This document shows, in pieces, positions 1 to 64,000 of a stretch of 64,000 nucleotides of DNA (position 1 is the stretch's first letter; every line of letters starts with the position of its first letter). Location: the NCBI RefSeq assembly GCF_000018865.1, contig NC_010175.1, positions 5,146,001-5,210,000 on the forward strand, read 5' to 3'. The stretch comes from Chloroflexus aurantiacus J-10-fl (GTDB lineage Bacteria; Chloroflexota; Chloroflexia; Chloroflexales; Chloroflexaceae). Position numbers and translations under genes: made by a program. The notes under the pieces are model-generated. The model made no database searches, was not told where the DNA came from, and worked only from the letters and a program-made list of their open reading frames with translations.

Positions 1-390
1 AGTGAGCCGGCAGGTATGCGCATCTATGGCGATGAAGAACAACTTGTACGCGCACTGAGTAATCTGGTCAGTAATGCATTACGCTACACGCCTGAAGGTG
101 GTGAGATCGTGATTGAAGCCACCCGTCAGGGCCACCAGATCATGTTGAGCGTCCAGGATACCGGTCCCGGTATTCCACCAGAACATCTGCCAAATGTCTT
201 CGAGCGCTTCTACCGCATCGACGAATCACGCCACACGGGCAGCGGCGGTTCGGGATTGGGATTGGCCATTGTGCGATCCATTGCCCAGGCCCACAATGGC
301 ACGGCTACAGTACACAGTACACCGGGAGCAGGAGCGCGCTTCACCATTGCCCTGCCAGCAGAGACAAAGAACGTCGTGCCGGTACCGTGA
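1..390 (+). CDS. Sensor histidine kinase, C-terminal ATPase part (partial)
   Basis: Only the last 129 codons are in the window. The reading frame is open from base 1, so the gene begins upstream. The visible part is the HATPase_c domain of a membrane sensor kinase. It has an N box (NLVSNALRY), the G1 box (DTGPGIP), the F box (FERFYR) and the G2 box (GSGLGLAIV), in the usual order and spacing. The FERFYRID form is typical of PhoR/BaeS-like kinases. The sensor and dimerisation parts lie outside the window, so neither the signal nor the partner response regulator can be told. The gene ends about 285 bp before the glycan operon; a link to that operon is possible but not shown by the sequence. Confidence 0.92.
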   Translation, partial: SEPAGMRIYGDEEQLVRALSNLVSNALRYTPEGGEIVIEATRQGHQIMLSVQDTGPGIPPEHLPNVFERFYRIDESRHTGSGGSGLGLAIVRSIAQAHNGTATVHSTPGAGARFTIALPAETKNVVPVP

Positions 391-425
391 TATTGTTTCC
401 GGTAATAAAACCCAGCAACGCTATC

Positions 426-462
426 GCGGTCGTTTTTTTATTCGACCGCTGTTTGTTTGTTA
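426..462 (+). terminator. Possible terminator after the sensor kinase
   Basis: A 7-bp stem (GCGGTCG at 426-432, CGACCGC at 443-449) encloses a T-rich loop and is followed by TGTTTGTTTGTT. It lies 36 bp after the kinase stop codon. The stem is short, so the call is tentative. Confidence 0.4.
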
Positions 463-484
463 CAACGAGCAGCAACTGTTGCGT

Positions 485-498
485 ATGAAACGTTACAC
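485..498. promoter_or_regulatory. Candidate LacI-family operator, upstream copy
   Basis: ATGAAACGTTACAC matches the perfect palindrome at 590-603 in 12 of 14 positions and keeps the central CG typical of LacI-family operators. It sits just upstream of the -35 box. The pair would suit repression with looping by the regulator encoded at 16764-17747; this is inference. Confidence 0.5.
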
Positions 499-506
499 AA
501 AGGATA

Positions 507-534
507 TTGACAAGTCAAAAAGACGTGCTACAAT
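507..534 (+). promoter_or_regulatory. Sigma-70-type promoter of the glycan operon
   Basis: TTGACA at 507-512 and TACAAT at 529-534 are separated by 16 bp, a near-consensus housekeeping promoter. Transcription would start near 541, giving a leader of about 135 nt before the GH94 start codon at 675. Candidate LacI-type operators lie on both sides (485-498 and 590-603). Confidence 0.7.
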
Positions 535-589
535 GGCCTCAATCAGAAAAATAGTATGCTCAAACAACCGCTTTTTTTTATTCGTTGTA

Positions 590-603
590 ATGAAACGTTT
601 CAT
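590..603. promoter_or_regulatory. Candidate LacI-family operator, perfect palindrome
   Basis: ATGAAACGTTTCAT is a perfect 14-bp palindrome with a central CG, the general form of LacI/CcpA-family operators. It lies in the 5' leader about 50 bp after the predicted transcription start, where a bound repressor could block elongation. No other perfect copy was noticed in the window. Confidence 0.6.
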
Positions 604-674
604 ACCATCGTGTGCGCATACCGGATGCGCCTTGTTCGCTCCTTAGCTGTACATTCATGCAGTGGTGAAACATC

Positions 675-3056
675 ATGGAACACCTGTTTGCCAGCACCTA
701 TGGCTACTTTCGAGCCGATGGACGGGAATACGTGATCACGACTCCCTTCACCCCCCGCCCCTGGGGGAACGTGATCAGTAATGGCGACTACGCGATGATG
801 GTGTCGCAAACCGGATCGGGTTATAGCTGGCGCAACAATGCCGGTCAAAACCGGATTACCCGTTCATTTCAAGACCTGATTCAGGACAACTGGGGAAAAT
901 ATCTGTACCTGCGCGATCTCGACAGCGGGCAGTATTGGGCGGCCACGTACAAACCAACCTGTCATCAGTACGATCACTATCAGGTCAGGCACGGCCTGGG
1001 CTATTCATCGTTTGAACAGATCGTACAAGGCATTCACAGCATCCTGACCGTCTTTGTCGCCCCAGATGATCCGGTCGAAATCTTTCAGCTTACCCTCACC
1101 AATCAGAGTGATCGTCAGCGGCGTCTTGACATTACCTCATACGTCGAATGGCTGCTGGGTTTTGCCCCTGATGAACACCGTGAGTTTCACAAATTATTTA
1201 TTGAGACGACGCCTGAGCCGGAGTTTCATGCGTTGCTGGCGCGCAAATATCTGTGGGGGTTTGCCGATGAACTGGGGCGCCACAATAATATTGACTGGCC
1301 CTATGTAGCATTTATGGCCGTCAGTGAACCGCTGAAGAGCTTCGATGGCGATAAAGAGTCGTTTATCGGTCTGTATTCCAGTCTTGAACACCCCCAGGCA
1401 ATGCAGCAACCAACGCTAGCTGGGCGTAGTGGTCGCTTCGGCGATGCGATTGCCGCTCTTCAGGTTGAAATCACGCTAGCACCGGGCGAACGTCGCACAG
1501 TGGTCTTTACGCTGGGGGCTGCACTGCAGGGAAGTGAAGACCCTCTCGCGCTCATTCAACGCTATACGTCAGTTACTGCAAGTGATCAGACGTTACAGGC
1601 CGTGCATGCTTTTTGGTCGCGACTGGTTGATGCCGAGCACGTTGAGACACCTGATCCGGCCCTCAATCTGATGACCAATTACTGGCTGAAGTACCAGGCG
1701 ATCTCTGGGCGATTGTGGGGAAAATCGGCCTTTTACCAGGTTTCAGCCGGCTACGGGTTCCGTGATCAACTACAAGACTGCCAGATATTTCTGGTCTGCG
1801 ATCCGGCATTAGCCAAACGACAAATCCTCCTGCACGCTGCCCAGCAATTTGTCGAAGGCGATGTGTTGCACTGGTGGTTCTCGATTCGCGGTGGTGGACC
1901 ACGCACCAATTGTTCAGACGATCTACTCTGGCTACCTTTTGTGGTTGACAGCTACCTGCAAGAGACCGGTGATGTCGCTATTCTCGACGAAATGGTACCG
2001 TATTTGAACGGCCCGGCGGAGCCGCTCTACCTGCACTGCAAACGAGCGATTGAACGCGCGTTCAGTCGTTTCTCGCCACGAGGGATTCCGCTGATGGGTG
2101 ATCACGACTGGAACGATGGCCTCAACGCAGTCGGCACCCAGTTGCGCGGCGAGAGTTTCTGGGTGGCCGAATTTCTCTACACTATTCTCGAACGCTGGAT
2201 TCCACTGGCGCAACAACGGTCAGATGAAGCATTTGCCGAACGCTGCACTGCCGTGCGCACCACCTTACGGTGGGCAATGAATCGCTATGGCTGGGATGGA
2301 GAGTGGTTTTTGCAAGCCACCACCGATGCCGGCCTGCCACTAGGCTCACAGCAAAATGAAGAGGGGCGCATCTTCTTGATGCCCAATATCTGGGCCGTTA
2401 TCAGTGGCATCACCGATCAGCAACGGGCATGGCAGGCAATGCAGGCAGTGAGTCGTTACCTGCTGTGCGACTACGGAACCCTGCTCAATTATCCTGCCTT
2501 TACGCGCCCCCGTTCCGACATCGGTTATGTAACCCGTTATGCGCCAGGATTACGTGAAAACGGTGGGGTCTATACCCACGCCGCTACCTGGTCGGTATGG
2601 GCATATGCCCTGCTTGGTGATGTCGACCATGCCTACGAAGCGTACCGTCGCATTTGTCCACCCAATCGCAGTGCCGACATTGAACGCTACAAAGCCGAAC
2701 CCTACGTGACGCCGGGCAATATTGATGGGCCGCAATCTCCATACTTTGGTCGTGGTGGATGGACGTGGTATACCGGTTCAGCGCAGTGGCTCCACCGCGT
2801 TGCAACACACTGGATTTTGGGCATCCGGCCCCAGATCGAGGGGTTACTGATCGATCCACTCATCCCGGCCACCTGGGAACGCTTTACCGTGCGGCGAACG
2901 TTTCGCGGTGCAATCTACGAGATCGAGGTACTCAATCCAAACCACGTCAATCGTGGGGTCATTTCACTCGAAGTTGATGGTCAACCACTCGCCGGAACGG
3001 TCATCCCGGCATTCAATGATGGGCAAACGCATTCCGTGCGGGTGGTGTTGGGCTAA
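675..3056 (+). CDS. GH94 glycoside phosphorylase (cellobiose-phosphorylase-like)
   Basis: Predicted cytoplasmic inverting phosphorylase of family GH94, which splits a beta-glucoside with phosphate to give a sugar 1-phosphate. The 793-residue length fits cellobiose or chitobiose phosphorylase (about 800) better than the 1,2-beta-oligoglucan phosphorylases (about 1,100). The N-terminal beta-sandwich begins with YGYFRADGREYVITTP. The catalytic (alpha/alpha)6 barrel carries the DWND motif (D478-D481) that holds the general acid in this family, and the C-terminus (NPNHVNRGV, then FNDGQTHSVRV) closely resembles cellobiose phosphorylase. The GESFWV stretch and the SDDLLWLP motif are also found in laminaribiose- and sophorose-acting GH94 members. 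Linkage specificity is therefore open; the GH144 neighbours argue for beta-1,2-linked substrates. It is the first gene of the operon, with only a weak ribosome binding site. Confidence 0.88.
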   Translation: MEHLFASTYGYFRADGREYVITTPFTPRPWGNVISNGDYAMMVSQTGSGYSWRNNAGQNRITRSFQDLIQDNWGKYLYLRDLDSGQYWAATYKPTCHQYDHYQVRHGLGYSSFEQIVQGIHSILTVFVAPDDPVEIFQLTLTNQSDRQRRLDITSYVEWLLGFAPDEHREFHKLFIETTPEPEFHALLARKYLWGFADELGRHNNIDWPYVAFMAVSEPLKSFDGDKESFIGLYSSLEHPQAMQQPTLAGRSGRFGDAIAALQVEITLAPGERRTVVFTLGAALQGSEDPLALIQRYTSVTASDQTLQAVHAFWSRLVDAEHVETPDPALNLMTNYWLKYQAISGRLWGKSAFYQVSAGYGFRDQLQDCQIFLVCDPALAKRQILLHAAQQFVEGDVLHWWFSIRGGGPRTNCSDDLLWLPFVVDSYLQETGDVAILDEMVPYLNGPAEPLYLHCKRAIERAFSRFSPRGIPLMGDHDWNDGLNAVGTQLRGESFWVAEFLYTILERWIPLAQQRSDEAFAERCTAVRTTLRWAMNRYGWDGEWFLQATTDAGLPLGSQQNEEGRIFLMPNIWAVISGITDQQRAWQAMQAVSRYLLCDYGTLLNYPAFTRPRSDIGYVTRYAPGLRENGGVYTHAATWSVWAYALLGDVDHAYEAYRRICPPNRSADIERYKAEPYVTPGNIDGPQSPYFGRGGWTWYTGSAQWLHRVATHWILGIRPQIEGLLIDPLIPATWERFTVRRTFRGAIYEIEVLNPNHVNRGVISLEVDGQPLAGTVIPAFNDGQTHSVRVVLG

Positions 3057-3064
3057 CAATCACG

Positions 3065-3076
3065 AGAAGGAGGTGA
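3065..3076 (+). promoter_or_regulatory. Orphan Shine-Dalgarno-like sequence
   Basis: AGAAGGAGGTGA is close to the full complement of the 16S rRNA 3' end, but no plausible start codon follows at normal distance. An 18-codon reading frame (3100-3156) starts 23 bp further on, and its TGA overlaps the ATG of the next gene as ATGA. The site may be a ribosome standby site or part of a coupling device between GH94 and the binding protein. Confidence 0.3.
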
Positions 3077-3152
3077 GCAACCTGTAGCACGACATAGCGA
3101 TGTTGCGTGTTTCAGATTCGCAGAAGATTCTCGCGTTTCAAGGAGGAGAAGC

Positions 3153-4613
3153 ATGAAAGCATTTGCCAAAGGGGGAATCGTGCTGGTGCTGGTCTTGATG
3201 TTGAGTGGACTGGCCGGCTGTACATCAGCTCCGACAGCACCAGCCGAACAGCCGACGCAGGCACCAACCACCGCTGCCCAAGCACCGACCGCAGCACCAA
3301 CAACAGCACCTGCGACCGAACCGTCACCGGTTACCACTGACAGACAACCCGTTACCCTGCGTTACGCCAACTGGAACCTTGGCACCGAAGAAGAGAACAA
3401 CATTCAGCGTCGCCTGGTTAAGGCGTATATGGAACTCAACCCCCACGTGACCATCGAGTTTGTCGATATGTCCGGCGGTGGTTGGGATGATATGCTCAAC
3501 ACCTATGCGGCTCGCGGTGAATTGCCCGATGTCTTCATGGCGAACAATATGCCGCTCTACGTGAAAAACGGCTGGCTGGCCGATCTCACATCACTGGTAG
3601 AAAACGATCCCGATTGGCCATTGATCCCTGAAGTATTACGTTCGGGCGTGACCTACAATGGCCGCGTCATGGGATTACCAGCCGCGCAGTTTATCATGGG
3701 CTATTTTGTGAATCGCGATCTCTACGAAGCGGCCAACCTCGATGCACCTGAATACGGCTTTAGCGTCGAGGAGTTCAACACCGCCGTCACCAGCCTGCAC
3801 AACCCGGCCCGTGGTATCCTGGGGCTTGACGAGATGGAATTTGTGATGGGCTGGTACCCCCATGTGCTCGACAACAATTTGCAATGGTTTAGCTTCGATG
3901 GGGTCCACATGAACTACAATTCGGCTGCCTTCAAGGAGACCGTAGCCAAAGTTGCAGAGTTGAAACCCTATACCTGGCAGGGTCTCACCGACGAGCAAAA
4001 GCCGAATTTCAAGTCAGCCGGCCCATGGGAGCTGTTCCTGAACCAGGAAGTAGGCATGCGCTGGGAAGGCGGATGGGCTATTCCGCAGATTGCACAAAAC
4101 GCCACCTTCGATTGGGATTTCGTCGGCATCCCTGGTGGTAATCAGGCCATCGTTATGGATATTATCGTGGTCTCCAAGACGGCGCCGAACCTGGAAGAAG
4201 CCTACCAGTTTGCCCGTTGGATGACCTTCTCGCGCGCTGCCTACGCCAAAGAGGTTGAGCTGGCCCGCGAGATGGGCAGTGTGCCGAGCAAGATGCCGGT
4301 CGCGGTGGACGACGAATCTATCCAGTTGTATCGCCAGTTCTTCGACAAACCGGGTATCAATGCGGCCCTTGCCAACCTGGACAACAGCCTGGTAGAGTCG
4401 CTGGCCAAGATCGTACCGGGCTATATCCAGGCCCGCTGGGAGGGTAAGCCGGGGATCGACATCGGTGAAGACAAGGATGTGAACATGTGGTTCATGTTCT
4501 TCCGCGCTGCCGATGGTATCTACAAATACGAAGATTACGCAGCCCAACTGGAAACCTTTGCCAACAACCTGCTCGACTCGGCACGGGCTGAGGTTGAATC
4601 GGCATTGAAGTAG
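3153..4613 (+). CDS. Sugar ABC transporter solute-binding lipoprotein
   Basis: Extracytoplasmic sugar-binding protein of the family 1 (MalE-like) group, 486 residues. Residues 1-23 are a lipoprotein signal with lipobox LAGC (Cys23), followed by a Thr/Pro/Ala-rich linker to about residue 60. The mature domain opens with a beta strand (VTLRYANWN) and shows features of this class such as [13 protein letters not shown] and [12 protein letters not shown]. An AAGGAGGAG ribosome binding site at 3140-3148 fixes the start. It probably serves one of the two permease pairs downstream. The sugar is unknown, but the family position and neighbours fit a beta-gluco-oligosaccharide; in Listeria innocua a binding protein beside GH94 and GH3 genes takes sophoro-oligosaccharides. 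Confidence 0.93.
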
Positions 4614-4624
4614 TCAGGATCACG

Positions 4625-4656
4625 TAAGGTGAGGGTACTATTGTGCCCTCACCTTA
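4625..4656 (+). promoter_or_regulatory. Intercistronic hairpin after the binding-protein gene
   Basis: A 14-bp stem (4625-4638 with 4643-4656, one G-T pair) closed by the loop TATT starts 12 bp after the stop codon. No T-run follows. Such hairpins behind the first binding-protein gene of a transporter operon commonly stabilise the upstream message so that the binding protein is made in excess; a full terminator would cut off the rest of the operon. Confidence 0.65.
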
Positions 4657-4700
4657 TCACAGAGCAGACAGACGCTCAAGCCATGGTATCGCGAGGCACC

Positions 4701-7541
4701 ATGAACGCTCATCTCATGCTGCGAACAATCCAGATCATACTGGTGGTTGGACTTATCGGGTCACTGAACCCGGCGCTAGTTTGGGCCGATAGCGGACTGC
4801 GAGCACCCATCGAGGTGCGTGCCAGCACTTTCGGGTATCCAACGGGCACACATCCGCTCGCCGCACACTATCCGAAGCCCAGTGTTGCCTTGCAAAACGG
4901 TGATCAGATATCGTTCACCGTTGATATACCCCAGGCCGGGGAATATACGCTGGCAATCGACGCGGTGGTGCCTGAAGAGGTTATGTTCCTGCCACCAGAA
5001 GCCCTCGTCCAGATTGATGGGCACGCTGAACACTGGCGCCTGATCTTCCCGCTCTTTTACCAGGATACCGTCGATACATTTCCGGTTGATCGTTACGGTA
5101 ACGAAACGCTAATCCCACAAGCCCGATTGACGCGCTGGAGTCAGGTTTTCCTGCGCGATGTCAGTTTCAGCCAACCGTACCCGACCGTTATCTCGCTACC
5201 GGCAGGCCAACAACGGTTTCGGTTATCGATCCACGAAGCACCGGTGGTTATTGGCAGTATCTACCTGATTCCGGCTACTCGTTACCCAGGCTACGTTGAA
5301 TATCAGCGCGAACGACAGGCAGCGGCTACCACAGGCGTACTCATCGAACTTGAGGCAGAAAAACCGAGCTACAAAAATGACACCGCTATCCGTCCGATCA
5401 GCCGGCAAAACCTGGAGGTAACACCCTATGATCCGTACCGCTCCCGATTAAATGTGATTGGGGGTGAGAGCTGGGATCAGAGTGGCACAACCGTCTATTA
5501 TGAGTTTACCGTCCCTCAAGATGGCTGGTACAACATTACCTTACGTGCGATCCAGGATTATAAGAACAACTTTACCGTTTATCGCCGCATCCTCATCGAT
5601 GATCGCGTGCTGTTTGCAGAACTAAACGCGGTGCCCTTCAATTACGATCCGGTCTGGCGCAACTACACGCTCGGTGGTGAAACACCCTACCAGATTTATC
5701 TCACACGTGGCAGCCATGTACTTGGGATCGAAGCGACAACTGCCCCATACCACGACTCGATTCAGCGGGTGCGGGTCGGGTTAAGAGCCATCGCCGATAT
5801 TGCCTTTGAAATCAAACGGCTCACCGGCAACCAGATCGACATCTACAAAGAGTGGGAGATTGCTGACTACATCCCTGATATTCGCGAACGATTGCTTACG
5901 CTGGCCGATCAATTGCGTGCCGACCAGCAAACCCTGCTGGCCGTCAATCAGACGCCGGCTTCACCGGAAGTGCTTGCCTATCAGATGGCAATCGACAATC
6001 TCATGATCCTTGCCCAAGACCCCAACCGGATTCCGGTACGCATGAGCCGTCTCTCGGAAGGGGCCGGTTCGGCAGCCCAACTACTGGGCAGCATTCTGCC
6101 CTCATTGCAGAGCCAGCCATTGGCGATTGACAAAATCTACATCCATTCGCCTGACATAATTCCGCCCGAACCCACAATTTCGGTTAGCGCTATCGCTTTT
6201 GACTGGATGCAACGTTTTATTGCCTCTTTCCGCAGCGATCCCTATCAGAGCATCGGTGCTGCACCTGATGAACTAGAGGTTTGGGTCAATCGTCCACAAC
6301 AATACGTCAACCTGCTTCAGCAACTCACCGACAAGTACTTTACTCCGCAGACCGGCATCAAGGTGAAATTCTCGATCATGCCAAACGAGTCAAAACTCGT
6401 GCTGGCCTGTGCCGCCGGTACCCAACCCGACATCGCCCTCGGTGTCAGCACCAATATTCCCTACGAGCTGGCAATCCGCAATGCCCTGTACGATCTGCGC
6501 CAGTTTCCCGATTTTGATCGCTTCATCCGCATCTACGCGCCCGGTTCATTGCTCAGCTACATCATCGATCAGTCGGTCTACGCCATCCCGGAAACGCAGG
6601 ATTTCTGGGTAACGTATTACCGCAAAGATGTGCTCGAACGTCTTGGGTTGCCGGTACCGCAAACGTGGGATGAGGTACTTGAGATTCTGCCCGAATTGCA
6701 GCGGTATGGGATGAACTACAACACTGCCCTGTCGAGCGGTAGCGGTTTGAAGGGGTATCTGGTGACTGCCCCCTATCTTTTGAACCACGGAGCCTCGCTC
6801 TACACCCAGGAAGGATTGTCAGGACTGGGAACCGATGAAGCGATCCGGGCTATTCGCTTCATGGCCGAGAGCTTTACGATCTACGGCATGCCGCTGACAA
6901 CATCCAGCTTCTACGAGAGTTTTCGGTCTGGCGAATTACCAATTGGTATCTCCAATTTTGAAACCTACCTCAAACTACTCACCGCTGCACCTGAAATTGA
7001 TGGCCTGTGGGATATTGCGCTGTATCCGGCAACTGTGTTGCCGGATGGCCGTCAGCTTCGCTACGCCACCGGATCGGCTCAGGCAGCCATGATGTTTGCC
7101 AACACCGATAAAGCGACAGAGGGTTGGACATTTCTCAAATGGTGGATGTCCACCGAAACGCAGGTCATGTTCCAGCAAGAACTCATCATGAACTACGGGC
7201 TTGAATACCTGTGGAATCCGGCAAACCTGGAAGCCTTCCGCTTCACGCCAATTCCCTCTGCCCATCGCGACATCATCTTGCAGCAGTGGCAATGGCTCCA
7301 GGAACCGGTAAAGTTACCGGGCAGTTATATGCAAGAGCGAGAGTTGAGCAACGTCTGGAATCGAATTGTCTTCGACGGTGCCAATCCACGAGCAGCGATT
7401 GATAATGCAGTAACTGTCATTAATCGCGAAATTGTGCGCAAAATGACCGAGTTCGGCTACATTCGCAATGGCGAACGGGTGCGCACCTTCACTATTCCAA
7501 CCATCGATCTGGTAAAGGAGTGGATGGACAATGCGCAATGA
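4701..7541 (+). CDS. Giant secreted solute-binding protein with N-terminal carbohydrate-binding-like modules
   Basis: A 946-residue exported protein in which a sugar-binding domain is joined to extra modules. Residues 1-28 are a signal peptide ending LNPALVWA. Two beta-sandwich, jelly-roll-like modules follow (about 30-210 and 213-375; the second opens [10 protein letters not shown] and has [18 protein letters not shown]), resembling carbohydrate-binding modules. A helical linker (about 385-500) precedes a family 1 solute-binding domain (about 525-900; [39 protein letters not shown]). No lipobox Cys is present, so it must be held in another way. The longest frame opens at 4629 inside the 4625-4656 hairpin; ATG 4701 has a GAGG 4 bp upstream and begins a proper signal peptide. 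It overlaps the first permease by 11 bp. The usual length for such binding proteins is about 420-500, so the N-terminal half is an addition. Confidence 0.85.
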
Positions 7542-8445
7542 CCGGCAGACAACATGGAGCCGCTGGTGGTACAGGGAAGCCAGCGCCTACGGCTTCGTCG
7601 CACCGTATGCGTTGCTCTTCGCCATCTTTATCGCCATTCCGGTTCTGGCGGCGTTTCTGCTGTCGTTTACCTTCTTCGATTCGATTCAACCACCGCAATT
7701 TAACGGCTTGCTGAATTATATTGTGCTGTTAACTCAGGACGACATCTTTATGAAGTATGTCCTGCCCAATACGATTCAGTTTGCCGTCCTGGTCGGTCCA
7801 GGTGGGTACGTGCTGGCATTTTTACTGGCATGGATGCTGGCCCAATTGCCACGCATCCCGCGCACCATCTTTGCGCTCATCCTCTATTCGCCATCAATGA
7901 CGGCCGGCGTCGCAATGTCGGTCGTCTGGCAAACGCTGTTTAGCGGCGACCAGAATGGGTATCTCAACAGTTTCTTGCTTAGCCTGAACCTGATCCAGGC
8001 ACCGATACAATGGCTCCAATCACCGCAATACCTGATGACGATCATGATCATCGTTACCCTGTGGAGCAGTATGGGTGTCGGATTCCTGGCCATGCTGGCA
8101 GGGCTGCTGGACATTAACCCTGAGTTATACGAAGCCGGTGCCCTTGACGGCATTAGTAATCGCTGGCAAGAGATTTTCTACATTACCATCCCTTCGATGA
8201 AACCACAGATGCTGTTTGGGGCAGTAATGGCGATTGTCGGCACCTTTCAAGCCGGAGCAATTGGTGTTGCGCTGTCTGGCAGCAACCCCACACCGCAATA
8301 CGCCGGTCAACTGATTGTCAATCACATCGAAGACTACGGCTTTCTGCGCTACGAAATGGGCTACGCTGCGGCGGTTTCGGTCGTTCTGCTCTTGATGGTA
8401 TTGCTCTTCAATCGTCTGGCCAACAAACTGTTCCGAGAGGACTAA
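7531..8445 (+). CDS. Sugar ABC transporter permease (MalF/UgpA type), pair A
   Basis: Inner-membrane permease of 304 residues with about six hydrophobic segments. The cytoplasmic EAA loop that docks to the ATPase reads [11 protein letters not shown], about 100 residues before the C-terminus, as in binding-protein-dependent sugar importers. A short N-terminal arm ([17 protein letters not shown]) precedes the first membrane segment. AAAGGAG at 7514-7520 marks the start, which overlaps the binding-protein gene by 11 bp and implies translational coupling. It pairs with the next gene, and its position argues that this pair works with the large fusion binding protein. Confidence 0.92.
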
Positions 8446-8446
8446 C

Positions 8447-9349
8447 ATGAGGCGTAAACGCTGGTTCAACTACAGCATGCGCGATAGCGGCATCAATCCA
8501 CGCGGTTTTCATCCCAGCCAGATCAAGTTCTATCTGGTGCTGGTACCGTTGTCGATTGTTATGCTCCTCCCCATCGTCTTTATCTTTTCCCATGCCTTCA
8601 AACCGCCAGAGGAGCTATTTGCCTATCCACCACGCTTCTTTGTGGTCAGACCAACCCTCAAGAATTTTACCGATCTCTTCGCCCGGCTATCGACCTCTGA
8701 GGTACCGGTCAGCCGTTATCTGTTCAACAGCATCATGGTCACCCTGATCACCGTGCTGGCCTCGCTGGCCGTCGGCTCAACAGCGGCGTTTGCGCTCTCG
8801 AAGAAGCGGTTTCGGCTGAAGGAGACCCTCTTTGCCATTAATACCGTTGCGCTGATGTTTGTTCCAGTTGCGGTTACCATTCCCCGCTTTCTCATCATTC
8901 AGCAGCTTGGCCTCTTAAATACGTTTTGGGTGCATATTTTGCCTGTCCTGGCGATGCCGGTGGGCCTGTTTCTCTTGAAACAGTTTATTGATGCGCTACC
9001 AAACGAAATGATTGAAGCAGCTCAAATCGACGGTGCCAGCGATTGGCAAATTTACTGGCATATCATTCTCCCGCTGACCCGACCGGCACTGGCAACCATT
9101 GCCATTCTGGCCTTCCAGGCCTCGTGGAACAACGTTGACACCTCAGCCATGTATATCAACGATGAGAATCTCAAGACCTTTGCCTTTTATCTCTCTACCC
9201 TCACTTCAACAACGGCAGGCGCAAATATTGTGGCCGGTCAAGGCATGGCGGCGGCGGCTTCGTTAATCATCTTTCTTCCCAACCTGATTATCTTCATCCT
9301 CCTGCAAAGCCAGGTGATGAGCACCATGTCGCATTCAGGATTGAAGTGA
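8447..9349 (+). CDS. Sugar ABC transporter permease (MalG/UgpE type), pair A
   Basis: Second permease of the pair, 300 residues, with about six membrane segments. The EAA loop reads [15 protein letters not shown], followed by [11 protein letters not shown], as in MalG-type subunits. It starts one base after the previous stop codon with an AGAGGA ribosome binding site. The C-terminal part contains a longer stretch rich in Thr and Ala ([17 protein letters not shown]) before the last helix. No ATPase gene accompanies it; a general sugar ATPase encoded elsewhere must energise it. Confidence 0.92.
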
Positions 9350-11364
9350 TGAAACGCTATCAGCTATTACTTGTAATAATTCTGTCGCTTTGGCTTGCGT
9401 GGTGGGCACCGTCTGCGCTGGCCGATACGCCTTACGTCACCTGGACGCCCGGCCCTGGTGGCGAGTTGTTCATGACGCAAGACGCCTACATTCCGGTTGA
9501 TGAGGTCAGGCTGCCGGTAACCGGGCCAGAAGACCTCTACATGACAACCAACGGCATGATCTACCTCGCCGATACCGGGAATGGACGGATTGTGCAGCTT
9601 ACTACCGATTACGACATTGTCGCCGAATATGGCAAGGGCGTGCTGGCCCGTCCAACTGGGGTCTTTGTTGATGACGAGGGCACCGTGTTCGTTGCCGATG
9701 CCGGTCTGAACCAGGTGGTGATCTTTGCTGCCGATGGTACGCTCCGCCAGCAGTTTGGCCGACCGCAAGAACCCCTCTTCGGCAAGCGACGTGAATTTTT
9801 GCCGCGCAAAATTGCCGTAGACAGGCGTAAAAACCTCTATATCATCAGCGAAGGTTCTGTCCAGGGCGTTATTCAACTGAATCCCGATGGACGTTTTATC
9901 GGTAACGTTGCAGCAAACACTGCTCAAATGTCGCTGCGGATGATCTTGCAGCGCATGTTTCTGAGTGAAGAACAACTTGCGCAACTGGTACGCAATGAAG
10001 CAGCTTCGCCATCGAATGTGATCATCGATCAGCAATCGATGCTTTACACAATCACAGCCAGCACCTTTCCTGATCAGAGTATTCGCAAATTTACCGTTGC
10101 CGGGCGCAATATTCTACCCCCGGTTTACGGCTCAACCTCGTTTCGCGATATTTACGTTGATCCGGCGGGATTACTGGTAACTGTTGATGGGGACGGGCGC
10201 ATTTTTGAATACGATAACAACGGCACCTTACTCTTTATGTTCAACGCCCGCGATAACGGCGATCAGCGACGCGGGACACTGATCAATCCGACCGGCATAG
10301 CGCGCTACAACGATACCATTTATGTCCTTGATAAGGATAAAAACGCATTGCTGGTCTATCGCGAAACGGCCTTCGCCAGCATTGTGCATCAGGCCATGCG
10401 GCTGTATCTGGCCGGCTTTTATCTGGAAGCACAGCCCTACTTCAACCAGGTGCTCAATTACAACGGCTCGTTCATCATGGCGTATCAGGGCATTGCCGAT
10501 GCAGCCTTCAGAGCAGGCGACTATCAGACGGCACTGACTGCATATCGCTACGCTGAAGATCGGATCGGCTACTCTGAAGCTTTTTGGGAGCTACGAAATA
10601 TCTTTTTACAGCGTTACCTCGGCCCTGCGATCATCGTTCTTGTGATCGGTGCCACTGCACAGCGCATCTTCCGCCACCTGGAACGACGGCATCACTGGCT
10701 CGATCCGGTGCGTGCCTCACTCCACACCATTCGCCGGTATCGCCTGGTGGACGACGCAGCATTTCTCTTCCGCTTCATCAGCAAGCCGGCTGACAGCTTC
10801 TCGTACATTAAAACCGGCGAGCGTGGTAGCCTCGGCTTTGCACTCGGCATCTATCTGTGGGTGATTGTGGTCTATGTGCTATCACTCTATCTGATGGGAT
10901 TTCCTTTTAATGCCTATGCCTATCCGAGCCAGATTCGGGTTGAAAACGAGATTATCGTGCCGATAGTTCTGCTTGGACTGTGGAATGTTGCCAATTATCT
11001 GGTTTCAACCATCAGCGATGGCGAAGGCCGAGTGCGTGATGTCGTGATTGGCACTGCCTACAGTCTCTTCCCCTACGCCCTCTTTATGCCGTTGGTGATT
11101 GCGCTCTCCAACGTGCTGACGCTCAATGAAGCCTTCTTAGTCTCCTTTTCGCAACAACTTATCTGGGGCTGGACGGGGTTGATGCTGTTTATTATGGTTC
11201 GCGAAATCCACAACTATACCCTTTCCGAAACTACAACAAACATCCTGCGCACACTTTTCACGATGGTCATGCTGAGTTTGACCGCATACATTCTCTATCT
11301 GCTCTTTGGGCAACTGATTGATTTTGTCGTCACGATCTGGCAGGAGATTGGGTTACGTGGATAA
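9349..11364 (+). CDS. NHL-propeller / TPR-like / YIP1-domain membrane protein
   Basis: A 671-residue protein of unknown function with an unusual three-part layout. Residues 1-25 are a signal peptide (ending PSALA). An NHL-type beta-propeller follows at about 55-330, with repeats such as [16 protein letters not shown] and [17 protein letters not shown] tetratricopeptide-like helical segment lies at about 345-410 ([27 protein letters not shown] is split across it). A membrane helix at about 422-440 leads to a C-terminal YIP1-type domain of about five helices (490-660). The propeller would be outside and the YIP1 part in the membrane. ATG 9349 shares its A with the preceding TGA stop, so the gene is coupled to permease pair A. 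A role as an accessory or sensing part of the transporter is inference; no catalytic motif was seen. Confidence 0.8.
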
Positions 11365-13489
11365 GATTATCAATATTCTCATTGTTGTAACACTATTTAT
11401 GACGTGTCAGCCGGTTGCACAAGCCGCAGGCTGGCAACGTGTGGTTCCTGACGGCTATGAACGAGTAGCGACCAACACCGGTTTCGAGCTGTATCTCAAC
11501 CGTGAAACGCTGGCGTTTAAGGTGCTTGACCGGCGCAGCGGTTACCTCTGGTCATCGAATCTGGACGAGGTCACGCCCGAAGATCGCCTCAATCGAAGCT
11601 GGACGGCCTTTGCCCGGAGTGGGATCAGCATTGAGTATATGGATAGCCGCGCCAATACGCGCCGGGCTTCGATCACAAATGCCGCCCATGAACTGGACAT
11701 CACGCTGATCAATAACGGCTTCAGGGGACAATTGACCTTTACTGAACCGGCGATCACACTCACCGTACAGGTCACACTCACAGCAGATGGGGTACAGATT
11801 GAGGTGCCGGCAAGTGGCATTGTTGAAGGCGGATCATTTCGGCTGGCGCAGCTACACCTCTACCCCTTCTTCGGTGCCACTCGCGCTGCCCAGACCCGTG
11901 GCTACATGCTGATCCCTGATGGAAGCGGTAGCCTGATCACCTTTGCCGAACAGACCAACGCCCGCACCATGTTTTACGGTCGCTACTACGGTGCCGATCT
12001 GGGGATGCGCGGATCATTCCCCAACAACCCCAATAGCCGTCCGCCATACCTGCTCTCGGCTCCGGTGTTCGGTATGGTGCATGGCGAGGGTCAGCATGCG
12101 TTCCTGAGTATTCTTGAACACGGATCGGCCTACGCCGAATTACAGGCCCATCCGGCGGGGATCATCACCCAATTCAATTTTCTCTACAACCTCTTCATCT
12201 ACAACGAGAGCTACTTTCAGCCGACCAACCGCGCCGGTAGCGGCGTCACCGTGATTCAACCGCAAACCAATACCTTCGACATTGTCCAGCACTACCACTT
12301 TCTGACCGGGCGCGAAGCCGACTATGTCGGACTGGCACGAGCCTATCAGCGCTTCCTCGTTGACCGGGGTGTCTTGCGGGCAATGCCTGCAACGCAGCGT
12401 GATCTGCCACTGCGGATCGAATTTTTAGGTGCTGAGCGTGAGCGTGTTCTCTTCTGGCAACGCGCCATTCCCATGACAACGATTGCCCACATGGAGGAGA
12501 TACTGGCGAGCTTGCCAACGCAACGGGTTGAAGCGACCTGCTACGGCTGGCAACCATTAGGCGCAACCGCACCACAACCGCTGACCCTCCGTATCGAAGG
12601 CGCCCTGGGGAGTCGAAATGATCTGATTGCCCTGGCCCAAACCATCACTGACCGGGGAGGGCACCTCAACCTGTACCTTGATCCACAAGCCGGTATTGTT
12701 GACGAGAGCGGCTACACTCGCAACGAGGTAGCAATGGCAATCAACAAAGCAATGCTCCAGGGCAACCATCGCGGGATGCAGCAACTCTACCTCAACCTGC
12801 CCGCAGTCGAACGACGCATCACCGCGCTGAAAACGGCAACGCGGGATTATAACCTGGGCCTGGCACTTGATGGGATTGGGTTTCGCCTCTATAGCGATTT
12901 TCGCAACGAAACCCGGCGCAACCGCGAGGCTATGATCCAGGCCTATCAGGAACTGCTCGCCGAGAACGGCCCCTTTGCCCTTTACCGGCCTAATGCGTAT
13001 CTGTGGCACGCCACCCGTGCTTACTACGACATGCCACTCGGCGATAGTGGCTACATCTACACATCCACAAGCGTGCCATTTCTGCCAATCGTTCTGGCCG
13101 GCTATATACCCTATTACGGGCCGGCACTCAATTTTTCGGCCAATGTCGAAGAAGATCTGCTGCGTCACGCCGACTATGGCGCATATCCATCATTCTTCCT
13201 GACCCACGAGCCAACCGCAGCCATGTTGAAAACCAACTCAAACTGGCTCTACACCTCGGCATACGCGCAATGGCGTGATGAAATTGAAAAGGCGTATACC
13301 TGGTTAGCAAAGCTGTTAGGACCGGTACAGGGTTCATCCATTGTGGCCCGTTCAGCACCCTTCCCTGGCGTCTCGATCACCGATTATGCGAATGGGAAAC
13401 GCATCATCGTAAACTACACGACTCGCCAGATAACCCTGGCCGGTACGACGATCCCACCCCGTGATGCGGTACTTATCGAACGACCGTGA
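11357..13489 (+). CDS. Secreted DUF5696-like protein of unknown function
   Basis: An exported protein of 710 residues. The chosen start is GTG 11357, inside the end of the previous gene (8-bp overlap), with AGGAGA at 11342-11347; it gives a clean signal peptide ([22 protein letters not shown]). The longer frame from 11318 would bury that signal. The N-terminal half is rich in beta structure and contains [15 protein letters not shown]; the C-terminal half looks alpha/beta, perhaps a TIM-barrel, with [29 protein letters not shown] split over its later strands. From memory, DUF5696 genes in Paenibacillus-like bacteria sit in the same order with YIP1 and two sugar permease pairs, which supports the family call. 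A glycoside-binding or glycosidase-like role fits the context, but no catalytic pair could be assigned. Confidence 0.7.
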
Positions 13490-13517
13490 CACCTGTTCGC
13501 TACATCTCAGGGTGTCA
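13487..13517 (+). promoter_or_regulatory. Intercistronic hairpin before permease pair B
   Basis: TGACACCTG (starting on the stop codon at 13487) pairs with CAGGGTGTCA (13508-13517), with one bulged base and a 12-nt loop. No T-run follows. It may adjust message stability between the DUF5696 gene and the second permease pair. Confidence 0.4.
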
Positions 13518-13543
13518 GGAACGGAGATACGAGGAGGAGCAAC

Positions 13544-14413
13544 ATGGCAAAGAGTGGCTTGAGACTACGCTTTCGTCTGCGTGAAAATATGCAGGGTTAT
13601 CGATTCATCATGCCCTGGCTGGTGGGATTTATCCTCTTCACGGCCACACCGCTGATACAGACATTTCAGTATAGCCTGAGCGATGTCCGAGTCGCGATTA
13701 CAGGTGTTGAGCTAACCGCAATTGGCTGGCAAAACTACACCCGTGCGCTCTTTACTGATCCAACGTTTGTGCAGCTTCTGATCGAATATATTATTGAGAC
13801 CAGTATTTCAGTACCGATTATTTTGATCTTTGCTATGATTATTGCCCTGTTTTTAAATGTCCCATTCTGGGGCCGCGGTCTTTTTCGCACAATCTTCTTT
13901 TTGCCGGTCGTCATTACCAGTGGCCCCGTTATCGGCGAACTGACCGCACAAGGAGCCACCGCCGCACCACAGATTGCTACTTCTGCGGTAGTAACCGGGT
14001 TTGTTGCTCAATTACCACCGTTACTGCGCGATCCGGTACAATATTTGCTCACATCTTTTATTCTCATTTTATGGTTTTCCGGTGTGCAGATTCTGATCTA
14101 TCTGGCCGGTTTGCAGAAAATAGACCGTTTTGTCTACGAAGCAGCCGCTGTCGATGGAGCATCAGCCTGGGAGATGTTCTGGAAGATCACGCTACCGTCG
14201 TTATCCACGACAACCCTGATAAATGCACTCTATACCGTGGTGACACTCTCCCATTTTTCAGAAAATAAAGTTGTCAAATACATCCATTCACGCATTTATG
14301 ATGTTGAAGGCGGGATCGGCTATGCCAGTGCAATGACCTTTCTTCATTCGCTGGCCCTGATCGGACTGTTGATCGCGACATTTCTGGTTCTCCGTCCGCG
14401 TACCCGGGATTAA
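13544..14413 (+). CDS. Sugar ABC transporter permease (MalF type), pair B
   Basis: Inner-membrane permease of 289 residues with about six hydrophobic segments. The EAA loop reads YEAAAVDGASAWEMFWKI, followed by TLPSL. A strong GAGGAGGAG ribosome binding site lies 5 bp before the ATG. Compared with pair A, it has a longer segment between helices 3 and 4 (GELTAQGATAAPQIATSAV). It is the first gene after a 54-bp spacer and forms a pair with the next gene. Which of the two binding proteins it serves cannot be told from sequence. Confidence 0.92.
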   Translation: MAKSGLRLRFRLRENMQGYRFIMPWLVGFILFTATPLIQTFQYSLSDVRVAITGVELTAIGWQNYTRALFTDPTFVQLLIEYIIETSISVPIILIFAMIIALFLNVPFWGRGLFRTIFFLPVVITSGPVIGELTAQGATAAPQIATSAVVTGFVAQLPPLLRDPVQYLLTSFILILWFSGVQILIYLAGLQKIDRFVYEAAAVDGASAWEMFWKITLPSLSTTTLINALYTVVTLSHFSENKVVKYIHSRIYDVEGGIGYASAMTFLHSLALIGLLIATFLVLRPRTRD

Positions 14414-14417
14414 GCCA

Positions 14418-15392
14418 ATGGATACCACCATCCGAACCCATACCAGTAAAAGGCACCGGATCATGCCACGGCTCCGCTTTGACTATCTATGGCGGATTTT
14501 GTGGGGAGTCCACAACCGGCCCGGCATCGTTCCGGTAAGCCTGTTGTACGCTGTTTTAACGGCAATCGGCTTTGTGTACCTCTACCCATTGCTGTTCATG
14601 GCGATTACCAGCTTCAAGAGTCCAGAGGATTTGTTGAATCCGATGGTGCAATGGGTACCGACACAGCTCTACCTGGGAAACTACATCAAGGCATGGCGCG
14701 TGCTCGATTACCTGGAAGCCTTGCGGGCGACCATTCTCGTCAGTATTGCGCCGACTACCCTCCAGGTCGTTGTCTGTGCGCTGATCGGCTACGGACTGGC
14801 CCGCTACCGGTTGTGGGGAAAATCGCTCCTCTTCGTGCTGATTTTTGCAACATTTGTGATCCCACCCCAGAACACCGTCATTCCCCAAATGCTTAATTAT
14901 CGGTATCTGAACCTGTTGGGGAATGGTCTGGCTCTGCTGATTCCGGCAGCACTGGGCCAGGGCTTCAAGAGCGCAATCTTCATTCTCATCTTCTACCAGA
15001 ACTTTCTCTCATTACCAAAGGCACTTGAAGAGGCAGCCCGTCTTGATGGTGCATCGGATCTCGGTATCTTCTGGCGGATTGCCCTTCCCGGCGCAACCCC
15101 GGCATTTATTGTCTCGTTCGTCTTTTCGGTGGTCTGGTACTGGAACGAGACCTACCTGACCACCGTGTTTCTGGAAGGAGGGATTCAGACACTCCCAATG
15201 CAGCTCGCCAAATTTACCCAGGCGTATGAAAACCTCTATCCATCGGGCATGGTTAATATGTTCGACCGCCTTAATGAAGCAGTCAAAATGAGTGGTACAT
15301 TTCTGACCATTTTGCCACTGCTGATTCTGTACTTTATCTTGCAACGTTGGTTTGTCGAATCGATTGAACGATCAGGACTGGCCGGTGAATAA
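14418..15392 (+). CDS. Sugar ABC transporter permease (MalG type), pair B
   Basis: Partner permease of 324 residues, with an N-terminal cytoplasmic tail of about 35 residues and about six membrane segments. The EAA loop reads EEAARLDGASDLGIFW, then RIALPGATPAF. The gene starts 4 bp after its partner; there is no convincing ribosome binding site at ATG 14418, and ATG 14463 (MPRLRFDYLW) is an alternative start. The operon thus carries two complete permease pairs, implying two importers or one importer plus a diverged pair. Confidence 0.9.
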   Translation: MDTTIRTHTSKRHRIMPRLRFDYLWRILWGVHNRPGIVPVSLLYAVLTAIGFVYLYPLLFMAITSFKSPEDLLNPMVQWVPTQLYLGNYIKAWRVLDYLEALRATILVSIAPTTLQVVVCALIGYGLARYRLWGKSLLFVLIFATFVIPPQNTVIPQMLNYRYLNLLGNGLALLIPAALGQGFKSAIFILIFYQNFLSLPKALEEAARLDGASDLGIFWRIALPGATPAFIVSFVFSVVWYWNETYLTTVFLEGGIQTLPMQLAKFTQAYENLYPSGMVNMFDRLNEAVKMSGTFLTILPLLILYFILQRWFVESIERSGLAGE

Positions 15393-16764
15393 ACTGCTTT
15401 TCTGGAATTTGCTGCTAGGGATCGCGTTATTGGTCACGGCGTGTTATGCACCGAATGAACAACGTCCAGTGCCAACGGCCAATCTCACGATCCCATCAAC
15501 CACTGCCGTATCTGTGCCGGAACCAACAATGCCTGCCCCAGCGCCAACGCCGACACCGGTGAATGATGAGGCGATCATCGCCTACGAGATGCAAGCAGCC
15601 TTCAGGTTTTTCTGGGAACAGGCAAACACCAACCCGGACAGTCCGGGGTATGGTTTGATCCGGGATCGCTATCCGGGATCGGCAGGCATCGCCAGCATTG
15701 CCGCGGTTGGGTTCGGCCTGAGTGCCATCATTGTCGGCGTCGAACGAGGGTATATCAGCTACGATCAGGGCTACGAGCGGGTGTTGGGCACATTACAGAC
15801 CCTTACTCGTATGGAGCGCGAGCAGGGTTTCTTCTACCACTTTGTTGACATGGAAAGTGGAAAACGGGCCTGGCAGAGCGAGGTCTCAAGTATTGATACC
15901 GCCATCTTAATGATGGGTGTATTATCGGTCGGTCAATACTTTGGGCATGATGTACAACAACTAGCCGACGAACTCTACGCCGGAGTAAACTGGGGCTGGT
16001 TCCTCGATCCTGACCGACAAATGTTTTACATGGCCTATCGGCCGGAAGAGGGTTTCAGCGGCCACTGGGATTTCTACGCCGAACAACTGATGCTCTACGT
16101 CCTGGCTGCCGGATCACCAACCTACCCGGTTGATGAGCGCCCGTATTACAGCTTCATCCGCCATGTTGGTCGTTACGGCAATGGTGAACCGTTCATTCAT
16201 TCGTGGTTCGGCTCACTGTTTACGTATCAATTCAGTCACGCCTGGATCGACTTCCGCAATCGGATCGATGCAAAGGGAGTCGATTGGTTTGCCAATTCGG
16301 TCGCCGCTTCACGTGCGCATTACGATTTTGCCGTCGCAATGGATGCGAAATACACCACGCTTGGCCCGAACGCCTGGGGACTGACCGCGTGTGACGGGCC
16401 GAATGGTTATGAAGGACGCTACGGGGCACCACCGTCAGGGTACGACAACCGGGCACATCTGATCGACGACACCGTGCCACCGGCGGGGGCGATTGGTTCG
16501 ATCATCTTTACTCCCGACGAATCGTTACAGGCAATGCGCTACTACTACTCGTTAGAACCCTTAAAAGGTGTGTATGGCTTCAACGATGCGTTCAACCTCA
16601 GCCGCAACTGGTATGCCACCGATGTTATCGGTATCGATAAAGGAATTTCACTGTTGATGCTGGCGAATTATCAAGACGGCTTAATCCACCGCATCACGAT
16701 GGCTCATCCTGCTATTCTGGCCGGACTAGAGCGACTTGGGATCGAACAGCTTCAGGAGGAGTAA
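15385..16764 (+). CDS. GH144-type endo-beta-1,2-glucanase, lipoprotein
   Basis: Probable cell-surface glucanase of the glycoamylase-like (PF10091) family GH144, which in characterised members cuts beta-1,2-glucan to sophoro-oligosaccharides. GTG 15385 overlaps the permease gene by 8 bp, has AGGA upstream, and starts a lipoprotein signal with lipobox LVTAC (Cys20); the longer frame from 15352 would spoil it. A Pro/Thr linker leads to the (alpha/alpha)6 catalytic domain from about residue 60 (AAFRFFWEQANTNPDSPGYG). The motif SEVSSIDTA carries acidic residues shared with the second copy at 17751, and the C-terminal part has NAWGLTACDGPNGY and IGIDKGISLLMLANY. At 459 residues it has the family's normal size. 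It would release oligosaccharides outside the membrane for the transporters upstream. Confidence 0.85.
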   Translation: MNKLLFWNLLLGIALLVTACYAPNEQRPVPTANLTIPSTTAVSVPEPTMPAPAPTPTPVNDEAIIAYEMQAAFRFFWEQANTNPDSPGYGLIRDRYPGSAGIASIAAVGFGLSAIIVGVERGYISYDQGYERVLGTLQTLTRMEREQGFFYHFVDMESGKRAWQSEVSSIDTAILMMGVLSVGQYFGHDVQQLADELYAGVNWGWFLDPDRQMFYMAYRPEEGFSGHWDFYAEQLMLYVLAAGSPTYPVDERPYYSFIRHVGRYGNGEPFIHSWFGSLFTYQFSHAWIDFRNRIDAKGVDWFANSVAASRAHYDFAVAMDAKYTTLGPNAWGLTACDGPNGYEGRYGAPPSGYDNRAHLIDDTVPPAGAIGSIIFTPDESLQAMRYYYSLEPLKGVYGFNDAFNLSRNWYATDVIGIDKGISLLMLANYQDGLIHRITMAHPAILAGLERLGIEQLQEE

Positions 16765-17747
16765 TGCCCACGATTAAAGATGTTGCACGTCGTGCCGGCG
16801 TTAGTGTAACGGCAGCCTCATATGCGCTTAACCGTACCGGGACGATTAGTGAAGAGACACGTCAACGGGTATTACAGGCAGCCGAAGAGTTAAACTACCA
16901 TCCCAATGCCTTCGCCCGTCATCTCAAAGCACGTCGTTCGCTTACCATCGGCGTGTTCATTACCCGCTTTGCCGGTGCGTTCTACGAAGAGATTCTCGAT
17001 GGGATTCACGAGGTTATTCTTGCGACCGATTATGAGTTAATCGTCTGTCCAGAAACGCGAGTCGAACGTCGTATTTTCACGCATCGCCAGGTTGATGGCG
17101 CCATCGTCTTCGACACCAGCATTCCGAACGAACAGATTCTCCGGCTGGCAGGGCCGAAATTCCCGATTGTCGTGATGGATCGGTACCTGGAAAATAAATT
17201 TGTCTTTCCCATCCTGCTCGATAACCGGCAAGGGGTTGTGCAGGCGTTCAACCATCTCTACCGCCAGGGTTTACGGCGATTGGCCTATATCGCCGGTGCC
17301 CCAGACTCGTTCGACAACAACGAGCGCATGCAAGCCTTTTTAAATGAGGCAACGCGCCACCACCTATCACTCCGGGTCTATCCCGGTAATTTTACCGAAC
17401 AGTCAGGATATGACGCTGCTCGTGCCATCATTGCTGATGGCGACTTACCTGAAGCGGTATTTTGCGCTAATGACCAGATGGCGATTGGCTTTATCCGGGC
17501 CATGCACGAACACGGCCTGGAAGCGCCTCGCGACATCGCTGTGGTTGGCTGCGACGACATTCAGATTGCACGCTACGTTCAACCACCACTGTCAACCATT
17601 GGCGCCTCACGGCGTGAATGGGGTGGAACCGCAGCCAAATGGCTCATGCGCTATATCGAACATGAAGAAACCTCACCACCGCAACGAATCCCGACAACCT
17701 TTATCGTCCGTGCCTCGTCATTGAAGCGACCTGAATTGTTGGAGTAA
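16764..17747 (+). CDS. LacI-family transcriptional regulator
   Basis: A 327-residue LacI/GalR-type repressor. The N-terminal helix-turn-helix is textbook (TIKDVARRAGVSVTAASYAL, residues 3-22), followed by the hinge region (HPNAFARHLKARRS) and a periplasmic-binding-protein-like sensor domain with AVFCANDQMAIGFIRAM and DIAVVGCDD. The ATG overlaps the glucanase stop codon by one base, with AGGAGG just upstream. It lies inside the operon between the two GH144 genes, so it is probably autoregulated through the operators at 485-498 and 590-603. The inducer is likely a short oligosaccharide such as sophorose or a monosaccharide; this is inference from context. Confidence 0.95.
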   Translation: MPTIKDVARRAGVSVTAASYALNRTGTISEETRQRVLQAAEELNYHPNAFARHLKARRSLTIGVFITRFAGAFYEEILDGIHEVILATDYELIVCPETRVERRIFTHRQVDGAIVFDTSIPNEQILRLAGPKFPIVVMDRYLENKFVFPILLDNRQGVVQAFNHLYRQGLRRLAYIAGAPDSFDNNERMQAFLNEATRHHLSLRVYPGNFTEQSGYDAARAIIADGDLPEAVFCANDQMAIGFIRAMHEHGLEAPRDIAVVGCDDIQIARYVQPPLSTIGASRREWGGTAAKWLMRYIEHEETSPPQRIPTTFIVRASSLKRPELLE

Positions 17748-17750
17748 CTT

Positions 17751-18989
17751 GTGGACACGTACACTCTCCTCAACTACGAGCGTGAAGGTGCTATCAACTT
17801 TTTCCGAGCGGGTACCAATCTCGATCCGAACAGTCCAGGCTATGGTCTGACTGTCGATGCGTTGCATCGTCCGCAAATCGCCTCGATTGCGTCGGTAGGT
17901 TTTGCACTCAGCGCATGGGTAATCGCCGTCGAGTACGGCATGATGCCGCGCAACGAGGCGCTGAATCTGGTGCGGGGAACACTGCGCACCCTCTGGGAAC
18001 GAGTACCGCATCGATACGGTTTCTTTGCCCATTTTCTTGATCGCGATACCGCAGCCCGCTGGGGTCGCTGCGAATATTCCACCATCGATACGGCCCTGTG
18101 CCTGAATGGCGCCATCACGGCAGCCGCTTATTTTCACGATGCCGAAATCACCGAACTGACCGAACAGTTACTTGCCCGCATCGATTGGCACGCCTTTATC
18201 ACCGAATGTGATCAGCAAAAGGTGCTACGAATGTCGTACAACCCTGATGCTGATGGAGATTATGTCACAAATGAACCGGGATTCATCAGCGTTTGGGATA
18301 TGGCAGCCGAGCAGAAGATGATCTATCTGCAAGCGGCGTTACACCTCGACCCAACGACCGCACGTGCTCTCTACCGTGGCTTCCGCCGCGATAAAGGCGA
18401 TTATCGCGGGCAGTCGATCATTATCAATCCCGGCGGCACATTGTTTGCGTATCAGTACACCGAAGCCTGGCTCGATGTCCGTACCTATCGCGATCCAGAT
18501 GGTGTGGACTGGTTTACCAATACGCGCCTGGCTTCCATGGCCAATCGCGACTATTGTGTGAGCCTGCACGAGCGCTTTCGCACATATCACGCGAACAGTT
18601 GGGGGATCGGTTGCGGCGATACGCCGCGCGGTTATGTGGTAGCCGGCGCACCACCGGCCCTGATTCCACCTGAACCTGATGGCACAGTATCGATTAGCAA
18701 TGCAACTGCCTGTCTCCCATTCATCCCGGATGATGTGCTGGCAATGCTCGATTATCTCTATCGCGAGCACCCACAAAGCTATGGCCGATACGGTTTCTAC
18801 GACGCCTACAATCTCGACACGGTACCGGCCTGGTACAGTCACACCATCTATGGCATCAACAAGGGCTGTGCCCTCTTGATGCTGGAAAATGCCTGCACCG
18901 GATTAATCTGGGATATTTACACCAACAGCCCCATGATCCAACGCGCCCTGGCAGTGCTGGGGTTCACCCCGCAGCCATCAGCCCGCTAA
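17751..18989 (+). CDS. GH144-type protein, cytoplasmic
   Basis: A second member of the glycoamylase-like/GH144 family, 412 residues, paralogous to the lipoprotein at 15385. Shared stretches include NSPGYGLTVDAL, IASIASVGFALSAW, the EYSTIDTAL motif and the C-terminal YGINKGCALLMLENA. There is no signal peptide, so it should act inside the cell, shortening imported oligosaccharides. GTG 17751 is 3 bp after the LacI stop with GGAG 6 bp upstream. Exo-acting, sophorose-releasing relatives are known in this family, so an exo role is possible. It differs from the first copy by a longer segment rich in Pro (GAPPALIPPEPDG). Confidence 0.82.
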   Translation: MDTYTLLNYEREGAINFFRAGTNLDPNSPGYGLTVDALHRPQIASIASVGFALSAWVIAVEYGMMPRNEALNLVRGTLRTLWERVPHRYGFFAHFLDRDTAARWGRCEYSTIDTALCLNGAITAAAYFHDAEITELTEQLLARIDWHAFITECDQQKVLRMSYNPDADGDYVTNEPGFISVWDMAAEQKMIYLQAALHLDPTTARALYRGFRRDKGDYRGQSIIINPGGTLFAYQYTEAWLDVRTYRDPDGVDWFTNTRLASMANRDYCVSLHERFRTYHANSWGIGCGDTPRGYVVAGAPPALIPPEPDGTVSISNATACLPFIPDDVLAMLDYLYREHPQSYGRYGFYDAYNLDTVPAWYSHTIYGINKGCALLMLENACTGLIWDIYTNSPMIQRALAVLGFTPQPSAR

Positions 18990-19007
18990 GACAGCAAAGG
19001 AAGTGTT

Positions 19008-21275
19008 ATGCCTGCATTCACCGCTCACCATCAACGCTTCTGGCTCGATGATCGACCACTGTTCATTCAGGCAGGTGAATTTCACTACTTCCGCACACCG
19101 GCTACCGATTGGGAGCAGCGCCTGGACTTGCTCGTGCGTGCCGGGTTCAATGCCGTTGCCTGCTATATTCCGTGGCTCTGGCATCAACCGCAACCCGATC
19201 AGATCGATCTGACCGGAACGACTCATCCGTTACGCAATCTGGCCGGCTTTCTCGATCTGGCAGCGCAGAAGGGACTCTACGTGATTGCGCGTCCTGGCCC
19301 ATACATTATGGCCGAGACCATCAATGAAGGCATTCCGCCGTGGGTCTTTGATCATCATCCAGAGATTGCTCTCATCAATCAACACGGCACCGGCGAGAAC
19401 GTCGCCAGTTTTATGCACCCGTCCTTCCTGAGCTGCGTTGCCGGCTGGTATCAGGCCGTCTTCGCAATCCTTTCACCACGTCAGATTACCCGTGGTGGCC
19501 CGATCCTCATGGTCCAACTCGATAACGAGATGGGAATGCTGCATTGGGTGCGGAATAGCTTCGACCTCAACCCAATCACGATGCAATACTTCGCCAACTG
19601 GCTCCAGGCGACGTATGGTGAGGATATGAGGGTTGATCCCCAGGTCCTGGCTACACGTCTGCGCCATGCCGAAGGGGCAGCGGGTGCACAACTGGTGGCC
19701 GATTATCGGCGCTTTTTCCGCAGTTATCTGCGTGACTATGCGCAGTGGCTCACTGCCGAAGCACGCCGACACGGCCTTGACACGCCTGCTGTGTTCAACA
19801 TCCACGGTTTCGCTAACGGTGGCAAGACCTTTCCCATCGGTCTTTCACAACTTGCCGGTGTTTTACGCTTGCCTGATGTCATCAGTGCCACCGATGTCTA
19901 CCCCGGTCAGATTGGCGAAGGCACCTTCCACCAGCTATTGCTGGTTAACGCAATGACCTGTGCCATCCAAAACCCTGATCAACCACTCTTTTCCATTGAG
20001 TTTCAGGCGGGTGGCAATCTTGACTTCAGCAATATGTCAAGTTCTTTCTACGACCTGCATACCCGTTTGTGCCTTTCCAACGGTATGCGGGCCATCAACC
20101 ATTACCTCTTCTTTGATGGCGAGAACGACCCGATCCTCAGTCCGGTCAAACGGCACGATTGGGGTCATCCGGTTCGTAAAGATGGCACCCTGCGCAGCCA
20201 CTACCACCGATATCCGCGTTTATCCCAGACCATAGCCAGCTACGGTGAGGCGCTCATCCTGGCTCGTCCTGAACCGGTAACAACCATCGGCTTTCGCCTT
20301 GATGATTTCATGACGGAAGTGAATCTCGCATGCACGCAAGAAGAGACAGCGATCATCACCCATCAACGCGAGGTCATCCTGTTTGATCTGATCGCTCGTG
20401 GTCTCGCCCTGACCCAACGTGATTTTCAGGCGCTCGATCTGCAACATACCGCTCCCGATCCCCACCAGGTGCCGCTACTGTGGGTGATGCTTGACTGTAA
20501 TAGCGATCCTGCCACCGAACAGACCCTGATCAAGTACCTTGAGGCTGGCGGCAACGTGGTCTTGATCGGGCGCTTACGGGCCGATGGGGTATTGGCAAAA
20601 ACCCTGAACGTTCAACCCCACACCGATCCACCATTCACATCACGCCGGGTACACATCTTTACCACCCCCGATATTCCGGCCAGCTTTGTACAAACCTATC
20701 AGGGTGATCTGGAAACCGTCTTTGCCACCGCGGACGGTGCGGCGGTCGGTTTCCGGAAACGAGTCGGGCACGGCGAACTGATTATGCTCGGCGCCTCATT
20801 CCCCATCACCAACCTCGATGATCTGCACGTGTTTCAGCAACTTGCCGCATGGGTTAACTGTCCAGCCCCATTTACCCTTTCGACCTGGGCTGATGTACGG
20901 CTGAGTCGTGGCCCTGATGGCGATTTTCTGTTCGTCAACCACTACGGCGACGATCCGCTGGAAACGCACATTCACTATCAAGGTCAGCCACTTTGTGATG
21001 GTCATCCCATTCGCCTGCCGGCCCGTAGTGGTGCCATTCTTCCGCTCAACTGGCAGGTACGCCCAGGGATCACCGTGCGCTATACGACGGTGGAAGTTCG
21101 CTCGATCACAGAAACTGCCGATGGCCTGACCTTCACCTTCGCCCAACCCGAAGGCTATGCCTGCTTTGCTGTACGTATCAATCAGGGAAGTACAGAAGAT
21201 AGGAGTGAGTCGATACAACACGTTCACTTTACCAATGGCACCGCATCTGTGCAATGGCCCATCAGAACGACATAA
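19008..21275 (+). CDS. GH35-family enzyme (beta-galactosidase-like or beta-1,2-glucosyltransferase)
   Basis: A 755-residue cytoplasmic enzyme with the N-terminal TIM barrel of GH35. It opens with the family's FWLDDRPLFIQAGEFHYFR, then shows ARPGPYIMAE and GGPILMVQLDNEMG, where the Glu of NE is the expected acid/base. The nucleophile is probably the Glu of LFSIEFQAGG. A glutamine-amidotransferase-like fold (about 480-610, with LLWVMLDCN) and beta domains complete the protein. Classical GH35 beta-galactosidases have ENEYG and a TGW motif near the nucleophile; both differ here. From memory, a GH35 homologue from the beta-1,2-glucan cluster of Ignavibacterium album acts as a beta-1,2-glucosyltransferase, so a transglycosylase role is plausible. 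AAAGGAAG precedes ATG 19008, 18 bp after the previous stop. Confidence 0.8.
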   Translation: MPAFTAHHQRFWLDDRPLFIQAGEFHYFRTPATDWEQRLDLLVRAGFNAVACYIPWLWHQPQPDQIDLTGTTHPLRNLAGFLDLAAQKGLYVIARPGPYIMAETINEGIPPWVFDHHPEIALINQHGTGENVASFMHPSFLSCVAGWYQAVFAILSPRQITRGGPILMVQLDNEMGMLHWVRNSFDLNPITMQYFANWLQATYGEDMRVDPQVLATRLRHAEGAAGAQLVADYRRFFRSYLRDYAQWLTAEARRHGLDTPAVFNIHGFANGGKTFPIGLSQLAGVLRLPDVISATDVYPGQIGEGTFHQLLLVNAMTCAIQNPDQPLFSIEFQAGGNLDFSNMSSSFYDLHTRLCLSNGMRAINHYLFFDGENDPILSPVKRHDWGHPVRKDGTLRSHYHRYPRLSQTIASYGEALILARPEPVTTIGFRLDDFMTEVNLACTQEETAIITHQREVILFDLIARGLALTQRDFQALDLQHTAPDPHQVPLLWVMLDCNSDPATEQTLIKYLEAGGNVVLIGRLRADGVLAKTLNVQPHTDPPFTSRRVHIFTTPDIPASFVQTYQGDLETVFATADGAAVGFRKRVGHGELIMLGASFPITNLDDLHVFQQLAAWVNCPAPFTLSTWADVRLSRGPDGDFLFVNHYGDDPLETHIHYQGQPLCDGHPIRLPARSGAILPLNWQVRPGITVRYTTVEVRSITETADGLTFTFAQPEGYACFAVRINQGSTEDRSESIQHVHFTNGTASVQWPIRTT

Positions 21276-21375
21276 GGATAGTGCAGGCAGCTCTACGTGC
21301 TCCGCATAGTCAGGGCTATCGTCTGTTTGTGGCAATACAACCGCAAGATACAACCTCATCAGGAGTACATCAACA

Positions 21376-23484
21376 ATGAACGACGTCGAAGATCGAGTCA
21401 ATACGCTGTTAGGGCAAATGACCCTCGAAGAAAAGATTGGGCAGTTAAACCAGCCTATGATCCACGGCCTGCCCGGCCTCGATCTCCTGCGCCAGGGCAA
21501 AGCTGGTTCGATCATTAATGCCTTCGGCGCCTTGAGTGGTCAGGGCTTCGATCACCTCAATAGTGCCGAACAATGCAATGCTCTCCAGCGCGCAGCACTG
21601 GAGTCGCGGCTAGGCATTCCTCTTCTGTTTGGCCGTGATATTATTCACGGTCAACGAACGGTGTTTCCAATTCCCCTGGCTCAGGCTGCCAGCTTCAATC
21701 CGTCACTCGTCGAGCAGATCAACCAGATTGCAGCCCGAGAAGCCAGTGCGCTCGGTATTCGCTGGACATTCGCGCCAATGCTGGACATTGCCCGTGATGC
21801 ACGCTGGGGGCGGATCGCTGAAGGGTACGGCGAAGACCCCTTGTTAACCTCGCGGATGGCCGCAGCGGCAGTGCGCGGCTTTCAGGGCGACGATGTCAGT
21901 CAACCTGACCGCCTGGTTGCCTGTGCCAAACACTACGTCGGCTACGGTGCTGCCGAGGGTGGACGCGACTACGAGCAGGCCGAGATCTCCGAACCAACCC
22001 TACGCGATGTCTACCTCCCACCGTTTCGCGCCGCCGTCGCTGCCGGTGTCGGCACCATCATGAGTGCTTTTCTCGATCTGAACGGTATGCCGGCAACCGC
22101 CAATCGTCGGCTCCTGACCGACGTGCTCCGCAACGAATGGGGGTTCGATGGCTTTGTGGTATCTGACTGGGAGTCGGTTGGTGAACTGGTGCAGCATGGC
22201 ATTGCTGAAGATCGCGCCCATGCCGCAGCACTCGCGCTGCGCGCCGGAGTCGATATGGATATGGTCAGCGGTGCCTATCTGGAGACGCTGGCCGAGAATG
22301 TACGGTGTGGACGAGTGACCCTGGCCGAGATCGATGAAGCAGTCCGCCGAATCTTGCGCATCAAGTGCCGGGCCGGTCTCTTTGAGCATCCACTGACCGA
22401 CCCGGAACGGGCAATCCACGACATTTTGACGCCAAAAGCACGTGAATTGGCCCGCCAGGCAGCGCGTGAGACGATGGTGCTGCTCAAGAACGAGCGTCAT
22501 CTGTTACCATTGCGCGACTTTCGCCGCATCCTGGTCGCCGGGCCTTTCGTGCACGCCACCGGCGAACTCTTTGGCACATGGACAATGGACGGGCGTGCCG
22601 AGGATGCGGTGCCGTTAGATCAGGCATTTCAAGCAATCGCACCGGCAGGTACCGATCTATGGTTTGCCGCCGCGCCTGATCTGGCCCTGAGTCGTGCCCA
22701 CTATGCCGATGCCGTTGTCTTACTGGTTGGTGAGCATCCGGCTCGCTCCGGTGAAAATGCCAATGTCAGCGATCTCGGCTTACCACCGGGACAACTGGAA
22801 TGGATTACGGCAATGGCTGCTATCGGCAAGCCGGTTGTACTGGTGGTCTTTGCCGGACGACCACTGGCGATTACCCGTGCCGTCGCCCAGGCCCAGGCCG
22901 TCATCTATGCCTGGCACCCCGGCCTTGAGGGAGCAGCCGCGCTGGCCGAAATCCTCTTCGGTCTGGCAACCCCAACCGGCCGTCTACCGGTCAGTATGCC
23001 ACGCACCACCGGACAGGCACCTCTATACTACGCCCACAAACCATCCGGCAGACCGCTGGAAGCCGATGGCCCTTTCCGCACCCGCTATGTTGATATACCA
23101 ACGGCGCCTCTCTTCCCGTTTGGCTATGGCCTGAGCTACACCAGCTTTAGCTACAGCGATCTACGCCTGAGCAGTGCGCATATGCGCGGCACATTAGAGA
23201 TCAGCGCTTTGATCACTAACACCGGGGAACGCACCGGTAGCGAAGTCGTCCAACTGTATGTACGCGATCTGGTTGGCTCGCTTACCCGACCGGTGCGCGA
23301 ATTGAAAGACTTTCAACGCATCACCCTCCAGCCGGGTGAAGCCCGCCGCGTCTCATTCATTCTGCGCGAAGAAGACCTGGCCTTCACCCGCGCTGATGGC
23401 AGTTGGGGCGTTGAACCGGGCCGCTTCAAAGTCTGGATTGCGCCCCATGCTGAAGCCGGATTAGAGGGGGAGTTTATTCTGTAG
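21376..23484 (+). CDS. GH3 beta-glucosidase
   Basis: Last gene of the cluster; a 702-residue family 3 retaining beta-glucosidase without signal peptide. The N-terminal TIM barrel (about 1-320) has the expected motifs ARDARWGRIAEGYGEDP, KHYVGYGA and the nucleophile Asp264 in VVSDWES. The alpha/beta sandwich carries the likely acid/base Glu460 (SGENANVSDLGLPPG), and a fibronectin-III-like domain ends the chain (ELKDFQRITLQPGE). The order and length match the GH3 enzyme of the Listeria innocua beta-1,2-glucan cluster, which prefers sophorose. An AGGAG lies 11 bp before the ATG. A 100-bp spacer precedes the gene; no clear extra promoter was found there. Confidence 0.93.
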   Translation: MNDVEDRVNTLLGQMTLEEKIGQLNQPMIHGLPGLDLLRQGKAGSIINAFGALSGQGFDHLNSAEQCNALQRAALESRLGIPLLFGRDIIHGQRTVFPIPLAQAASFNPSLVEQINQIAAREASALGIRWTFAPMLDIARDARWGRIAEGYGEDPLLTSRMAAAAVRGFQGDDVSQPDRLVACAKHYVGYGAAEGGRDYEQAEISEPTLRDVYLPPFRAAVAAGVGTIMSAFLDLNGMPATANRRLLTDVLRNEWGFDGFVVSDWESVGELVQHGIAEDRAHAAALALRAGVDMDMVSGAYLETLAENVRCGRVTLAEIDEAVRRILRIKCRAGLFEHPLTDPERAIHDILTPKARELARQAARETMVLLKNERHLLPLRDFRRILVAGPFVHATGELFGTWTMDGRAEDAVPLDQAFQAIAPAGTDLWFAAAPDLALSRAHYADAVVLLVGEHPARSGENANVSDLGLPPGQLEWITAMAAIGKPVVLVVFAGRPLAITRAVAQAQAVIYAWHPGLEGAAALAEILFGLATPTGRLPVSMPRTTGQAPLYYAHKPSGRPLEADGPFRTRYVDIPTAPLFPFGYGLSYTSFSYSDLRLSSAHMRGTLEISALITNTGERTGSEVVQLYVRDLVGSLTRPVRELKDFQRITLQPGEARRVSFILREEDLAFTRADGSWGVEPGRFKVWIAPHAEAGLEGEFIL

Positions 23485-23487
23485 GTG

Positions 23488-23530
23488 AATAGCGTAGGGG
23501 TCATTCGTAGAGAATGGCCCCTACGCTATT
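23488..23530. terminator. Bidirectional terminator-like hairpin at the end of the operon
   Basis: A 19-bp stem (23488-23506 with 23512-23530, one G-T pair) with a 5-nt loop starts 4 bp after the GH3 stop codon and ends 4 bp before the stop codon of the convergent permease gene. It can serve both directions. Its core CGTAGGGG/CCCCTACG resembles the dispersed palindromes of the window. Confidence 0.7.
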
Positions 23531-23533
23531 TCA

Positions 23534-24520
23534 TCACGGACGCTCAAACGGCTGACCAAGCGCCGCCGGCGCAGTTGCCCGCAGCCGACCGATCACGGCC
23601 AGCAGTGGCCGTTGCCAGACATCCGGCAGCGTGGCAACCCGACGCAGAATCAGGGGCGACGAAGCCAGATTCACCAGCGCCAGCACCAGGATCATCAGCA
23701 CAAACGGCGCAACCTGCACAAGCTGGGCGGGAATATCGGGCAACGCACTCTGCGAACGGGTCGCCAGAATCTCCAGCGCCGCGAAGAGATAGCAGCCAAG
23801 CGCCACCCGTAATGGCCGCCAGCCACCGAAGATCACGATAGCCAGCACAATCCAGCCTGAGCCAAACGTGTGGCGGTAGCTCCATCCCTGCTTGAGATCG
23901 AGTGAAAAGGCTGCGCCCGCGATCCCCACCAGCACACCACCGAGGATCAGCATCGCATAGCGCCAGCGCTGCACATCAACCCCACGCGCATAGACCGCCG
24001 CCGGACGCTCGCCCAGCGCACGCACGATCAGCCCCACGCGCGTCGCATACAGCAGATAGGCCGTCGCCGGAATAAGCAGAAAACTGGCATAAATCACCGG
24101 ATCGTGCCGAAAAAACAGCGTCCCCACAACCGGCAGATCGGCCAGGCCAGGAATGGGCATAAACGGCACCGCCGGGCCGGGCAGCCGCACAAACGGCGCA
24201 CCGAGAAACGATGAGAGATCGGTACAGAGCAACGCCAGCACAAAACCCACCGCAGTCTGCGATTGACCGAGGGTAATACTGAAAACACCCAACACCACTG
24301 CCACCAGCGCACCGATCAGAGCCGCCGCCACAAAGCCCAGCAGCACATTCTGCGTCGTCACCGCGACGGCAAAGCCGGTCATCGCGGCCAGCAACATCGT
24401 CCCATCAAGCGAGAGGTTAATCACCCCGGCCCGCTCACTAATCGTCTCACCCATCGCGGCAATCACCAGGGGTGACGCTGCGGCCAGTACCGCTGCAATA
24501 TCGATCCATAGTTGATTCAT
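23534..24520 (-). CDS. BMP/nucleoside-type ABC transporter permease (second)
   Basis: Membrane permease of 328 residues in the BPD_transp_2 family, like the YufQ/NupQ type of nucleoside or BMP-family importers. It starts with the recognisable MNQLWIDIAAVLAAASPLVI, then GETISERAGVINLSLDGTML, a hallmark of this group, and has about nine hydrophobic segments. It is the most distal gene of the four-gene set (binding protein, ATPase, permease, permease), separated from its partner by 67 bp. Substrates of this type are nucleosides, purines or related compounds; the exact one cannot be read from sequence. Confidence 0.9.
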   Translation of the reverse strand: MNQLWIDIAAVLAAASPLVIAAMGETISERAGVINLSLDGTMLLAAMTGFAVAVTTQNVLLGFVAAALIGALVAVVLGVFSITLGQSQTAVGFVLALLCTDLSSFLGAPFVRLPGPAVPFMPIPGLADLPVVGTLFFRHDPVIYASFLLIPATAYLLYATRVGLIVRALGERPAAVYARGVDVQRWRYAMLILGGVLVGIAGAAFSLDLKQGWSYRHTFGSGWIVLAIVIFGGWRPLRVALGCYLFAALEILATRSQSALPDIPAQLVQVAPFVLMILVLALVNLASSPLILRRVATLPDVWQRPLLAVIGRLRATAPAALGQPFERP

Positions 24521-24587
24521 AGTCCAATCACACGATGTCTATGTCTTATGCTGGTTTTGATGTATCTTATGCCGTCGATATATCTCA

Positions 24588-25622
24588 TCAGCCACGTGCG
24601 GCCTGGGTGTCCTTTCGCACGCGCGTCGCCAATGCAAAGAGGACTAATGCCCCCTGAAGCACACCGGCAATAGCGCTGTCAATTCCCAATGTCAGCGGCA
24701 ACTGAATACTCCCTACGGTAAAGGCCGCAAAGGCAATCGTAACTGGCAGTAACCATCGCGGATCGGCCCGCGCCAGTAAGGCCACTAGCAAACCCAACAA
24801 ACCGATCCCACTCGAAATATTTGGGATGAGCGCGTGATGGACAGCCACCACCTGTACCATACCGGCCAGCCCGGCCAGTGCACCACAGGCAGCCAGCGTC
24901 TCCAGCATCCGCCGGGCAGCCGCCACGCCCAACCGCCCGGCTGCCGCCGGGTTCAACCCGACAGCCCGCACCTCCAACCCCCAGCGCGTCTTCGTTAATG
25001 CCCACCAGACAACAGCCAGAGCCAGCAAGGCGATCACCGGCGCAGCCGGCGCCAACCGCAGCCGGTCAATCGTCGGCCACCAGAGTTCACGCGGCAACAA
25101 ATCGGTTCCCGACAACGACGCCGATGTCTGTCGTCGCCACGGCCCCAACACCATATACATGGCAATACCGCTGGCGAGAAAGTTCATCCCCAGCCCGGCG
25201 AAGATTTCGCTGACACCGGCATAACGCCGCAAGAGACCGATCAGACCGGCCCAGAACGCGCCGCCAGCCATTCCGCATAACGCAGCCAGCAACCAGAGCA
25301 GCGGAGGCGACACATCGGGCCAGAGGCGCAGCGGAACCATCGCTGCAATCGCGCCCATGATCATCTGCCCTTCGACACCGAGGTTGTAGAGTCCACCGGC
25401 GAAAGTAATGCTCAGCCCAACCGCACAGAGCAAAAGCGGCGCAGCCAGCATAATCATATCGCTCAGGCGCACCGGCGTACTGAATGCACCGAACAGCACC
25501 AACCGGTAAGCGTCAAGCGGCGATACTCCCGTGCTCAGGAGAGCGAGCGTAGTAAACGCAAAAGCGGCCAGCAGCGCCAGTAGTGGTCGTGTCGCCTGCG
25601 TGATCAGGGTAGATCGCTTCAT
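24588..25622 (-). CDS. BMP/nucleoside-type ABC transporter permease (first)
   Basis: Partner permease of 344 residues (BPD_transp_2; YufP/NupP type). Characteristic stretches are GLSITFAGGLYNLGVEGQMI and FAGLGMNFLASGIAMYM, with about nine hydrophobic segments. It overlaps the ATPase gene by 4 bp (ATGA-type), so the two are translated together. The GC-rich third positions match the neighbouring transporter genes and look somewhat higher than in the glycan operon. Confidence 0.9.
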   Translation of the reverse strand: MKRSTLITQATRPLLALLAAFAFTTLALLSTGVSPLDAYRLVLFGAFSTPVRLSDMIMLAAPLLLCAVGLSITFAGGLYNLGVEGQMIMGAIAAMVPLRLWPDVSPPLLWLLAALCGMAGGAFWAGLIGLLRRYAGVSEIFAGLGMNFLASGIAMYMVLGPWRRQTSASLSGTDLLPRELWWPTIDRLRLAPAAPVIALLALAVVWWALTKTRWGLEVRAVGLNPAAAGRLGVAAARRMLETLAACGALAGLAGMVQVVAVHHALIPNISSGIGLLGLLVALLARADPRWLLPVTIAFAAFTVGSIQLPLTLGIDSAIAGVLQGALVLFALATRVRKDTQAARG

Positions 25623-27115
25623 ACCGCCTCCACCAACGCCTCAAAGCCGACCCCACCGATCAGCTCGGCCAATCGTCCTGACGACAACAGTGCCCGTGGC
25701 ATCGGCGGACCGATCCGTCCGGCAAAGCACACGATGACCTCATCGCTATACTCCATAATCTCGTCCAGATCGGGCGACGCAAAGACCACACAGCACCCGG
25801 CGTCGCGCCGAGCCTGCAAGCGTCCCCAGATCGCCCGCGCCGAAGCGACATCCAGGCCACGGGTGGGTTGCTCGGCAAGAATACCCCGGGCATTCGGCGG
25901 CACTAACGCCAGCATAGCCCGCTGCTGATTACCACCGGAAAGCGCCGCAATTGGCGTGATCGGGGTAGCCTTGATCTGATAATCGGCAATCGCCTGCCGG
26001 GCCAGCTCTTCAGCCGAGCGACGATCTACAATCATCCCGTTTCGTTGCAGCAAAGCAAAATGATCGGTGAGCGAAAATGCACCAATCATCCCATCGTGCA
26101 ACCGATCCGCCGGCAAATATTCAATCCCGGCCTGACGAAACGCAAGCGAACCGGCGCCGGTCAGATCCCGCCCGTTAACCAAAACTTGCCCACGTTCTGG
26201 CGTGATCTGACCCGCCAGCAAACGCAGCAACACCTGCTGACCACTGCCATCAAGACCGGCCAGCCCGATGATACGCCCGGCGGCGAAGGTGTGATTAAGA
26301 TCGTGGATCTGAAGCGAGCCACTACGCACCGTTACCTGCCGCAACTCCCACACCGGTGGGGCGGTGATGGCCGGTAGCGGACGATAGACTGCTGACGAAG
26401 CACCGGCATCGCCAAACATCAGCGCCAGGAGATACTCCTGGGGTTGTGGCATCGGCAACTGGCCGGGTGGCACCACCTCACCATTCCGCAACACAGTGAC
26501 CGTATCGCACAGTTCAGCCACTTCCTCCAGCTTATGCGAGACAAACAGAATAGTACGGCCTTCAGCGGCAATCTGGCGTAACGCCGCGAACAAGGCCCGT
26601 GTCTGCGCTGCGGTAATGCCGGTAGTTGGCTCATCGAGAATCAACACCTGTGCGCCACACAACAACAGGCGCATAATTTCAATCTGTTGCCGCTGCCCAA
26701 TCGTCAACTGATCGAGGCGGGCTGCCGGATCAACCGCAAAACCCAATCGTTCAGCGAGTTCCAGCAATGCCGTCTGGGCGGCCCGCCGCGACGAGAAGAC
26801 CCCTCGTGGCGCAGCGCAAAGCAGATTCTCTAATACGGAAAAGGCCGGCACATCTAACGGCTCCTGATGCACCATCCCCACCCCGGCCTTCAGAGCGTCA
26901 GCCGGCCCGCACAACCGGCTGGGCACACCGTCAAACAGTATCTGCCCCTCGTCCGGTTGCATATAGCCAGACAACAGCTTCATCAGCGTGCTCTTACCGG
27001 CACCATTTTCGCCCAGCACACCGTGTATCTGGCCGGCGGCAAACGAAATGGTAAGCCGATTGTTGGCCAACACCGACCCAAATCGTTTTGTGAGATGTTC
27101 AACCGTTATCCGCAT
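25619..27115 (-). CDS. BMP/nucleoside-type ABC transporter ATPase (double domain)
   Basis: A 498-residue ATP-binding subunit with two fused ABC domains (YufO/NupO and RbsA-like layout). The first domain has Walker A GENGAGKST (residues about 35-43), signature LTIGQRQQIE and Walker B LILDEPTTG. The second has a degenerate Walker A (GLDGSGQQ, lacking the Lys) and the signature LSGGNQQRAM, as is usual for the second half in this group. The start at 27115 has only a weak ribosome binding site. A 745-bp gap with a tandem repeat separates it from the binding-protein gene, unusual for this operon type. Confidence 0.93.
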   Translation of the reverse strand: MRITVEHLTKRFGSVLANNRLTISFAAGQIHGVLGENGAGKSTLMKLLSGYMQPDEGQILFDGVPSRLCGPADALKAGVGMVHQEPLDVPAFSVLENLLCAAPRGVFSSRRAAQTALLELAERLGFAVDPAARLDQLTIGQRQQIEIMRLLLCGAQVLILDEPTTGITAAQTRALFAALRQIAAEGRTILFVSHKLEEVAELCDTVTVLRNGEVVPPGQLPMPQPQEYLLALMFGDAGASSAVYRPLPAITAPPVWELRQVTVRSGSLQIHDLNHTFAAGRIIGLAGLDGSGQQVLLRLLAGQITPERGQVLVNGRDLTGAGSLAFRQAGIEYLPADRLHDGMIGAFSLTDHFALLQRNGMIVDRRSAEELARQAIADYQIKATPITPIAALSGGNQQRAMLALVPPNARGILAEQPTRGLDVASARAIWGRLQARRDAGCCVVFASPDLDEIMEYSDEVIVCFAGRIGPPMPRALLSSGRLAELIGGVGFEALVEAV

Positions 27116-27233
27116 GCGCTTACCGGTTTGTGCTTATCAGAACCAATCTTCCCCATCAAGAACAGATCACGCCACCAGACAATGACACATTCAGATTTTC
27201 CCGGGCAGTGCAGACACACCTTGCAGGGTATCG

Positions 27234-27770
27234 CCACCCTGAACCAGCATCCACCAGCGGGAACCATCCCCCGTCGTTCCCGCCCCCAGCGGGGGCGGGG
27301 TAAGGTGGGGGCGTGGCGCATACCACCCTGAACTAGCATCCACCAGCGAGAGCCATCCTCCCCCCATCGTTCCCGCCCCCAGCGGGGGCGTGGCGCATAC
27401 CACCCTGACCCAGCACCCGCCAGCGGAAGCCTTCCTCACCCCCACTATTCCCGCCCCCAGCGAGGGCGGGGTAGGGTGGGGGCGAATTGCCTGCCACCCT
27501 GACCCAGCACCCGCCAGCGGAAACCATCCTCCCCCGCTATTCCCGCCCCCAGCGGGGGCGGGGTAGGGTGGGGGCGAATTGCCTGCCACCCTGACCCAGC
27601 ACCCGCCAGCGGAAACCATCCTCCCCCGCTATTCCCGCCCCCAGCGGGGGCGGGGTAGGGTGGGGGCGTGGCGCATACCACCCCGACCCGGCATCCACCA
27701 GCGGAAGCCTTCCCCACCCTCGTTCCCGCCCCCGCTGGGGGCGGGAACGAGGGTGGGGGCGTCGTGTCAG
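27234..27770. repeat. Six-copy tandem repeat of about 92 bp, GC-rich
   Basis: Units begin with a CCACCCTGACCCAGC-like sequence at about 27234, 27323, 27400, 27494, 27586 and 27678, giving periods of 89, 77, 94, 92 and 92 bp. Each holds a CCAGCGGAAACCATCC block and an inverted-repeat core (CCCGCCCCCAGCGGGGGCGGG). The two units starting at 27494 and 27586 are nearly identical. Diverged single copies were noticed near 51251-51312 and 55090-55172. The function is unknown. Confidence 0.85.
27712..27758. repeat. Perfect 22-bp inverted repeat at the end of the tandem array
   Basis: CCCCACCCTCGTTCCCG... (27712-27733) pairs without mismatch with 27737-27758 around the 3-nt loop GCT. It ends the last unit of the array and would form a very stable hairpin in either strand's RNA. 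Confidence 0.8.
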
Positions 27771-27822
27771 TCAAGATTAAGCAATCTTCAATCTTGCAGA
27801 GACGCTTCACTCCGCTAACAAA

Positions 27823-27849
27823 TAGAGACGGGCAAGATGCCCGTCTCTA
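27823..27849 (-). terminator. Terminator-like hairpin after the BMP lipoprotein gene
   Basis: A 12-bp stem (TAGAGACGGGCA at 27823-27834, its complement at 27838-27849) with a 3-nt loop lies 11 bp after the stop codon. On the minus strand it is followed by TTTGTT. It could lower the expression of the ATPase and permease genes relative to the binding protein. Confidence 0.65.
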
Positions 27850-27860
27850 CCACGTGGTTA

Positions 27861-29090
27861 TTACGGCGCACTCTGACCTTCGATACCGGCCAGCAACTGC
27901 GAGGTATACCAGATCGTCTTATCGTCGGCGACCTGACCTTCCGGCACAAAGACACTTCCATCCTGATAGTACAGTGGGCCGGTGAAGAGATTCAGGCTAC
28001 CATCGGCCAGCTTTGCAATGAACTCATCAAGCTTCGCGGCATTCTCAGCACTCAGCGCCGGCCCCTTCACAAAACCGATCATGCTCGTGTCAGGATCGTT
28101 CAAGTTGCTCCAGTTCGGCCCAACCCACTCCCAGGCCGGCTCCCACTGACCGGCGCGGGCCAGCTCAACCAGACGCTTGTAATCGGGACCCCAATTGAAG
28201 TACGGCACACCCAGACAGACCGCCTCACCCTGGGCGCAGGCACCTTTGAAATCGTAGGGCACCGCAAAGACCCGCTTCCCGGCCTGCGTTGCCTTATTGG
28301 CTTCGACAATTGCCTCAGTGGTATCGATCCCTGACAGAATAACGTCGTAGCCCTCGTTAATAAAATCGTTAGCAACCTTGGTTGGATCAAGCGTCACACC
28401 GGGAATGTTGAACCAGAAACCGATCCATGTCACCTTAAAGGCCAGATCATCTGCTGAACGACCGCGATAGTTTTCCCAGCAATAACGTGCACCGAGATAG
28501 GTTGAATTCACCAACCGGCGAGTCTCGGGGTCGATCAGCGGGCCAAGGTAAGCCAGCCGCCCGGCTTCAGTCGTCAGCGCCGCCGCACAGCCGGCAATCA
28601 TCTTCCCGTATTCCATACGACCCATCAGGTTTCGCACATTGGCCGGCGCTTCACCGGTCAGCACCTTGTCACCGGACGCATGAATAAACGCCACCTCAGG
28701 ATGGGCAGCAGCAGCAACATTAGTGCCATCGGCGAATTCCGCCGAGTTGGTGATGATCAGGCGTGCCCCCTGACCGATCAACTCTTCGATAGCCTGCTCA
28801 ACCTTGACATTCGGTCGATCTGCCGGATTGACCTTATCAATGTAGATAAACTTCACGCCCGGCAGCTTCTCAACCACATACTGGGCGGCCTCGTAATGGG
28901 CCTGATTCCAGCCACCATCGTTAATTGGCCCGACCAGCACCATCCCAAAAGTGAACTCCTCGCCGGCGGCTGACGTTGGTTCAGCGGGGCCAGCCGTTGG
29001 TTGAGCAGCCGGTTGCGTTCCACAGGCAGCTACCAGCAGACTGAACAGGACAAGCACCAACAACGGCCAGTGAACAACGCGGACTCTCAT
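27861..29090 (-). CDS. BMP-family ABC transporter substrate-binding lipoprotein
   Basis: Substrate-binding protein of the BMP/PnrA family, 409 residues. ATG 29090 has AAGGAG 7 bp upstream and begins a lipoprotein signal with lipobox LVAAC (Cys23); the longer frame from 29168 is rejected. After a Pro/Ala/Thr linker the mature domain shows family features: FGMVLVGPINDGGWNQAHYE, LIGQGARLIITNSAEFADG and VAFIHASGDK. It is the first gene of the transporter set and has its own promoter at 29278-29306. PnrA-type proteins bind purine nucleosides, but close relatives bind other ligands, so the substrate stays open. Confidence 0.92.
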   Translation of the reverse strand: MRVRVVHWPLLVLVLFSLLVAACGTQPAAQPTAGPAEPTSAAGEEFTFGMVLVGPINDGGWNQAHYEAAQYVVEKLPGVKFIYIDKVNPADRPNVKVEQAIEELIGQGARLIITNSAEFADGTNVAAAAHPEVAFIHASGDKVLTGEAPANVRNLMGRMEYGKMIAGCAAALTTEAGRLAYLGPLIDPETRRLVNSTYLGARYCWENYRGRSADDLAFKVTWIGFWFNIPGVTLDPTKVANDFINEGYDVILSGIDTTEAIVEANKATQAGKRVFAVPYDFKGACAQGEAVCLGVPYFNWGPDYKRLVELARAGQWEPAWEWVGPNWSNLNDPDTSMIGFVKGPALSAENAAKLDEFIAKLADGSLNLFTGPLYYQDGSVFVPEGQVADDKTIWYTSQLLAGIEGQSAP

Positions 29091-29271
29091 CGGTCGACTC
29101 CTTGTGAGCATCTGCAAATCCGAACACGAACAACGAAGCGGCGCAACCGATGAGCAAGTCATTGCCATCGCTGCGCCGAGACGGTTTTGCGCAGATTTAC
29201 ACCTCTGACGGGGAGGGTTCCCTGCCGGCCGCTTCGCCGATCAGGGCGCTATCGCGGAGCGCCCGATTACG
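29091..29271 (-). promoter_or_regulatory. Structured 5' leader of the BMP transporter message
   Basis: The predicted transcript start near 29271 leaves a leader of about 180 nt. It can form at least three hairpins: GGGCGC with GCGCCC, GGGAACCCTCCC, and CTGCGC with GCGCAG. The length and order suggest a regulatory RNA, but no known riboswitch consensus (purine, TPP, FMN, SAM, cobalamin, lysine) was recognised. Confidence 0.35.
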
Positions 29272-29277
29272 GAGCCG

Positions 29278-29306
29278 AGTATAGCCGAGAGAGGCTAGAC
29301 TGTCAA
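29278..29306 (-). promoter_or_regulatory. Promoter of the BMP transporter operon
   Basis: On the minus strand TTGACA (29306-29301) and TATACT (29283-29278) are spaced by 17 bp, a near-consensus housekeeping promoter. The -35 box is part of the perfect 12-bp palindrome TGTCAATTGACA (29301-29312), a possible operator. Confidence 0.75.
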
Positions 29307-29379
29307 TTGACAGTGTGATATACTGTGACTCCATCGAGAAAATGTTACCAGGCCAGTCGAGGGTAATACTCCCCCCCTA

Positions 29380-29423
29380 TTCACATAGACTCGATGTATC
29401 TATTCGGATGGATTCTATGTGAA
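29380..29423. promoter_or_regulatory. 10-bp inverted repeat upstream of the secreted-protein gene
   Basis: TTCACATAGA (29380-29389) and TCTATGTGAA (29414-29423) are exact complements separated by 24 bp. They lie 33 bp before the start at 29456 and may be an operator or a 5'-leader hairpin. No clear promoter could be assigned to this gene. Confidence 0.45.
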
Positions 29424-29455
29424 CCACTCTATCTGAGTTAATGAAAGGACCGCTT

Positions 29456-30499
29456 ATGTACAGAGTTACGCTTGTTCTGGCGGTCTTCCTCGTGAGCACC
29501 ATCATATCTCCGGCATCTCCAGGTGCAGCATCAGGTTCTGACCCAATCTGCTTCACCGATCATGAGGAATGTGTCGATCCACGTTTTGCCGATTTCTGGC
29601 GGAGTAACGATGCTCATGCAATCACCGGCGCAAAAGGTAACGCTTTACGAATCTTTGGTTATCCGCTTGGGCCGGCCCGGATCGAGTCGGTGAATGGTGA
29701 GGCTGTTTTAGCACAACCGTTTGCGAACGTCATCATGCAGCAACCGCTCGGCAACACGGATCCAGCACAGATTTCTCTCCAGAAGATTGGATTGGAACGC
29801 CTCCTTCAACTCAAACAGGAACCCTCTCTGCCCCAATCTCCGCCAGAAACTCAACGGGCAGGTTGTCGTTTCTTCAAGGAGACCGGATTTAACGTCTGTG
29901 ATGAATTTAAGAATTTTTGGGAGAGCAATGGTCTGAACCTGGACGACAAGCGTGGCTACACTGACAGTGAACGGATTGCCCTCTTCGGGCTTCCAATTAG
30001 CAGCCAGAGACGTGAAACAGCGGCAAATGGTAGACAATACCCTACTCAGTGGTTCGAGCGCGCCCGATTACAGTACGACTCGGTTGCTGAAGAAATGATC
30101 ATCACTCCATTAGGTCGCGATGTTGTGGATAATCGACCCGGTGTTCCACCTCTACCACGTAACAAGGGCGTCCAGGTGAACGCAACAACCGTTACCGCCG
30201 GAGGCATCCTCTCCGCACGTGGCAATGGCTACACGAATGATCGGTCGGTAACCATTACCGTGTTCCGTGCTGATGGCACCAGCTTTGCGGCAGGCACAGA
30301 GGTTACACCCGACACGAACGGCGTTACGGAACGGTACTGCCTGGAAGTACCCGCCAATGCGCTACCCGGCATCTGGGCCATTGCTTTCAACGGTGTTCAA
30401 ACCGGGCATCAGACGATAGGTTTCTTCCGGGTAGTTACAACCGGCACCCCCAATACGACATGCCCTGATCTGATCGCACCGTTGCCCGGTAGTCGGTAG
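29456..30499 (+). CDS. Secreted protein with two FW-type repeats, unknown function
   Basis: An exported protein of 347 residues. ATG 29456 is preceded by AAAGGA and starts a signal peptide (MYRVTLVLAVFLVSTII). Two related blocks follow: residues about 28-105 (CVDPRFADFWRSNDAHAITG, then RIFGYPLGPARIE) and about 140-225 (VCDEFKNFWESNGLNLDD, then ALFGLPISSQRRE and QWFERARLQY). Both share F-x-x-FW-x-S-N-x, FG-x-P and a terminal PLG or ILG-like segment. Cys residues start each block (CFTDHEEC, CRFFKETGFNVC), suggesting disulfides. The last 100 residues look like an Ig/beta-sandwich. Similar FW repeats occur in secreted Chloroflexota proteins; their role, perhaps cell-wall or polymer binding, is not known. 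Confidence 0.75.
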   Translation: MYRVTLVLAVFLVSTIISPASPGAASGSDPICFTDHEECVDPRFADFWRSNDAHAITGAKGNALRIFGYPLGPARIESVNGEAVLAQPFANVIMQQPLGNTDPAQISLQKIGLERLLQLKQEPSLPQSPPETQRAGCRFFKETGFNVCDEFKNFWESNGLNLDDKRGYTDSERIALFGLPISSQRRETAANGRQYPTQWFERARLQYDSVAEEMIITPLGRDVVDNRPGVPPLPRNKGVQVNATTVTAGGILSARGNGYTNDRSVTITVFRADGTSFAAGTEVTPDTNGVTERYCLEVPANALPGIWAIAFNGVQTGHQTIGFFRVVTTGTPNTTCPDLIAPLPGSR

Positions 30500-30613
30500 T
30501 GACAAATGACGAATGTGACAACGATGACCTGCCGGGAGCCAGCAGGGATACACGGCGGTGCCCCCTACCAGTGCGATTCATTACATGGCGATGTGAAGGA
30601 GTAAATACACCGT

Positions 30614-30646
30614 CCGTAGGGGCGGGTTCAGAACCCGCCCCTACGG
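30614..30646. repeat. GTAGGGGC-type palindrome
   Basis: CCGTAGGGGCGGGTTC (30614-30629) and its exact complement (30631-30646) surround a single A. It belongs to the dispersed palindrome family of this window; the near twin is at 61298-61330. It lies 115 bp after the secreted-protein gene and could act as a terminator. Confidence 0.8.
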
Positions 30647-30726
30647 AATCCACGCATATGCAATGAAGGCCTTGCCGAATTATTGCCGCACCCAAAACCG
30701 CCAAACCTCTCACATCCAATCTGGCA

Positions 30727-30880
30727 GCGTAGAAGTTATCTCATTCATTACTGACAGAGTCCATGATCGTGACGAGTACACATAGCATTTCCATGGCCAG
30801 CAGGGTAAACGGCGTGACACGCGCCTGATCGTGAGCACGGCAGGTGTGGCAGCGTGGCTACCGCACTGTTGAACATGCAA
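30727..30880 (-). repeat. Partial MITE-like element (right end and middle)
   Basis: The minus strand matches 51545-51705, including the terminal GAGATAACTTC and the block around GTGAGCACGG. The left terminal repeat is missing. Confidence 0.65.
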
Positions 30881-30939
30881 TGCAACCAATTCAGCACGTG
30901 ATCGCGCCAGAGATGGTCGTCAGCCACCCTCACTTCCAC

Positions 30940-31075
30940 ACCCTATGCATTACCCACATGTCGCGCTGCGTTAGGCCGGGTTGCAAGCGCTCTCTGTGGC
31001 TTCCCGTGGCATGGGCTTCCAGCCCACGTGCAGGCATCATCTCCACCGCCGGCAGGGGCTGGCTGTAGCCATTGG
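30940..31075 (+). repeat. Dispersed repeat, arm 1 of a distant inverted pair
   Basis: Contains TACCCACATGTCGCGCTGCG and GGGTTGCAAGCGCTCTCTGT. The minus strand at about 61630-61785 carries the same order of blocks with scattered differences. Confidence 0.6.
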
Positions 31076-31134
31076 TGTACAGACACGAACCTGGTGCAAC
31101 GACACCTTTACGCACAGATATCGCATGCATGCCC

Positions 31135-31530
31135 GACCGACTCGATGATCGAAACGATCCATCCAGCTTCTCCGTGACCAGGATGGGGAACGGTATGCCA
31201 CGCGCCGGATCGTGAGCACGGCTGGCGCGGCAGCATGGCTGCCGCACCCCAAACGCTGCGACACGTGCATGACGAGCGGGTACGGCAATCCATCCAGCAC
31301 GTGCGGGCACGGCTGGAGCGGCGCACTGCCACCGGGCCAGTCGCCCACAACAGCACCCCTAGCGATCATACCCGCTGATACGCACGTGGTTGACACCAGG
31401 TATGGGTAATGCATTGCTTCCATACCGGCGTGCTGGAAGCACGATATACTGTCGTTGGCGATTGGCAAGCGTTCATGAGACTGTGCGATGATCTGGTAGC
31501 ACAACAACACAGCTTCTTATGAAATAAGTT
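31135..31530 (-). repeat. Partial MITE-like element (left end and middle)
   Basis: The minus strand starts with the terminal GAACTTATTTCAT (31531-31519) and follows the 51370 element through CATGAACGCTTGCC and the GGATCGTGAGCACGG block. The right end is missing. Confidence 0.65.
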
Positions 31531-31660
31531 CCAGAAGTCATGACATACCAGCCAACAATCGCACTAATACTGCACCTGAAAGATGCACTGCTGGCCGCCA
31601 GTAGGGGCGACGCATGCGTCGCCCTTACGCCACACCGACGACAACTAACCGCCTCGCCAA
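31531..31660 (+). repeat. Dispersed block with a GTAGGGGC palindrome
   Basis: Shares AGAAGTCATGACA, CCAGCCAAC, GATGCACTGCTGG and the palindrome at 31601-31628 with 55285-55475. The palindrome half-site is GTAGGGGCGACGCAT. Confidence 0.65.
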
Positions 31661-31715
31661 TACCACACCTGAACAATGCACATCGTTAAGCAAGATTTGG
31701 CTCACACCCACCCCG

Positions 31716-31838
31716 CTCCTACAGCTCTTCTCTCCCCTCTCACCTCACGCCTCTCACCTCTCTCCTACCTACCCTATTTCCTACTTCCTATTTCCTATCT
31801 CCTATTTCCTCTCTCCTCTCTCCTCCCCCCTCCTACCC
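31716..31838 (+). repeat. Polypyrimidine tract of about 120 bp
   Basis: Almost only C and T on the plus strand, with irregular CTCTCC and CCTATTTC repeats. It lies immediately upstream of the malQ promoter. Such tracts can form triplex or unwound DNA. Confidence 0.75.
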
Positions 31839-31844
31839 GCCAAA

Positions 31845-31874
31845 TTGATTGCATCCACAACAATATGCTACAAT
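31845..31874 (+). promoter_or_regulatory. Promoter of malQ
   Basis: TTGATT (31845-31850) and TACAAT (31869-31874) are spaced by 18 bp; TGC before the -10 box makes it an extended -10. Transcription would start near 31881, 41 nt before the ATG at 31922. Confidence 0.6.
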
Positions 31875-31921
31875 ACCGCTCAGTTTCGATAACGGCCCAA
31901 CTGCTTGATGGCGGATGTAGA

Positions 31922-33481
31922 ATGAACATGACAACAACTAACGGCTCTCCAGTTCAGGTGCGAGGATTTGGACTGCAACGGGCAAGCGGCATTCTCCTTC
32001 ATCCCTCATCCCTACCCGGCCCATGGGGAATCGGTGATCTTGGCCCGATGGCGTATCGATTCGTCGATTTTTTGGTTGCGGCGGGGCAATCACTCTGGCA
32101 GGTGCTCCCGCTTGGCCCTACCGGCTACGGTGACTCGCCCTACCAGTGCTTTTCGGCCTTTGCCGGCAATCCATTGTTGATCAGTCTGGATGACATCATC
32201 GAACAGGGATTGCTCACGATTGAGGAAGCACGGGCCACACTGTCCAGATTACCCGCCGACCGGGTTGATTACGGGGCACTCATTCCAGCCAAACAATCCC
32301 TGCTGCGTCGTAGCTTCGAGCGATTCCAGAGCGGTCACGGTGCGCACTTGCGCCCAGACTATCAGCGGTTCTGCGAAGCCAACGCGGAGTGGCTAACCGA
32401 TTATGCTCAATTTATGGCCATCAAGGAATCGCAAGGGGGCGTAAGCTGGCACGACTGGCGTCCCGATTTGCGTGATCGTAAACCGGCCGCCCTTGGGCAA
32501 GCCAGGCATGAACTGGCGACGACGATTGCCTACCATCAATATCTGCAATTTCTCTTCTTCCGCCAGTGGCAATCGCTCAAAGCCTATGCCAATCAGCAGG
32601 GTGTGCTGATCATCGGCGATGCTCCCATTTTTGTTGCCGACGACAGTGCCGATGTGTGGGCCAATCGTGATCTCTTTTTTGTGGATGAACATGGTCGACC
32701 GACCGTGGTTGCCGGTGTACCACCAGACTACTTCAGCGCCACCGGTCAGCGCTGGGGCAATCCTTTGTATCGCTGGGAACGCATGGCCGCCACCGGTTAC
32801 CGCTGGTGGGTCGCCCGCATGCGCCAGGCCTTCACGCTCTACGACATCTTGCGCCTCGACCATTTTCGCGGTTTTGAAGCCTATTGGGAAGTACCGGCGA
32901 GTGCACCGACTGCGGTAGATGGGCGCTGGGTAGCAGGGCCGGGGGCCGACCTCTTCAACGTCTTGCAGGCCGAGCTGGGAACACTTCCCATCATCGCCGA
33001 AGACCTTGGTTTGATTACCCCTGAAGTTGAAGCCCTCCGCCAGGCATTTGAACTACCCGGCATGAAGGTGCTCCAGTTCGCCTTCGGGTATGATCCGGCC
33101 AATCCTTACCTACCCCACAACTACACCCCGAATTATGTCGTCTATACCGGCACGCACGACAATGATACGACGATTGGCTGGTTTGCCACCCTCGATCCGG
33201 CTACCCGTGCGGCAGTGTTGACCTACCTTGGCCGTACTGAAGAGACGATTGATATTGCCTGGGATTTGATGCGCCTGGGCATGATGTCTGTTGCTAACTA
33301 TGCAATTACGCCATTGCAAGACGTTTTGCGTCTGGGATCAGAGGCGCGCATGAACACCCCCGGTCGATTGGGTGGTAACTGGGCATGGCGCTTTTCGGCT
33401 GAAGCGCTCAGCGCAGAACTGGCCGACAGATTGCGTCAACTTACATTTATCTACCGCCGACTTCAGCCGGCAAACACCTGA
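31922..33481 (+). CDS. malQ: 4-alpha-glucanotransferase (amylomaltase)
   Basis: GH77 amylomaltase of 519 residues, which transfers maltosyl or longer units between alpha-1,4-glucans in glycogen or maltodextrin metabolism. The N-terminus has the family's [20 protein letters not shown] and [15 protein letters not shown]. The catalytic Asp lies in [13 protein letters not shown], the acid Glu in IIAEDLG, and the third acidic residue in GTHDNDTT. The long frame opening at 31676 runs through the polypyrimidine tract and the promoter, so ATG 31922 is chosen although its ribosome binding site is weak (GGCGGATG). The last 19 bp overlap the convergent recF gene. Confidence 0.95.
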
Positions 33482-34641
33482 CCATCTTCAACCCGATAGC
33501 GACGGACAGCAGCCAGGAAATCGGCACTGAAATCGCTGAGATCGGTAGCGGTAAGCAGCGTCTGCTGATCGGGATGATGGATCAAGGCAAGGAGATGGGC
33601 GCGGCGCTGAGCATCAAGCTCACTCAATACATCATCGAGCAGCAGCACCGGTGCTTCACCGCTGCGCCGTCGCATCAAACCGGCCTCACCAATCTTCAAC
33701 GCCAGCGCAATCGAACGCTGCTGACCACGGGAACCGTAGCGACCGAGATTGATCCCGGCCACCGTGAAGATCAGATCGTCGCGATGAGGGCCGCAGAGGG
33801 TCTGACCACGGGCCAGTTCATCACTGCGTTGGGCTGCAAACGCCAGCAGCAAGCGCTCGGCCAGGCCGCCGGCATCTCTTGCAGTTCCCAGGTCACAACT
33901 GGCTGCGTACTCGATCTGCAACCGATCTTCGCCACCGCTCATCTCCTGATAGAGCGGGCCGGCCAGATCATTGAGTTCAACAATTGCGCGTAACCGTTCG
34001 GCCAGCAGATACCCGCCAGCCGCCGCTAGCTCCTGATCCCAATAGGCCAGCTCGGCATCAACGTGGCGTGGCACTCGTCGCTGCTCGCGCCAGGCGCGTA
34101 ACAAACTGTTTCGTTGCAAGAGTATCTTCTGATAATGCGCTAATGTGCGCACGTAATGCGGATCGAGCTGCGAGAGCGTGATATCGAGGTAACGTCGCCG
34201 TTCTGCCGGTGGCCCATCAACCAGCGTCAGATCGGTAGGGGTAAAGAGCACCACCCGCAACTGACCTATCAGATCGATTGCCCGCGCCGGACGCTTATCA
34301 ATGCGCACCAGCTTTTGCGCACCGTTCAGTGGCTGCCCATCATCGTCTGCCCGTCGTTGTACCAATACCTCCAGGCGCACCGGCCCGATCCGCCGCTCTA
34401 CATCGGCAGCGATACGGGCAAACGGCGGGGTACCCGCCTCTCCCACTGCATCCCAGCGCACCAGTTCACGATCACTACTCAGGCGTGGCGAGCGCGTTGT
34501 CGCGAGGTAGAAGATTGCTTCAAGCAAACTCGTTTTGCCGGCGGCATTTGGCCCGTAAAAGAGTGTGGTTGCCGGTGCTAGCGCGAGATCAAGGCGTCGG
34601 TAGTTACGGAAATCGCGCAGAAACAGATGGTGAACATACAT
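33463..34641 (-). CDS. recF: DNA replication and repair protein RecF
   Basis: A 392-residue SMC-like ATPase that loads RecA at single-strand gaps with RecO and RecR. Walker A is GPNAAGKT (residues 30-37) after the family N-terminus [12 protein letters not shown]. The RecF signature [18 protein letters not shown], the ABC-type signature ([14 protein letters not shown]) and Walker B ([12 protein letters not shown]) are all present. The gene starts 20 bp after the stop codon of the IPP isomerase gene and is probably cotranscribed with it; no dnaN or gyrB is adjacent. Its stop end overlaps malQ by 19 bp, tail to tail. Confidence 0.96.
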
Positions 34642-34661
34642 ATATCGGCCATCGCCGCAGG

Positions 34662-35702
34662 CTACGAGCGCTCACCCAGGCGCAGGTTCCGCAGCGCCTG
34701 AAGATTGGCACAGCCGCTACAAAACATAGCCACCCGCAGTTCGCGGATAAATGCCCCCAACCCTTCAATCACCGCCTCAGCTCCCCGCTCATTGATGGCA
34801 TCGAAAAGTGCCGGACGGGCAGTACCGGCCAGATCGGCACCCAGCGCAATCGCCTTCGCAACATCCACCCCACTCCGCACGCCACCTGAAGCAATGAGCG
34901 TCACATCGGGTAACGCGGCGCGCACCTCACGTATACACTCGGTTGTCGGCAACCCCCAATCGGCAAAAGCACTCGCCACACGGCGCCCGGTGTCGTTTGG
35001 TTGCCGGAAGCGTTCAACTTCACTCCAACTGGTACCACCAGCCCCCGCCACATCGATAATGCGCACCCCTACCTCGTAGAGCCGGATCGCATCAGCGGCA
35101 CCGATACCATTACCAACCTCTTTCACGATAACCGGTACTTCCAATCGCCGACAAACCTCTTCGATCCTGGCCAACAGTCCTTTAAAATTGACATCTCCCT
35201 CGGGCTGGACAGCTTCCTGAAGTGGATTGAGATGCAAAATCAGCGCATCAGCCTCAATCATCTCCACTGCCCGACGGCAATGATCAACAGTAAAGCCATA
35301 ATTGAGCTGCACAGCGCCAACATTTGCCAGCAAGGGAATATGCGGCGCAACTCGCCGTACCTGGTAGGTAGAGGCAAGCCGGGGATCCATTACTGCGGCC
35401 CGCTGCGAGCCAACTCCCATCGGCAAACCGAGATACTCAGCAGCTTCGGCCAGCGCCAGATTAATCTTTTCAGCACTGGCTGTACCACCGGTCATCGAAC
35501 TGATCAACAACGGTGCGGCAATGGGCTTACCCAGAAACGTTGTGCGGGTATCAACCTCGTTAAGATCAAGCTCAGGCAAGGCACGGTGCGGGAGACGATA
35601 CGCAGCAAACCCGGTAACGATACCCTTGGCAGCCACATCCTCATGTAACACAATGCGAATATGATCGATCTTGCGCGACTCAGTTTTATCGTCACCGGGC
35701 AT
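34662..35702 (-). CDS. fni: Isopentenyl-diphosphate delta-isomerase, type 2
   Basis: FMN- and NADPH-dependent type 2 IPP isomerase, 346 residues, which interconverts IPP and DMAPP for carotenoids, quinones and chlorophyll side chains. Family motifs are [10 protein letters not shown] near the N-terminus, [42 protein letters not shown] and the C-terminal phosphate-binding SGGVRSG. ATG 35702 has AGGAG upstream; the longer frame to 35789 begins inside the promoter's -35 box and is rejected. A Cys pair near the end (FCSGCANL) is a small oddity. It is upstream of recF in one unit. Confidence 0.95.
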
Positions 35703-35760
35703 AGCAAACTCCTGTTGCAGGGAGGGGAAAGGAAACCATTGTTTTTTCCCCTTTAGAGCG

Positions 35761-35789
35761 ATCATACCAACAAAAAGGAGGAGCGTCAA
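35761..35789 (-). promoter_or_regulatory. Promoter of the fni-recF unit
   Basis: On the minus strand TTGACG (35789-35784) and TATGAT (35766-35761) are 17 bp apart, with TGG before the -10 box. The start would be near 35754, 52 nt before the ATG. Confidence 0.65.
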
Positions 35790-35992
35790 ACAAGCGGGCC
35801 GTGGAGCAACTGGTTCCCAATGACAGGGATTGACCCGGTATGGCTTGCGAGAGTGCCATAGTTCCTTATACGAAGGATAACACGCGATTACACCGAAACA
35901 TCGGAAGAATATTATTCACCACCATAACCAGAGATGTTACGAAAGACAATATTCTCTACACCCAGTCTTATCTGGTTTAAACACAATAGAGA

Positions 35993-36001
35993 TGGTATAG
36001 T
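35993..36001 (+). promoter_or_regulatory. Possible extended -10 promoter of the PAS-STAS gene
   Basis: TGGTATAGT at 35993-36001 is an extended -10 element without a good -35 box, 43 bp before the ATG. A TATAAT at 36014-36019 is an alternative, but it would leave a leader of only about 18 nt. Confidence 0.35.
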
Positions 36002-36043
36002 AGATATGGGCTTTATAATGAAAGGCAGCCAGGAAAACACGCT

Positions 36044-37612
36044 ATGAATCTCAACGACAACTCAACAGACAGCCTGCTTGCTGAGTGTATAGCACAACGT
36101 GATCGTTTACGACGCATTATCGAAACGACCAATCTTCTGGTAGTAGAAATAGATGCCGGCGGGCGAATCACCTACATCAATCCGGCCTGTCAGCGATACT
36201 TTGGGGTGACTCCTGAAGAGTGTCTTCAGCAAATTGCCTGGACATTCATTCACCCTGAAGAGCAAGATCAGGCAAGAGAGCACTTTCGTGCGTTGATCGC
36301 TCAACAACAACCCTCTGACACATTTGAAAGCCGACTTCTCCTCCGCGATGGTTCTATCCTGCATTTGCGCTGGACCATTGCCATTCACTACACCGACAAC
36401 GGTCAGTTCTCATCACTCACTGCCATTGCTCACGATATCGACCAGCTTCATCACATGCGCACAAGGCAGCAACTGCAAGAAGAAGAACTACAAACCTTTA
36501 AACTCCTGGTCGAACTTGCCCCTGATGGTATTGCCATCGCCGATACGCAATTGCGTATGACATATACCAACCAGGCTTTTTGCACCATGCTTGGCTACGA
36601 GTCACTGATTGGAAAAACTGTCGTTGACATCACCTATCCCGATGATCACCAGCAACTGGCAGACATCGCCAAAACATTGCAGCAGGGGCAGACCGTTCAC
36701 ACAACGATTCGCTATGTGCGTAGCGATGGATCACTCATAACGGTACAGGCTTCCGCACTTGGCTTGTACAACCGTGACGGTCAACTGACCGGCTTTGCGT
36801 CAATTAACCGCGATGTGACGGCTCAGATAGAGGCTGAAGAAGAACTGCGACAAAGCGAACAGCGAAACCGGACACTACTGGCTGCCATGCCCGATCTCAT
36901 GTTCTTGCTCAGCAGCGATGGTGTCTTCCTCAATTACAAGCCTGATCCTACCGGTCGCCTGCTGGTACCCCCTGAAATGTTCCTCAACCGCCATGTGACT
37001 GAGGTGCTGCCACCTGAACTCGCCACACAAATCCTGCAGCGAATCGACGCCCTCAAGCGTAGTGGCGAGATGCAGACGTTCGAGTACCAGATTGAGATTG
37101 ACAACCAGGTTGAGGTGTACGAAGCCCGCATGGTCTTGCTGCAAGATAACGTCATGGTGCTTTCCCGCAATATTACTGCCCAACGTCAGGCCGAACGCGA
37201 ACGAGCAGCCATGCAAGAGCAGATAATTCAGGCGCAACAGGCCACGTTGCGCGAACTGAGTACGCCGCTCATGCCAATTGCTGACGGTGTGGTGGCGATG
37301 CCGCTGATTGGAGCCATCGACTCAGCACGGGCCCAACAAATTATGGAAAGTTTGCTGTACGGCGTGGCCGAATACAAGGCACGGGTCGCCATTATTGATA
37401 TTACCGGCGTGAAAGTCGTTGATACGCAGGTTGCCGGAGCGTTGATTCGCGCGGCGCAGGCGGCCAGAATGCTGGGTGCTAAAGTGGTCTTAACCGGAAT
37501 TAGTCCTGAAATTGCTCAGACGTTGGTGCATATCGGCGCTGACTTAGGTGCGATGAAGACAAAGGCTACCCTGCAAGAAGGTATTCGCTACGCATTGGCG
37601 GGCAAGCAATGA
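36044..37612 (+). CDS. PAS-domain sensor with C-terminal STAS domain (RsbR-like)
   Basis: A soluble 522-residue signalling protein. Two clear PAS domains (about 15-130 with YINPACQRYFGVTPEECL; about 145-270 with YTNQAFCTMLGYESLIG), a more diverged third (about 275-385 with MPDLMFLLSSDG), a short coiled coil (390-410) and a STAS domain (about 410-520) follow one another. The STAS part has RsbR-type sequence: IIDITGVKVVDTQVAGALIR and VVLTGISPEIAQTLVHIGAD; the Thr residues in VDTQV and VLTGI correspond to the phosphorylated ones in RsbR. No RsbS or RsbT gene is adjacent, so it may work in a stressosome assembled from distant genes. An AGGA lies 10-13 bp before the ATG. Confidence 0.88.
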   Translation: MNLNDNSTDSLLAECIAQRDRLRRIIETTNLLVVEIDAGGRITYINPACQRYFGVTPEECLQQIAWTFIHPEEQDQAREHFRALIAQQQPSDTFESRLLLRDGSILHLRWTIAIHYTDNGQFSSLTAIAHDIDQLHHMRTRQQLQEEELQTFKLLVELAPDGIAIADTQLRMTYTNQAFCTMLGYESLIGKTVVDITYPDDHQQLADIAKTLQQGQTVHTTIRYVRSDGSLITVQASALGLYNRDGQLTGFASINRDVTAQIEAEEELRQSEQRNRTLLAAMPDLMFLLSSDGVFLNYKPDPTGRLLVPPEMFLNRHVTEVLPPELATQILQRIDALKRSGEMQTFEYQIEIDNQVEVYEARMVLLQDNVMVLSRNITAQRQAERERAAMQEQIIQAQQATLRELSTPLMPIADGVVAMPLIGAIDSARAQQIMESLLYGVAEYKARVAIIDITGVKVVDTQVAGALIRAAQAARMLGAKVVLTGISPEIAQTLVHIGADLGAMKTKATLQEGIRYALAGKQ

Positions 37613-37717
37613 GCGGCAGATTGCTACTCTGCCGCTCGTGAAAGCCATTGCGGTGCTGCTCAACGGCGGGGAAGGAGTGCCAGGCGTAATCGGTAGATTG
37701 GCAGGGAACGACAGTCG

Positions 37718-37985
37718 AACTTATTTCATAAAAGCTGGGCTGTCGTGCTGCCAGGCTATCGCACAGGCACATAAACGCTTGCGAATCAACAAAAACAGCC
37801 TGTCCTGCTCCCAGACTGTCGACCATCCAGTGACACCTCACACCGGATGGGTTGCCTTACCCGCTCGTCGTGCGCGGGTCGCGGCGTTTGGCGTGCGGCA
37901 GCCGTGCTCACGATCCGGCCTGTGGCACGCCGTTGACCCGGCTGGTCACGAGGATACTGTGTGTGCTCGTCACGATCATTGAGTT
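37718..37985 (+). repeat. MITE-like element, right end missing
   Basis: Starts with the terminal GAACTTATTTCAT (37717-37729) and aligns with 51370-51675 through CATAAACGCTTGCGAATCAAC and the GTGCTCACGATCCGG block. The right terminal repeat was not found. Confidence 0.65.
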
Positions 37986-38453
37986 GCTCAGGGATGGTGG
38001 TTTACAACCCGGTCTCACCCCATTGCCGCCCCGCTGAAGCTGACCGGACGACACGACCTGACTCCCACCCGTGGGCTATTGCAGCTCTGCAAGCGTTAAC
38101 ACATTGTCTCCACAGGCACCTGACCGTCCGACTGGGCTGACCGAACGACGTGGTGCTCTTGATCACAACATCACCAGAGTATGCCTATCGTCAGCACGGC
38201 AATCAGGCTGGCTGACTTTAGCCTCCTGAACACCCTCTCAAACCGCACGCCGGCACGCCCCACCCACTCAGCCGATCTGCTTCGCTATCTTTTCCACATA
38301 TCCGCGTTACTTTTGCACTCCTGACCCGGTTTATATATCAGAACACCGTGTTGATCCAGGAGTGCAGCATGCCACACTCACGCTTCCCACGTACCGGTGC
38401 CCCCTGCGCGCACCCCATCACCAATCACCGGCCAGCATGCCAGATGACCGCTG

Positions 38454-38462
38454 TGGTACAAT
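38454..38462 (+). promoter_or_regulatory. Possible extended -10 promoter of the Uma2 gene
   Basis: TGGTACAAT, without a clear -35 box, 55 bp before the ATG at 38517. Confidence 0.35.
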
Positions 38463-38516
38463 ACCAATCCAGAACTATTTCCCAACCGCTACCCATCCCA
38501 GCAGGGAGGTTTCATT

Positions 38517-39692
38517 ATGAGCCAACCGTCGCCCAAAACTACGCTGGTTCCCGACCCACCATCGGCCCCAGCCGACGACCCGTTTCGCTACGGCTGGCGC
38601 TTTGTGCACCGTCCCACCCCCGACGACCCATTCCACCTCGAGCAGGTGCCGCTCACCCTCGAGGATGTCCTTCATCCCGAGGTGGGAGACTTCATCGTGC
38701 ATAGCATCCGTCACGAAACCGACCAGCGCTACCTCACCGATGTGTTACAGGCGTGGCTCGAACGCACCGGCGAAGCCATCGTGATGAGAGACATCCGCAT
38801 CGCCTGGGACGTGCCCGGACTACGGCCACACAGCCCGGACGTGATGGTGATTCCCGGCATCACCAAACAGGACAACTGGAGCACGTTTGATGTCGCGCAG
38901 GAGGGGCAGCGTCCGGCGTTGATCATCGAAATCACCTCACCGGAGACCCGCGAGAACGATCTGGTGCGCAAAGTCGAGCACTACGCACGGGCGGGGGTCG
39001 CGCAGTACGTGATCGTGGATTATCTGACGCGGGAAGAGCCGCTCCGGCTGCGGTTGCTGGACTACCGACTGGTGGGGGAGCACTACGTGCTGCACCCGCC
39101 GGACGAGCACAGACGGGTGTATTTGGAGAGTGCCCGGCTGTGGTTAGGGATCACGGACAACCACGTAGTGTGCTACAACGAACGGGGCGAGGTGATGGGG
39201 AACTACACCGCGATGATGGAACTGGCAGAAACGGCGCAGGCCCAGGCCCAGCGCGAAGCCGAGGCACGGGCAGCGGCTGAAGAACAGGCCCGCCGTGAAG
39301 CCGAGGCTCGCGCTGCCGCTGAAGAACAGGCCCGCCGCGAAGCCGAGGCGCGGGCGGCGGAAGCGGCAGCCCGAGCTGTCGCCGAGGAACAGGCCCGCCG
39401 CGAAGCCGAGGCGCGGGCGGCGGAAGCGGCTGCCCGAGCTGTCGCCGAGGAACAGGCCCGCCGCGAGGCTGAGGCTCGCGCTGCTGCTGAGGAGCGAGCA
39501 CGGCTCGCTGAAGAACAGGCCCGCCGCGAAGCCGAGGCGCGGGCGGCAGAAGCGGCTGCACGGGCGGCTGCCGAAGAACAGGCCCGCCGTGAAGCCGAGG
39601 CGCGGGCAGCCGCTGAAGAGCAAGCCAGATTGGCCGAAGCTCGTTTACGTGAACTCGAAGCAGAGCTGCGCCGCTTACGAGGTAGTGGATAA
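38517..39692 (+). CDS. Uma2-family protein with long charged coiled-coil tail
   Basis: A 391-residue protein with two very different halves. Residues about 40-215 form a Uma2 (DUF820) domain, a PD-(D/E)XK nuclease-like fold: [10 protein letters not shown] supplies the Asp and [23 protein letters not shown] the E-x-T and Lys region, followed by [13 protein letters not shown]. Residues about 235-391 are a repeated Ala/Glu/Arg sequence built on [15 protein letters not shown], predicted as a continuous coiled coil. The coding DNA of the tail is itself a tandem repeat. A GGGAGG ribosome binding site precedes the ATG. Uma2 genes are multicopy in Chloroflexota and cyanobacteria; their function is unknown, with nuclease or mobile-element links suspected. 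The tail may mediate oligomerisation. Confidence 0.85.
39228..39640 (+). repeat. In-frame tandem repeat in the Uma2 gene
   Basis: Repeated GAAGAACAGGCCCGCCG and GAAGCCGAGGCGCGGGC blocks, about ten imperfect copies in two period lengths. The frame is kept throughout, so copy number could vary without breaking the gene. Confidence 0.8.
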
Positions 39693-40374
39693 ATACGTTA
39701 CAGGTTGCCACTTTTCCGACATTGGCCTTGCCAGTGTCGGTTTATACTTTGTGTTTCGCTGACTGCCAGACTGACAACGTCCAAATTGCATTGGTCTTTT
39801 GTGCTAAAGGTAGACTGGATTGATGATAGGCTTCAGTCGCCGCCCTCCTGACCCATCCTCATTGGAGGCGGACACCTCCAATGAGGAATGGCTCCCACAG
39901 TGATGCTGGTTAATGGTGCGATATTCCGAGAGAAGCAGGCACGGCGGGTTGGGTCAGATGCGGAGCAGGACAGAGAGTGAGGTATGGGGCGCACCCCCTA
40001 CTCATCCCTCCAGCGGAGGTAGACCGGGCGGAGGGGCGAAAGATACCGGAACCCACCTGGAGCACGCTCATTCCCCACTCCCCACTCCCAACTACCCACT
40101 CCCCCATTGGGAGCAGAGCAGGGCAGGGAGTGAGGTAAGGGGGTCGCAGCGTGCAGGATGATGTTAGATAGCGTGCCATGACTTCTATTGAACCAGATTT
40201 GATATACCTGCCATTACACACAATGTACGATACGCCTGAGACGAGTTATGTACTAAACTACTTCTGCACACGAGCGCCTGATCAAGCCGCCGGTCAGACT
40301 GTCGAATTGGTCGCATGAATTGCGTGGTGAAGCAAAAACCTATTGTGTCCAGGCCAGGAGCAGAGGAGACGTGT
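39693..40374. other. Gene-free region, low-complexity
   Basis: No credible gene. Around 40060-40115 lies a pyrimidine-rich stretch (CCCCACTCCCCACTCCC and similar), followed by GGGAGCAG and GGGGTCGCAG. Nothing else was recognised; no promoter for the FAD oxidoreductase gene could be assigned. Confidence 0.55.
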
Positions 40375-41745
40375 ATGCCCCCATCTATTGTCATCTGTGG
40401 CGCTGGCATTGCTGGCGTCGCCGTTGCCCATCAGTTAGCCGTTATTCACGGTTGGCGTGACGTCGTACTGGTTGAAGCTGGTGATCCCCTCGCCCTCACC
40501 AGTGACAAATCGACTGAATGTTACCGCAACTGGTGGCCCGACCGGGCAATGGTTGCGCTGATGAATCGCAGTATCGAACGGCTGGAAGCCCTGGCCCTCG
40601 GCAGCGCCAATCGTATCCGGCTTAACCGTCGTGGCTACCTCTACGCCACTGCCGACCCGCAACGGGCTGCGCAGTGGCGATCCCAGGCTAACCAGGCTAC
40701 CGTCCACGGTGTCGGACCACTCCGCATTCACGAACGGACTGATGCCGATTACCAGCCTACCCTCAGTCATGACTGGCGTGAAGCGCCGGATGGTGTCGAT
40801 CTCCTGCTCGATCCCGACCTGATCCGCCGTCATTTTCCCGCCCTGACACCTGCGACGGTGGCCGTCTTACACGTTCGCCGCTGCGGTTGGTTGAGCGCCC
40901 AGCAGTTGGGGGCACTACTGCTTGAAGAGGCACGTGCGGCTGGCGTTACCGTAATACGCGGACAGGTAACAGCAGTACAACAGACCGGCGGTCGCGTTAG
41001 CGGTGTCCAGATCGCTACTCCCGCTGGTACGCAAGCCATTGCGACAGCGCGTTTTGTTAATGCTGCCGGCCCTCATCTGGCCGCTGTTGGTGACCTGCTA
41101 GAGGTTGATCTGCCGGTACACAATCAGTTGCATCTCAAAGCAGCCTTTGCCGATCCGCTCGGTGTAGTCCCGCGTCACGCCCCCCTCCTCATTTGGGGCG
41201 ATCCGATTGATCTGGGTTGGAGTGAAGCAGAACAGGCCGATCTGCGAGCCGATCCAGAGACCGCCTGGCTGACAGAACTACTGCCCCCAGGGGTTCACTG
41301 TCGGCCTGAAGGTGAAGGGGGAAGTCAGCAGGTGTTGTTGCTGTGGGATTATCATCCCCACGACCGGCATAACCGTACTGCACAGTTTCCCGTGCCACTC
41401 GATGATAGCTTCTTCGAGATTGCGCTCAGAGGGATGTCGGTGATGCTACCCGGTCTCCGCACGTATCTTGAACGCTTACCACGGGCATATCTCGATGGCG
41501 GTTACTACACGTCTACTCCGGAAAACCGCCCACTGATCGGCCCCTTGCCCGTTGAGGGAGCGTTCGTGATCGGTGCATTGGCCGGCTACGGCATTATGGC
41601 TGCCCTCGCCGCTGCCGAACTCCTGGCAGCGCACATCATTGGTGAACCGTTACCGGATTATGCAGCAGCGTTTCACCCGAACCGCTACGCTGATCCAGCA
41701 TATCAGCGGCAACTGGCATATCACAGTGATAGCGGTCAGTTGTAG
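40375..41745 (+). CDS. FAD-dependent oxidoreductase (DAO/sarcosine-oxidase-like)
   Basis: A 456-residue flavoprotein of the D-amino-acid-oxidase/glycine-oxidase superfamily. The Rossmann motif GAGIAGVAVAHQLA is at residues about 8-21, preceded by IVIC. The C-terminal FAD-contact region is typical (STPENRPLIGPLPVEGAFVIGALAGYG, split at G). ATG 40375 has GAGGAG 8 bp upstream; the longer frame from 40315 lacks a ribosome binding site and delays the Rossmann fold. The substrate cannot be read from sequence; amines or amino acids are usual for this group. It stands alone, convergent with the serine hydrolase gene. Confidence 0.88.
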   Translation: MPPSIVICGAGIAGVAVAHQLAVIHGWRDVVLVEAGDPLALTSDKSTECYRNWWPDRAMVALMNRSIERLEALALGSANRIRLNRRGYLYATADPQRAAQWRSQANQATVHGVGPLRIHERTDADYQPTLSHDWREAPDGVDLLLDPDLIRRHFPALTPATVAVLHVRRCGWLSAQQLGALLLEEARAAGVTVIRGQVTAVQQTGGRVSGVQIATPAGTQAIATARFVNAAGPHLAAVGDLLEVDLPVHNQLHLKAAFADPLGVVPRHAPLLIWGDPIDLGWSEAEQADLRADPETAWLTELLPPGVHCRPEGEGGSQQVLLLWDYHPHDRHNRTAQFPVPLDDSFFEIALRGMSVMLPGLRTYLERLPRAYLDGGYYTSTPENRPLIGPLPVEGAFVIGALAGYGIMAALAAAELLAAHIIGEPLPDYAAAFHPNRYADPAYQRQLAYHSDSGQL

Positions 41746-41757
41746 CGCCGGTCATTC

Positions 41758-42942
41758 TCACGGTAGGAGCGCACCAATGGTTGCGGCAATGGCATCAGCA
41801 TTGGTGCGTTCCATATTGCTCAGGACAACAACGACACTTTGACGCTCAGGATAGTAGGCGAGGTGTGTAACAGCGCCAGATATGAAGCCGGGATGGTAGA
41901 TCACCCGACGCCCGTTGCGATCTTCAATCTTCCAACCGTACCCATAGTTGCTCCGGTTCGGCGTATACATCTTCGCAAGTTCGTTCGCCGGCAGAAGCTG
42001 CCCACTATTAAGCGCTTGCACAAATCGGTAGAGGTCTTCAACCGTCGAGTAGAGACCGCCGGCGCTGTAAAGATTACTGGTATCAATGGGAATAGACCGC
42101 TCGATGCCCGGCCCCAGATACCCCACCGTGCCGTTGAGTACTGAAGCATCACCGGTGTCGTAGCCGCTATTGATCATGCCTGCCGGCACAAAGATATTGT
42201 CGCGAATGTAATCAGCGTAGGGCTGACCACTAACCGCTTCGATAATCAGGCCCAGAACGACATAGTTGGAGTTGCTGTAACGGTACGCACTCCCCGGCAC
42301 AAAATCGAGCGGGAGATTACGGAAACGTTCCATCAGTTGCCGTGGTGTCACCGGTGATAGCTCTACCTCGGCAAAGTTAGCAAAATCGGTATAGTTGGGT
42401 ATTCCCGACGTGTGCGTCAACAGATGATGGAGCGTAACTGCCTGCCACGCCGTCGGGCAATCGGGCAGGTATTGACAAACCGACTCATCGACGACCAGCT
42501 TCCCTGCCGCCTGCAACTGTAAAATCGCTACTGCGGTAATTGGTTTCGAGATCGATGCAATGCGGAAACGGGTCTGGGCCGTGTTGGGAAGGTTACGCTC
42601 GGCATTTGCCAGGCCGTAGCCACGTGCCACCAGAATACGTTCCTGCGTAGCAACTAAAACTGCGCCCCGAAACTGACCCTGTTCGGTAAGATTGCGCAGA
42701 TATTCGTCAATCTGCCCAGCAATATCAACCAGAGCCGGTGTCGGTGTAGGCCGTACCGGCTCCATCACGGCAACCAGCGGCGTAGTTGCCACTGCCGGCC
42801 CTTCTGGCGTAACACTAGGTAGAATGGTCGGCTGCGGCCCCACCGGTGCCCAGGAAGAGAGTACCGCTTCACGCCGGGCGCATGCGGTCACTATACCGAT
42901 AAGAAGAATACTGAACAGCACGAGTAATCTGCGCATAGCCAA
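41758..42942 (-). CDS. Serine hydrolase, beta-lactamase class C family, lipoprotein
   Basis: An exported penicillin-binding-protein-like esterase or peptidase of 394 residues. The signal ends in lipobox IVTAC (Cys21), followed by a Pro/Thr linker. The active-site triad motifs are visible: SISK in FRIASISKPITAV (nucleophile Ser), YSN in YRYSNSNYVVLGL, and the C-terminal HPG in VIYHPGFISGAVTH in place of KTG. Members of this family are carboxylesterases, D-amino peptidases or of unknown substrate; true beta-lactamase activity is unlikely without further evidence. ATG 42942 and ATG 42936 are both possible. It is 3 bp downstream of the lipoate-ligase-like gene, last in a minus-strand run of four. 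Confidence 0.9.
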   Translation of the reverse strand: MAMRRLLVLFSILLIGIVTACARREAVLSSWAPVGPQPTILPSVTPEGPAVATTPLVAVMEPVRPTPTPALVDIAGQIDEYLRNLTEQGQFRGAVLVATQERILVARGYGLANAERNLPNTAQTRFRIASISKPITAVAILQLQAAGKLVVDESVCQYLPDCPTAWQAVTLHHLLTHTSGIPNYTDFANFAEVELSPVTPRQLMERFRNLPLDFVPGSAYRYSNSNYVVLGLIIEAVSGQPYADYIRDNIFVPAGMINSGYDTGDASVLNGTVGYLGPGIERSIPIDTSNLYSAGGLYSTVEDLYRFVQALNSGQLLPANELAKMYTPNRSNYGYGWKIEDRNGRRVIYHPGFISGAVTHLAYYPERQSVVVVLSNMERTNADAIAATIGALLP

Positions 42943-42945
42943 ACT

Positions 42946-43785
42946 CTAACCTTCCAGACGTAAGGGCGCAAAGCGCGCCTGCGCTGCAATCATCGCCTCA
43001 CGTTCAGCCTCTGTCCAATCCGCAGCAGTGATACTCACCTCGTATCGTTGACGCAACACCATGGCAAAGGCTGCTGCAATTTGATGGATATCTGGTGGCG
43101 ACTCGCATACCGTTACCAGATCGGTTACCCTATCGGCCAATCGTTCGCCGAAGATGGTACGTTCAGCCTCATTCATGGCCAGCAGGGTCGCCAGTTGCCG
43201 GCCAGGCCAGTGTGTGTACAGGCCGACTTGAAAAAGCACCCCCTCACGTCGCCGAATCTGCGCAAAGCCTACCAGCTTCCGACCCGCCACCAGTACTTCA
43301 TATGGTGACTGACCACCAAAGCAGGCCCGTGCAATCAATGGATCAAGCGTCTGACGATCAGCACGTGCTGCGGCAATATCGATCAGACTGGTATGAATAC
43401 CAAACTGTGCCAGCGTCGCCTGCCACACATCGCCCAACCAGCGGTACGACTCACTCACGTCTGGATGGTACAGAGGATGGTCAAGCGGTAACGCAATATC
43501 CTGCATCAACAAGCCAGGCACGAACAACACTGCCGTACCACCGCTCGACCGACGATGGAGGGTCACCCCCTGCTGACGCAATGCTGTATGATCAACATCA
43601 CTCAATTTCTGACCCGAACCTATGACCAGCGCGGGCCGTGAGCCGGCGGCATACCAGCGTATTGCGGGGCAGTTCGTCTCTTTCAACCCTGCCAGCATCG
43701 CCGCCCCAGCCGCCAGTTCAGTGGTTGGATCGCCCTGTGCCGGTGGTAATAACCGCCAGATCACGCTACCGCTTCCCATCGACAA
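42946..43785 (-). CDS. Lipoate/octanoyl-protein ligase family protein
   Basis: A 279-residue member of the BPL/LplA/LipB fold. The lipoate-binding loop RRSSGGTAVL and the conserved Lys in GRKLVGFAQIRR are present, the latter in the LplA/LipM position. The length fits the LipM/LplA-like transferases. It could attach lipoyl or octanoyl groups to 2-oxoacid dehydrogenase or glycine-cleavage proteins; ligase and transferase cannot be told apart here. Its 3' neighbour is the serine hydrolase, and its start overlaps the end of the AlkZ-like gene by 25 bp, pointing to coupled translation. Confidence 0.85.
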   Translation of the reverse strand: MSMGSGSVIWRLLPPAQGDPTTELAAGAAMLAGLKETNCPAIRWYAAGSRPALVIGSGQKLSDVDHTALRQQGVTLHRRSSGGTAVLFVPGLLMQDIALPLDHPLYHPDVSESYRWLGDVWQATLAQFGIHTSLIDIAAARADRQTLDPLIARACFGGQSPYEVLVAGRKLVGFAQIRRREGVLFQVGLYTHWPGRQLATLLAMNEAERTIFGERLADRVTDLVTVCESPPDIHQIAAAFAMVLRQRYEVSITAADWTEAEREAMIAAQARFAPLRLEG

Positions 43786-44885
43786 TCTCCCAACGGTGCC
43801 GCAAAGTGTTCGGCGACGCCAGCAGCCAGGCTCTCGATACGGATTCGCTCTGACGGTGGTAACGGCTTAAATGGCCGCAGCGTCACAACGATACTGCTAC
43901 CACGCCAATCGTAACGCCACGTCCCGGCAATCCGTCCGTGTACCAGCATTGTCGCTTCAATATGTCCAGCCGGTCGCCAGACCCGATTGTAGACATCAGC
44001 ATCAATGAGCCAGCTTTTATCACGGGTACCGAGCAATAACGGATCAAAACGTCCCAACAAGTGCGGTGGCAAATCGGCAGGTGTCGGTAGATCGGCCAGC
44101 CGATCCAGATAACTCTGCAACCACCACGCCGGTTGCCCATCTACTGATACCCGTACCACCTCTTCACCAATCAACGCCAGCCAACGTTTCATTTCAGCCT
44201 GCGTGCGTCCGCGCCAGCACGTCATATCGACCAGCCTGACCGGGCCAAACACAGCCAGATAGCGCCGAAGCATCTCTGCATTTGCCGTATCGGTATCAGG
44301 CGGTTCCCACACCAGATCGGGGCGCCAGCGCAATCGGTGCGTCATGCGTGCTTCCCCGCCACGCGGCGCCGCGTGACACGCCAGACCACGCCGGGTTAGA
44401 ATGGCAAATACACCTCCCCACCCTGACAAATGGCGCTGATCAATCGCCGGCAACAGGCGGCGCAGGTCACTCCGCCCCAATGTCTCGTGTTCGTAGAGCA
44501 AATCCCCTACCCGCGCAATAAATGCCTCATACTCGTCTACCGCCCAACCGTCACGTTGGGCCTCTTGTTCCCAATATGTGGCCTGCCCGGCCTGCATACC
44601 GTACACTAACGGCCAGTCAGTCATGGCGTACAGATGCAATGTACCACGCTGCCCCCAGAGCCGTACCAGCGACCGTTCGTGATACAGCAGATGTTCGAGC
44701 TGATCAGCACTGAAGCCTGCCACTCGATTCCACAACGCCAATCCGGCGGCGGGTAGAATTTGGGCCTGCACACCTGCCAGCCGCTGCGCCGCAACGAGCG
44801 GGTCGGGAAATGGGGTCAACAGGCCGTGGTGAACATACCTCGCACTAATGACCTGTTCTCTTGTCAGGACGGCACCAATCTTCAT
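43761..44885 (-). CDS. AlkZ-like winged-helix DNA glycosylase
   Basis: A 374-residue protein of the HTH_42 (winged-helix DNA-binding) family that includes AlkZ, which unhooks DNA interstrand crosslinks. The catalytic Q-x-Q motif is at residues 40-42 (VQAQIL) and is followed by the LWGQRGTLHLY segment typical of the family. Three winged-helix modules are expected over residues about 1-330. It could remove alkylated bases or crosslinks, but the specificity is not known. The start codon overlaps the end of the glycosyltransferase gene by 4 bp, so it lies in the same unit. Confidence 0.85.
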   Translation of the reverse strand: MKIGAVLTREQVISARYVHHGLLTPFPDPLVAAQRLAGVQAQILPAAGLALWNRVAGFSADQLEHLLYHERSLVRLWGQRGTLHLYAMTDWPLVYGMQAGQATYWEQEAQRDGWAVDEYEAFIARVGDLLYEHETLGRSDLRRLLPAIDQRHLSGWGGVFAILTRRGLACHAAPRGGEARMTHRLRWRPDLVWEPPDTDTANAEMLRRYLAVFGPVRLVDMTCWRGRTQAEMKRWLALIGEEVVRVSVDGQPAWWLQSYLDRLADLPTPADLPPHLLGRFDPLLLGTRDKSWLIDADVYNRVWRPAGHIEATMLVHGRIAGTWRYDWRGSSIVVTLRPFKPLPPSERIRIESLAAGVAEHFAAPLGDCRWEAVA

Positions 44886-47356
44886 GGCTCTTTCATCAAT
44901 TCTAGCGCAGCCACGCCACGCCCAAACACTCTTACCAATGGCTCGCTATCGGCAGGAATGGTTGGCGTGGGCAACACCTCCACCGCTGTCGGACCGAGTG
45001 CCTGTAGTACTGCTGCTACCTCTTCTGGGTTGGTGAATGCCGGCAACACTACCAACACATTATCTGCGGCGCTTGTACCGCGCCAGATCTGGGGTCGCCG
45101 GTCCGGTGGCAAATCAGAGGTAAGAAAGCGCACCGAGTCACTCAATGCCCACTCACGTGGTAGATAGACCGTTACCGCCGGCTCATTCCGCTTCGCAGCC
45201 AGATGAGCGATCTGTGCCATCACGGTTTCCACCCGATCAAACTCACCATACACCCGCGGATGAGTTCGCATTTGCCCAAAGTAGACCCACAGATTGAAGA
45301 CGACACTGATCACCAGCATCGCCGAGATGAACCACCGCTGCCATGCACGACCACTACCCAATCGGCTCAAACCCCACCCCGCCAGCACACAAGCCGGGGC
45401 CAGTGTGCCCAACGCCCGCATTGCATGCGGCGCGTTGAAACTCAACAATCCCGGCAAGTGGTAGAGCAGCCATAGTGCCGCTATCCCGGCCACCGCCTGT
45501 CGGCGCATCTGCCAGGCCAGCCCCAACCCGACCAACAAGAATATACCGACCACGGGGTCCACGATGGGCGCCAACGGCAAATGGTGCCGACCATTGGCAT
45601 CACCCTGGACGTGCCACATCAATCCGTAACGAACGAGATGTTCAACCAGAAAATCGAGTGGTCGGTGGCGGGTGAGATCGTCAGCCTGAAAGATTGAGAC
45701 AAAACCAACTCGACGATTAAAACCGGCACTATCATTAACAATGTAAAGCACCAGCGGCAACAGCACAATAGCCCCTACCAGTGCAGCTACCAGCAACCGC
45801 GACCAGAACAATCGCCAGCGATTCCAGTCACGACCAAGACGAAACTGAGCAACAACCAGAAGAGCCAGCGGTGCCAGACGACCAGTGTGGTAGGTGTAGA
45901 CGGCTAATCCGCCCAGCAATGCTGCACCGCCGATGTACAGCCACGAACGCCGGTGCGGTTGATCCGGATCAAGCCCTCGCCACAACAAACCGCCGGCTGT
46001 CAGCACCAACACATGGTCAAGCGTAGCCGGGAAGGCCCAGCGACTCATACTCAATGACCATGACGCCCAGGCCAGCAACGCAGCCCCCAACACTGCTGCA
46101 CGCCGCCCCACAATTGGAGCCGCAAACCAGTAAAGAGCCAGTGGTGTCAGCGCACCGGCCAGTGCGCTCACCAGCCGCACACTCCAGGCGTGTGGCCCCA
46201 GGATACCGACAAACGGCGCAACCAGATAGAAGAACAGTGCCGGCAGGTCAGCATCTTTAACCACGTATACAGGCCGAAACGTCGGATCCGTCCAGATTTG
46301 CAGAGCCAGCAACCCATGGCGCGCTTCATCCCGCCACAGCGCCGGTGGCATCTGATCAAGCGCAATCAGGCGTGTGATCAACGCTACACCGGTAACCCCT
46401 GCCAGCATCCACCCAATCGGCCAGGAAGCGGACTCTTCGCAATCGTGCAGCAGCGACCACGCCAGCCAGACCCCAGCAATGCTGATTGGCAGCATCAGCC
46501 AGACAGGTGCGCCGAAGCGCAACGCCAGCAGACCGGCAAATGCACTTATCAAGCCCAACCATGGCCACTGCGGTTGTAGCGCAACCCAATGCGAAACACG
46601 AGCAAAACCGGCTGCGATCAGCGGCCATCCGGCAAGCAACCCTATCGGCACCAACGGCCACGCCGGCCATGGGAGCGTAGGCAACCAGTATTCGGCCACA
46701 ACCGGAACGAAGGCCAGCCCAATAGCCGGCACAAGCGCCAGAATAGCCGCTCCATCACGCCATCGCCCAGACCAGCCCCAGACGCTCCCTGCCCACCACA
46801 CCAGCAATGGCAACACGGCCCACCCAATAAGCTGACCACTTAGTGGCGGTCGCGTCACTGTTGTCAGCAGCTTCACGCCACTGAGTGCCACCCCAAGCTC
46901 ACGCACATCCGGCAACGCTACGTAAGGGTCCGTTTGCCAGGACAGGAACGCCTCAGTAGTGGTACTGGTCGGCAGTAATAGCTGATAACGCCGCCAGTAA
47001 CCGGCCACAGTTGTCGTTGCCAGTTGACCGTCTTGATAGGAAAAAGCCACCTGCGCTGGATGCATCCCATCCCGACGCGGGGCAGCTAATCGCAATTCAA
47101 TCAATGCCGGTGAACCGCGATACCCATACAGGAAGAGCGTCGCCTGCGGGTACGACCAGCGGAACAGCCCGTCTTCATTCTGCTCGTTGCCGTGAAACCT
47201 GACCAGTGGCGGTTCGTTGTCTTCGCCAACCTTCCAATACTGCGCCGGACGGTCAGCACCAGTCAACAGTACACCTACAGCGAGCAAAACCAGCGTAATC
47301 GGTAGCCACAGGGCAGGCCACCTGAACAAGATTGGATGATGCAGCGCACGAATCAC
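44882..47356 (-). CDS. GT-C membrane glycosyltransferase (PMT/ArnT type)
   Basis: A polytopic protein of 824 residues. The N-terminus (1-200) has a first helix and an extracytoplasmic beta-rich domain (FHGNEQNEDGLFRWSYP). About a dozen more helices follow. The first loop of the GT-C core has ALWRDEARHG, where Asp343-Glu344 match the catalytic acidic motif of PMT/ArnT enzymes that use polyprenyl-phosphate sugars. The role is probably transfer of sugars to proteins or cell-surface glycans outside the membrane. The start is GTG 47356 without a ribosome binding site; an extended -10 element lies just upstream, so the message may be leaderless. The core begins later than usual because of the extra N-terminal domain. 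Confidence 0.85.
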   Translation of the reverse strand: MIRALHHPILFRWPALWLPITLVLLAVGVLLTGADRPAQYWKVGEDNEPPLVRFHGNEQNEDGLFRWSYPQATLFLYGYRGSPALIELRLAAPRRDGMHPAQVAFSYQDGQLATTTVAGYWRRYQLLLPTSTTTEAFLSWQTDPYVALPDVRELGVALSGVKLLTTVTRPPLSGQLIGWAVLPLLVWWAGSVWGWSGRWRDGAAILALVPAIGLAFVPVVAEYWLPTLPWPAWPLVPIGLLAGWPLIAAGFARVSHWVALQPQWPWLGLISAFAGLLALRFGAPVWLMLPISIAGVWLAWSLLHDCEESASWPIGWMLAGVTGVALITRLIALDQMPPALWRDEARHGLLALQIWTDPTFRPVYVVKDADLPALFFYLVAPFVGILGPHAWSVRLVSALAGALTPLALYWFAAPIVGRRAAVLGAALLAWASWSLSMSRWAFPATLDHVLVLTAGGLLWRGLDPDQPHRRSWLYIGGAALLGGLAVYTYHTGRLAPLALLVVAQFRLGRDWNRWRLFWSRLLVAALVGAIVLLPLVLYIVNDSAGFNRRVGFVSIFQADDLTRHRPLDFLVEHLVRYGLMWHVQGDANGRHHLPLAPIVDPVVGIFLLVGLGLAWQMRRQAVAGIAALWLLYHLPGLLSFNAPHAMRALGTLAPACVLAGWGLSRLGSGRAWQRWFISAMLVISVVFNLWVYFGQMRTHPRVYGEFDRVETVMAQIAHLAAKRNEPAVTVYLPREWALSDSVRFLTSDLPPDRRPQIWRGTSAADNVLVVLPAFTNPEEVAAVLQALGPTAVEVLPTPTIPADSEPLVRVFGRGVAALELMKEP

Positions 47357-47363
47357 GGTGCGT

Positions 47364-47372
47364 ATGATACCA
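47364..47372 (-). promoter_or_regulatory. Extended -10 promoter immediately before the glycosyltransferase gene
   Basis: On the minus strand TGGTATCAT ends at 47364, 7 bases before GTG 47356. A normal -10 to start distance would put the first transcribed base at or next to the start codon, as in leaderless messages. No -35 box was recognised. Confidence 0.45.
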
Positions 47373-47403
47373 TCGTTACAAACTAATGCCTGAGAAAGAC
47401 CAG

Positions 47404-48321
47404 TTATGAGGCGCCGGCAGTCGCATTGCCACGTAGCACACCGAGCAACCAGTTGGTCAGCTCGATCAGACTACGCTTACCAAACAGACGGACATAATCG
47501 GCTGCGGCGATCAAAGGCCCTGGATCGGCACCACCGTTACGCTCACGCAAATACCAGCGGTGATCCATTATCCAGCGGTACAAATCGGCTTCCGTGCGCC
47601 CCGGAAAATAGCGCAGTGCGTTTTGACTTCGGATCACTTCAATAACCGGCAGATACACATTATCGTACCAGCTCGCCACTGCCTCTTCGCGCGATACCGG
47701 TCGGTTCAGCTCCAGCCCCAGATAGTAGCGATGGGCATTAATGTGGCGGATCAGTTCAAGATACCCACCCGGTTCACTAAACTCAATACGCTGATCGGGG
47801 CGTAGATCGGCTAAACCAGTCCACTCGAGAAAATCGCTATACTCCTCCTTCAAGAGCAGATCTTTAACGCTCAGGCTGGCATCAAGTGGCACATCAACCA
47901 CCAGCTCGGTGACAATTGCATCAATCTCGCGCTGTCCCTGAAAACGAGCTACCGAGATACGGTGATGCCCATCCTTCACAAAATAGATATCGCCTAACTT
48001 ATACAGCTCTACCGAAGGGAGTGGAATACCTTCGTGATGCGCTCGATCAATGCTCATCCAGCGAAAGCGATTCGCATTATGGCGCGGGGCGAACTGCCGA
48101 TCAAAATCACTGTACCGACCTTCACTCCCCACAATCTTCTCCAGCGGCACCGTCTGATGACCGAGATAATGCTGACCGCGCACCCGGAGCCTGGCCCGTA
48201 CTTCGTCAAATGACAACAATTCGTTCGGGCGACGTGTTACCAGCGCAAGTAGCTCGCGCACGATTTGATCGCGACGAATGCGCGTAAATTCATCATGGAC
48301 GATAGCTTGAATGGCTGACAT
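47404..48321 (-). CDS. ParB/DUF4032-like protein of unknown function
   Basis: A 305-residue cytoplasmic protein. Residues about 60-130 resemble the ParB/sulfiredoxin nuclease-like fold: VPLEKIVGSEGRYSDFD, then YFVKDGHHRISVARFQGQ, whose DGHHR corresponds to the D-G-x-H-R motif of that fold. The region 140-290 is mainly helical (RHINAHRYYLGLELNRPVSR, split over two helices; DLYRWIMDHRWYLRER). Similar proteins occur in Chloroflexota and Actinobacteria, with no known role; kinase-like activity is known for some ParB-fold proteins but is not shown here. A GGCCGAAAGGAGA ribosome binding site lies upstream. It is separated by 47 bp from the glycosyltransferase gene. Confidence 0.7.
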   Translation of the reverse strand: MSAIQAIVHDEFTRIRRDQIVRELLALVTRRPNELLSFDEVRARLRVRGQHYLGHQTVPLEKIVGSEGRYSDFDRQFAPRHNANRFRWMSIDRAHHEGIPLPSVELYKLGDIYFVKDGHHRISVARFQGQREIDAIVTELVVDVPLDASLSVKDLLLKEEYSDFLEWTGLADLRPDQRIEFSEPGGYLELIRHINAHRYYLGLELNRPVSREEAVASWYDNVYLPVIEVIRSQNALRYFPGRTEADLYRWIMDHRWYLRERNGGADPGPLIAAADYVRLFGKRSLIELTNWLLGVLRGNATAGAS

Positions 48322-48704
48322 CGGCCTCTCCTTTCGGCCTTACCGTAATTGATAGTCAGCGCACAGGACAACGCGCTCCATCACCGACCGGCAACACCGA
48401 CGGCCGTAGTCGCGGGTAGCGTACCATGGTTCTGAGATGATTGCAACACCTTATCAACTAATATCAAATCCGCTTTACTGGCACTTAGCGCTCGTGATCG
48501 CACTATCACGCCGGCAAGCTGAACGCAGGTCGCTGATGGGTTATCGTTGGCGAGGTCGTAGGGGCGACGCATGCGTCGCCCCCACAACGCCGGCGCCAGC
48601 GATGCATCATTCAGATGCAGCATCAGGGTAATCGTTGGCCGAGGTATGATGACTGCTATCCTACCAGATGCAACAAAAACATTTTATGTCAAATTAACAA
48701 CCGA
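48322..48704. other. Gene-free gap with one palindrome
   Basis: No gene. The gap holds a perfect GC palindrome at 48561-48582 flanked by sequence resembling the reverse complement of the 31531-31660 block. Nothing else was recognised. Confidence 0.6.
48561..48582. repeat. GTAGGGGC-type palindrome
   Basis: GGGGCGACGCA and its exact complement form a 22-bp perfect palindrome with no spacer, the same core as 31601-31628 and 55356-55383. Confidence 0.8.
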
Positions 48705-49337
48705 CTAGATCGCCAGATCGAGCACCCGATAACCGGCTGTGTTAATCACCAGCGTTTGACCGTAGAGCGTCTCTGTCGCGTGACCAAAACCGTAAGAGAG
48801 ATGGATGTGACCGTGGATCAGATACCGTGGTCGAAACCATTGGATAAAGCGCAGAAGAGCCAGAAAACCGCGATGCGGATAATCGGGGCCGTTGTGAATG
48901 CCGAGCGGTGGCGCGTGCGTGAGCAAGACATCAAGATAACGTCCATACCGCAGCCGATTCAAGAACAGGCGCGGCGCCATTCGCAACACCCGTAACATCA
49001 TTTGGGTTTCGGTATACTGATGATGACCATCAGGCTTATACCGGATCGAACCACCCAGTCCTCCAATTAACAGTCCTTGATGACAGACAACATGATCTTC
49101 GATACACGTGGCACCACGAGCATAACTGACAACCTGCCCATCGGCCTGTACTTCCGGCGCATCGTGATTGCCCCACACATAAAAACAGGGCTGACCCAAC
49201 ATCGTGACGACAAATTCCAGATAGTAGATTGGCAAATCTCCGCACGCTAACACCAGTTGTACATCAGCAAAGCGCTGCTTGATGTTCAGGCTATAGACGG
49301 CTGGAACGATTTCATCGCTGATCGTTAGAGTTCGCAT
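48705..49337 (-). CDS. Metallophosphoesterase
   Basis: A 210-residue calcineurin-type phosphoesterase. The metal-binding motifs are in order: ISDE at the N-terminus (in place of the usual D-x-H), ACGDL, WGNHDA, LTHAPP and HGHIH. The loss of the His in the first motif occurs in some subfamilies with SDE. Substrates of such small stand-alone enzymes include cyclic nucleotides and phosphodiesters; none can be assigned. It stands alone, 117 bp from the sensor-kinase gene. Confidence 0.88.
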   Translation of the reverse strand: MRTLTISDEIVPAVYSLNIKQRFADVQLVLACGDLPIYYLEFVVTMLGQPCFYVWGNHDAPEVQADGQVVSYARGATCIEDHVVCHQGLLIGGLGGSIRYKPDGHHQYTETQMMLRVLRMAPRLFLNRLRYGRYLDVLLTHAPPLGIHNGPDYPHRGFLALLRFIQWFRPRYLIHGHIHLSYGFGHATETLYGQTLVINTAGYRVLDLAI

Positions 49338-49454
49338 GCCGCCTATTGTACTCTATCTGGCTCTGGACGTGGTCAGAAACCGGATGGTTGCCAACGCACT
49401 CCCACCGTAAAGGTCATGCATACCGCACAACAGACTATCGCGACCTGATTACCA

Positions 49455-51029
49455 TTATTTGGTATTACCCGCTTCAACCTCAGTAACGGGGACAGGATTT
49501 GCTTCCGGCAACGGCAGGTATATTGCGAATGTACTTCCCCGCCCAACCTCACTCGCCACAGTCACATAGCCGCCATGCGCCTCGGCAACCCATTTCACTA
49601 TCGATAGTCCTAAACCGGCCCCACCACTATGCCGTGATCGCGAGCGATCCACACGGTAAAACCGCTCAAAGATATGCGCACGTGCCTCTTCACTGATGCC
49701 AACACCTGTATCGGCAACGCTCAGACAAGCAAACTGCTCGTAACGTTCTAAACTCAGAATGACCAGTCCACCGGGTGGCGTATACTGCAACGCATTAACC
49801 CCCAAATTCAGCAACGCCTGTTTGATACGGTCACGGTCACCGTACACCAGGATTTGATCTTCAGCACCGATCCGCAGGCGTACCTGTCCGGCCAGTGGTC
49901 GTAACTCGCGGAAGACCTCTAACAAGAGTGTATCGAGTTCTACCGGTTCATGGCGCAACACCACGTGAGTTTCGCTTTGCGCCAGCAAGAGCAGGTCGTT
50001 CACCATCCGAATCAAACGCGCCGTCTCACGCCGCATGTCACCGATCACCTCTTTGAGCAGCGCAGGATCGGGACAGGTACCGCGATCCAGAATTTCGAGA
50101 TTTCCCTGCATCGCCGTCAATGGCGTGCGCAACTCGTGGCTAACATCGGCAACAAACCGCTGCTGCGTCACGAAGAGACGCTCAAGGCGTGACAGAAGTT
50201 CGTTAATGGTAACCGTCAGCAGTTGCAACTCATCGCGCTGCGCAGGTTCGGGGATGCGCCGCCCCAAATCCTCGGCTCGCACAATACTTTGCGCCGTCAT
50301 AGTGATCTGCTCAATTGGGCGCAACGCCCGCTTCGAGAGGTACATCGCGCCTAAACCATTGATGATCAATGCCAGAAGACCGCCGCCAATCAGTATCTGC
50401 TGCAACAACGTCAGGGTGTTCACAACATCATCAAGTGGACGCGAGACCTGCAAAAAGCCAATTAATTGACCATTGCGCAGGGTGACCGGTGTGATCAGCG
50501 ATTTGACCGGCACACCGTTAATTTCGCGCACCACACTCATCTGATCATTGCCGGCGCTAATGTATTGCATCGCCTCCGGCGGCAGTGGTAGCATGTGCGA
50601 CTCAAGATTCGGTGTACTACTCGCCAGGGTGCCGTCAATCCGAAAAAACTGAACGCCAACCCCACGGTTGGTAAACAGCTTGATAAAATCGCGATTCAGA
50701 TAGAGTTGCAATTCACCACTGGCAGTACGAATACTCTGAAACCCGACTGCCGAAAGAATCGCCTCTACCTGCTGGGACGCCGACGTAAGATCACGCTGCA
50801 CACCGGCATACAGGGCCTGGGAAACCGCGAAATGGACACCAACTCCAATTCCGCAGAGTGCCAGAGCAAACATACCAGCGTACAACAACGTCAGCCGCAC
50901 TCGAAATGGCAGCGGCGGCAAATGCAGTCCTATACGATTAAAGAGAGAGCGTCGTTGTTCCAGTCCTTCAGCAGTCGGCTGCGACTGGTCTACCGACGTT
51001 ACCTGATCTGTTACTGCTTCACGATCCAT
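49455..51029 (-). CDS. Membrane sensor histidine kinase (orphan)
   Basis: A two-component sensor of 524 residues. A cytoplasmic N-terminal tail of about 50 residues precedes membrane helix 1 (VRLTLLYAGMFALALCGIGV), an extracytoplasmic domain (about 75-180), helix 2 and a HAMP segment. The HisKA motif is VADVSHELRTPLTAMQGNLE; then come the N box, DTGVGIS, FERFYRVDRSRSRHSGG and GAGLGLSIVKWV. ATG 51029 has GGGAGA upstream; the longer frame to 51074 is not supported. No response regulator is adjacent. The FERFYR region is the same type as in the partial kinase at 1-390. The ligand is unknown. Confidence 0.93.
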   Translation of the reverse strand: MDREAVTDQVTSVDQSQPTAEGLEQRRSLFNRIGLHLPPLPFRVRLTLLYAGMFALALCGIGVGVHFAVSQALYAGVQRDLTSASQQVEAILSAVGFQSIRTASGELQLYLNRDFIKLFTNRGVGVQFFRIDGTLASSTPNLESHMLPLPPEAMQYISAGNDQMSVVREINGVPVKSLITPVTLRNGQLIGFLQVSRPLDDVVNTLTLLQQILIGGGLLALIINGLGAMYLSKRALRPIEQITMTAQSIVRAEDLGRRIPEPAQRDELQLLTVTINELLSRLERLFVTQQRFVADVSHELRTPLTAMQGNLEILDRGTCPDPALLKEVIGDMRRETARLIRMVNDLLLLAQSETHVVLRHEPVELDTLLLEVFRELRPLAGQVRLRIGAEDQILVYGDRDRIKQALLNLGVNALQYTPPGGLVILSLERYEQFACLSVADTGVGISEEARAHIFERFYRVDRSRSRHSGGAGLGLSIVKWVAEAHGGYVTVASEVGRGSTFAIYLPLPEANPVPVTEVEAGNTK

Positions 51030-51250
51030 CGTTTCTCCCAAACGGGTGTAGCGCTTGATAACTGAAGCTGACACCTGTATTTTTGATCAGCATACCACAC
51101 GCAGCGTATGTTTGTCGGATGTGACATCAACTCTGGTTTCATGGAAGTCATGGCACATTCTCCAACATCGCCTGAATACCACACTGTGGTGCGTAAAGTG
51201 CTGCTCTTCCCTGAGAGCGCAAGTCCGGCTCGCTGGTATCGCAAGCCAGA

Positions 51251-51312
51251 ACTAACATGCAACAGCGGGAACCATCTAACACTGGTGGTTTCCCATCTCC
51301 AGCGGGGGCAGG
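51251..51312 (+). repeat. Diverged single copy of the 92-bp repeat unit
   Basis: Shares CAGCGGGAACCATC and CCAGCGGGGGCAGG with the tandem units at 27234-27770; it is followed by CGCATCCCACCACC. Confidence 0.5.
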
Positions 51313-51369
51313 TCGCATCCCACCACCAGACGCAGTACCACCATAACATGCTCATCACCCATCACACGA

Positions 51370-51705
51370 GAACTTATTTCATACAAGCTGTGCGGTTGTA
51401 CTACCTGACTGTCACACAGGTGCATGAACGCTTGCCGATGACCAACAATAGTATCTCCTGCTCCAAGGCTGCCGGTATGGAAGCGAGGAGGGCTGACGCC
51501 ATCACCAGTACTATCACTCGTTGGATCAGGTGCCTTACCCGCTTGCCATGTGCGTGTCGCAGCGTGTGGAGTGCGGCAGACTGCCGCCGCACCAGTTGTG
51601 CTCACGATCCAGCGTGTGTCACGCCGTTAACCCGACTGGTCACGCAGATGCTGTGTGTGCGTGTCACGATGCATGGAGCCTGTCCGTAATCAACGAGATA
51701 ACTTC
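51370..51705 (+). repeat. Full-length MITE-like element, 336 bp
   Basis: The left end GAACTTATTTCAT and the reverse complement of the right end (GAAGTTATCTCGT) match in 10 of 13 positions, forming imperfect terminal inverted repeats. Internal blocks recur at 30727-30880, 31135-31530, 37718-37985 and 61085-61225. No transposase reading frame and no clear target-site duplication were found. Confidence 0.65.
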
Positions 51706-51904
51706 TAATGCAGTGCCAGGACACACAGCGCGTGAACCGGGTCGTGCGCTGCTAACGAAATACCGGTGACGCGCTGGAAGCACACCGATACCGGCAGCCC
51801 GCCAGCACGAGTTTGACAACCCGCAAGAGATTCGAGCTGGCCTTATCTGCCATTTGACTCGGTATCATCTCAAACATGCACTACGTGATGATGAAACAGG
51901 CAAC

Positions 51905-51952
51905 ATAACCACCGGGCAGGTCAGATCATTACCCGACCTGCCCGGTGGTTAT
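51905..51952 (-). terminator. Terminator-like hairpin after ppc
   Basis: An 18-bp perfect stem (ATAACCACCGGGCAGGTC at 51905-51922 with 51935-51952) and 12-nt loop lie 42 bp after the ppc stop codon. The following minus-strand bases (GTTGCCTGTTTC) are only moderately T-rich. Confidence 0.65.
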
Positions 51953-51993
51953 CGGTTTACCATCTCGATCAAACCTGTACCTGCACCCACCGG

Positions 51994-54726
51994 TCATCCG
52001 GTTGTGCGCAGGCCGGCTGCAATCGCGTTGACCAGCAGTAGCAGATCGATCAATGTGGTTTCGGCTGCCGGATCATCAGCCGCCCGCTGGGCACGCCACC
52101 GACCCAGCAGCTCTATCTGCCGGCGATGCAGAGGGGCCAGGCCAATTTGGCGCCGGGCCAGTGTCGCGGTAACCCGTGGGCGCCGCTGCTCAATCGGCAT
52201 ACCGAAAATAGCTGTCAATGCCGCTTCTGTACGGGTAAACTCCGCATCAATCAGGTTGAGGAATTGTCGCCGTATCTCGTCATCTTCGACCAGGCCGGCA
52301 TACGCATGCATTGTCTCGCGGTGTGCCGTTTGCAAACTCGTCCCAACATTGGCCAGCAGGTAACGCAATAACGGCCACCGCCACTGCTCTGCACGCAGTT
52401 GCTCCCATAACGCCGGTTCCTGTTCTTGCAAGGCCGTCAATGCACTACCAACCCCGTACCAGCCCGGCAGATAAAAGCGGGCCTGATTCCAGCTAAAGAC
52501 CCAGGGGATGGCTCGCAGATCGGCCAGCGTCGCCTGCCCGGTACGCCGCGATGGACGTGAGCCGATCCGGCTTTGTTCAATGACATCAATCGGCGTGGCC
52601 TGACGGAAGAAGGTAATGAAGCCATCGCGTTCAACCAGTTCGCGGTAGGCAATACGTGACTTCTCAGCCAGCCAGCCGATCACCGGCTCCAGCGGATGCG
52701 GCTCTTCGGGTTGCCGTTGCTGGAGTAATGTATGCTTGGTTGTCCCGGCAATGAGCAGTTCCAGGTTGTACGCAGCGGTAAGGCGATTGGCATACTTTTG
52801 CGAAATGACCTCGCCTTGCTCGGTAAGACGAAGATCACCATTCAAACTTCCCGGTGGCAGCATTGAGATGAAGCGGCTGGTGGGTCCGGCGCCACGACTG
52901 ATCGTGCCACCACGGCCATGGAAGAAACGAATCCGTATTCCACGTGCCCGTCCCACTTCTGTCATTGCCCGCTGGGCCTGATACAATGCCCATTGACTGG
53001 CCAGGATGCCGCCGTCTTTGTTGCTATCGCTATAGCCAATCATCACCTGCTGCACTAACTCCCCACCCTGAGCCTGGGCGATCAAACTACGGCGCGTCAC
53101 CGGGTGGTCGAGAATATCAGCCAGAATGCGGGGGCTATGTTCGAGATCTTCGATTGTCTCAAACAATGGAACGACCGGCAATCGACACACCAGACCCTCT
53201 GGGGTAGCATATGCCAGACCGGCTTCACGCGCCAGCAGATACACGACCAGGACATCAGTTACATCGCGTGTCATGCTGATGATGAGCGGACCAAGGCCGG
53301 CTGTACCGTAGCGAGCAATGTGATTGGCAAGAACACGATAGCTGTCAACGACTGCCGCTGCCTCATAGTCAAGCGGTGTGTTGGGGTGAGCAAATGGCCG
53401 TGGTGAAGCAACCTCGCGTTCTAACAGTGCCCGCCGTCGCTCAGGATCACCACCAATCAGATCGTCAGACGACAAGCCAGCAGCTTCCAATAACTGCGCC
53501 AGGGCCCGATCATGAAACTGGCTGTTCTGGCGAACATCAAGTGTAGCCAGATGAAAGCCAAAGGTGTCAACCAGTTGCATCAATGGACGAATCTCGGCAT
53601 CGGCCAGTCGCCCGGCCCCTACTGCACGTAAATACCCGGCAAACTCGCGCAGATCATTGAGCAGTTCATCGGCACAACGATAACGATCAGGATCGTCGAC
53701 CAGCCGTGCTGCTTCAGCCGGCGCATCGTCTATTGGCAGACGAGCCAGCATCAGGTTCAGCGCCTGCCGCCACGGTTCATTGGGGTTACGCGCCACTGCC
53801 TGCGCACCACGACTACCTAAACCACTCGACAACCGCCGAATCTGGTCAATCAACCCCGGTGGCGTTGGAACGAGCAGATCAGAAATACTGAGATGGCTGG
53901 CGGCCTGTCGAATTCGACGCCGCAGGAGACGCAAGGCTTGCAGACGCATCTCACGAAGGGTTTGTGCAGTAATTTCGGCAGTCACCAGGGGATGACCGTC
54001 GCGATCACCACCGACCCACGAACCAAAACTGAGCTTTGGCCAGGTATCGCTCAGCAGCGCAGGATCGAAACCGGCTTCCTGCCAGGCGTAGCGCAACTGA
54101 TTATCAAGAACGGGCAAAACATCGGGAAAGACATTGACCAGGTAATGCAGGACATTGCGCACTTCGGCAGGAACACCCGGCTTGCTCAGAAAGACATCAC
54201 CGGTACGCCACAATCGTTCGAGCAGGGTCTCAATATCTGCCGTGATCTCTGCCTGTTCTGCTGGCGACCAGCGCTGACTCTCGCGCCGTACCAGCAACAA
54301 GTACAGCTCACGATAATGTGCGAGCACTGTTGCCCGTTTGGCTTCAGTGGGATGCGCTGTGAGCACCGGCTCGACGTGAACATGGGGAAGCGCCGCAGCA
54401 ATCTCTTCGCCGGTCAAACCACTTTGGTGCAGCTTCTGCAAGGCATCTCGCCAGCGCCCCAATTCCGGCGGGATATTCGGATCGCGGTCAGCGACCCGGC
54501 GCTGCTGCACTGCTGCGTTTTCCTCGGCGATATTGAGCAATTGAAAGGCAATAATGAGTGCCTGTGCCAGTGCGCGAGTTGGAATATGATCACCAGGAGT
54601 ATGCGAACCCAACCAGGGCAATGCTTCCGATACCGGCCCGGCATCGACGTCACGCAATACTCTGGCAAAACAATCGAGTAAGAAGGTGAAATCCAGATCG
54701 ACCTTCTCCTGATCCAGTGGTTGCAT
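51994..54726 (-). CDS. ppc: Phosphoenolpyruvate carboxylase
   Basis: Carboxylates PEP to oxaloacetate; 910 residues, the usual bacterial size. Catalytic motifs are VEPVLTAHPTEAKRAT (His125), IGYSDSNKDGG and FFHGRGGTISRGAGP. ATG 54726 has AAAGGTGG 7 bp upstream; the frame from 54744 has none. The C-terminus reads IAAGLRTTG, whereas most family members end in RNTG or QNTG; the Asn-to-Thr change sits next to the inhibitor/active-site end and is worth noting. In Chloroflexus the enzyme would feed the citrate cycle and the 3-hydroxypropionate bicycle. Isocitrate lyase is the next gene upstream, across a 940-bp gap; the two are unlikely to be one transcript. Confidence 0.96.
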   Translation of the reverse strand: MQPLDQEKVDLDFTFLLDCFARVLRDVDAGPVSEALPWLGSHTPGDHIPTRALAQALIIAFQLLNIAEENAAVQQRRVADRDPNIPPELGRWRDALQKLHQSGLTGEEIAAALPHVHVEPVLTAHPTEAKRATVLAHYRELYLLLVRRESQRWSPAEQAEITADIETLLERLWRTGDVFLSKPGVPAEVRNVLHYLVNVFPDVLPVLDNQLRYAWQEAGFDPALLSDTWPKLSFGSWVGGDRDGHPLVTAEITAQTLREMRLQALRLLRRRIRQAASHLSISDLLVPTPPGLIDQIRRLSSGLGSRGAQAVARNPNEPWRQALNLMLARLPIDDAPAEAARLVDDPDRYRCADELLNDLREFAGYLRAVGAGRLADAEIRPLMQLVDTFGFHLATLDVRQNSQFHDRALAQLLEAAGLSSDDLIGGDPERRRALLEREVASPRPFAHPNTPLDYEAAAVVDSYRVLANHIARYGTAGLGPLIISMTRDVTDVLVVYLLAREAGLAYATPEGLVCRLPVVPLFETIEDLEHSPRILADILDHPVTRRSLIAQAQGGELVQQVMIGYSDSNKDGGILASQWALYQAQRAMTEVGRARGIRIRFFHGRGGTISRGAGPTSRFISMLPPGSLNGDLRLTEQGEVISQKYANRLTAAYNLELLIAGTTKHTLLQQRQPEEPHPLEPVIGWLAEKSRIAYRELVERDGFITFFRQATPIDVIEQSRIGSRPSRRTGQATLADLRAIPWVFSWNQARFYLPGWYGVGSALTALQEQEPALWEQLRAEQWRWPLLRYLLANVGTSLQTAHRETMHAYAGLVEDDEIRRQFLNLIDAEFTRTEAALTAIFGMPIEQRRPRVTATLARRQIGLAPLHRRQIELLGRWRAQRAADDPAAETTLIDLLLLVNAIAAGLRTTG

Positions 54727-54766
54727 GCGTATGCCACCTTTCATTCAAACGACACATATGGCAGCA

Positions 54767-54775
54767 ATGATAATA
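54767..54775 (-). promoter_or_regulatory. Possible extended -10 promoter of ppc
   Basis: On the minus strand TGGTATTAT ends at 54770 (TATTAT 54775-54770), 44 bp before the ATG. No good -35 box is present. Confidence 0.35.
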
Positions 54776-55089
54776 CCATATCAGAGTTTAGACGGGAGAG
54801 ACTTATCTCCCAAATCCCTAAGCAGAATCCTGGGCCATCTGAATATTACATCTGGTTCAAAAAAGTCATCGCACGCTACCTACCGCCATCCTTGCGCTGC
54901 ACCCTTGCGTGCTACACCACCGTGCGCAAATGCTGATATTCCCTGAGAACGCGAACATCCGGCTCGCTCCCACCTATGCCCAAGACTAGTGCGCTATATG
55001 CTCGTTTTCTGCGACGCCTCTGGGAGCGCAAACATCCGGCTCGCTCGTCACCTGAAGTAGCCTGTGCCTGCGTCCGGTGGAGTATCGCC

Positions 55090-55172
55090 GCCTTGAACCA
55101 ACATGCGCTAGCGGAAGCCATCCGACACCGGTGGTTCCGCCCCCCAGCGGGGGCAGGGTAGGGTGAGGGCGT
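55090..55172 (+). repeat. Diverged single copy of the 92-bp repeat unit
   Basis: Matches the 27234 array through CTTGAACCAACATGC, GCGGAAGCCATCC and CCAGCGGGGGCAGGGTAGGG. Confidence 0.65.
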
Positions 55173-55284
55173 GTCTCCATCACATTCGGACACAGAGAAC
55201 GCTTAACACGCTCTTCATCACCCTGCACGCCGCACTGAGGGCGCATGCGTCGAACCGGTGATGGTGTGCTTGTAAATCTGGTAG

Positions 55285-55475
55285 ATGAGAAGTCATGACA
55301 CACTAGCCAACTATGACCCCGACGCTACATCTGGACGATGCACCACTGGACGCCAGTAAGGGCGACGCATGCGTCGCCCTTACTACGACCACGCCGACAA
55401 CAATCCACCAGTAGGGGCACGGCATGCCGTGCCCCTACTGCTACGCCGACAACAATCCACTAGCACCTCGCCGGT
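55285..55475 (+). repeat. Dispersed block with two palindromes
   Basis: Shares AGAAGTCATGACA, TAGCCAACTATG and GATGCACCACTGG with 31531-31660. It contains a perfect 28-bp palindrome (55356-55383, half-site GTAAGGGCGACGCA) and a perfect 32-bp palindrome (55409-55440, half-site CAGTAGGGGCACGGCA), each followed by CGCCGACAACAATCCAC. Confidence 0.75.
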
Positions 55476-55663
55476 CGCACGCCTGACAGAGCACTCCTGC
55501 ACGGATTTCACAACCTGAGTGATGCACAGTGACAGTCAAGATGCGATATGCGTCCCACCAGGGCTGCACACAACGGACAAAACATCCAGGGGGCAATCAG
55601 ATGGTTGCCCCCTGGACGGATATTCGCGTCAGAAGCTGTTGATCGGGTATTAATCCGCTACCG

Positions 55664-56938
55664 CTAGTGGAACTGCTCTTCCTCAGTACTGCCGGTCAAT
55701 GCCGTTGTGCTGATCTCGCCACCGGCAATCACCTGCGCCACCTCATCGAAATAACCGGTCCCAACTTCACGCTGGTGACGGGTCGCCGTGTAACCGTAGG
55801 CTTCTGCGGCAAATTCCGCCTGTTGCAATTCGCTGTAGGCAGCCATCCCCCGATCACGATAGTTGCGCGCCAGTTCAAACATGCTGTAGTTCAGCGCGTG
55901 GAAGCCGGCCAGGGTCACGAATTGGAACTTGTAGCCCATGGCACCCAATTCGCGCTGGAAGGCCGCAATCGTCGCATCGTCCAGCTTCTTCTTCCAGTTG
56001 AACGATGGCGAACAGTTGTAGGCCAGCAACTTGCCAGGGAATTGGGCGTGAATAGCCTCGGCAAAGCGGCGTGCCTCTTCGAGATTTGGCTCGCTCGTTT
56101 CACACCAGATCATATCGGCGTAGGGGGCATAGGCCAGACCACGGGCAATCGCCTGATCAAGGCCCGCCCGCACCCGGTAGAAGCCCTCGCTGGTGCGCTC
56201 GCCGGTGCAGAAGGGCCGATCCCGCTCATCAATATCACTGGTGAGCAACGTAGCCGCATTTGCGTCGGTGCGCGCCACAATGATCGTCGGCACCCCCATC
56301 ACATCGGCTGCCAGACGAGCCGCCACCAGATTACGAATCGCAGCCTGGGTGGGGATCAACACCTTCCCGCCCATATGACCACACTTCTTTTCGGAGGCAA
56401 GCTGATCCTCGAAGTGTACACCTGCCGCACCGGCTTCGATATACGCCTTCATAATCTCGAAGACATTGAGTGGGCCACCAAAGCCGGCTTCGGCATCGGC
56501 CACAATCGGGGCAAACCAGTAAATGTCATTTCGCCCTTCGCTGTGATAAATCTGGTCGGCACGGCGGAGGGCATTGTTGATGTTGCGCACCAGTTGGGGG
56601 CCTGAATTTGCCGGATAGAGGCTCTGATCGGGATACATCTGCCCCGCCAGATTGGCATCGGCGGCTACCTGCCAGCCACTCAGGTAGATGGCTTTCAGAC
56701 CGGCTTTCACCTGCTGCATTGCCTGATTACCCGTTAGGGCACCCAGGGCATTGATGTACGGCTCGGTGTGCAAGAGGTTCCACAAGCGCTCGGCACCCAT
56801 CCGCGCCAGGGTGTACTCAATCTGCACCGAACCCCGCAGACGATACACATCCTCCGGCGTGTAGGGGCGCACAATGCCGGCAAAACGCGGCGTGTTCCAA
56901 CTGTCGGCAATCTGCTTGATCTGTGCGGCACGATCCAT
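55664..56938 (-). CDS. aceA: Isocitrate lyase
   Basis: Glyoxylate-cycle enzyme that splits isocitrate to succinate and glyoxylate; 424 residues. The catalytic motif KKCGH is present with Cys186, and other family stretches are [32 protein letters not shown] and VHFEDQ. ATG 56938 has GGAG 8 bp upstream; the frame extending to 57076 would add 46 unrelated residues and overlap the next gene. An extended -10 (TGTTATACT) lies at 57011-57003. No malate synthase is adjacent. In Chloroflexus this serves growth on acetate; glyoxylate is also an intermediate of the 3-hydroxypropionate bicycle. Confidence 0.96.
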
Positions 56939-57002
56939 GTGCGTTTCTCCAATTTCTGCGCTGAATCTGACGAACACGGTCTCAAAAGTATTGATGCTTA
57001 GC

Positions 57003-57011
57003 AGTATAACA
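57003..57011 (-). promoter_or_regulatory. Possible extended -10 promoter of aceA
   Basis: On the minus strand TGTTATACT at 57011-57003, 64 bp before the ATG at 56938. No convincing -35 box was seen. Confidence 0.4.
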
Positions 57012-57063
57012 CTCTGCGTTACGGGGTAGTTACATCTTTGTGAAGGTGAGTGCAAACAACACC

Positions 57064-57372
57064 CTACCCTTCCCACGTGCGACCGTAATTCTCGGCCAGT
57101 TTGGTCAGGATGGCCTGTTCCAGATCAATGTCAAGCAGGTAAGCCAACTGAAAGAGGTAATTAGCCACATCGGCCAGCTCACCGGCCAGCGCTTCCCGGT
57201 CACGTGGTTCGTCACGGAACTGGAAATGTTCGAGTAGCTCCGCTGCTTCGACCGCCACCGAAATCGCGATATTGCGTGGTGTCTGCGGGAAAATACTATC
57301 AGGCGCATACCAGCCCTTGTCTGTCACAAACCGATTAATTGCGTCGGTTAATTCGGCTATTGTCATCGGCAT
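57064..57372 (-). CDS. MazG-like nucleotide pyrophosphohydrolase
   Basis: A 102-residue all-alpha NTP pyrophosphohydrolase similar to the RS21-C6/dCTPP group, which cleaves non-canonical nucleoside triphosphates. The metal-binding Glu/Asp residues are in [11 protein letters not shown] and [13 protein letters not shown] 57372 ([16 protein letters not shown]) has AAAGGAG upstream; the longer frame from 57420 is not supported. It lies 125 bp upstream of aceA. Confidence 0.85.
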
Positions 57373-57423
57373 GAGCAGGCTCTCCTTTCGTTGCAACCCA
57401 TTTGTTTCATTGTAGAGCAAGAA

Positions 57424-57432
57424 TGGTACAAT
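57424..57432 (+). promoter_or_regulatory. Extended -10 promoter of the small gene and threonine dehydratase
   Basis: TGGTACAAT, 50 bp before the small gene's ATG. No good -35 box; the same form of element recurs before the Uma2 gene. Confidence 0.45.
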
Positions 57433-57482
57433 AACGACGAATATTGCTAGGGAATTGGCGACCGTGCCAGAGGAGGAAGACG

Positions 57483-57698
57483 ATGCTCACCGTGAATCAA
57501 ATAGCGCAATACTGCGAACAAGAAATTGCGCGGTTGCAACTGGCCGGTGATCGCGAAGAACTGCGGCGGCTGCAACTGGCTATCGGTGTGTTGATGAAGG
57601 CAGCCGAGCAGGTTCGCGACCGCGAGACGGCTATGCGTTTCCGCATCCTGGCTGCCCGTGCCGCCAATGCCCAGGAACTTATCACCGGGGAAGATTAG
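57483..57698 (+). CDS. Small helical protein, unknown function
   Basis: A 71-residue, highly charged and probably all-helical protein (IAQYCEQEIARLQLAGDREE). ATG 57483 has a strong GAGGAGG 6 bp upstream, which argues for a real gene although no family is recognised. An extended -10 (TGGTACAAT, 57424-57432) lies before it. It is 39 bp upstream of the threonine dehydratase gene and probably cotranscribed. Confidence 0.65.
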   Translation: MLTVNQIAQYCEQEIARLQLAGDREELRRLQLAIGVLMKAAEQVRDRETAMRFRILAARAANAQELITGED

Positions 57699-57737
57699 GC
57701 CAATGCAGGCCATTAGTCCAGGGAGCAATGACGTTCC

Positions 57738-58973
57738 ATGAGCCGATTCGCAATTGAACTGGCCGATATTCAGTCTGCACGGCGGGCGTTGCGGGATATT
57801 ATCCTACCCACGCCAGTATTGCCGGCAACCCGCCTGAGTGCTGAACTGGGTGGGTCAATTTTTTACAAGGCTGAAAATACCCAGCAGAGTGGTTCGTTCA
57901 AAATTCGTGGTGCTTACAACACGATCATTCATCTGTCACCTGAAGAGAAACAACGCGGCGTGATTGCACCGTCTGCCGGGAATCACGCTCAGGGTGTCGC
58001 GCAGGCAGCCCAGTTATTGGGGGTAAAAGCAACAATTGTGATGCCTGAGCGCGCTCCATTGACCAAAGTGGTGGCAACCCGCCGGTTGGGCGCCGAGGTC
58101 ATTCTGCACGGCGCCACCTTCGATGATGCGATGGCCTACGCACACGCTCTCAAAGAAGAACGTGGCTTAACCTACGTCCATGCCTTCGATCATCCACGGG
58201 TGATTGCAGGTCAGGGAACGATTGGCCTGGAACTGGTTGAAGCCCTGCCCGATTTAAACCAACTGGTCGTACCAATCGGCGGTGGTGGCCTGATCAGCGG
58301 GATTGCCCTGGCCGTGAAGACATTGTTGCCGCACGTGCGTATCATCGGTGTGCAGGCTGCCGGCTGTGCGCCGGTGCCGGCCTCGCTCGCCGCCGGTCAT
58401 CCGGTGACGGCACCGACTGCGCATACGATTGCAGATGGTATTGCCGTGAAGCGTCCCGGCGAACTCACCCTGCCGATGATCCAGGCCCTGGTTGATGACG
58501 TTGTCACCGTTGATGACGAAGAGATTGTGATGGCAATCGCGCACGTGTTGCAATACAGTCGTCTGGTGGTCGAGGGAGCCGGCGCCGCAGGTGTTGCTGC
58601 CCTGCTCAGTGGTAAGGTGCCGGTACAACCACACCAGGTGACGGCGACGATCCTTTGCGGTGGGAATATCGATGCGAATCTGCTGATGCGGGTGATTGAG
58701 TATGCCCTGGTTCGCCAGGGACGCTACCTCTTGCTCCGCACCAGCGTCGATGATCGTCCGGGCGGCCTGGCCGGCCTGGTCAATCACGTTGCCTCGACCG
58801 GTGCCAGCGTCATGGATCTCTTCCATCGCCGTGGGATGTGGCGAGTGCCAATCGACCGTGCCGGCGTTGAACTCATCCTCGAAGTCCGTGATGAAGAACA
58901 CGCTCAGATGGTCATCAATTCTCTCGAACAGGCCGGCTACCATTGCGAGCGCGAACCGAACTGGCCGATATAA
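57738..58973 (+). CDS. ilvA: Threonine dehydratase
   Basis: PLP enzyme that deaminates threonine to 2-oxobutyrate, the first step of isoleucine synthesis; 411 residues. The PLP Lys is Lys55 in SGSFKIRGAYN; the phosphate-binding glycine loop is PIGGGGLISG and SAGNHAQGVA is typical. A single ACT-like domain (about 325-411, LLLRTSVDDRPGGLAGLV) ends the chain, so it is the short form with one regulatory domain. Such short forms include biosynthetic and catabolic (TdcB-like) enzymes; the ACT domain suggests feedback control. Chloroflexus may also make 2-oxobutyrate by citramalate synthase, so the role is not certain. It starts 39 bp after the small gene. Confidence 0.92.
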   Translation: MSRFAIELADIQSARRALRDIILPTPVLPATRLSAELGGSIFYKAENTQQSGSFKIRGAYNTIIHLSPEEKQRGVIAPSAGNHAQGVAQAAQLLGVKATIVMPERAPLTKVVATRRLGAEVILHGATFDDAMAYAHALKEERGLTYVHAFDHPRVIAGQGTIGLELVEALPDLNQLVVPIGGGGLISGIALAVKTLLPHVRIIGVQAAGCAPVPASLAAGHPVTAPTAHTIADGIAVKRPGELTLPMIQALVDDVVTVDDEEIVMAIAHVLQYSRLVVEGAGAAGVAALLSGKVPVQPHQVTATILCGGNIDANLLMRVIEYALVRQGRYLLLRTSVDDRPGGLAGLVNHVASTGASVMDLFHRRGMWRVPIDRAGVELILEVRDEEHAQMVINSLEQAGYHCEREPNWPI

Positions 58974-59037
58974 TACGCACTGCTTTATCTGGAACAGTGC
59001 GTCTGGTGTGCTCTGTAATCCACATCCTGCATTGCCT

Positions 59038-59066
59038 GAAGTGCGGAAGCTGTGCTTTCGCACTTC
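59038..59066 (+). terminator. Hairpin after threonine dehydratase
   Basis: GAAGTGCGGAAGC and its complement (one G-T pair) close a TGT loop, 65 bp after the stop codon. No T-run follows. A degenerate copy of its surroundings is near 60790-60835, so it may be repeat-derived. Confidence 0.4.
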
Positions 59067-59140
59067 ATGGCGATACATCTGGAAGAGGAAGAAAAAACCC
59101 TCGTTCGGCCCAGCACACTGCATTTGATGACTGCAATGCC

Positions 59141-59149
59141 TGCTATAAT
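59141..59149 (+). promoter_or_regulatory. Promoter of the FtsW/RodA gene
   Basis: TGCTATAAT, an extended consensus -10, 163 bp before the ATG at 59313. A poor TTGATG lies 14 bp upstream of the hexamer. The leader would be about 155 nt. Confidence 0.5.
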
Positions 59150-59312
59150 GCCAGACACAGAAAGGTGAGAGTATCCGCAGCAGGAAGCTACCCGAATAGT
59201 CGCCATCATGATCACGCGATAGGCACAACAGCGACAACGCTACCTGCGCGGCCAGTTTTTTGGATACACTCTCGCGATTACGATGACCGGTTTTCTCCCA
59301 CGGAGACACATT

Positions 59313-60731
59313 ATGGCCTCACTCCGTGCAACCTTTGCCCGCCTCCGCCAGTTGCGCATGGTGGAATTGCAACTGCTCGTTACCGTGCTGCTCTTTTTTG
59401 CTGCCGGTTATTTATTAGTCGTTGTTGCCACCGGCCAAAGTGAATTGCAGACGACAATTGAAGGGTTGGTTAGCATTCTCTGGCCATCAAGCCTACCCCT
59501 CGTGCTGTTTCTCGCCATTTCACTTGGCCTTTCGTGGCGCAGCCCAACAGCCGATCAGGTGATACTGCCGTTAGTAGCCTTACTGGCCGGACTGAGCCTG
59601 ATGATGACGGCACGACTTGAGCCAGGTCTCAATCAGATCTACATTTGTAGCAACCCGGCTGGTGAGCGGTTCCCTTGTTACGAAGGGATTGCTGCCAGGC
59701 AAACCCTGTGGGTAACGCTGGGCACGCTGATCATGGCAACCATCCTTTTTACTCCTCTCGATCATCTCTGCATCCGGTTATTCCGTCTCTCGTTCACTGA
59801 CGTACTCGATCACTATCGCTACCTCTGGCTGATGCTCGGATTGGCGCTCATCCTGGCTACCTTTGTCTTCGGCGTTGACCCCAACAACAGCGGAGTACGG
59901 GTCTGGTTCAATCTCGGCTTCTTCTACTTCCAGCCGTCGGAACTGCTCAAGATCATTCTGGTCATCTTCATGGCCTCGTACCTCAACGAGTACCGTGAAG
60001 TCGTGCAGTCGAACTACCGGATCGGGCCGTTTACCTTACCACCGCTCCCCTACCTGGCCCCACTGGTCGGTATGTGGGCTATCGCGATGTTGACCATCGT
60101 CTTCCAACGCGATCTCGGCGCAGCGCTCCTGTTGTTCGGTGTCTTCCTCACGATGCTCTACGTCGCCACCGGACGCGGCCTGTACGTTGTCGTGGGAGTG
60201 GCTGCCTTTGCCGGTGGTGCCTATCTGCTGTACCGCCTGCTGCCCATCGTTGGCTTACGAGTATCGGTCTGGCTTGACCCCTGGGCCAGTGCTCAGGGAT
60301 CGGGATATCAGATCGTCCAGGCGATTTATGCATTGGCGTCTGGCGGCATCTTCGGGGCAGGTCTGGGGCGCGGTGTGCCAGAGTATGTGCCGGCGGTGCA
60401 TACCGATTTTATCTTCGTAGCCATTGGTGAGGAACTAGGGTTAGCCGGGACACTGGCCGTGCTGATCGCATACATGCTCCTCATTTTTCGCGGTTATCAC
60501 CTGGCATTAGCTATTCCGGGTCGTTTTCGCGGGTTCGAGCAACTGCTGGTTGTAGGGCTTACCTCAATCATTGCCGTACAGGCATTTATCATTCTAGGCG
60601 GCAATTTACGCCTGATCCCACTAACCGGTATTACATTGCCATTTATCTCATACGGCGGTTCGTCGATTGTGGTGAACTTCCTGATTATCGGCCTGCTCTT
60701 ACGCATCTCGGTAAGCGATCAGCGGTACTGA
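59313..60731 (+). CDS. FtsW/RodA/SpoVE-family membrane protein
   Basis: A polytopic SEDS-family protein of 472 residues with about ten hydrophobic segments. The family signatures are VDPNNSGVRVWFNLGFFYFQPSELLKI (split over helix and loop), FQRDLGAALLLFGVFL, and the C-terminal GITLPFISYGGSSIV. SEDS proteins polymerise peptidoglycan glycan strands, in division (FtsW) or elongation (RodA). The partner penicillin-binding protein is not adjacent, so FtsW or RodA cannot be decided. ATG 59313 has GGAG 8 bp upstream; the frame from 59283 lacks one. Confidence 0.92.
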   Translation: MASLRATFARLRQLRMVELQLLVTVLLFFAAGYLLVVVATGQSELQTTIEGLVSILWPSSLPLVLFLAISLGLSWRSPTADQVILPLVALLAGLSLMMTARLEPGLNQIYICSNPAGERFPCYEGIAARQTLWVTLGTLIMATILFTPLDHLCIRLFRLSFTDVLDHYRYLWLMLGLALILATFVFGVDPNNSGVRVWFNLGFFYFQPSELLKIILVIFMASYLNEYREVVQSNYRIGPFTLPPLPYLAPLVGMWAIAMLTIVFQRDLGAALLLFGVFLTMLYVATGRGLYVVVGVAAFAGGAYLLYRLLPIVGLRVSVWLDPWASAQGSGYQIVQAIYALASGGIFGAGLGRGVPEYVPAVHTDFIFVAIGEELGLAGTLAVLIAYMLLIFRGYHLALAIPGRFRGFEQLLVVGLTSIIAVQAFIILGGNLRLIPLTGITLPFISYGGSSIVVNFLIIGLLLRISVSDQRY

Positions 60732-61013
60732 TCAGACGCTTTGTCATACCAAGAGTACCCTACCGGAATGATGTCACTTACATGCTCAGCGATCCACATC
60801 CACGCCAGTTCAGAGAGCGCAAGCTATGCTTCCGCACCGATCACACTCATTGCCAATGGCATGGAGGAGGCATCTCGCACCACACCTCATTTTTCTCAGG
60901 TGATCGCAAATCCGAAACAATGCACAGCGTGCGATCCAAGGCGTACCCATTCGCCCCCTTCATTCGCCGCATCCCCTGTATGGCAATGTGAACGGTCACA
61001 TGTGCCGTCCACT

Positions 61014-61075
61014 GTAGGGGCGGGTTCTAAACCCGCCCGGGTTCTAAACCCGCCCATCCCGAACCCGCCCCTCCG
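61014..61075 (+). repeat. Rearranged GTAGGGGC-type palindrome
   Basis: GTAGGGGCGGGTT is followed by three successive AACCCGCCC units with TCTAA and ATCCCG between them, as though the right arm had been duplicated. Confidence 0.6.
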
Positions 61076-61084
61076 TTGCATGCC

Positions 61085-61225
61085 GGTGTTCCCAACGCAT
61101 CGTTACTCGCGCATCATGCGCGTGTCGCGCGGTGTGGAGTGCGGCAGCCATGCTGCCGCGCCAGCCGTACTCACGATCCGACGCGGATTGCAGCGGACTC
61201 CCGTGCCGGTACGCGACCCTGATGA
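61085..61225 (+). repeat. MITE-like fragment, middle part only
   Basis: Matches 51545-51620 through GTGTCGCGCGGTGTGGAGTG, GCCGCGCCAGCC and CTCACGATCC; no terminal repeats. Confidence 0.6.
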
Positions 61226-61297
61226 TGGCGATGGCTAAACGCAGGCTGACCGCCTGCCCCACAGCGTGCTGGTGCCGGTGGTGCATAGAGGCGGGTT

Positions 61298-61330
61298 CCG
61301 TAGGGGCGGGTTGAGAACCCGCCCCTACGG
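61298..61330. repeat. GTAGGGGC-type palindrome
   Basis: CCGTAGGGGCGGGTT (61298-61312) and its exact complement (61316-61330) surround GAG. It is the twin of 30614-30646. Confidence 0.8.
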
Positions 61331-61629
61331 ACGGTATCTGTACCGTTCACCCGACCATCCACGGGATGCGGTGAATAGGAATGTCTTGCACGGCGTGCAA
61401 TGGATGGTTGTTCAGAGGTGATTGCAGCCGCTACGCCCCCCTCTCTCGCGCAGCGCTATGCCTTACCCATACCCAGGTTATCAACCGCTTCGCTCATCAG
61501 TCGAACCTATCTCATTGTGCGCGATCCTGGGCACTATCGCGTTGCATCGCTGTCGCGTGGGTCTCACGTCACGAATGGGCAGCGGATGGTCGCAGTGCTA
61601 GCGGCGGTAGACGGTGTATCAGACCGTGG

Positions 61630-61785
61630 GGCAGGCAGGAAGCCTGCCGGCAGGGCCAGCACCTGACAGCGGTAGCGGGGATGCCGGCACGCAGGCCGGG
61701 CTGCCTGCGCCACAGGGAGCACTTGCAGCCCAGCCTAACGCAGCGCGACATGTGGGTACTGCATAGCCCAGCGGGGGCCGGGTGG
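61630..61785 (-). repeat. Dispersed repeat, arm 2 of a distant inverted pair
   Basis: The minus strand carries the same blocks as 30940-31075 (TACCCACATGTCGCGCTGCG, then TTAGGC and GCAAGTGCTCCCTGTGG). Confidence 0.6.
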
Positions 61786-61978
61786 GGCAAATCACACATT
61801 AGCCCTGCGCTCAGCGCACGGGCAAGTCGCGCACAATCTCTCTCCCTGGCACTGCATCTGACCGCGAAGGTACGGAACGCCCGCGACAACCTGCTAACGA
61901 GCTGCCGGTAGCAAACCCGACAGATCTGGCAAACAGAAAGCTGTACAGCATTGGTCAAGATGTTGTCTAACACACGAC

Positions 61979-62008
61979 AACGGGACGGGTTTTGAAACCC
62001 GTCCCGTT
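61979..62008 (-). terminator. Terminator-like palindrome after the SQR gene
   Basis: AACGGGACGGGTTT and its exact complement enclose TG, an almost continuous 30-bp palindrome, 80 bp after the SQR stop codon. No T-run follows on the minus strand. Confidence 0.55.
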
Positions 62009-62087
62009 ATCGCAATTCATGACGGCAATAAGACAAAGGGTTCTTGCTGGCGGTAATTATATCAACTTTAGAAACCCTCACCCCTTC

Positions 62088-63278
62088 TTACATCCGACCA
62101 CGCAGCATACCGTTCCAGTACATCGCCGGCAAGCCGTATGCCTTCAGCGCATACATACTGTAGCGCTCCTGGGACTGATCGAAGGGGAAGCTCTCTTTGG
62201 GTTGGTTGGTATAATCGAACTCAGCCAGGATCAGGCTGCCATAACCGGTCACCAACGGACACGAGGTATAGCCGTCGTAAGTGGCAGGCAGTGTCTCATT
62301 TGCCATTGCTGCCATCAGATTCGCAACCAGTACCGGTGCCTGCTTACGGATCGCTGCTCCTGTCTTCGATGTCGGCAGATTCGAGCAGTCGCCCAGGCTA
62401 AAGACGTTGGGATAGCGCACGTGCTGCAACGTATGCTTATCAACCTCTACCCAACCGGTCGTATGGGCCAACTTACTGCTCTTGATCACATCCGGCGCAC
62501 TCATCGGCGGTGTTACGTGCAACATATCGAAGTGAACAGTCACCGTCTCCTTCGTTGCCAGATTCATGAACACCGCTTCACGTGCTTCGCCGCGCACTTC
62601 AATCAGATCGTGCTGGTAATGAACATCGATACCCTTGCGCGCAACAACCCGATTTAGCGCATCAGCATACTTCTTGACGGCAAAGATTGCTGTACCGGCA
62701 TGGTAGAAGTTAAGCTTGCTCTGCTGGCGAGCACCTGATCGGCGGAAGTAGTCATCGGCCAGATAGACGATCTTCTGCGGCGCGCCACCACACTTAATCG
62801 GCGTACTCGGATGGGTGAAGACCGCATTGCCACCGCGGAACGTGCGAATATTCTGCCACGTATACTCAACGGTGTCATACGAGTAGTTCGAGCAAACCCC
62901 ATTCTTCCCCAGCGTCTCCGGCAGACCCTTGATCTTGCCCCAATCAATTTGAATGCCCAATGCCACAACCAGATAGTCGTAGGTGATAGTCTCACCGTTG
63001 CTCAGGGTCAAACTATTCGCATCAGGGTCAAAAGCCTTGACTGCTTCCTTGATCCATGTCACGCCGGGTGGAATATAATCGGCTTCCGGTCGTGCCGATT
63101 GCTCGCGGGGAAACACACCACCACCAACCAGCGTCCACAATGGCTGATAGTAATGGACCGTTGACGGTTCGATCAGCGCCACCTCTGGCGGATTCGGTTG
63201 ATCCATCAATTGGGCCGCAACGGTGAGACCGCCGGTACCACCACCGGCAATAACAACCTGATAGTGGCTCTTGGCCAT
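62088..63278 (-). CDS. sqr: Sulfide:quinone oxidoreductase-like flavoprotein
   Basis: A 396-residue FAD protein of the SQR/disulfide-reductase family; oxidises sulfide and passes electrons to the quinone pool at the membrane. The FAD motif is VVIAGGGTGGLTVA (GGGTGG at 12-17). Cys129 (GVCSNYS) and Cys163 (TPIKCGGAPQKI) are the two redox Cys expected for type II SQR; the third, earlier Cys of type I enzymes is missing. SLGDCSNLPTSKTGAA is the C-terminal FAD contact. ATG 63278 has AAAGAGG 6 bp upstream; the longer frame to 63323 is not supported. The DUF1641 gene is 64 bp upstream, probably in the same unit. Sulfide use fits a photosynthetic Chloroflexus. Confidence 0.9.
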   Translation of the reverse strand: MAKSHYQVVIAGGGTGGLTVAAQLMDQPNPPEVALIEPSTVHYYQPLWTLVGGGVFPREQSARPEADYIPPGVTWIKEAVKAFDPDANSLTLSNGETITYDYLVVALGIQIDWGKIKGLPETLGKNGVCSNYSYDTVEYTWQNIRTFRGGNAVFTHPSTPIKCGGAPQKIVYLADDYFRRSGARQQSKLNFYHAGTAIFAVKKYADALNRVVARKGIDVHYQHDLIEVRGEAREAVFMNLATKETVTVHFDMLHVTPPMSAPDVIKSSKLAHTTGWVEVDKHTLQHVRYPNVFSLGDCSNLPTSKTGAAIRKQAPVLVANLMAAMANETLPATYDGYTSCPLVTGYGSLILAEFDYTNQPKESFPFDQSQERYSMYALKAYGLPAMYWNGMLRGRM

Positions 63279-63342
63279 AGCAGTACCTCTTTCTCTTGCG
63301 AATAGCAGCTTGTGCTGCGACATGCCAGTAACGAGTTTCTAA

Positions 63343-64000
63343 CTAGCCCGGTAATTTCTGACCGAATCGTTCGGCGAAATTCAGGGCAAAACCGAGCGAC
63401 CGCTGGACATCGCGGTTGAACAGTGCTCCCAGTAACGCCATCGGCCCGGCCCGCCGTGGTTCGCGCTGAGCACTCACCAGCGCATGGGCCGCAGCCCCCA
63501 TAACCTGCAGGGTCTTGGGATCAAGCACACCCGAACTCATCAGGGCTTTCATTTCGTCGGATTGCATTAAGGCAACCAGATTGCGGAGCGCGACTAAACC
63601 CTGACGTGCCGTGTCTTCCAGATCGATGCCCTGTTTACGAATGGCTGCATAGAGTTCATCGATCATATCGACGGTCATCGCCGCAAAACCCGGTGCCTGC
63701 CGGGCCAGTTCATCGAGCGTTACCAGTTGTTCACTCAAGCCAGCCAGTGCTCGCAAGGTCGCCGGATCGGTTAACCGCTCAAGCGCGACGAGACCCACCT
63801 TCAATCGTTCGTCGATATCAACCCCGGCACTGGCAGCGTCACGGTACAACCCATCAACCGTGTCAGTCGCCATCGCCAGCAGCGCCGGCGCTTCATCGGC
63901 GAGGGTGTTGACCTTCGCCAGGTGCTGTTCAAGCCGATCCATCCGCTCCATCAACTGGTTGAGGAGTTCAGCAATGTGACCGACTTCCAGCGTGTGAACC
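63343..64000 (-). CDS. DUF1641 protein (partial, start beyond the window)
   Basis: A mainly helical protein with two similar halves (about APALLAMATDTVDGLYRDA and APGFAAMTVDMIDELYAAI, each followed by a GLVAL segment). DUF1641 genes are often found beside SQR or formate-dehydrogenase genes; the function is not known. A frame starting at TTG 63954 is possible, but the frame stays open to base 64000, reading VHTLEVGHIAELLNQLMERM, which continues the same helical pattern. The real start is therefore likely outside the window. It lies 64 bp before the SQR start. Confidence 0.8.
   Translation of the reverse strand, partial: VHTLEVGHIAELLNQLMERMDRLEQHLAKVNTLADEAPALLAMATDTVDGLYRDAASAGVDIDERLKVGLVALERLTDPATLRALAGLSEQLVTLDELARQAPGFAAMTVDMIDELYAAIRKQGIDLEDTARQGLVALRNLVALMQSDEMKALMSSGVLDPKTLQVMGAAAHALVSAQREPRRAGPMALLGALFNRDVQRSLGFALNFAERFGQKLPG

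What the first reader, a model, noticed from the sequence alone, without database searches (positions are those of the whole stretch)
9349..13489. NHL-propeller/YIP1 membrane protein and DUF5696 partner as an unknown transporter accessory pair
Both lie between the two permease pairs, are translationally coupled (one- and eight-base overlaps), and have exported domains. From memory the same neighbours (YIP1, DUF5696, two permease pairs, large binding protein) recur in Paenibacillus-like clusters. Conserved linkage across phyla suggests a functional complex that has not been described.
Basis: partly seen in the sequence, partly recalled or inferred. Interest (0 to 1): 0.85.

Follow-up and report, generated by a model that had tools for sequence, protein, structure and literature searches.

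The report
Sugar importer with enzyme-like accessory pair
Two uncharacterised proteins, one membrane-anchored and one shaped like a sugar-cutting enzyme whose cutting residues are mostly not kept, travel together with the same pair of sugar-import channels in very different bacteria, which suggests a widespread type of sugar importer that has not been described.

Summary
Confirmed and extended. The genes overlap as stated (1 and 8 bases) in an operon whose enzymes (GH94, two GH144-type, GH35, GH3) point to beta-1,2-glucan use. The order giant binding protein - permease pair A - NHL-TPR-YIP1 - DUF5696 - permease pair B recurs in Chloroflexota, Bacillota, Thermotogota and Acholeplasma-like genomes. 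Genomes with strong DUF5696 hits also carry NHL-YIP1: 28 of 28 (of 400 Chloroflexota) and 26 of 26 (of 299 Bacillota); the only two others with NHL-YIP1 are cut by contig ends. A shorter variant in unnamed Bacillota keeps NHL-YIP1, DUF5696 and pair B without pair A or the giant binding protein, so pair B is the constant partner. DUF5696 (AlphaFold pLDDT 92) has the whole GH129 fold and weak sequence kinship. Of the GH129 residues mapped, the window keeps the Asp (D505) but has Tyr/Arg at the Glu; Asp plus Glu together occur in 2 of 61 sequences, Asp plus any acid in 8 of 61 (6 of them long forms). Most likely DUF5696 is a former glycosidase serving as glycan-handling subunit of a CUT1-type ABC importer, held by a YIP1 membrane protein, as YknW assists YknXYZ. 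Complex and transport role are inferred. No held paper contains DUF5696.

The parts
675..3056 (+). GH94 phosphorylase (SOGP-like; [quoted passage not shown]
   Evidence: PF17167 E 1e-116; 8rf9/8rf0 E about 1e-162
3153..4613 (+). SBP1, ordinary sugar-binding lipoprotein; identical protein has five PDB entries (22hh-22hl)
   Evidence: PF01547; residues 22-486 match 22hh without a difference in the printed alignment
4629..7541 (+). SBPbig: 970-residue protein with C-terminal SBP domain; N-terminal part CBM35-like in some relatives (6 of 38); first gene of the seven-gene module
   Evidence: SBP_bac_8/1 at 563-848; best PDB match of the family profile is Lin1841 (5ysb), E 1.4e-27
7531..8445 (+). 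permease A1 (degenerate EAA loop EAGALDG)
   Evidence: PF00528; translation
8447..9349 (+). permease A2 (EAA loop EAAQIDGAS)
   Evidence: PF00528
9349..11364 (+). NHL-TPR-YIP1 protein: N-terminal hydrophobic helix, beta-propeller and TPR helices predicted outside, long helix, multi-helix YIP1 membrane domain
11357..13489 (+). DUF5696 protein: GH129-like fold (beta-sandwich, (beta/alpha)8 barrel, small C-terminal beta domain); D505 kept, Glu position is Y543/R544
13544..14413 (+). permease B1 (EAAAVDGAS), core partner
14418..15392 (+). permease B2 (EAARLDGAS), core partner
15352..16764 (+). GH144-type endo-beta-1,2-glucanase homologue with a lipobox-like VTAC: probably surface lipoprotein
   Evidence: PF10091 E 1e-61; PDB 5gzh endo-beta-1,2-glucanase E 7e-43; N-terminus
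16764..17747 (+). LacI-family regulator
   Evidence: PF00356
17751..18989 (+). second GH144-type protein, no N-terminal signal seen: probably cytoplasmic
   Evidence: PF10091 E 4e-76
19008..21275 (+). GH35 protein; a GH35 of a similar Ignavibacterium cluster is a beta-1,2-glucosyltransferase
   Evidence: PF01301; PMC8861115
21376..23484 (+). GH3 beta-glucosidase homologue, last gene of the run
   Evidence: PF00933

Best explanation
The two genes encode dedicated accessory subunits of a CUT1-type ABC sugar importer whose channel is permease pair B. SHOWN by sequence and prediction: the pair is linked to each other and to pair B across phyla; NHL-YIP1 is a polytopic membrane protein with a predicted outside propeller and TPR; DUF5696 is a GH129-fold protein with an N-terminal export signal or anchor and, in most members including this one, without the GH129 Asp-Glu pair; all four permeases carry EAA-like loops. 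INFERRED: the YIP1 domain docks in the membrane beside pair B and presents the propeller and TPR outside as a platform; DUF5696 sits on it over the channel with its former active-site cleft toward the membrane, holds glycan chains there and passes them to the channel, while SBPbig and pair A form a second, optional entry route in the seven-gene version. A shared MalK-type ATPase drives both. In this window the cargo is most likely beta-1,2-glucan or its oligosaccharides, cut outside by a GH144 lipoprotein and finished inside by GH144, GH94, GH35 and GH3.
For: Co-occurrence: 28 of 28 DUF5696 genomes (E below 1e-90) carry NHL-YIP1 (E 2e-36 or better), 29 in all with it, of 400 Chloroflexota; 26 of 26, 27 in all, of 299 genomes of the Paenibacillus phylum. 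The searches score only the best few candidates per genome. The extras G308 and G653 are cut at contig ends; L163 (G308) still shows SBPbig-A1-A2-NHL. Adjacency in 79 genome-contig loci: NHL/YIP next to DUF5696 in 77 of 78 testable, B1 73 of 73, B2 68 of 69, A2 71 of 72, A1 65 of 68, SBPbig 64 of 67, all seven in order in 56 of 79. Bacillota copies: 43 of 46 listed have NHL-YIP1 beside them, 3 lie at contig starts. Core is pair B: L139-L144, L146, L148-L150, L152. Not tied to one substrate: GH144 in 32 of 79 loci, GH144 or GH94 in 41, GH16 and others elsewhere. Fold: GH129, Z 28.5, 561 aligned, 3.9 A; profile hit to GH129 E 1e-7. Catalysis: NagBb Asp435 maps to D505, kept in 24 of 46; the Glu (Zg 517, NagBb SSEE) maps to Y543/R544, acid in 5 of 46; both in 2 of 46. 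Membrane side: L050 and L051 carry an insert (81 residues in L050) with two hydrophobic stretches right after window residue 515, in the beta4-alpha4 loop. Precedent: YknW, a Yip1 protein, modulates assembly of YknXYZ. ATPase: one PF17912 protein in the genome, about 530 kb away; MalK-like ORFs directly upstream of SBPbig in five Paenibacillus loci (L113, L114, L128, L136, L137).
Against: No contact, binding or transport was tested. D505 is kept here. In the 15 long DUF5696 forms Asp is at 505/506 in 10 and an acid at 543/544 in 11; both together (Asp and Asp) in 6, so some members may be active. Another acid, at 547, occurs in 20 of 46. D/E606 is acidic in 61 of 61 (E 39, D 22) and D188 in 60 of 61; I place 606 away from the cleft from secondary-structure order only. 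The second catalytic residue known for NagBb was not mapped. Conserved order can reflect co-regulation. Distance correlations between module genes are high (mostly 0.90-0.98; A1 only 0.69-0.77 with the other permeases, DUF5696 and NHL-YIP1) but SBP1 and GH35 correlate as highly with them, so the test does not discriminate. L159 has NHL-YIP1 downstream of B2. The window's cargo is inferred from neighbouring enzymes.
Confidence: 0.55

Rival explanations
1. DUF5696 is an active exported glycosidase (or transglycosidase) of a new family related to GH129 that trims the glycan at the membrane; NHL-YIP1 anchors it. The linkage to permeases is substrate channelling, not subunit function.
For: Whole GH129 fold; L054 and L055 proteins match both PF18952 and PF11308; D505 kept here and in 24 of 46; Asp plus an acid at the Glu position in 6 of 15 long forms; CAZyme neighbours.
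Against: Asp plus Glu in only 2 of 61 sequences, Asp plus any acid at 543/544 in 8 of 61; position 505 is Gly in GH144-bearing loci L086, L098 and L101. It stays with pair B whatever GH families are nearby, and none of 15 Chloroflexota group-2 loci carries a gene labelled with the window's GH profiles; of 66 families among 41 of their neighbours, the 25 shown hold no GH.
Confidence: 0.23
2. NHL-YIP1 is an assembly factor or sensor (as YknW is for YknXYZ) and DUF5696 its extracellular ligand-binding partner; they control assembly or activity of the importer but do not handle cargo.
For: YknW precedent; propeller and TPR folds often bind proteins (recalled; folds).
Against: No kinase or other output domain among the 22 families listed for 40 NHL-YIP1 proteins; DUF5696 has a sugar-enzyme fold, which suits glycan contact.
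Confidence: 0.17
3. Only a conserved operon: the genes are co-regulated exoproteins with no physical partnership.
For: No interaction data; many CAZyme operons are conserved (recalled).
Against: GHs and regulators around the module change while the four core genes do not; co-occurrence in 54 of 54 DUF5696 genomes of two phyla.
Confidence: 0.05

Closest known systems
CUT1-family ABC importers (MalEFGK2, UgpBAEC, GlcSTUV type)
   Same: SBP, permeases with EAA-like loops, MalK-type ATPase in the genome or beside the module in some relatives
   Different: Two further conserved proteins (YIP1-anchored propeller, GH129-fold protein), often two permease pairs and a ~1000-residue SBP; I know of no CUT1 importer with these (recalled)
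YknWXYZ of Bacillus (SDP exporter)
   Same: A Yip1 family membrane protein serves an ABC transporter and modulates its assembly (PMC4887032, passages read)
   Different: Exporter with a MacB-like permease; the passages read mention no propeller or TPR in YknW and no DUF5696
GH129 glycosidases (NagBb; ZGAL_3152/DagB, which PMC5698469 proposes as a separate family)
   Same: Whole-chain fold, weak sequence kinship, the Asp in 24 of 46
   Different: Glu position acidic in 5 of 46 (not here); genes tied to permeases
Beta-1,2-glucan clusters (Listeria innocua SOGP cluster; Ignavibacterium album IALB_1177-1187)
   Same: GH94, GH144, GH35, GH3 and an SBP of the sophorooligosaccharide-binding kind (PMC8861115, section 19 and passages read)
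   Different: Those passages mention neither a YIP1 nor a DUF5696 protein

Membership tests
CUT1-type ABC importer | Extracellular SBP of SBP_bac_1/8 family | tested here: met
   SBP1 and SBPbig
CUT1-type ABC importer | Paired BPD_transp_1 permeases with EAA loop | tested here: met
   Four permeases; EAA in A2, B1, B2, EAG in A1
CUT1-type ABC importer | MalK-type ATPase | tested here: inconclusive
   None in the operon; one PF17912 protein elsewhere in the genome; in some relatives beside the module. Pairing not tested
CUT1-type ABC importer | ATP-driven sugar uptake | not testable with these tools
   needs bench work
GH129 | Three-domain fold with (beta/alpha)8 barrel | tested here: met
   Foldseek E down to 1e-30, TM 0.61-0.73; Z about 28
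GH129 | Sequence match to PF11308 over its cut-off | tested here: not met
   Window protein hits only PF18952 at E up to 0.01
GH129 | Conserved Asp (NagBb 435, Zg 486) | tested here: met
   D505 in the window; 24 of 46 in the family
GH129 | Glu needed for activity in ZgGH129 (517; NagBb SSEE) | tested here: not met
   Y543/R544 in the window; acid in 5 of 46 and 11 of 15 long forms
GH129 | Second catalytic residue of NagBb | not tested
   not mapped; PMC5698469 says it is not conserved in ZGAL_3152 homologues
GH129 | Glycosidase activity | not testable with these tools
   needs bench work
YknW-like Yip1 accessory protein | Yip1 domain in the membrane part | tested here: met
   PF04893 in the window protein; 37 of 40 aligned proteins
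YknW-like Yip1 accessory protein | Contacts the ABC transporter and affects its assembly | not testable with these tools
   needs bench work
Beta-1,2-glucan utilisation locus | GH144 endo-beta-1,2-glucanase plus GH94 | tested here: met
   the genome's only two PF10091 proteins are here, and an SGL of C. aurantiacus (Chy400_4164) is used as an enzyme in PMC12102758 (passage)
Beta-1,2-glucan utilisation locus | Growth on or induction by beta-1,2-glucan | not testable with these tools
   needs bench work

The most novel reading that the evidence does not exclude
A distinct class of ABC importer in which a former glycosidase is a structural subunit: its old active-site cleft, pressed against the membrane by a YIP1-anchored propeller platform, acts as a lid or threading guide for long or cyclic glycans over pair B, and in the seven-gene form two importers (pair A with a large carbohydrate-module-bearing SBP, pair B with the lid) are fused into one four-permease machine. 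It would be a major undescribed glycan uptake route in Paenibacillus, rumen and other Bacillota, Acholeplasma-like bacteria and Chloroflexota.
Probability: 0.28. Interest if true: 0.88.

Novelty: new variant of a known kind. Interest (0 to 1): 0.75.

Why it matters
ABC sugar importers are textbook systems, yet this pair occurs in about 7% of the Chloroflexota and 9% of the Bacillota genomes sampled (28 of 400, 26 of 299), with 13 long DUF5696 copies in one Paenibacillus, and I found no description. If the pair is part of the importer, it changes which genes must be expressed to reconstitute such uptake and gives an example of a glycosidase fold recruited as a transporter part. It also gives DUF5696 and this kind of bacterial YIP1 protein a testable role.

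Tried and rejected
Oddity of this genome alone: rejected, since the module is conserved. Pair A as the core partner: rejected, since it is missing in the short variant. Mirror-tree test: run, not discriminating. Genes fusing NHL-YIP1, DUF5696, a permease, an SBP or a GH: none among the labelled ORFs. Lipobox pattern in the first 70 residues: DUF5696 4 of 77, SBPbig 5 of 63, NHL-YIP1 3 of 71, SBP1 40 of 55, so DUF5696 is probably held by its N-terminal helix or its partners. Weak PF18952 hits (best E 1e-12 to 9e-4) in 17 of the 45 Chloroflexota genomes were left out of the 28; two of these proteins (L054, L055) also match GH129 and have no labelled NHL-YIP1 near them. The 14 control genomes gave two weak hits, none over the cut-off. 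In one search set 1 (26 loci) the NHL/YIP neighbour was found in 23 of 25 testable, the failures being L054 and L055; full seven in 16 of 26, the rest being those two, loci cut by contig or region ends, L037 (0.9 kb gap before B1) and L048 (all seven present but my ORFs overlap). In set 2 the odd cases are L066 (B1 in two ORFs), L079 and L089 (short A2, nothing labelled upstream) and L126 (shortened DUF5696 frame with NHL-YIP1 0.8 kb upstream). Long DUF5696 is not confined to the short module: L160 and L161 have it in the full seven. A GH129 protein of Paenibacillus (L167) aligned only weakly with the DUF5696 profile (probability 69.5, E 4e-5); PF11308 was found in 1 of 199 genomes. No YIP1 relative among the listed PDB rows, where the propeller and TPR filled the list; a relative is not excluded. 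Literature searches: DUF5696 (11), YIP1 family protein (38), NHL repeat/Yip1/ABC (39), Yip1 with CAZyme terms, beta-1,2-glucan terms, Chy400 (26), GH129 (60, 67). PMC12102758, PMC8861115, PMC8106489, PMC5698469, PMC13084667 and PMC4887032 were seen as outlines with abstract, one section or passages, none in full; the rest only as listings. The organism (Chloroflexus aurantiacus J-10-fl) is recalled from the genome length 5,258,541, not given by a tool.
Full report
WHAT IS THERE. Permease A2 ends TGA at 9347-9349 and the NHL-YIP1 gene starts ATG at 9349; the DUF5696 gene starts GTG at 11357 inside the last codons of the NHL-YIP1 gene. Pfam gives NHL and Yip1 over their cut-offs for the first and DUF5696 (PF18952, E 5e-164) for the second. 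The run 675-23484 lies on one strand: GH94, SBP1, SBPbig, A1, A2, NHL-YIP1, DUF5696, B1, B2, GH144-type, LacI, GH144-type, GH35, GH3.

SUBSTRATE OF THIS OPERON. The first PF10091 protein matches solved endo-beta-1,2-glucanase (5gzh, E 7e-43; [quoted passage not shown] that Lin1841 is the sophorooligosaccharide-binding protein of Listeria innocua is recalled, while PMC8861115 tells of such a protein in the SOGP cluster. The Ignavibacterium cluster of PMC8861115 has a similar enzyme set, and its GH35 is a beta-1,2-glucosyltransferase. The genome has only two PF10091 genes, both here, and PMC12102758 uses an endo-beta-1,2-glucanase from Chloroflexus aurantiacus, Chy400_4164 (passage), probably the orthologue of one of them (inference). 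SBP1 is identical to PDB 22hh-22hl, so this locus is being studied by others; ligands are not shown by the tool.

CONSERVATION OF THE MODULE. PF18952 was sought in 400 Chloroflexota genomes: 45 matched, 32 over the cut-off, 28 with E below 1e-90. Regions around most of these were fetched (26 stretches from 25 genomes, two of them weak hits) and labelled with window-derived profiles. A genome-contig scan with alignment A3 gave 79 loci (best 80 of 157 matches kept) from Chloroflexota, Erysipelotrichaceae, Paenibacillus, Fictibacillus, Mahella, Fervidobacterium and another Thermotogota, Lachnospiraceae, Oscillospiraceae and Acholeplasma/Izimaplasma-like genomes. The order SBPbig-A1-A2-NHL/YIP1-DUF5696-B1-B2 is complete in 56 of 79; per gene the neighbour is present in 64 of 67 (SBPbig), 65 of 68 (A1), 71 of 72 (A2), 77 of 78 (NHL/YIP1), 73 of 73 (B1), 68 of 69 (B2) testable cases. 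NHL and YIP1 are sometimes two adjacent genes (8 of 26 and 2 of 79 loci by that script). These loci were found through DUF5696, so they test neighbours of DUF5696; the reverse was tested by searching NHL-YIP1 (A5) in the same genome groups. Hits at E 2e-36 or better: 29 of 400, including all 28 DUF5696 genomes; the next best is 1e-25 and covers propeller repeats only. In the phylum of the Paenibacillus genome: 27 of 299, including all 26 DUF5696 genomes. The two extras, G308 and G653, end at contig ends. These searches score only the two to four best candidates per genome.

A SHORT VARIANT SETS THE CORE. The Bacillota search listed 46 DUF5696 copies; 32 pair with a listed NHL-YIP1 hit by coordinates. 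The other 14 were fetched: 11 have NHL-YIP1 directly beside DUF5696, 3 (L145, L147, L151) start at contig edges. None of the 11 has A1, A2 or SBPbig beside NHL-YIP1; 10 show B1 and B2 downstream and L144 ends at a contig end; L143 has a weak A1-like and SBPbig-like gene further downstream. In the ten loci printed (nine of these and L159) the permeases score 231-286 bits with the B profiles and at most 127 with the A profiles. An ordinary SBP was found near the core in 5 of the 10 such loci in which one or two neighbours were scanned (L139, L140, L143, L146, L159). The DUF5696 here is longer, with 160-200 residues inserted after window residue 132 in the six printed, but this long form also occurs in the full module (L160, L161). 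L159 has the same four genes with NHL-YIP1 last. So the constant set is NHL-YIP1, DUF5696, B1 and B2. The genomes of this variant are unnamed. Copy number reaches 13 long matches plus a fragment in Paenibacillus eucommiae and 7 in P. contaminans.

NEIGHBOURS. GH144 was labelled in 32 of 79 loci, GH144 or GH94 in 41; many loci are cut. Neighbours in non-Chloroflexota loci without GH144 include GH16 (11 of 56 proteins scanned), GH43, GH3, GH31, GH17, GH130, and in a second set of 43, MalK-type ATPases (5), GH123, GH2, GH16. None of 15 Chloroflexota group-2 loci carries a gene labelled with the window's GH profiles, and the 25 families shown (of 66) for 41 neighbours hold no GH and many housekeeping families. 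The module is thus not tied to one glycan.

DUF5696. AlphaFold2 from 46 sequences: pLDDT 92, pTM 0.92. Foldseek and VIA-align put GH129 proteins first over the whole chain (ZgGH129 E 1e-30; NagBb Z 28.5, 561 aligned, 3.9 A); GH101 and GH36 follow in Foldseek, alpha-amylase barrels and GH36 at Z below 19 in VIA-align. The family profile also finds GH129 by sequence, E 1e-7 and 1e-5. Two Chloroflexota proteins outside the module, L054 and L055, match both PF18952 and PF11308; L054 matches NagBb at E 1.3e-24 and the DUF5696 profile at E 6e-18, which gives a bridge for residue mapping. NagBb Asp435, equivalent to Zg Asp486 (PMC5698469 passage), aligns through L054 with window D505; the direct profile alignment to ZgGH129 puts Asp486 one position on, at 506. 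The Glu of Zg GTEHG (517, by my count in the printed alignment) and the EE of NagBb SSEE align with Y543/R544. PMC5698469 reports that replacing Asp486, Glu517 and two more acids gave inactive enzyme, and that the other NagBb catalytic residue is not conserved there, so the GH129 mechanism itself is not uniform.

CATALYTIC RESIDUES COUNTED. In the 46 sequences of A4: Asp at 505 in 24, at 505 or 506 in 25; acid at 543 or 544 in 5, all Glu; both in 2. In the 15 long forms: Asp at 505 or 506 in 10 (one at 505, nine at 506), acid at 543 or 544 in 11 (5 Glu, 6 Asp); both in 6, always Asp with Asp; Asp with Glu in none. The window has D505 and no acid in 541-549. An acid at 547 occurs in 20 of 46. 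Over all 61 only positions 188 and 606 are acidic in 90% or more. I still read the family as mostly non-catalytic, with possible active members.

ORIENTATION. In L050 and L051 an insert with two hydrophobic stretches (81 residues in L050) follows window residue 515, in the loop after strand beta4; five genomes of that genus show the split PF18952 match that such an insert gives. The C-terminal ends of barrel strands form the cleft, so this hairpin suggests that the cleft faces the membrane (inference).

NHL-YIP1. AlphaFold2: pLDDT 89, pTM 0.77; propeller 32-340, helices 342-402 (TPR-like), a long helix 406-449, then further helices to the end. The loop after the first membrane helix holds 12 K/R and 6 D/E in 56 residues, which by the positive-inside rule puts propeller and TPR outside. 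Foldseek's top rows are NHL propellers. A Yip1 protein, YknW, is an accessory of the ABC transporter YknXYZ and modulates its assembly (PMC4887032 passages).

MECHANISM. Best reading: NHL-YIP1 and DUF5696 are subunits or tight accessories of the pair B importer, DUF5696 being a glycan-handling cap. Shown: linkage, fold, counts of catalytic residues, predicted topology. Inferred: contact, cap function, cargo, sharing of the MalK-type ATPase. Rivals are an active enzyme, an assembly or sensing role, and mere co-regulation.

NOVELTY. An ABC importer of known kind with two new, conserved parts. The searches named in Tried and rejected found no paper with DUF5696 and none in their listings on such a cluster; preprints, most subscription papers and supplements were not searchable.

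Noticed in passing
window 3153-4613: This binding protein is identical over residues 22-486 to PDB entries 22hh, 22hi, 22hj, 22hk, 22hl, so its structure has been solved.
   Followed up: partly
L054:8591-10435 and L055:8451-10337: Proteins of 615 and 629 residues matching both DUF5696 and GH129 models: a bridge between the families, possibly active enzymes; L055 also has ABC permease-like genes upstream.
   Followed up: partly
L050:8489-10936 and L051:8859-11312: DUF5696 with an insert holding two hydrophobic stretches inside the barrel loop after strand beta4.
   Followed up: partly
L139-L152, L159-L161: Long DUF5696 forms (922-967 residues, insert in the N-terminal beta domain); 6 of the 15 aligned carry Asp at both mapped GH129 positions, unlike most others.
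   Followed up: partly
L137 genome (G409), L113 genome (G410): Paenibacillus eucommiae has 13 long DUF5696 matches plus a fragment, P. contaminans 7: large expansion.
   Followed up: no
window 15352-18989: Of the two GH144-type proteins one has a lipobox-like VTAC and the other no signal sequence: probably one outside, one inside.
   Followed up: no
L037:8147-9075: 0.9 kb gap between DUF5696 and permease B1 in a same-genus genome, where the window has 54 bases.
   Followed up: no
window 23534-29168: Convergent genes of another ABC importer (two BPD_transp_2 permeases, an ABC ATPase with two matched stretches, PnrA-like binding protein).
   Followed up: no
window 38517-39692: Uma2-type (PF05685) putative restriction endonuclease gene.
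   Followed up: no
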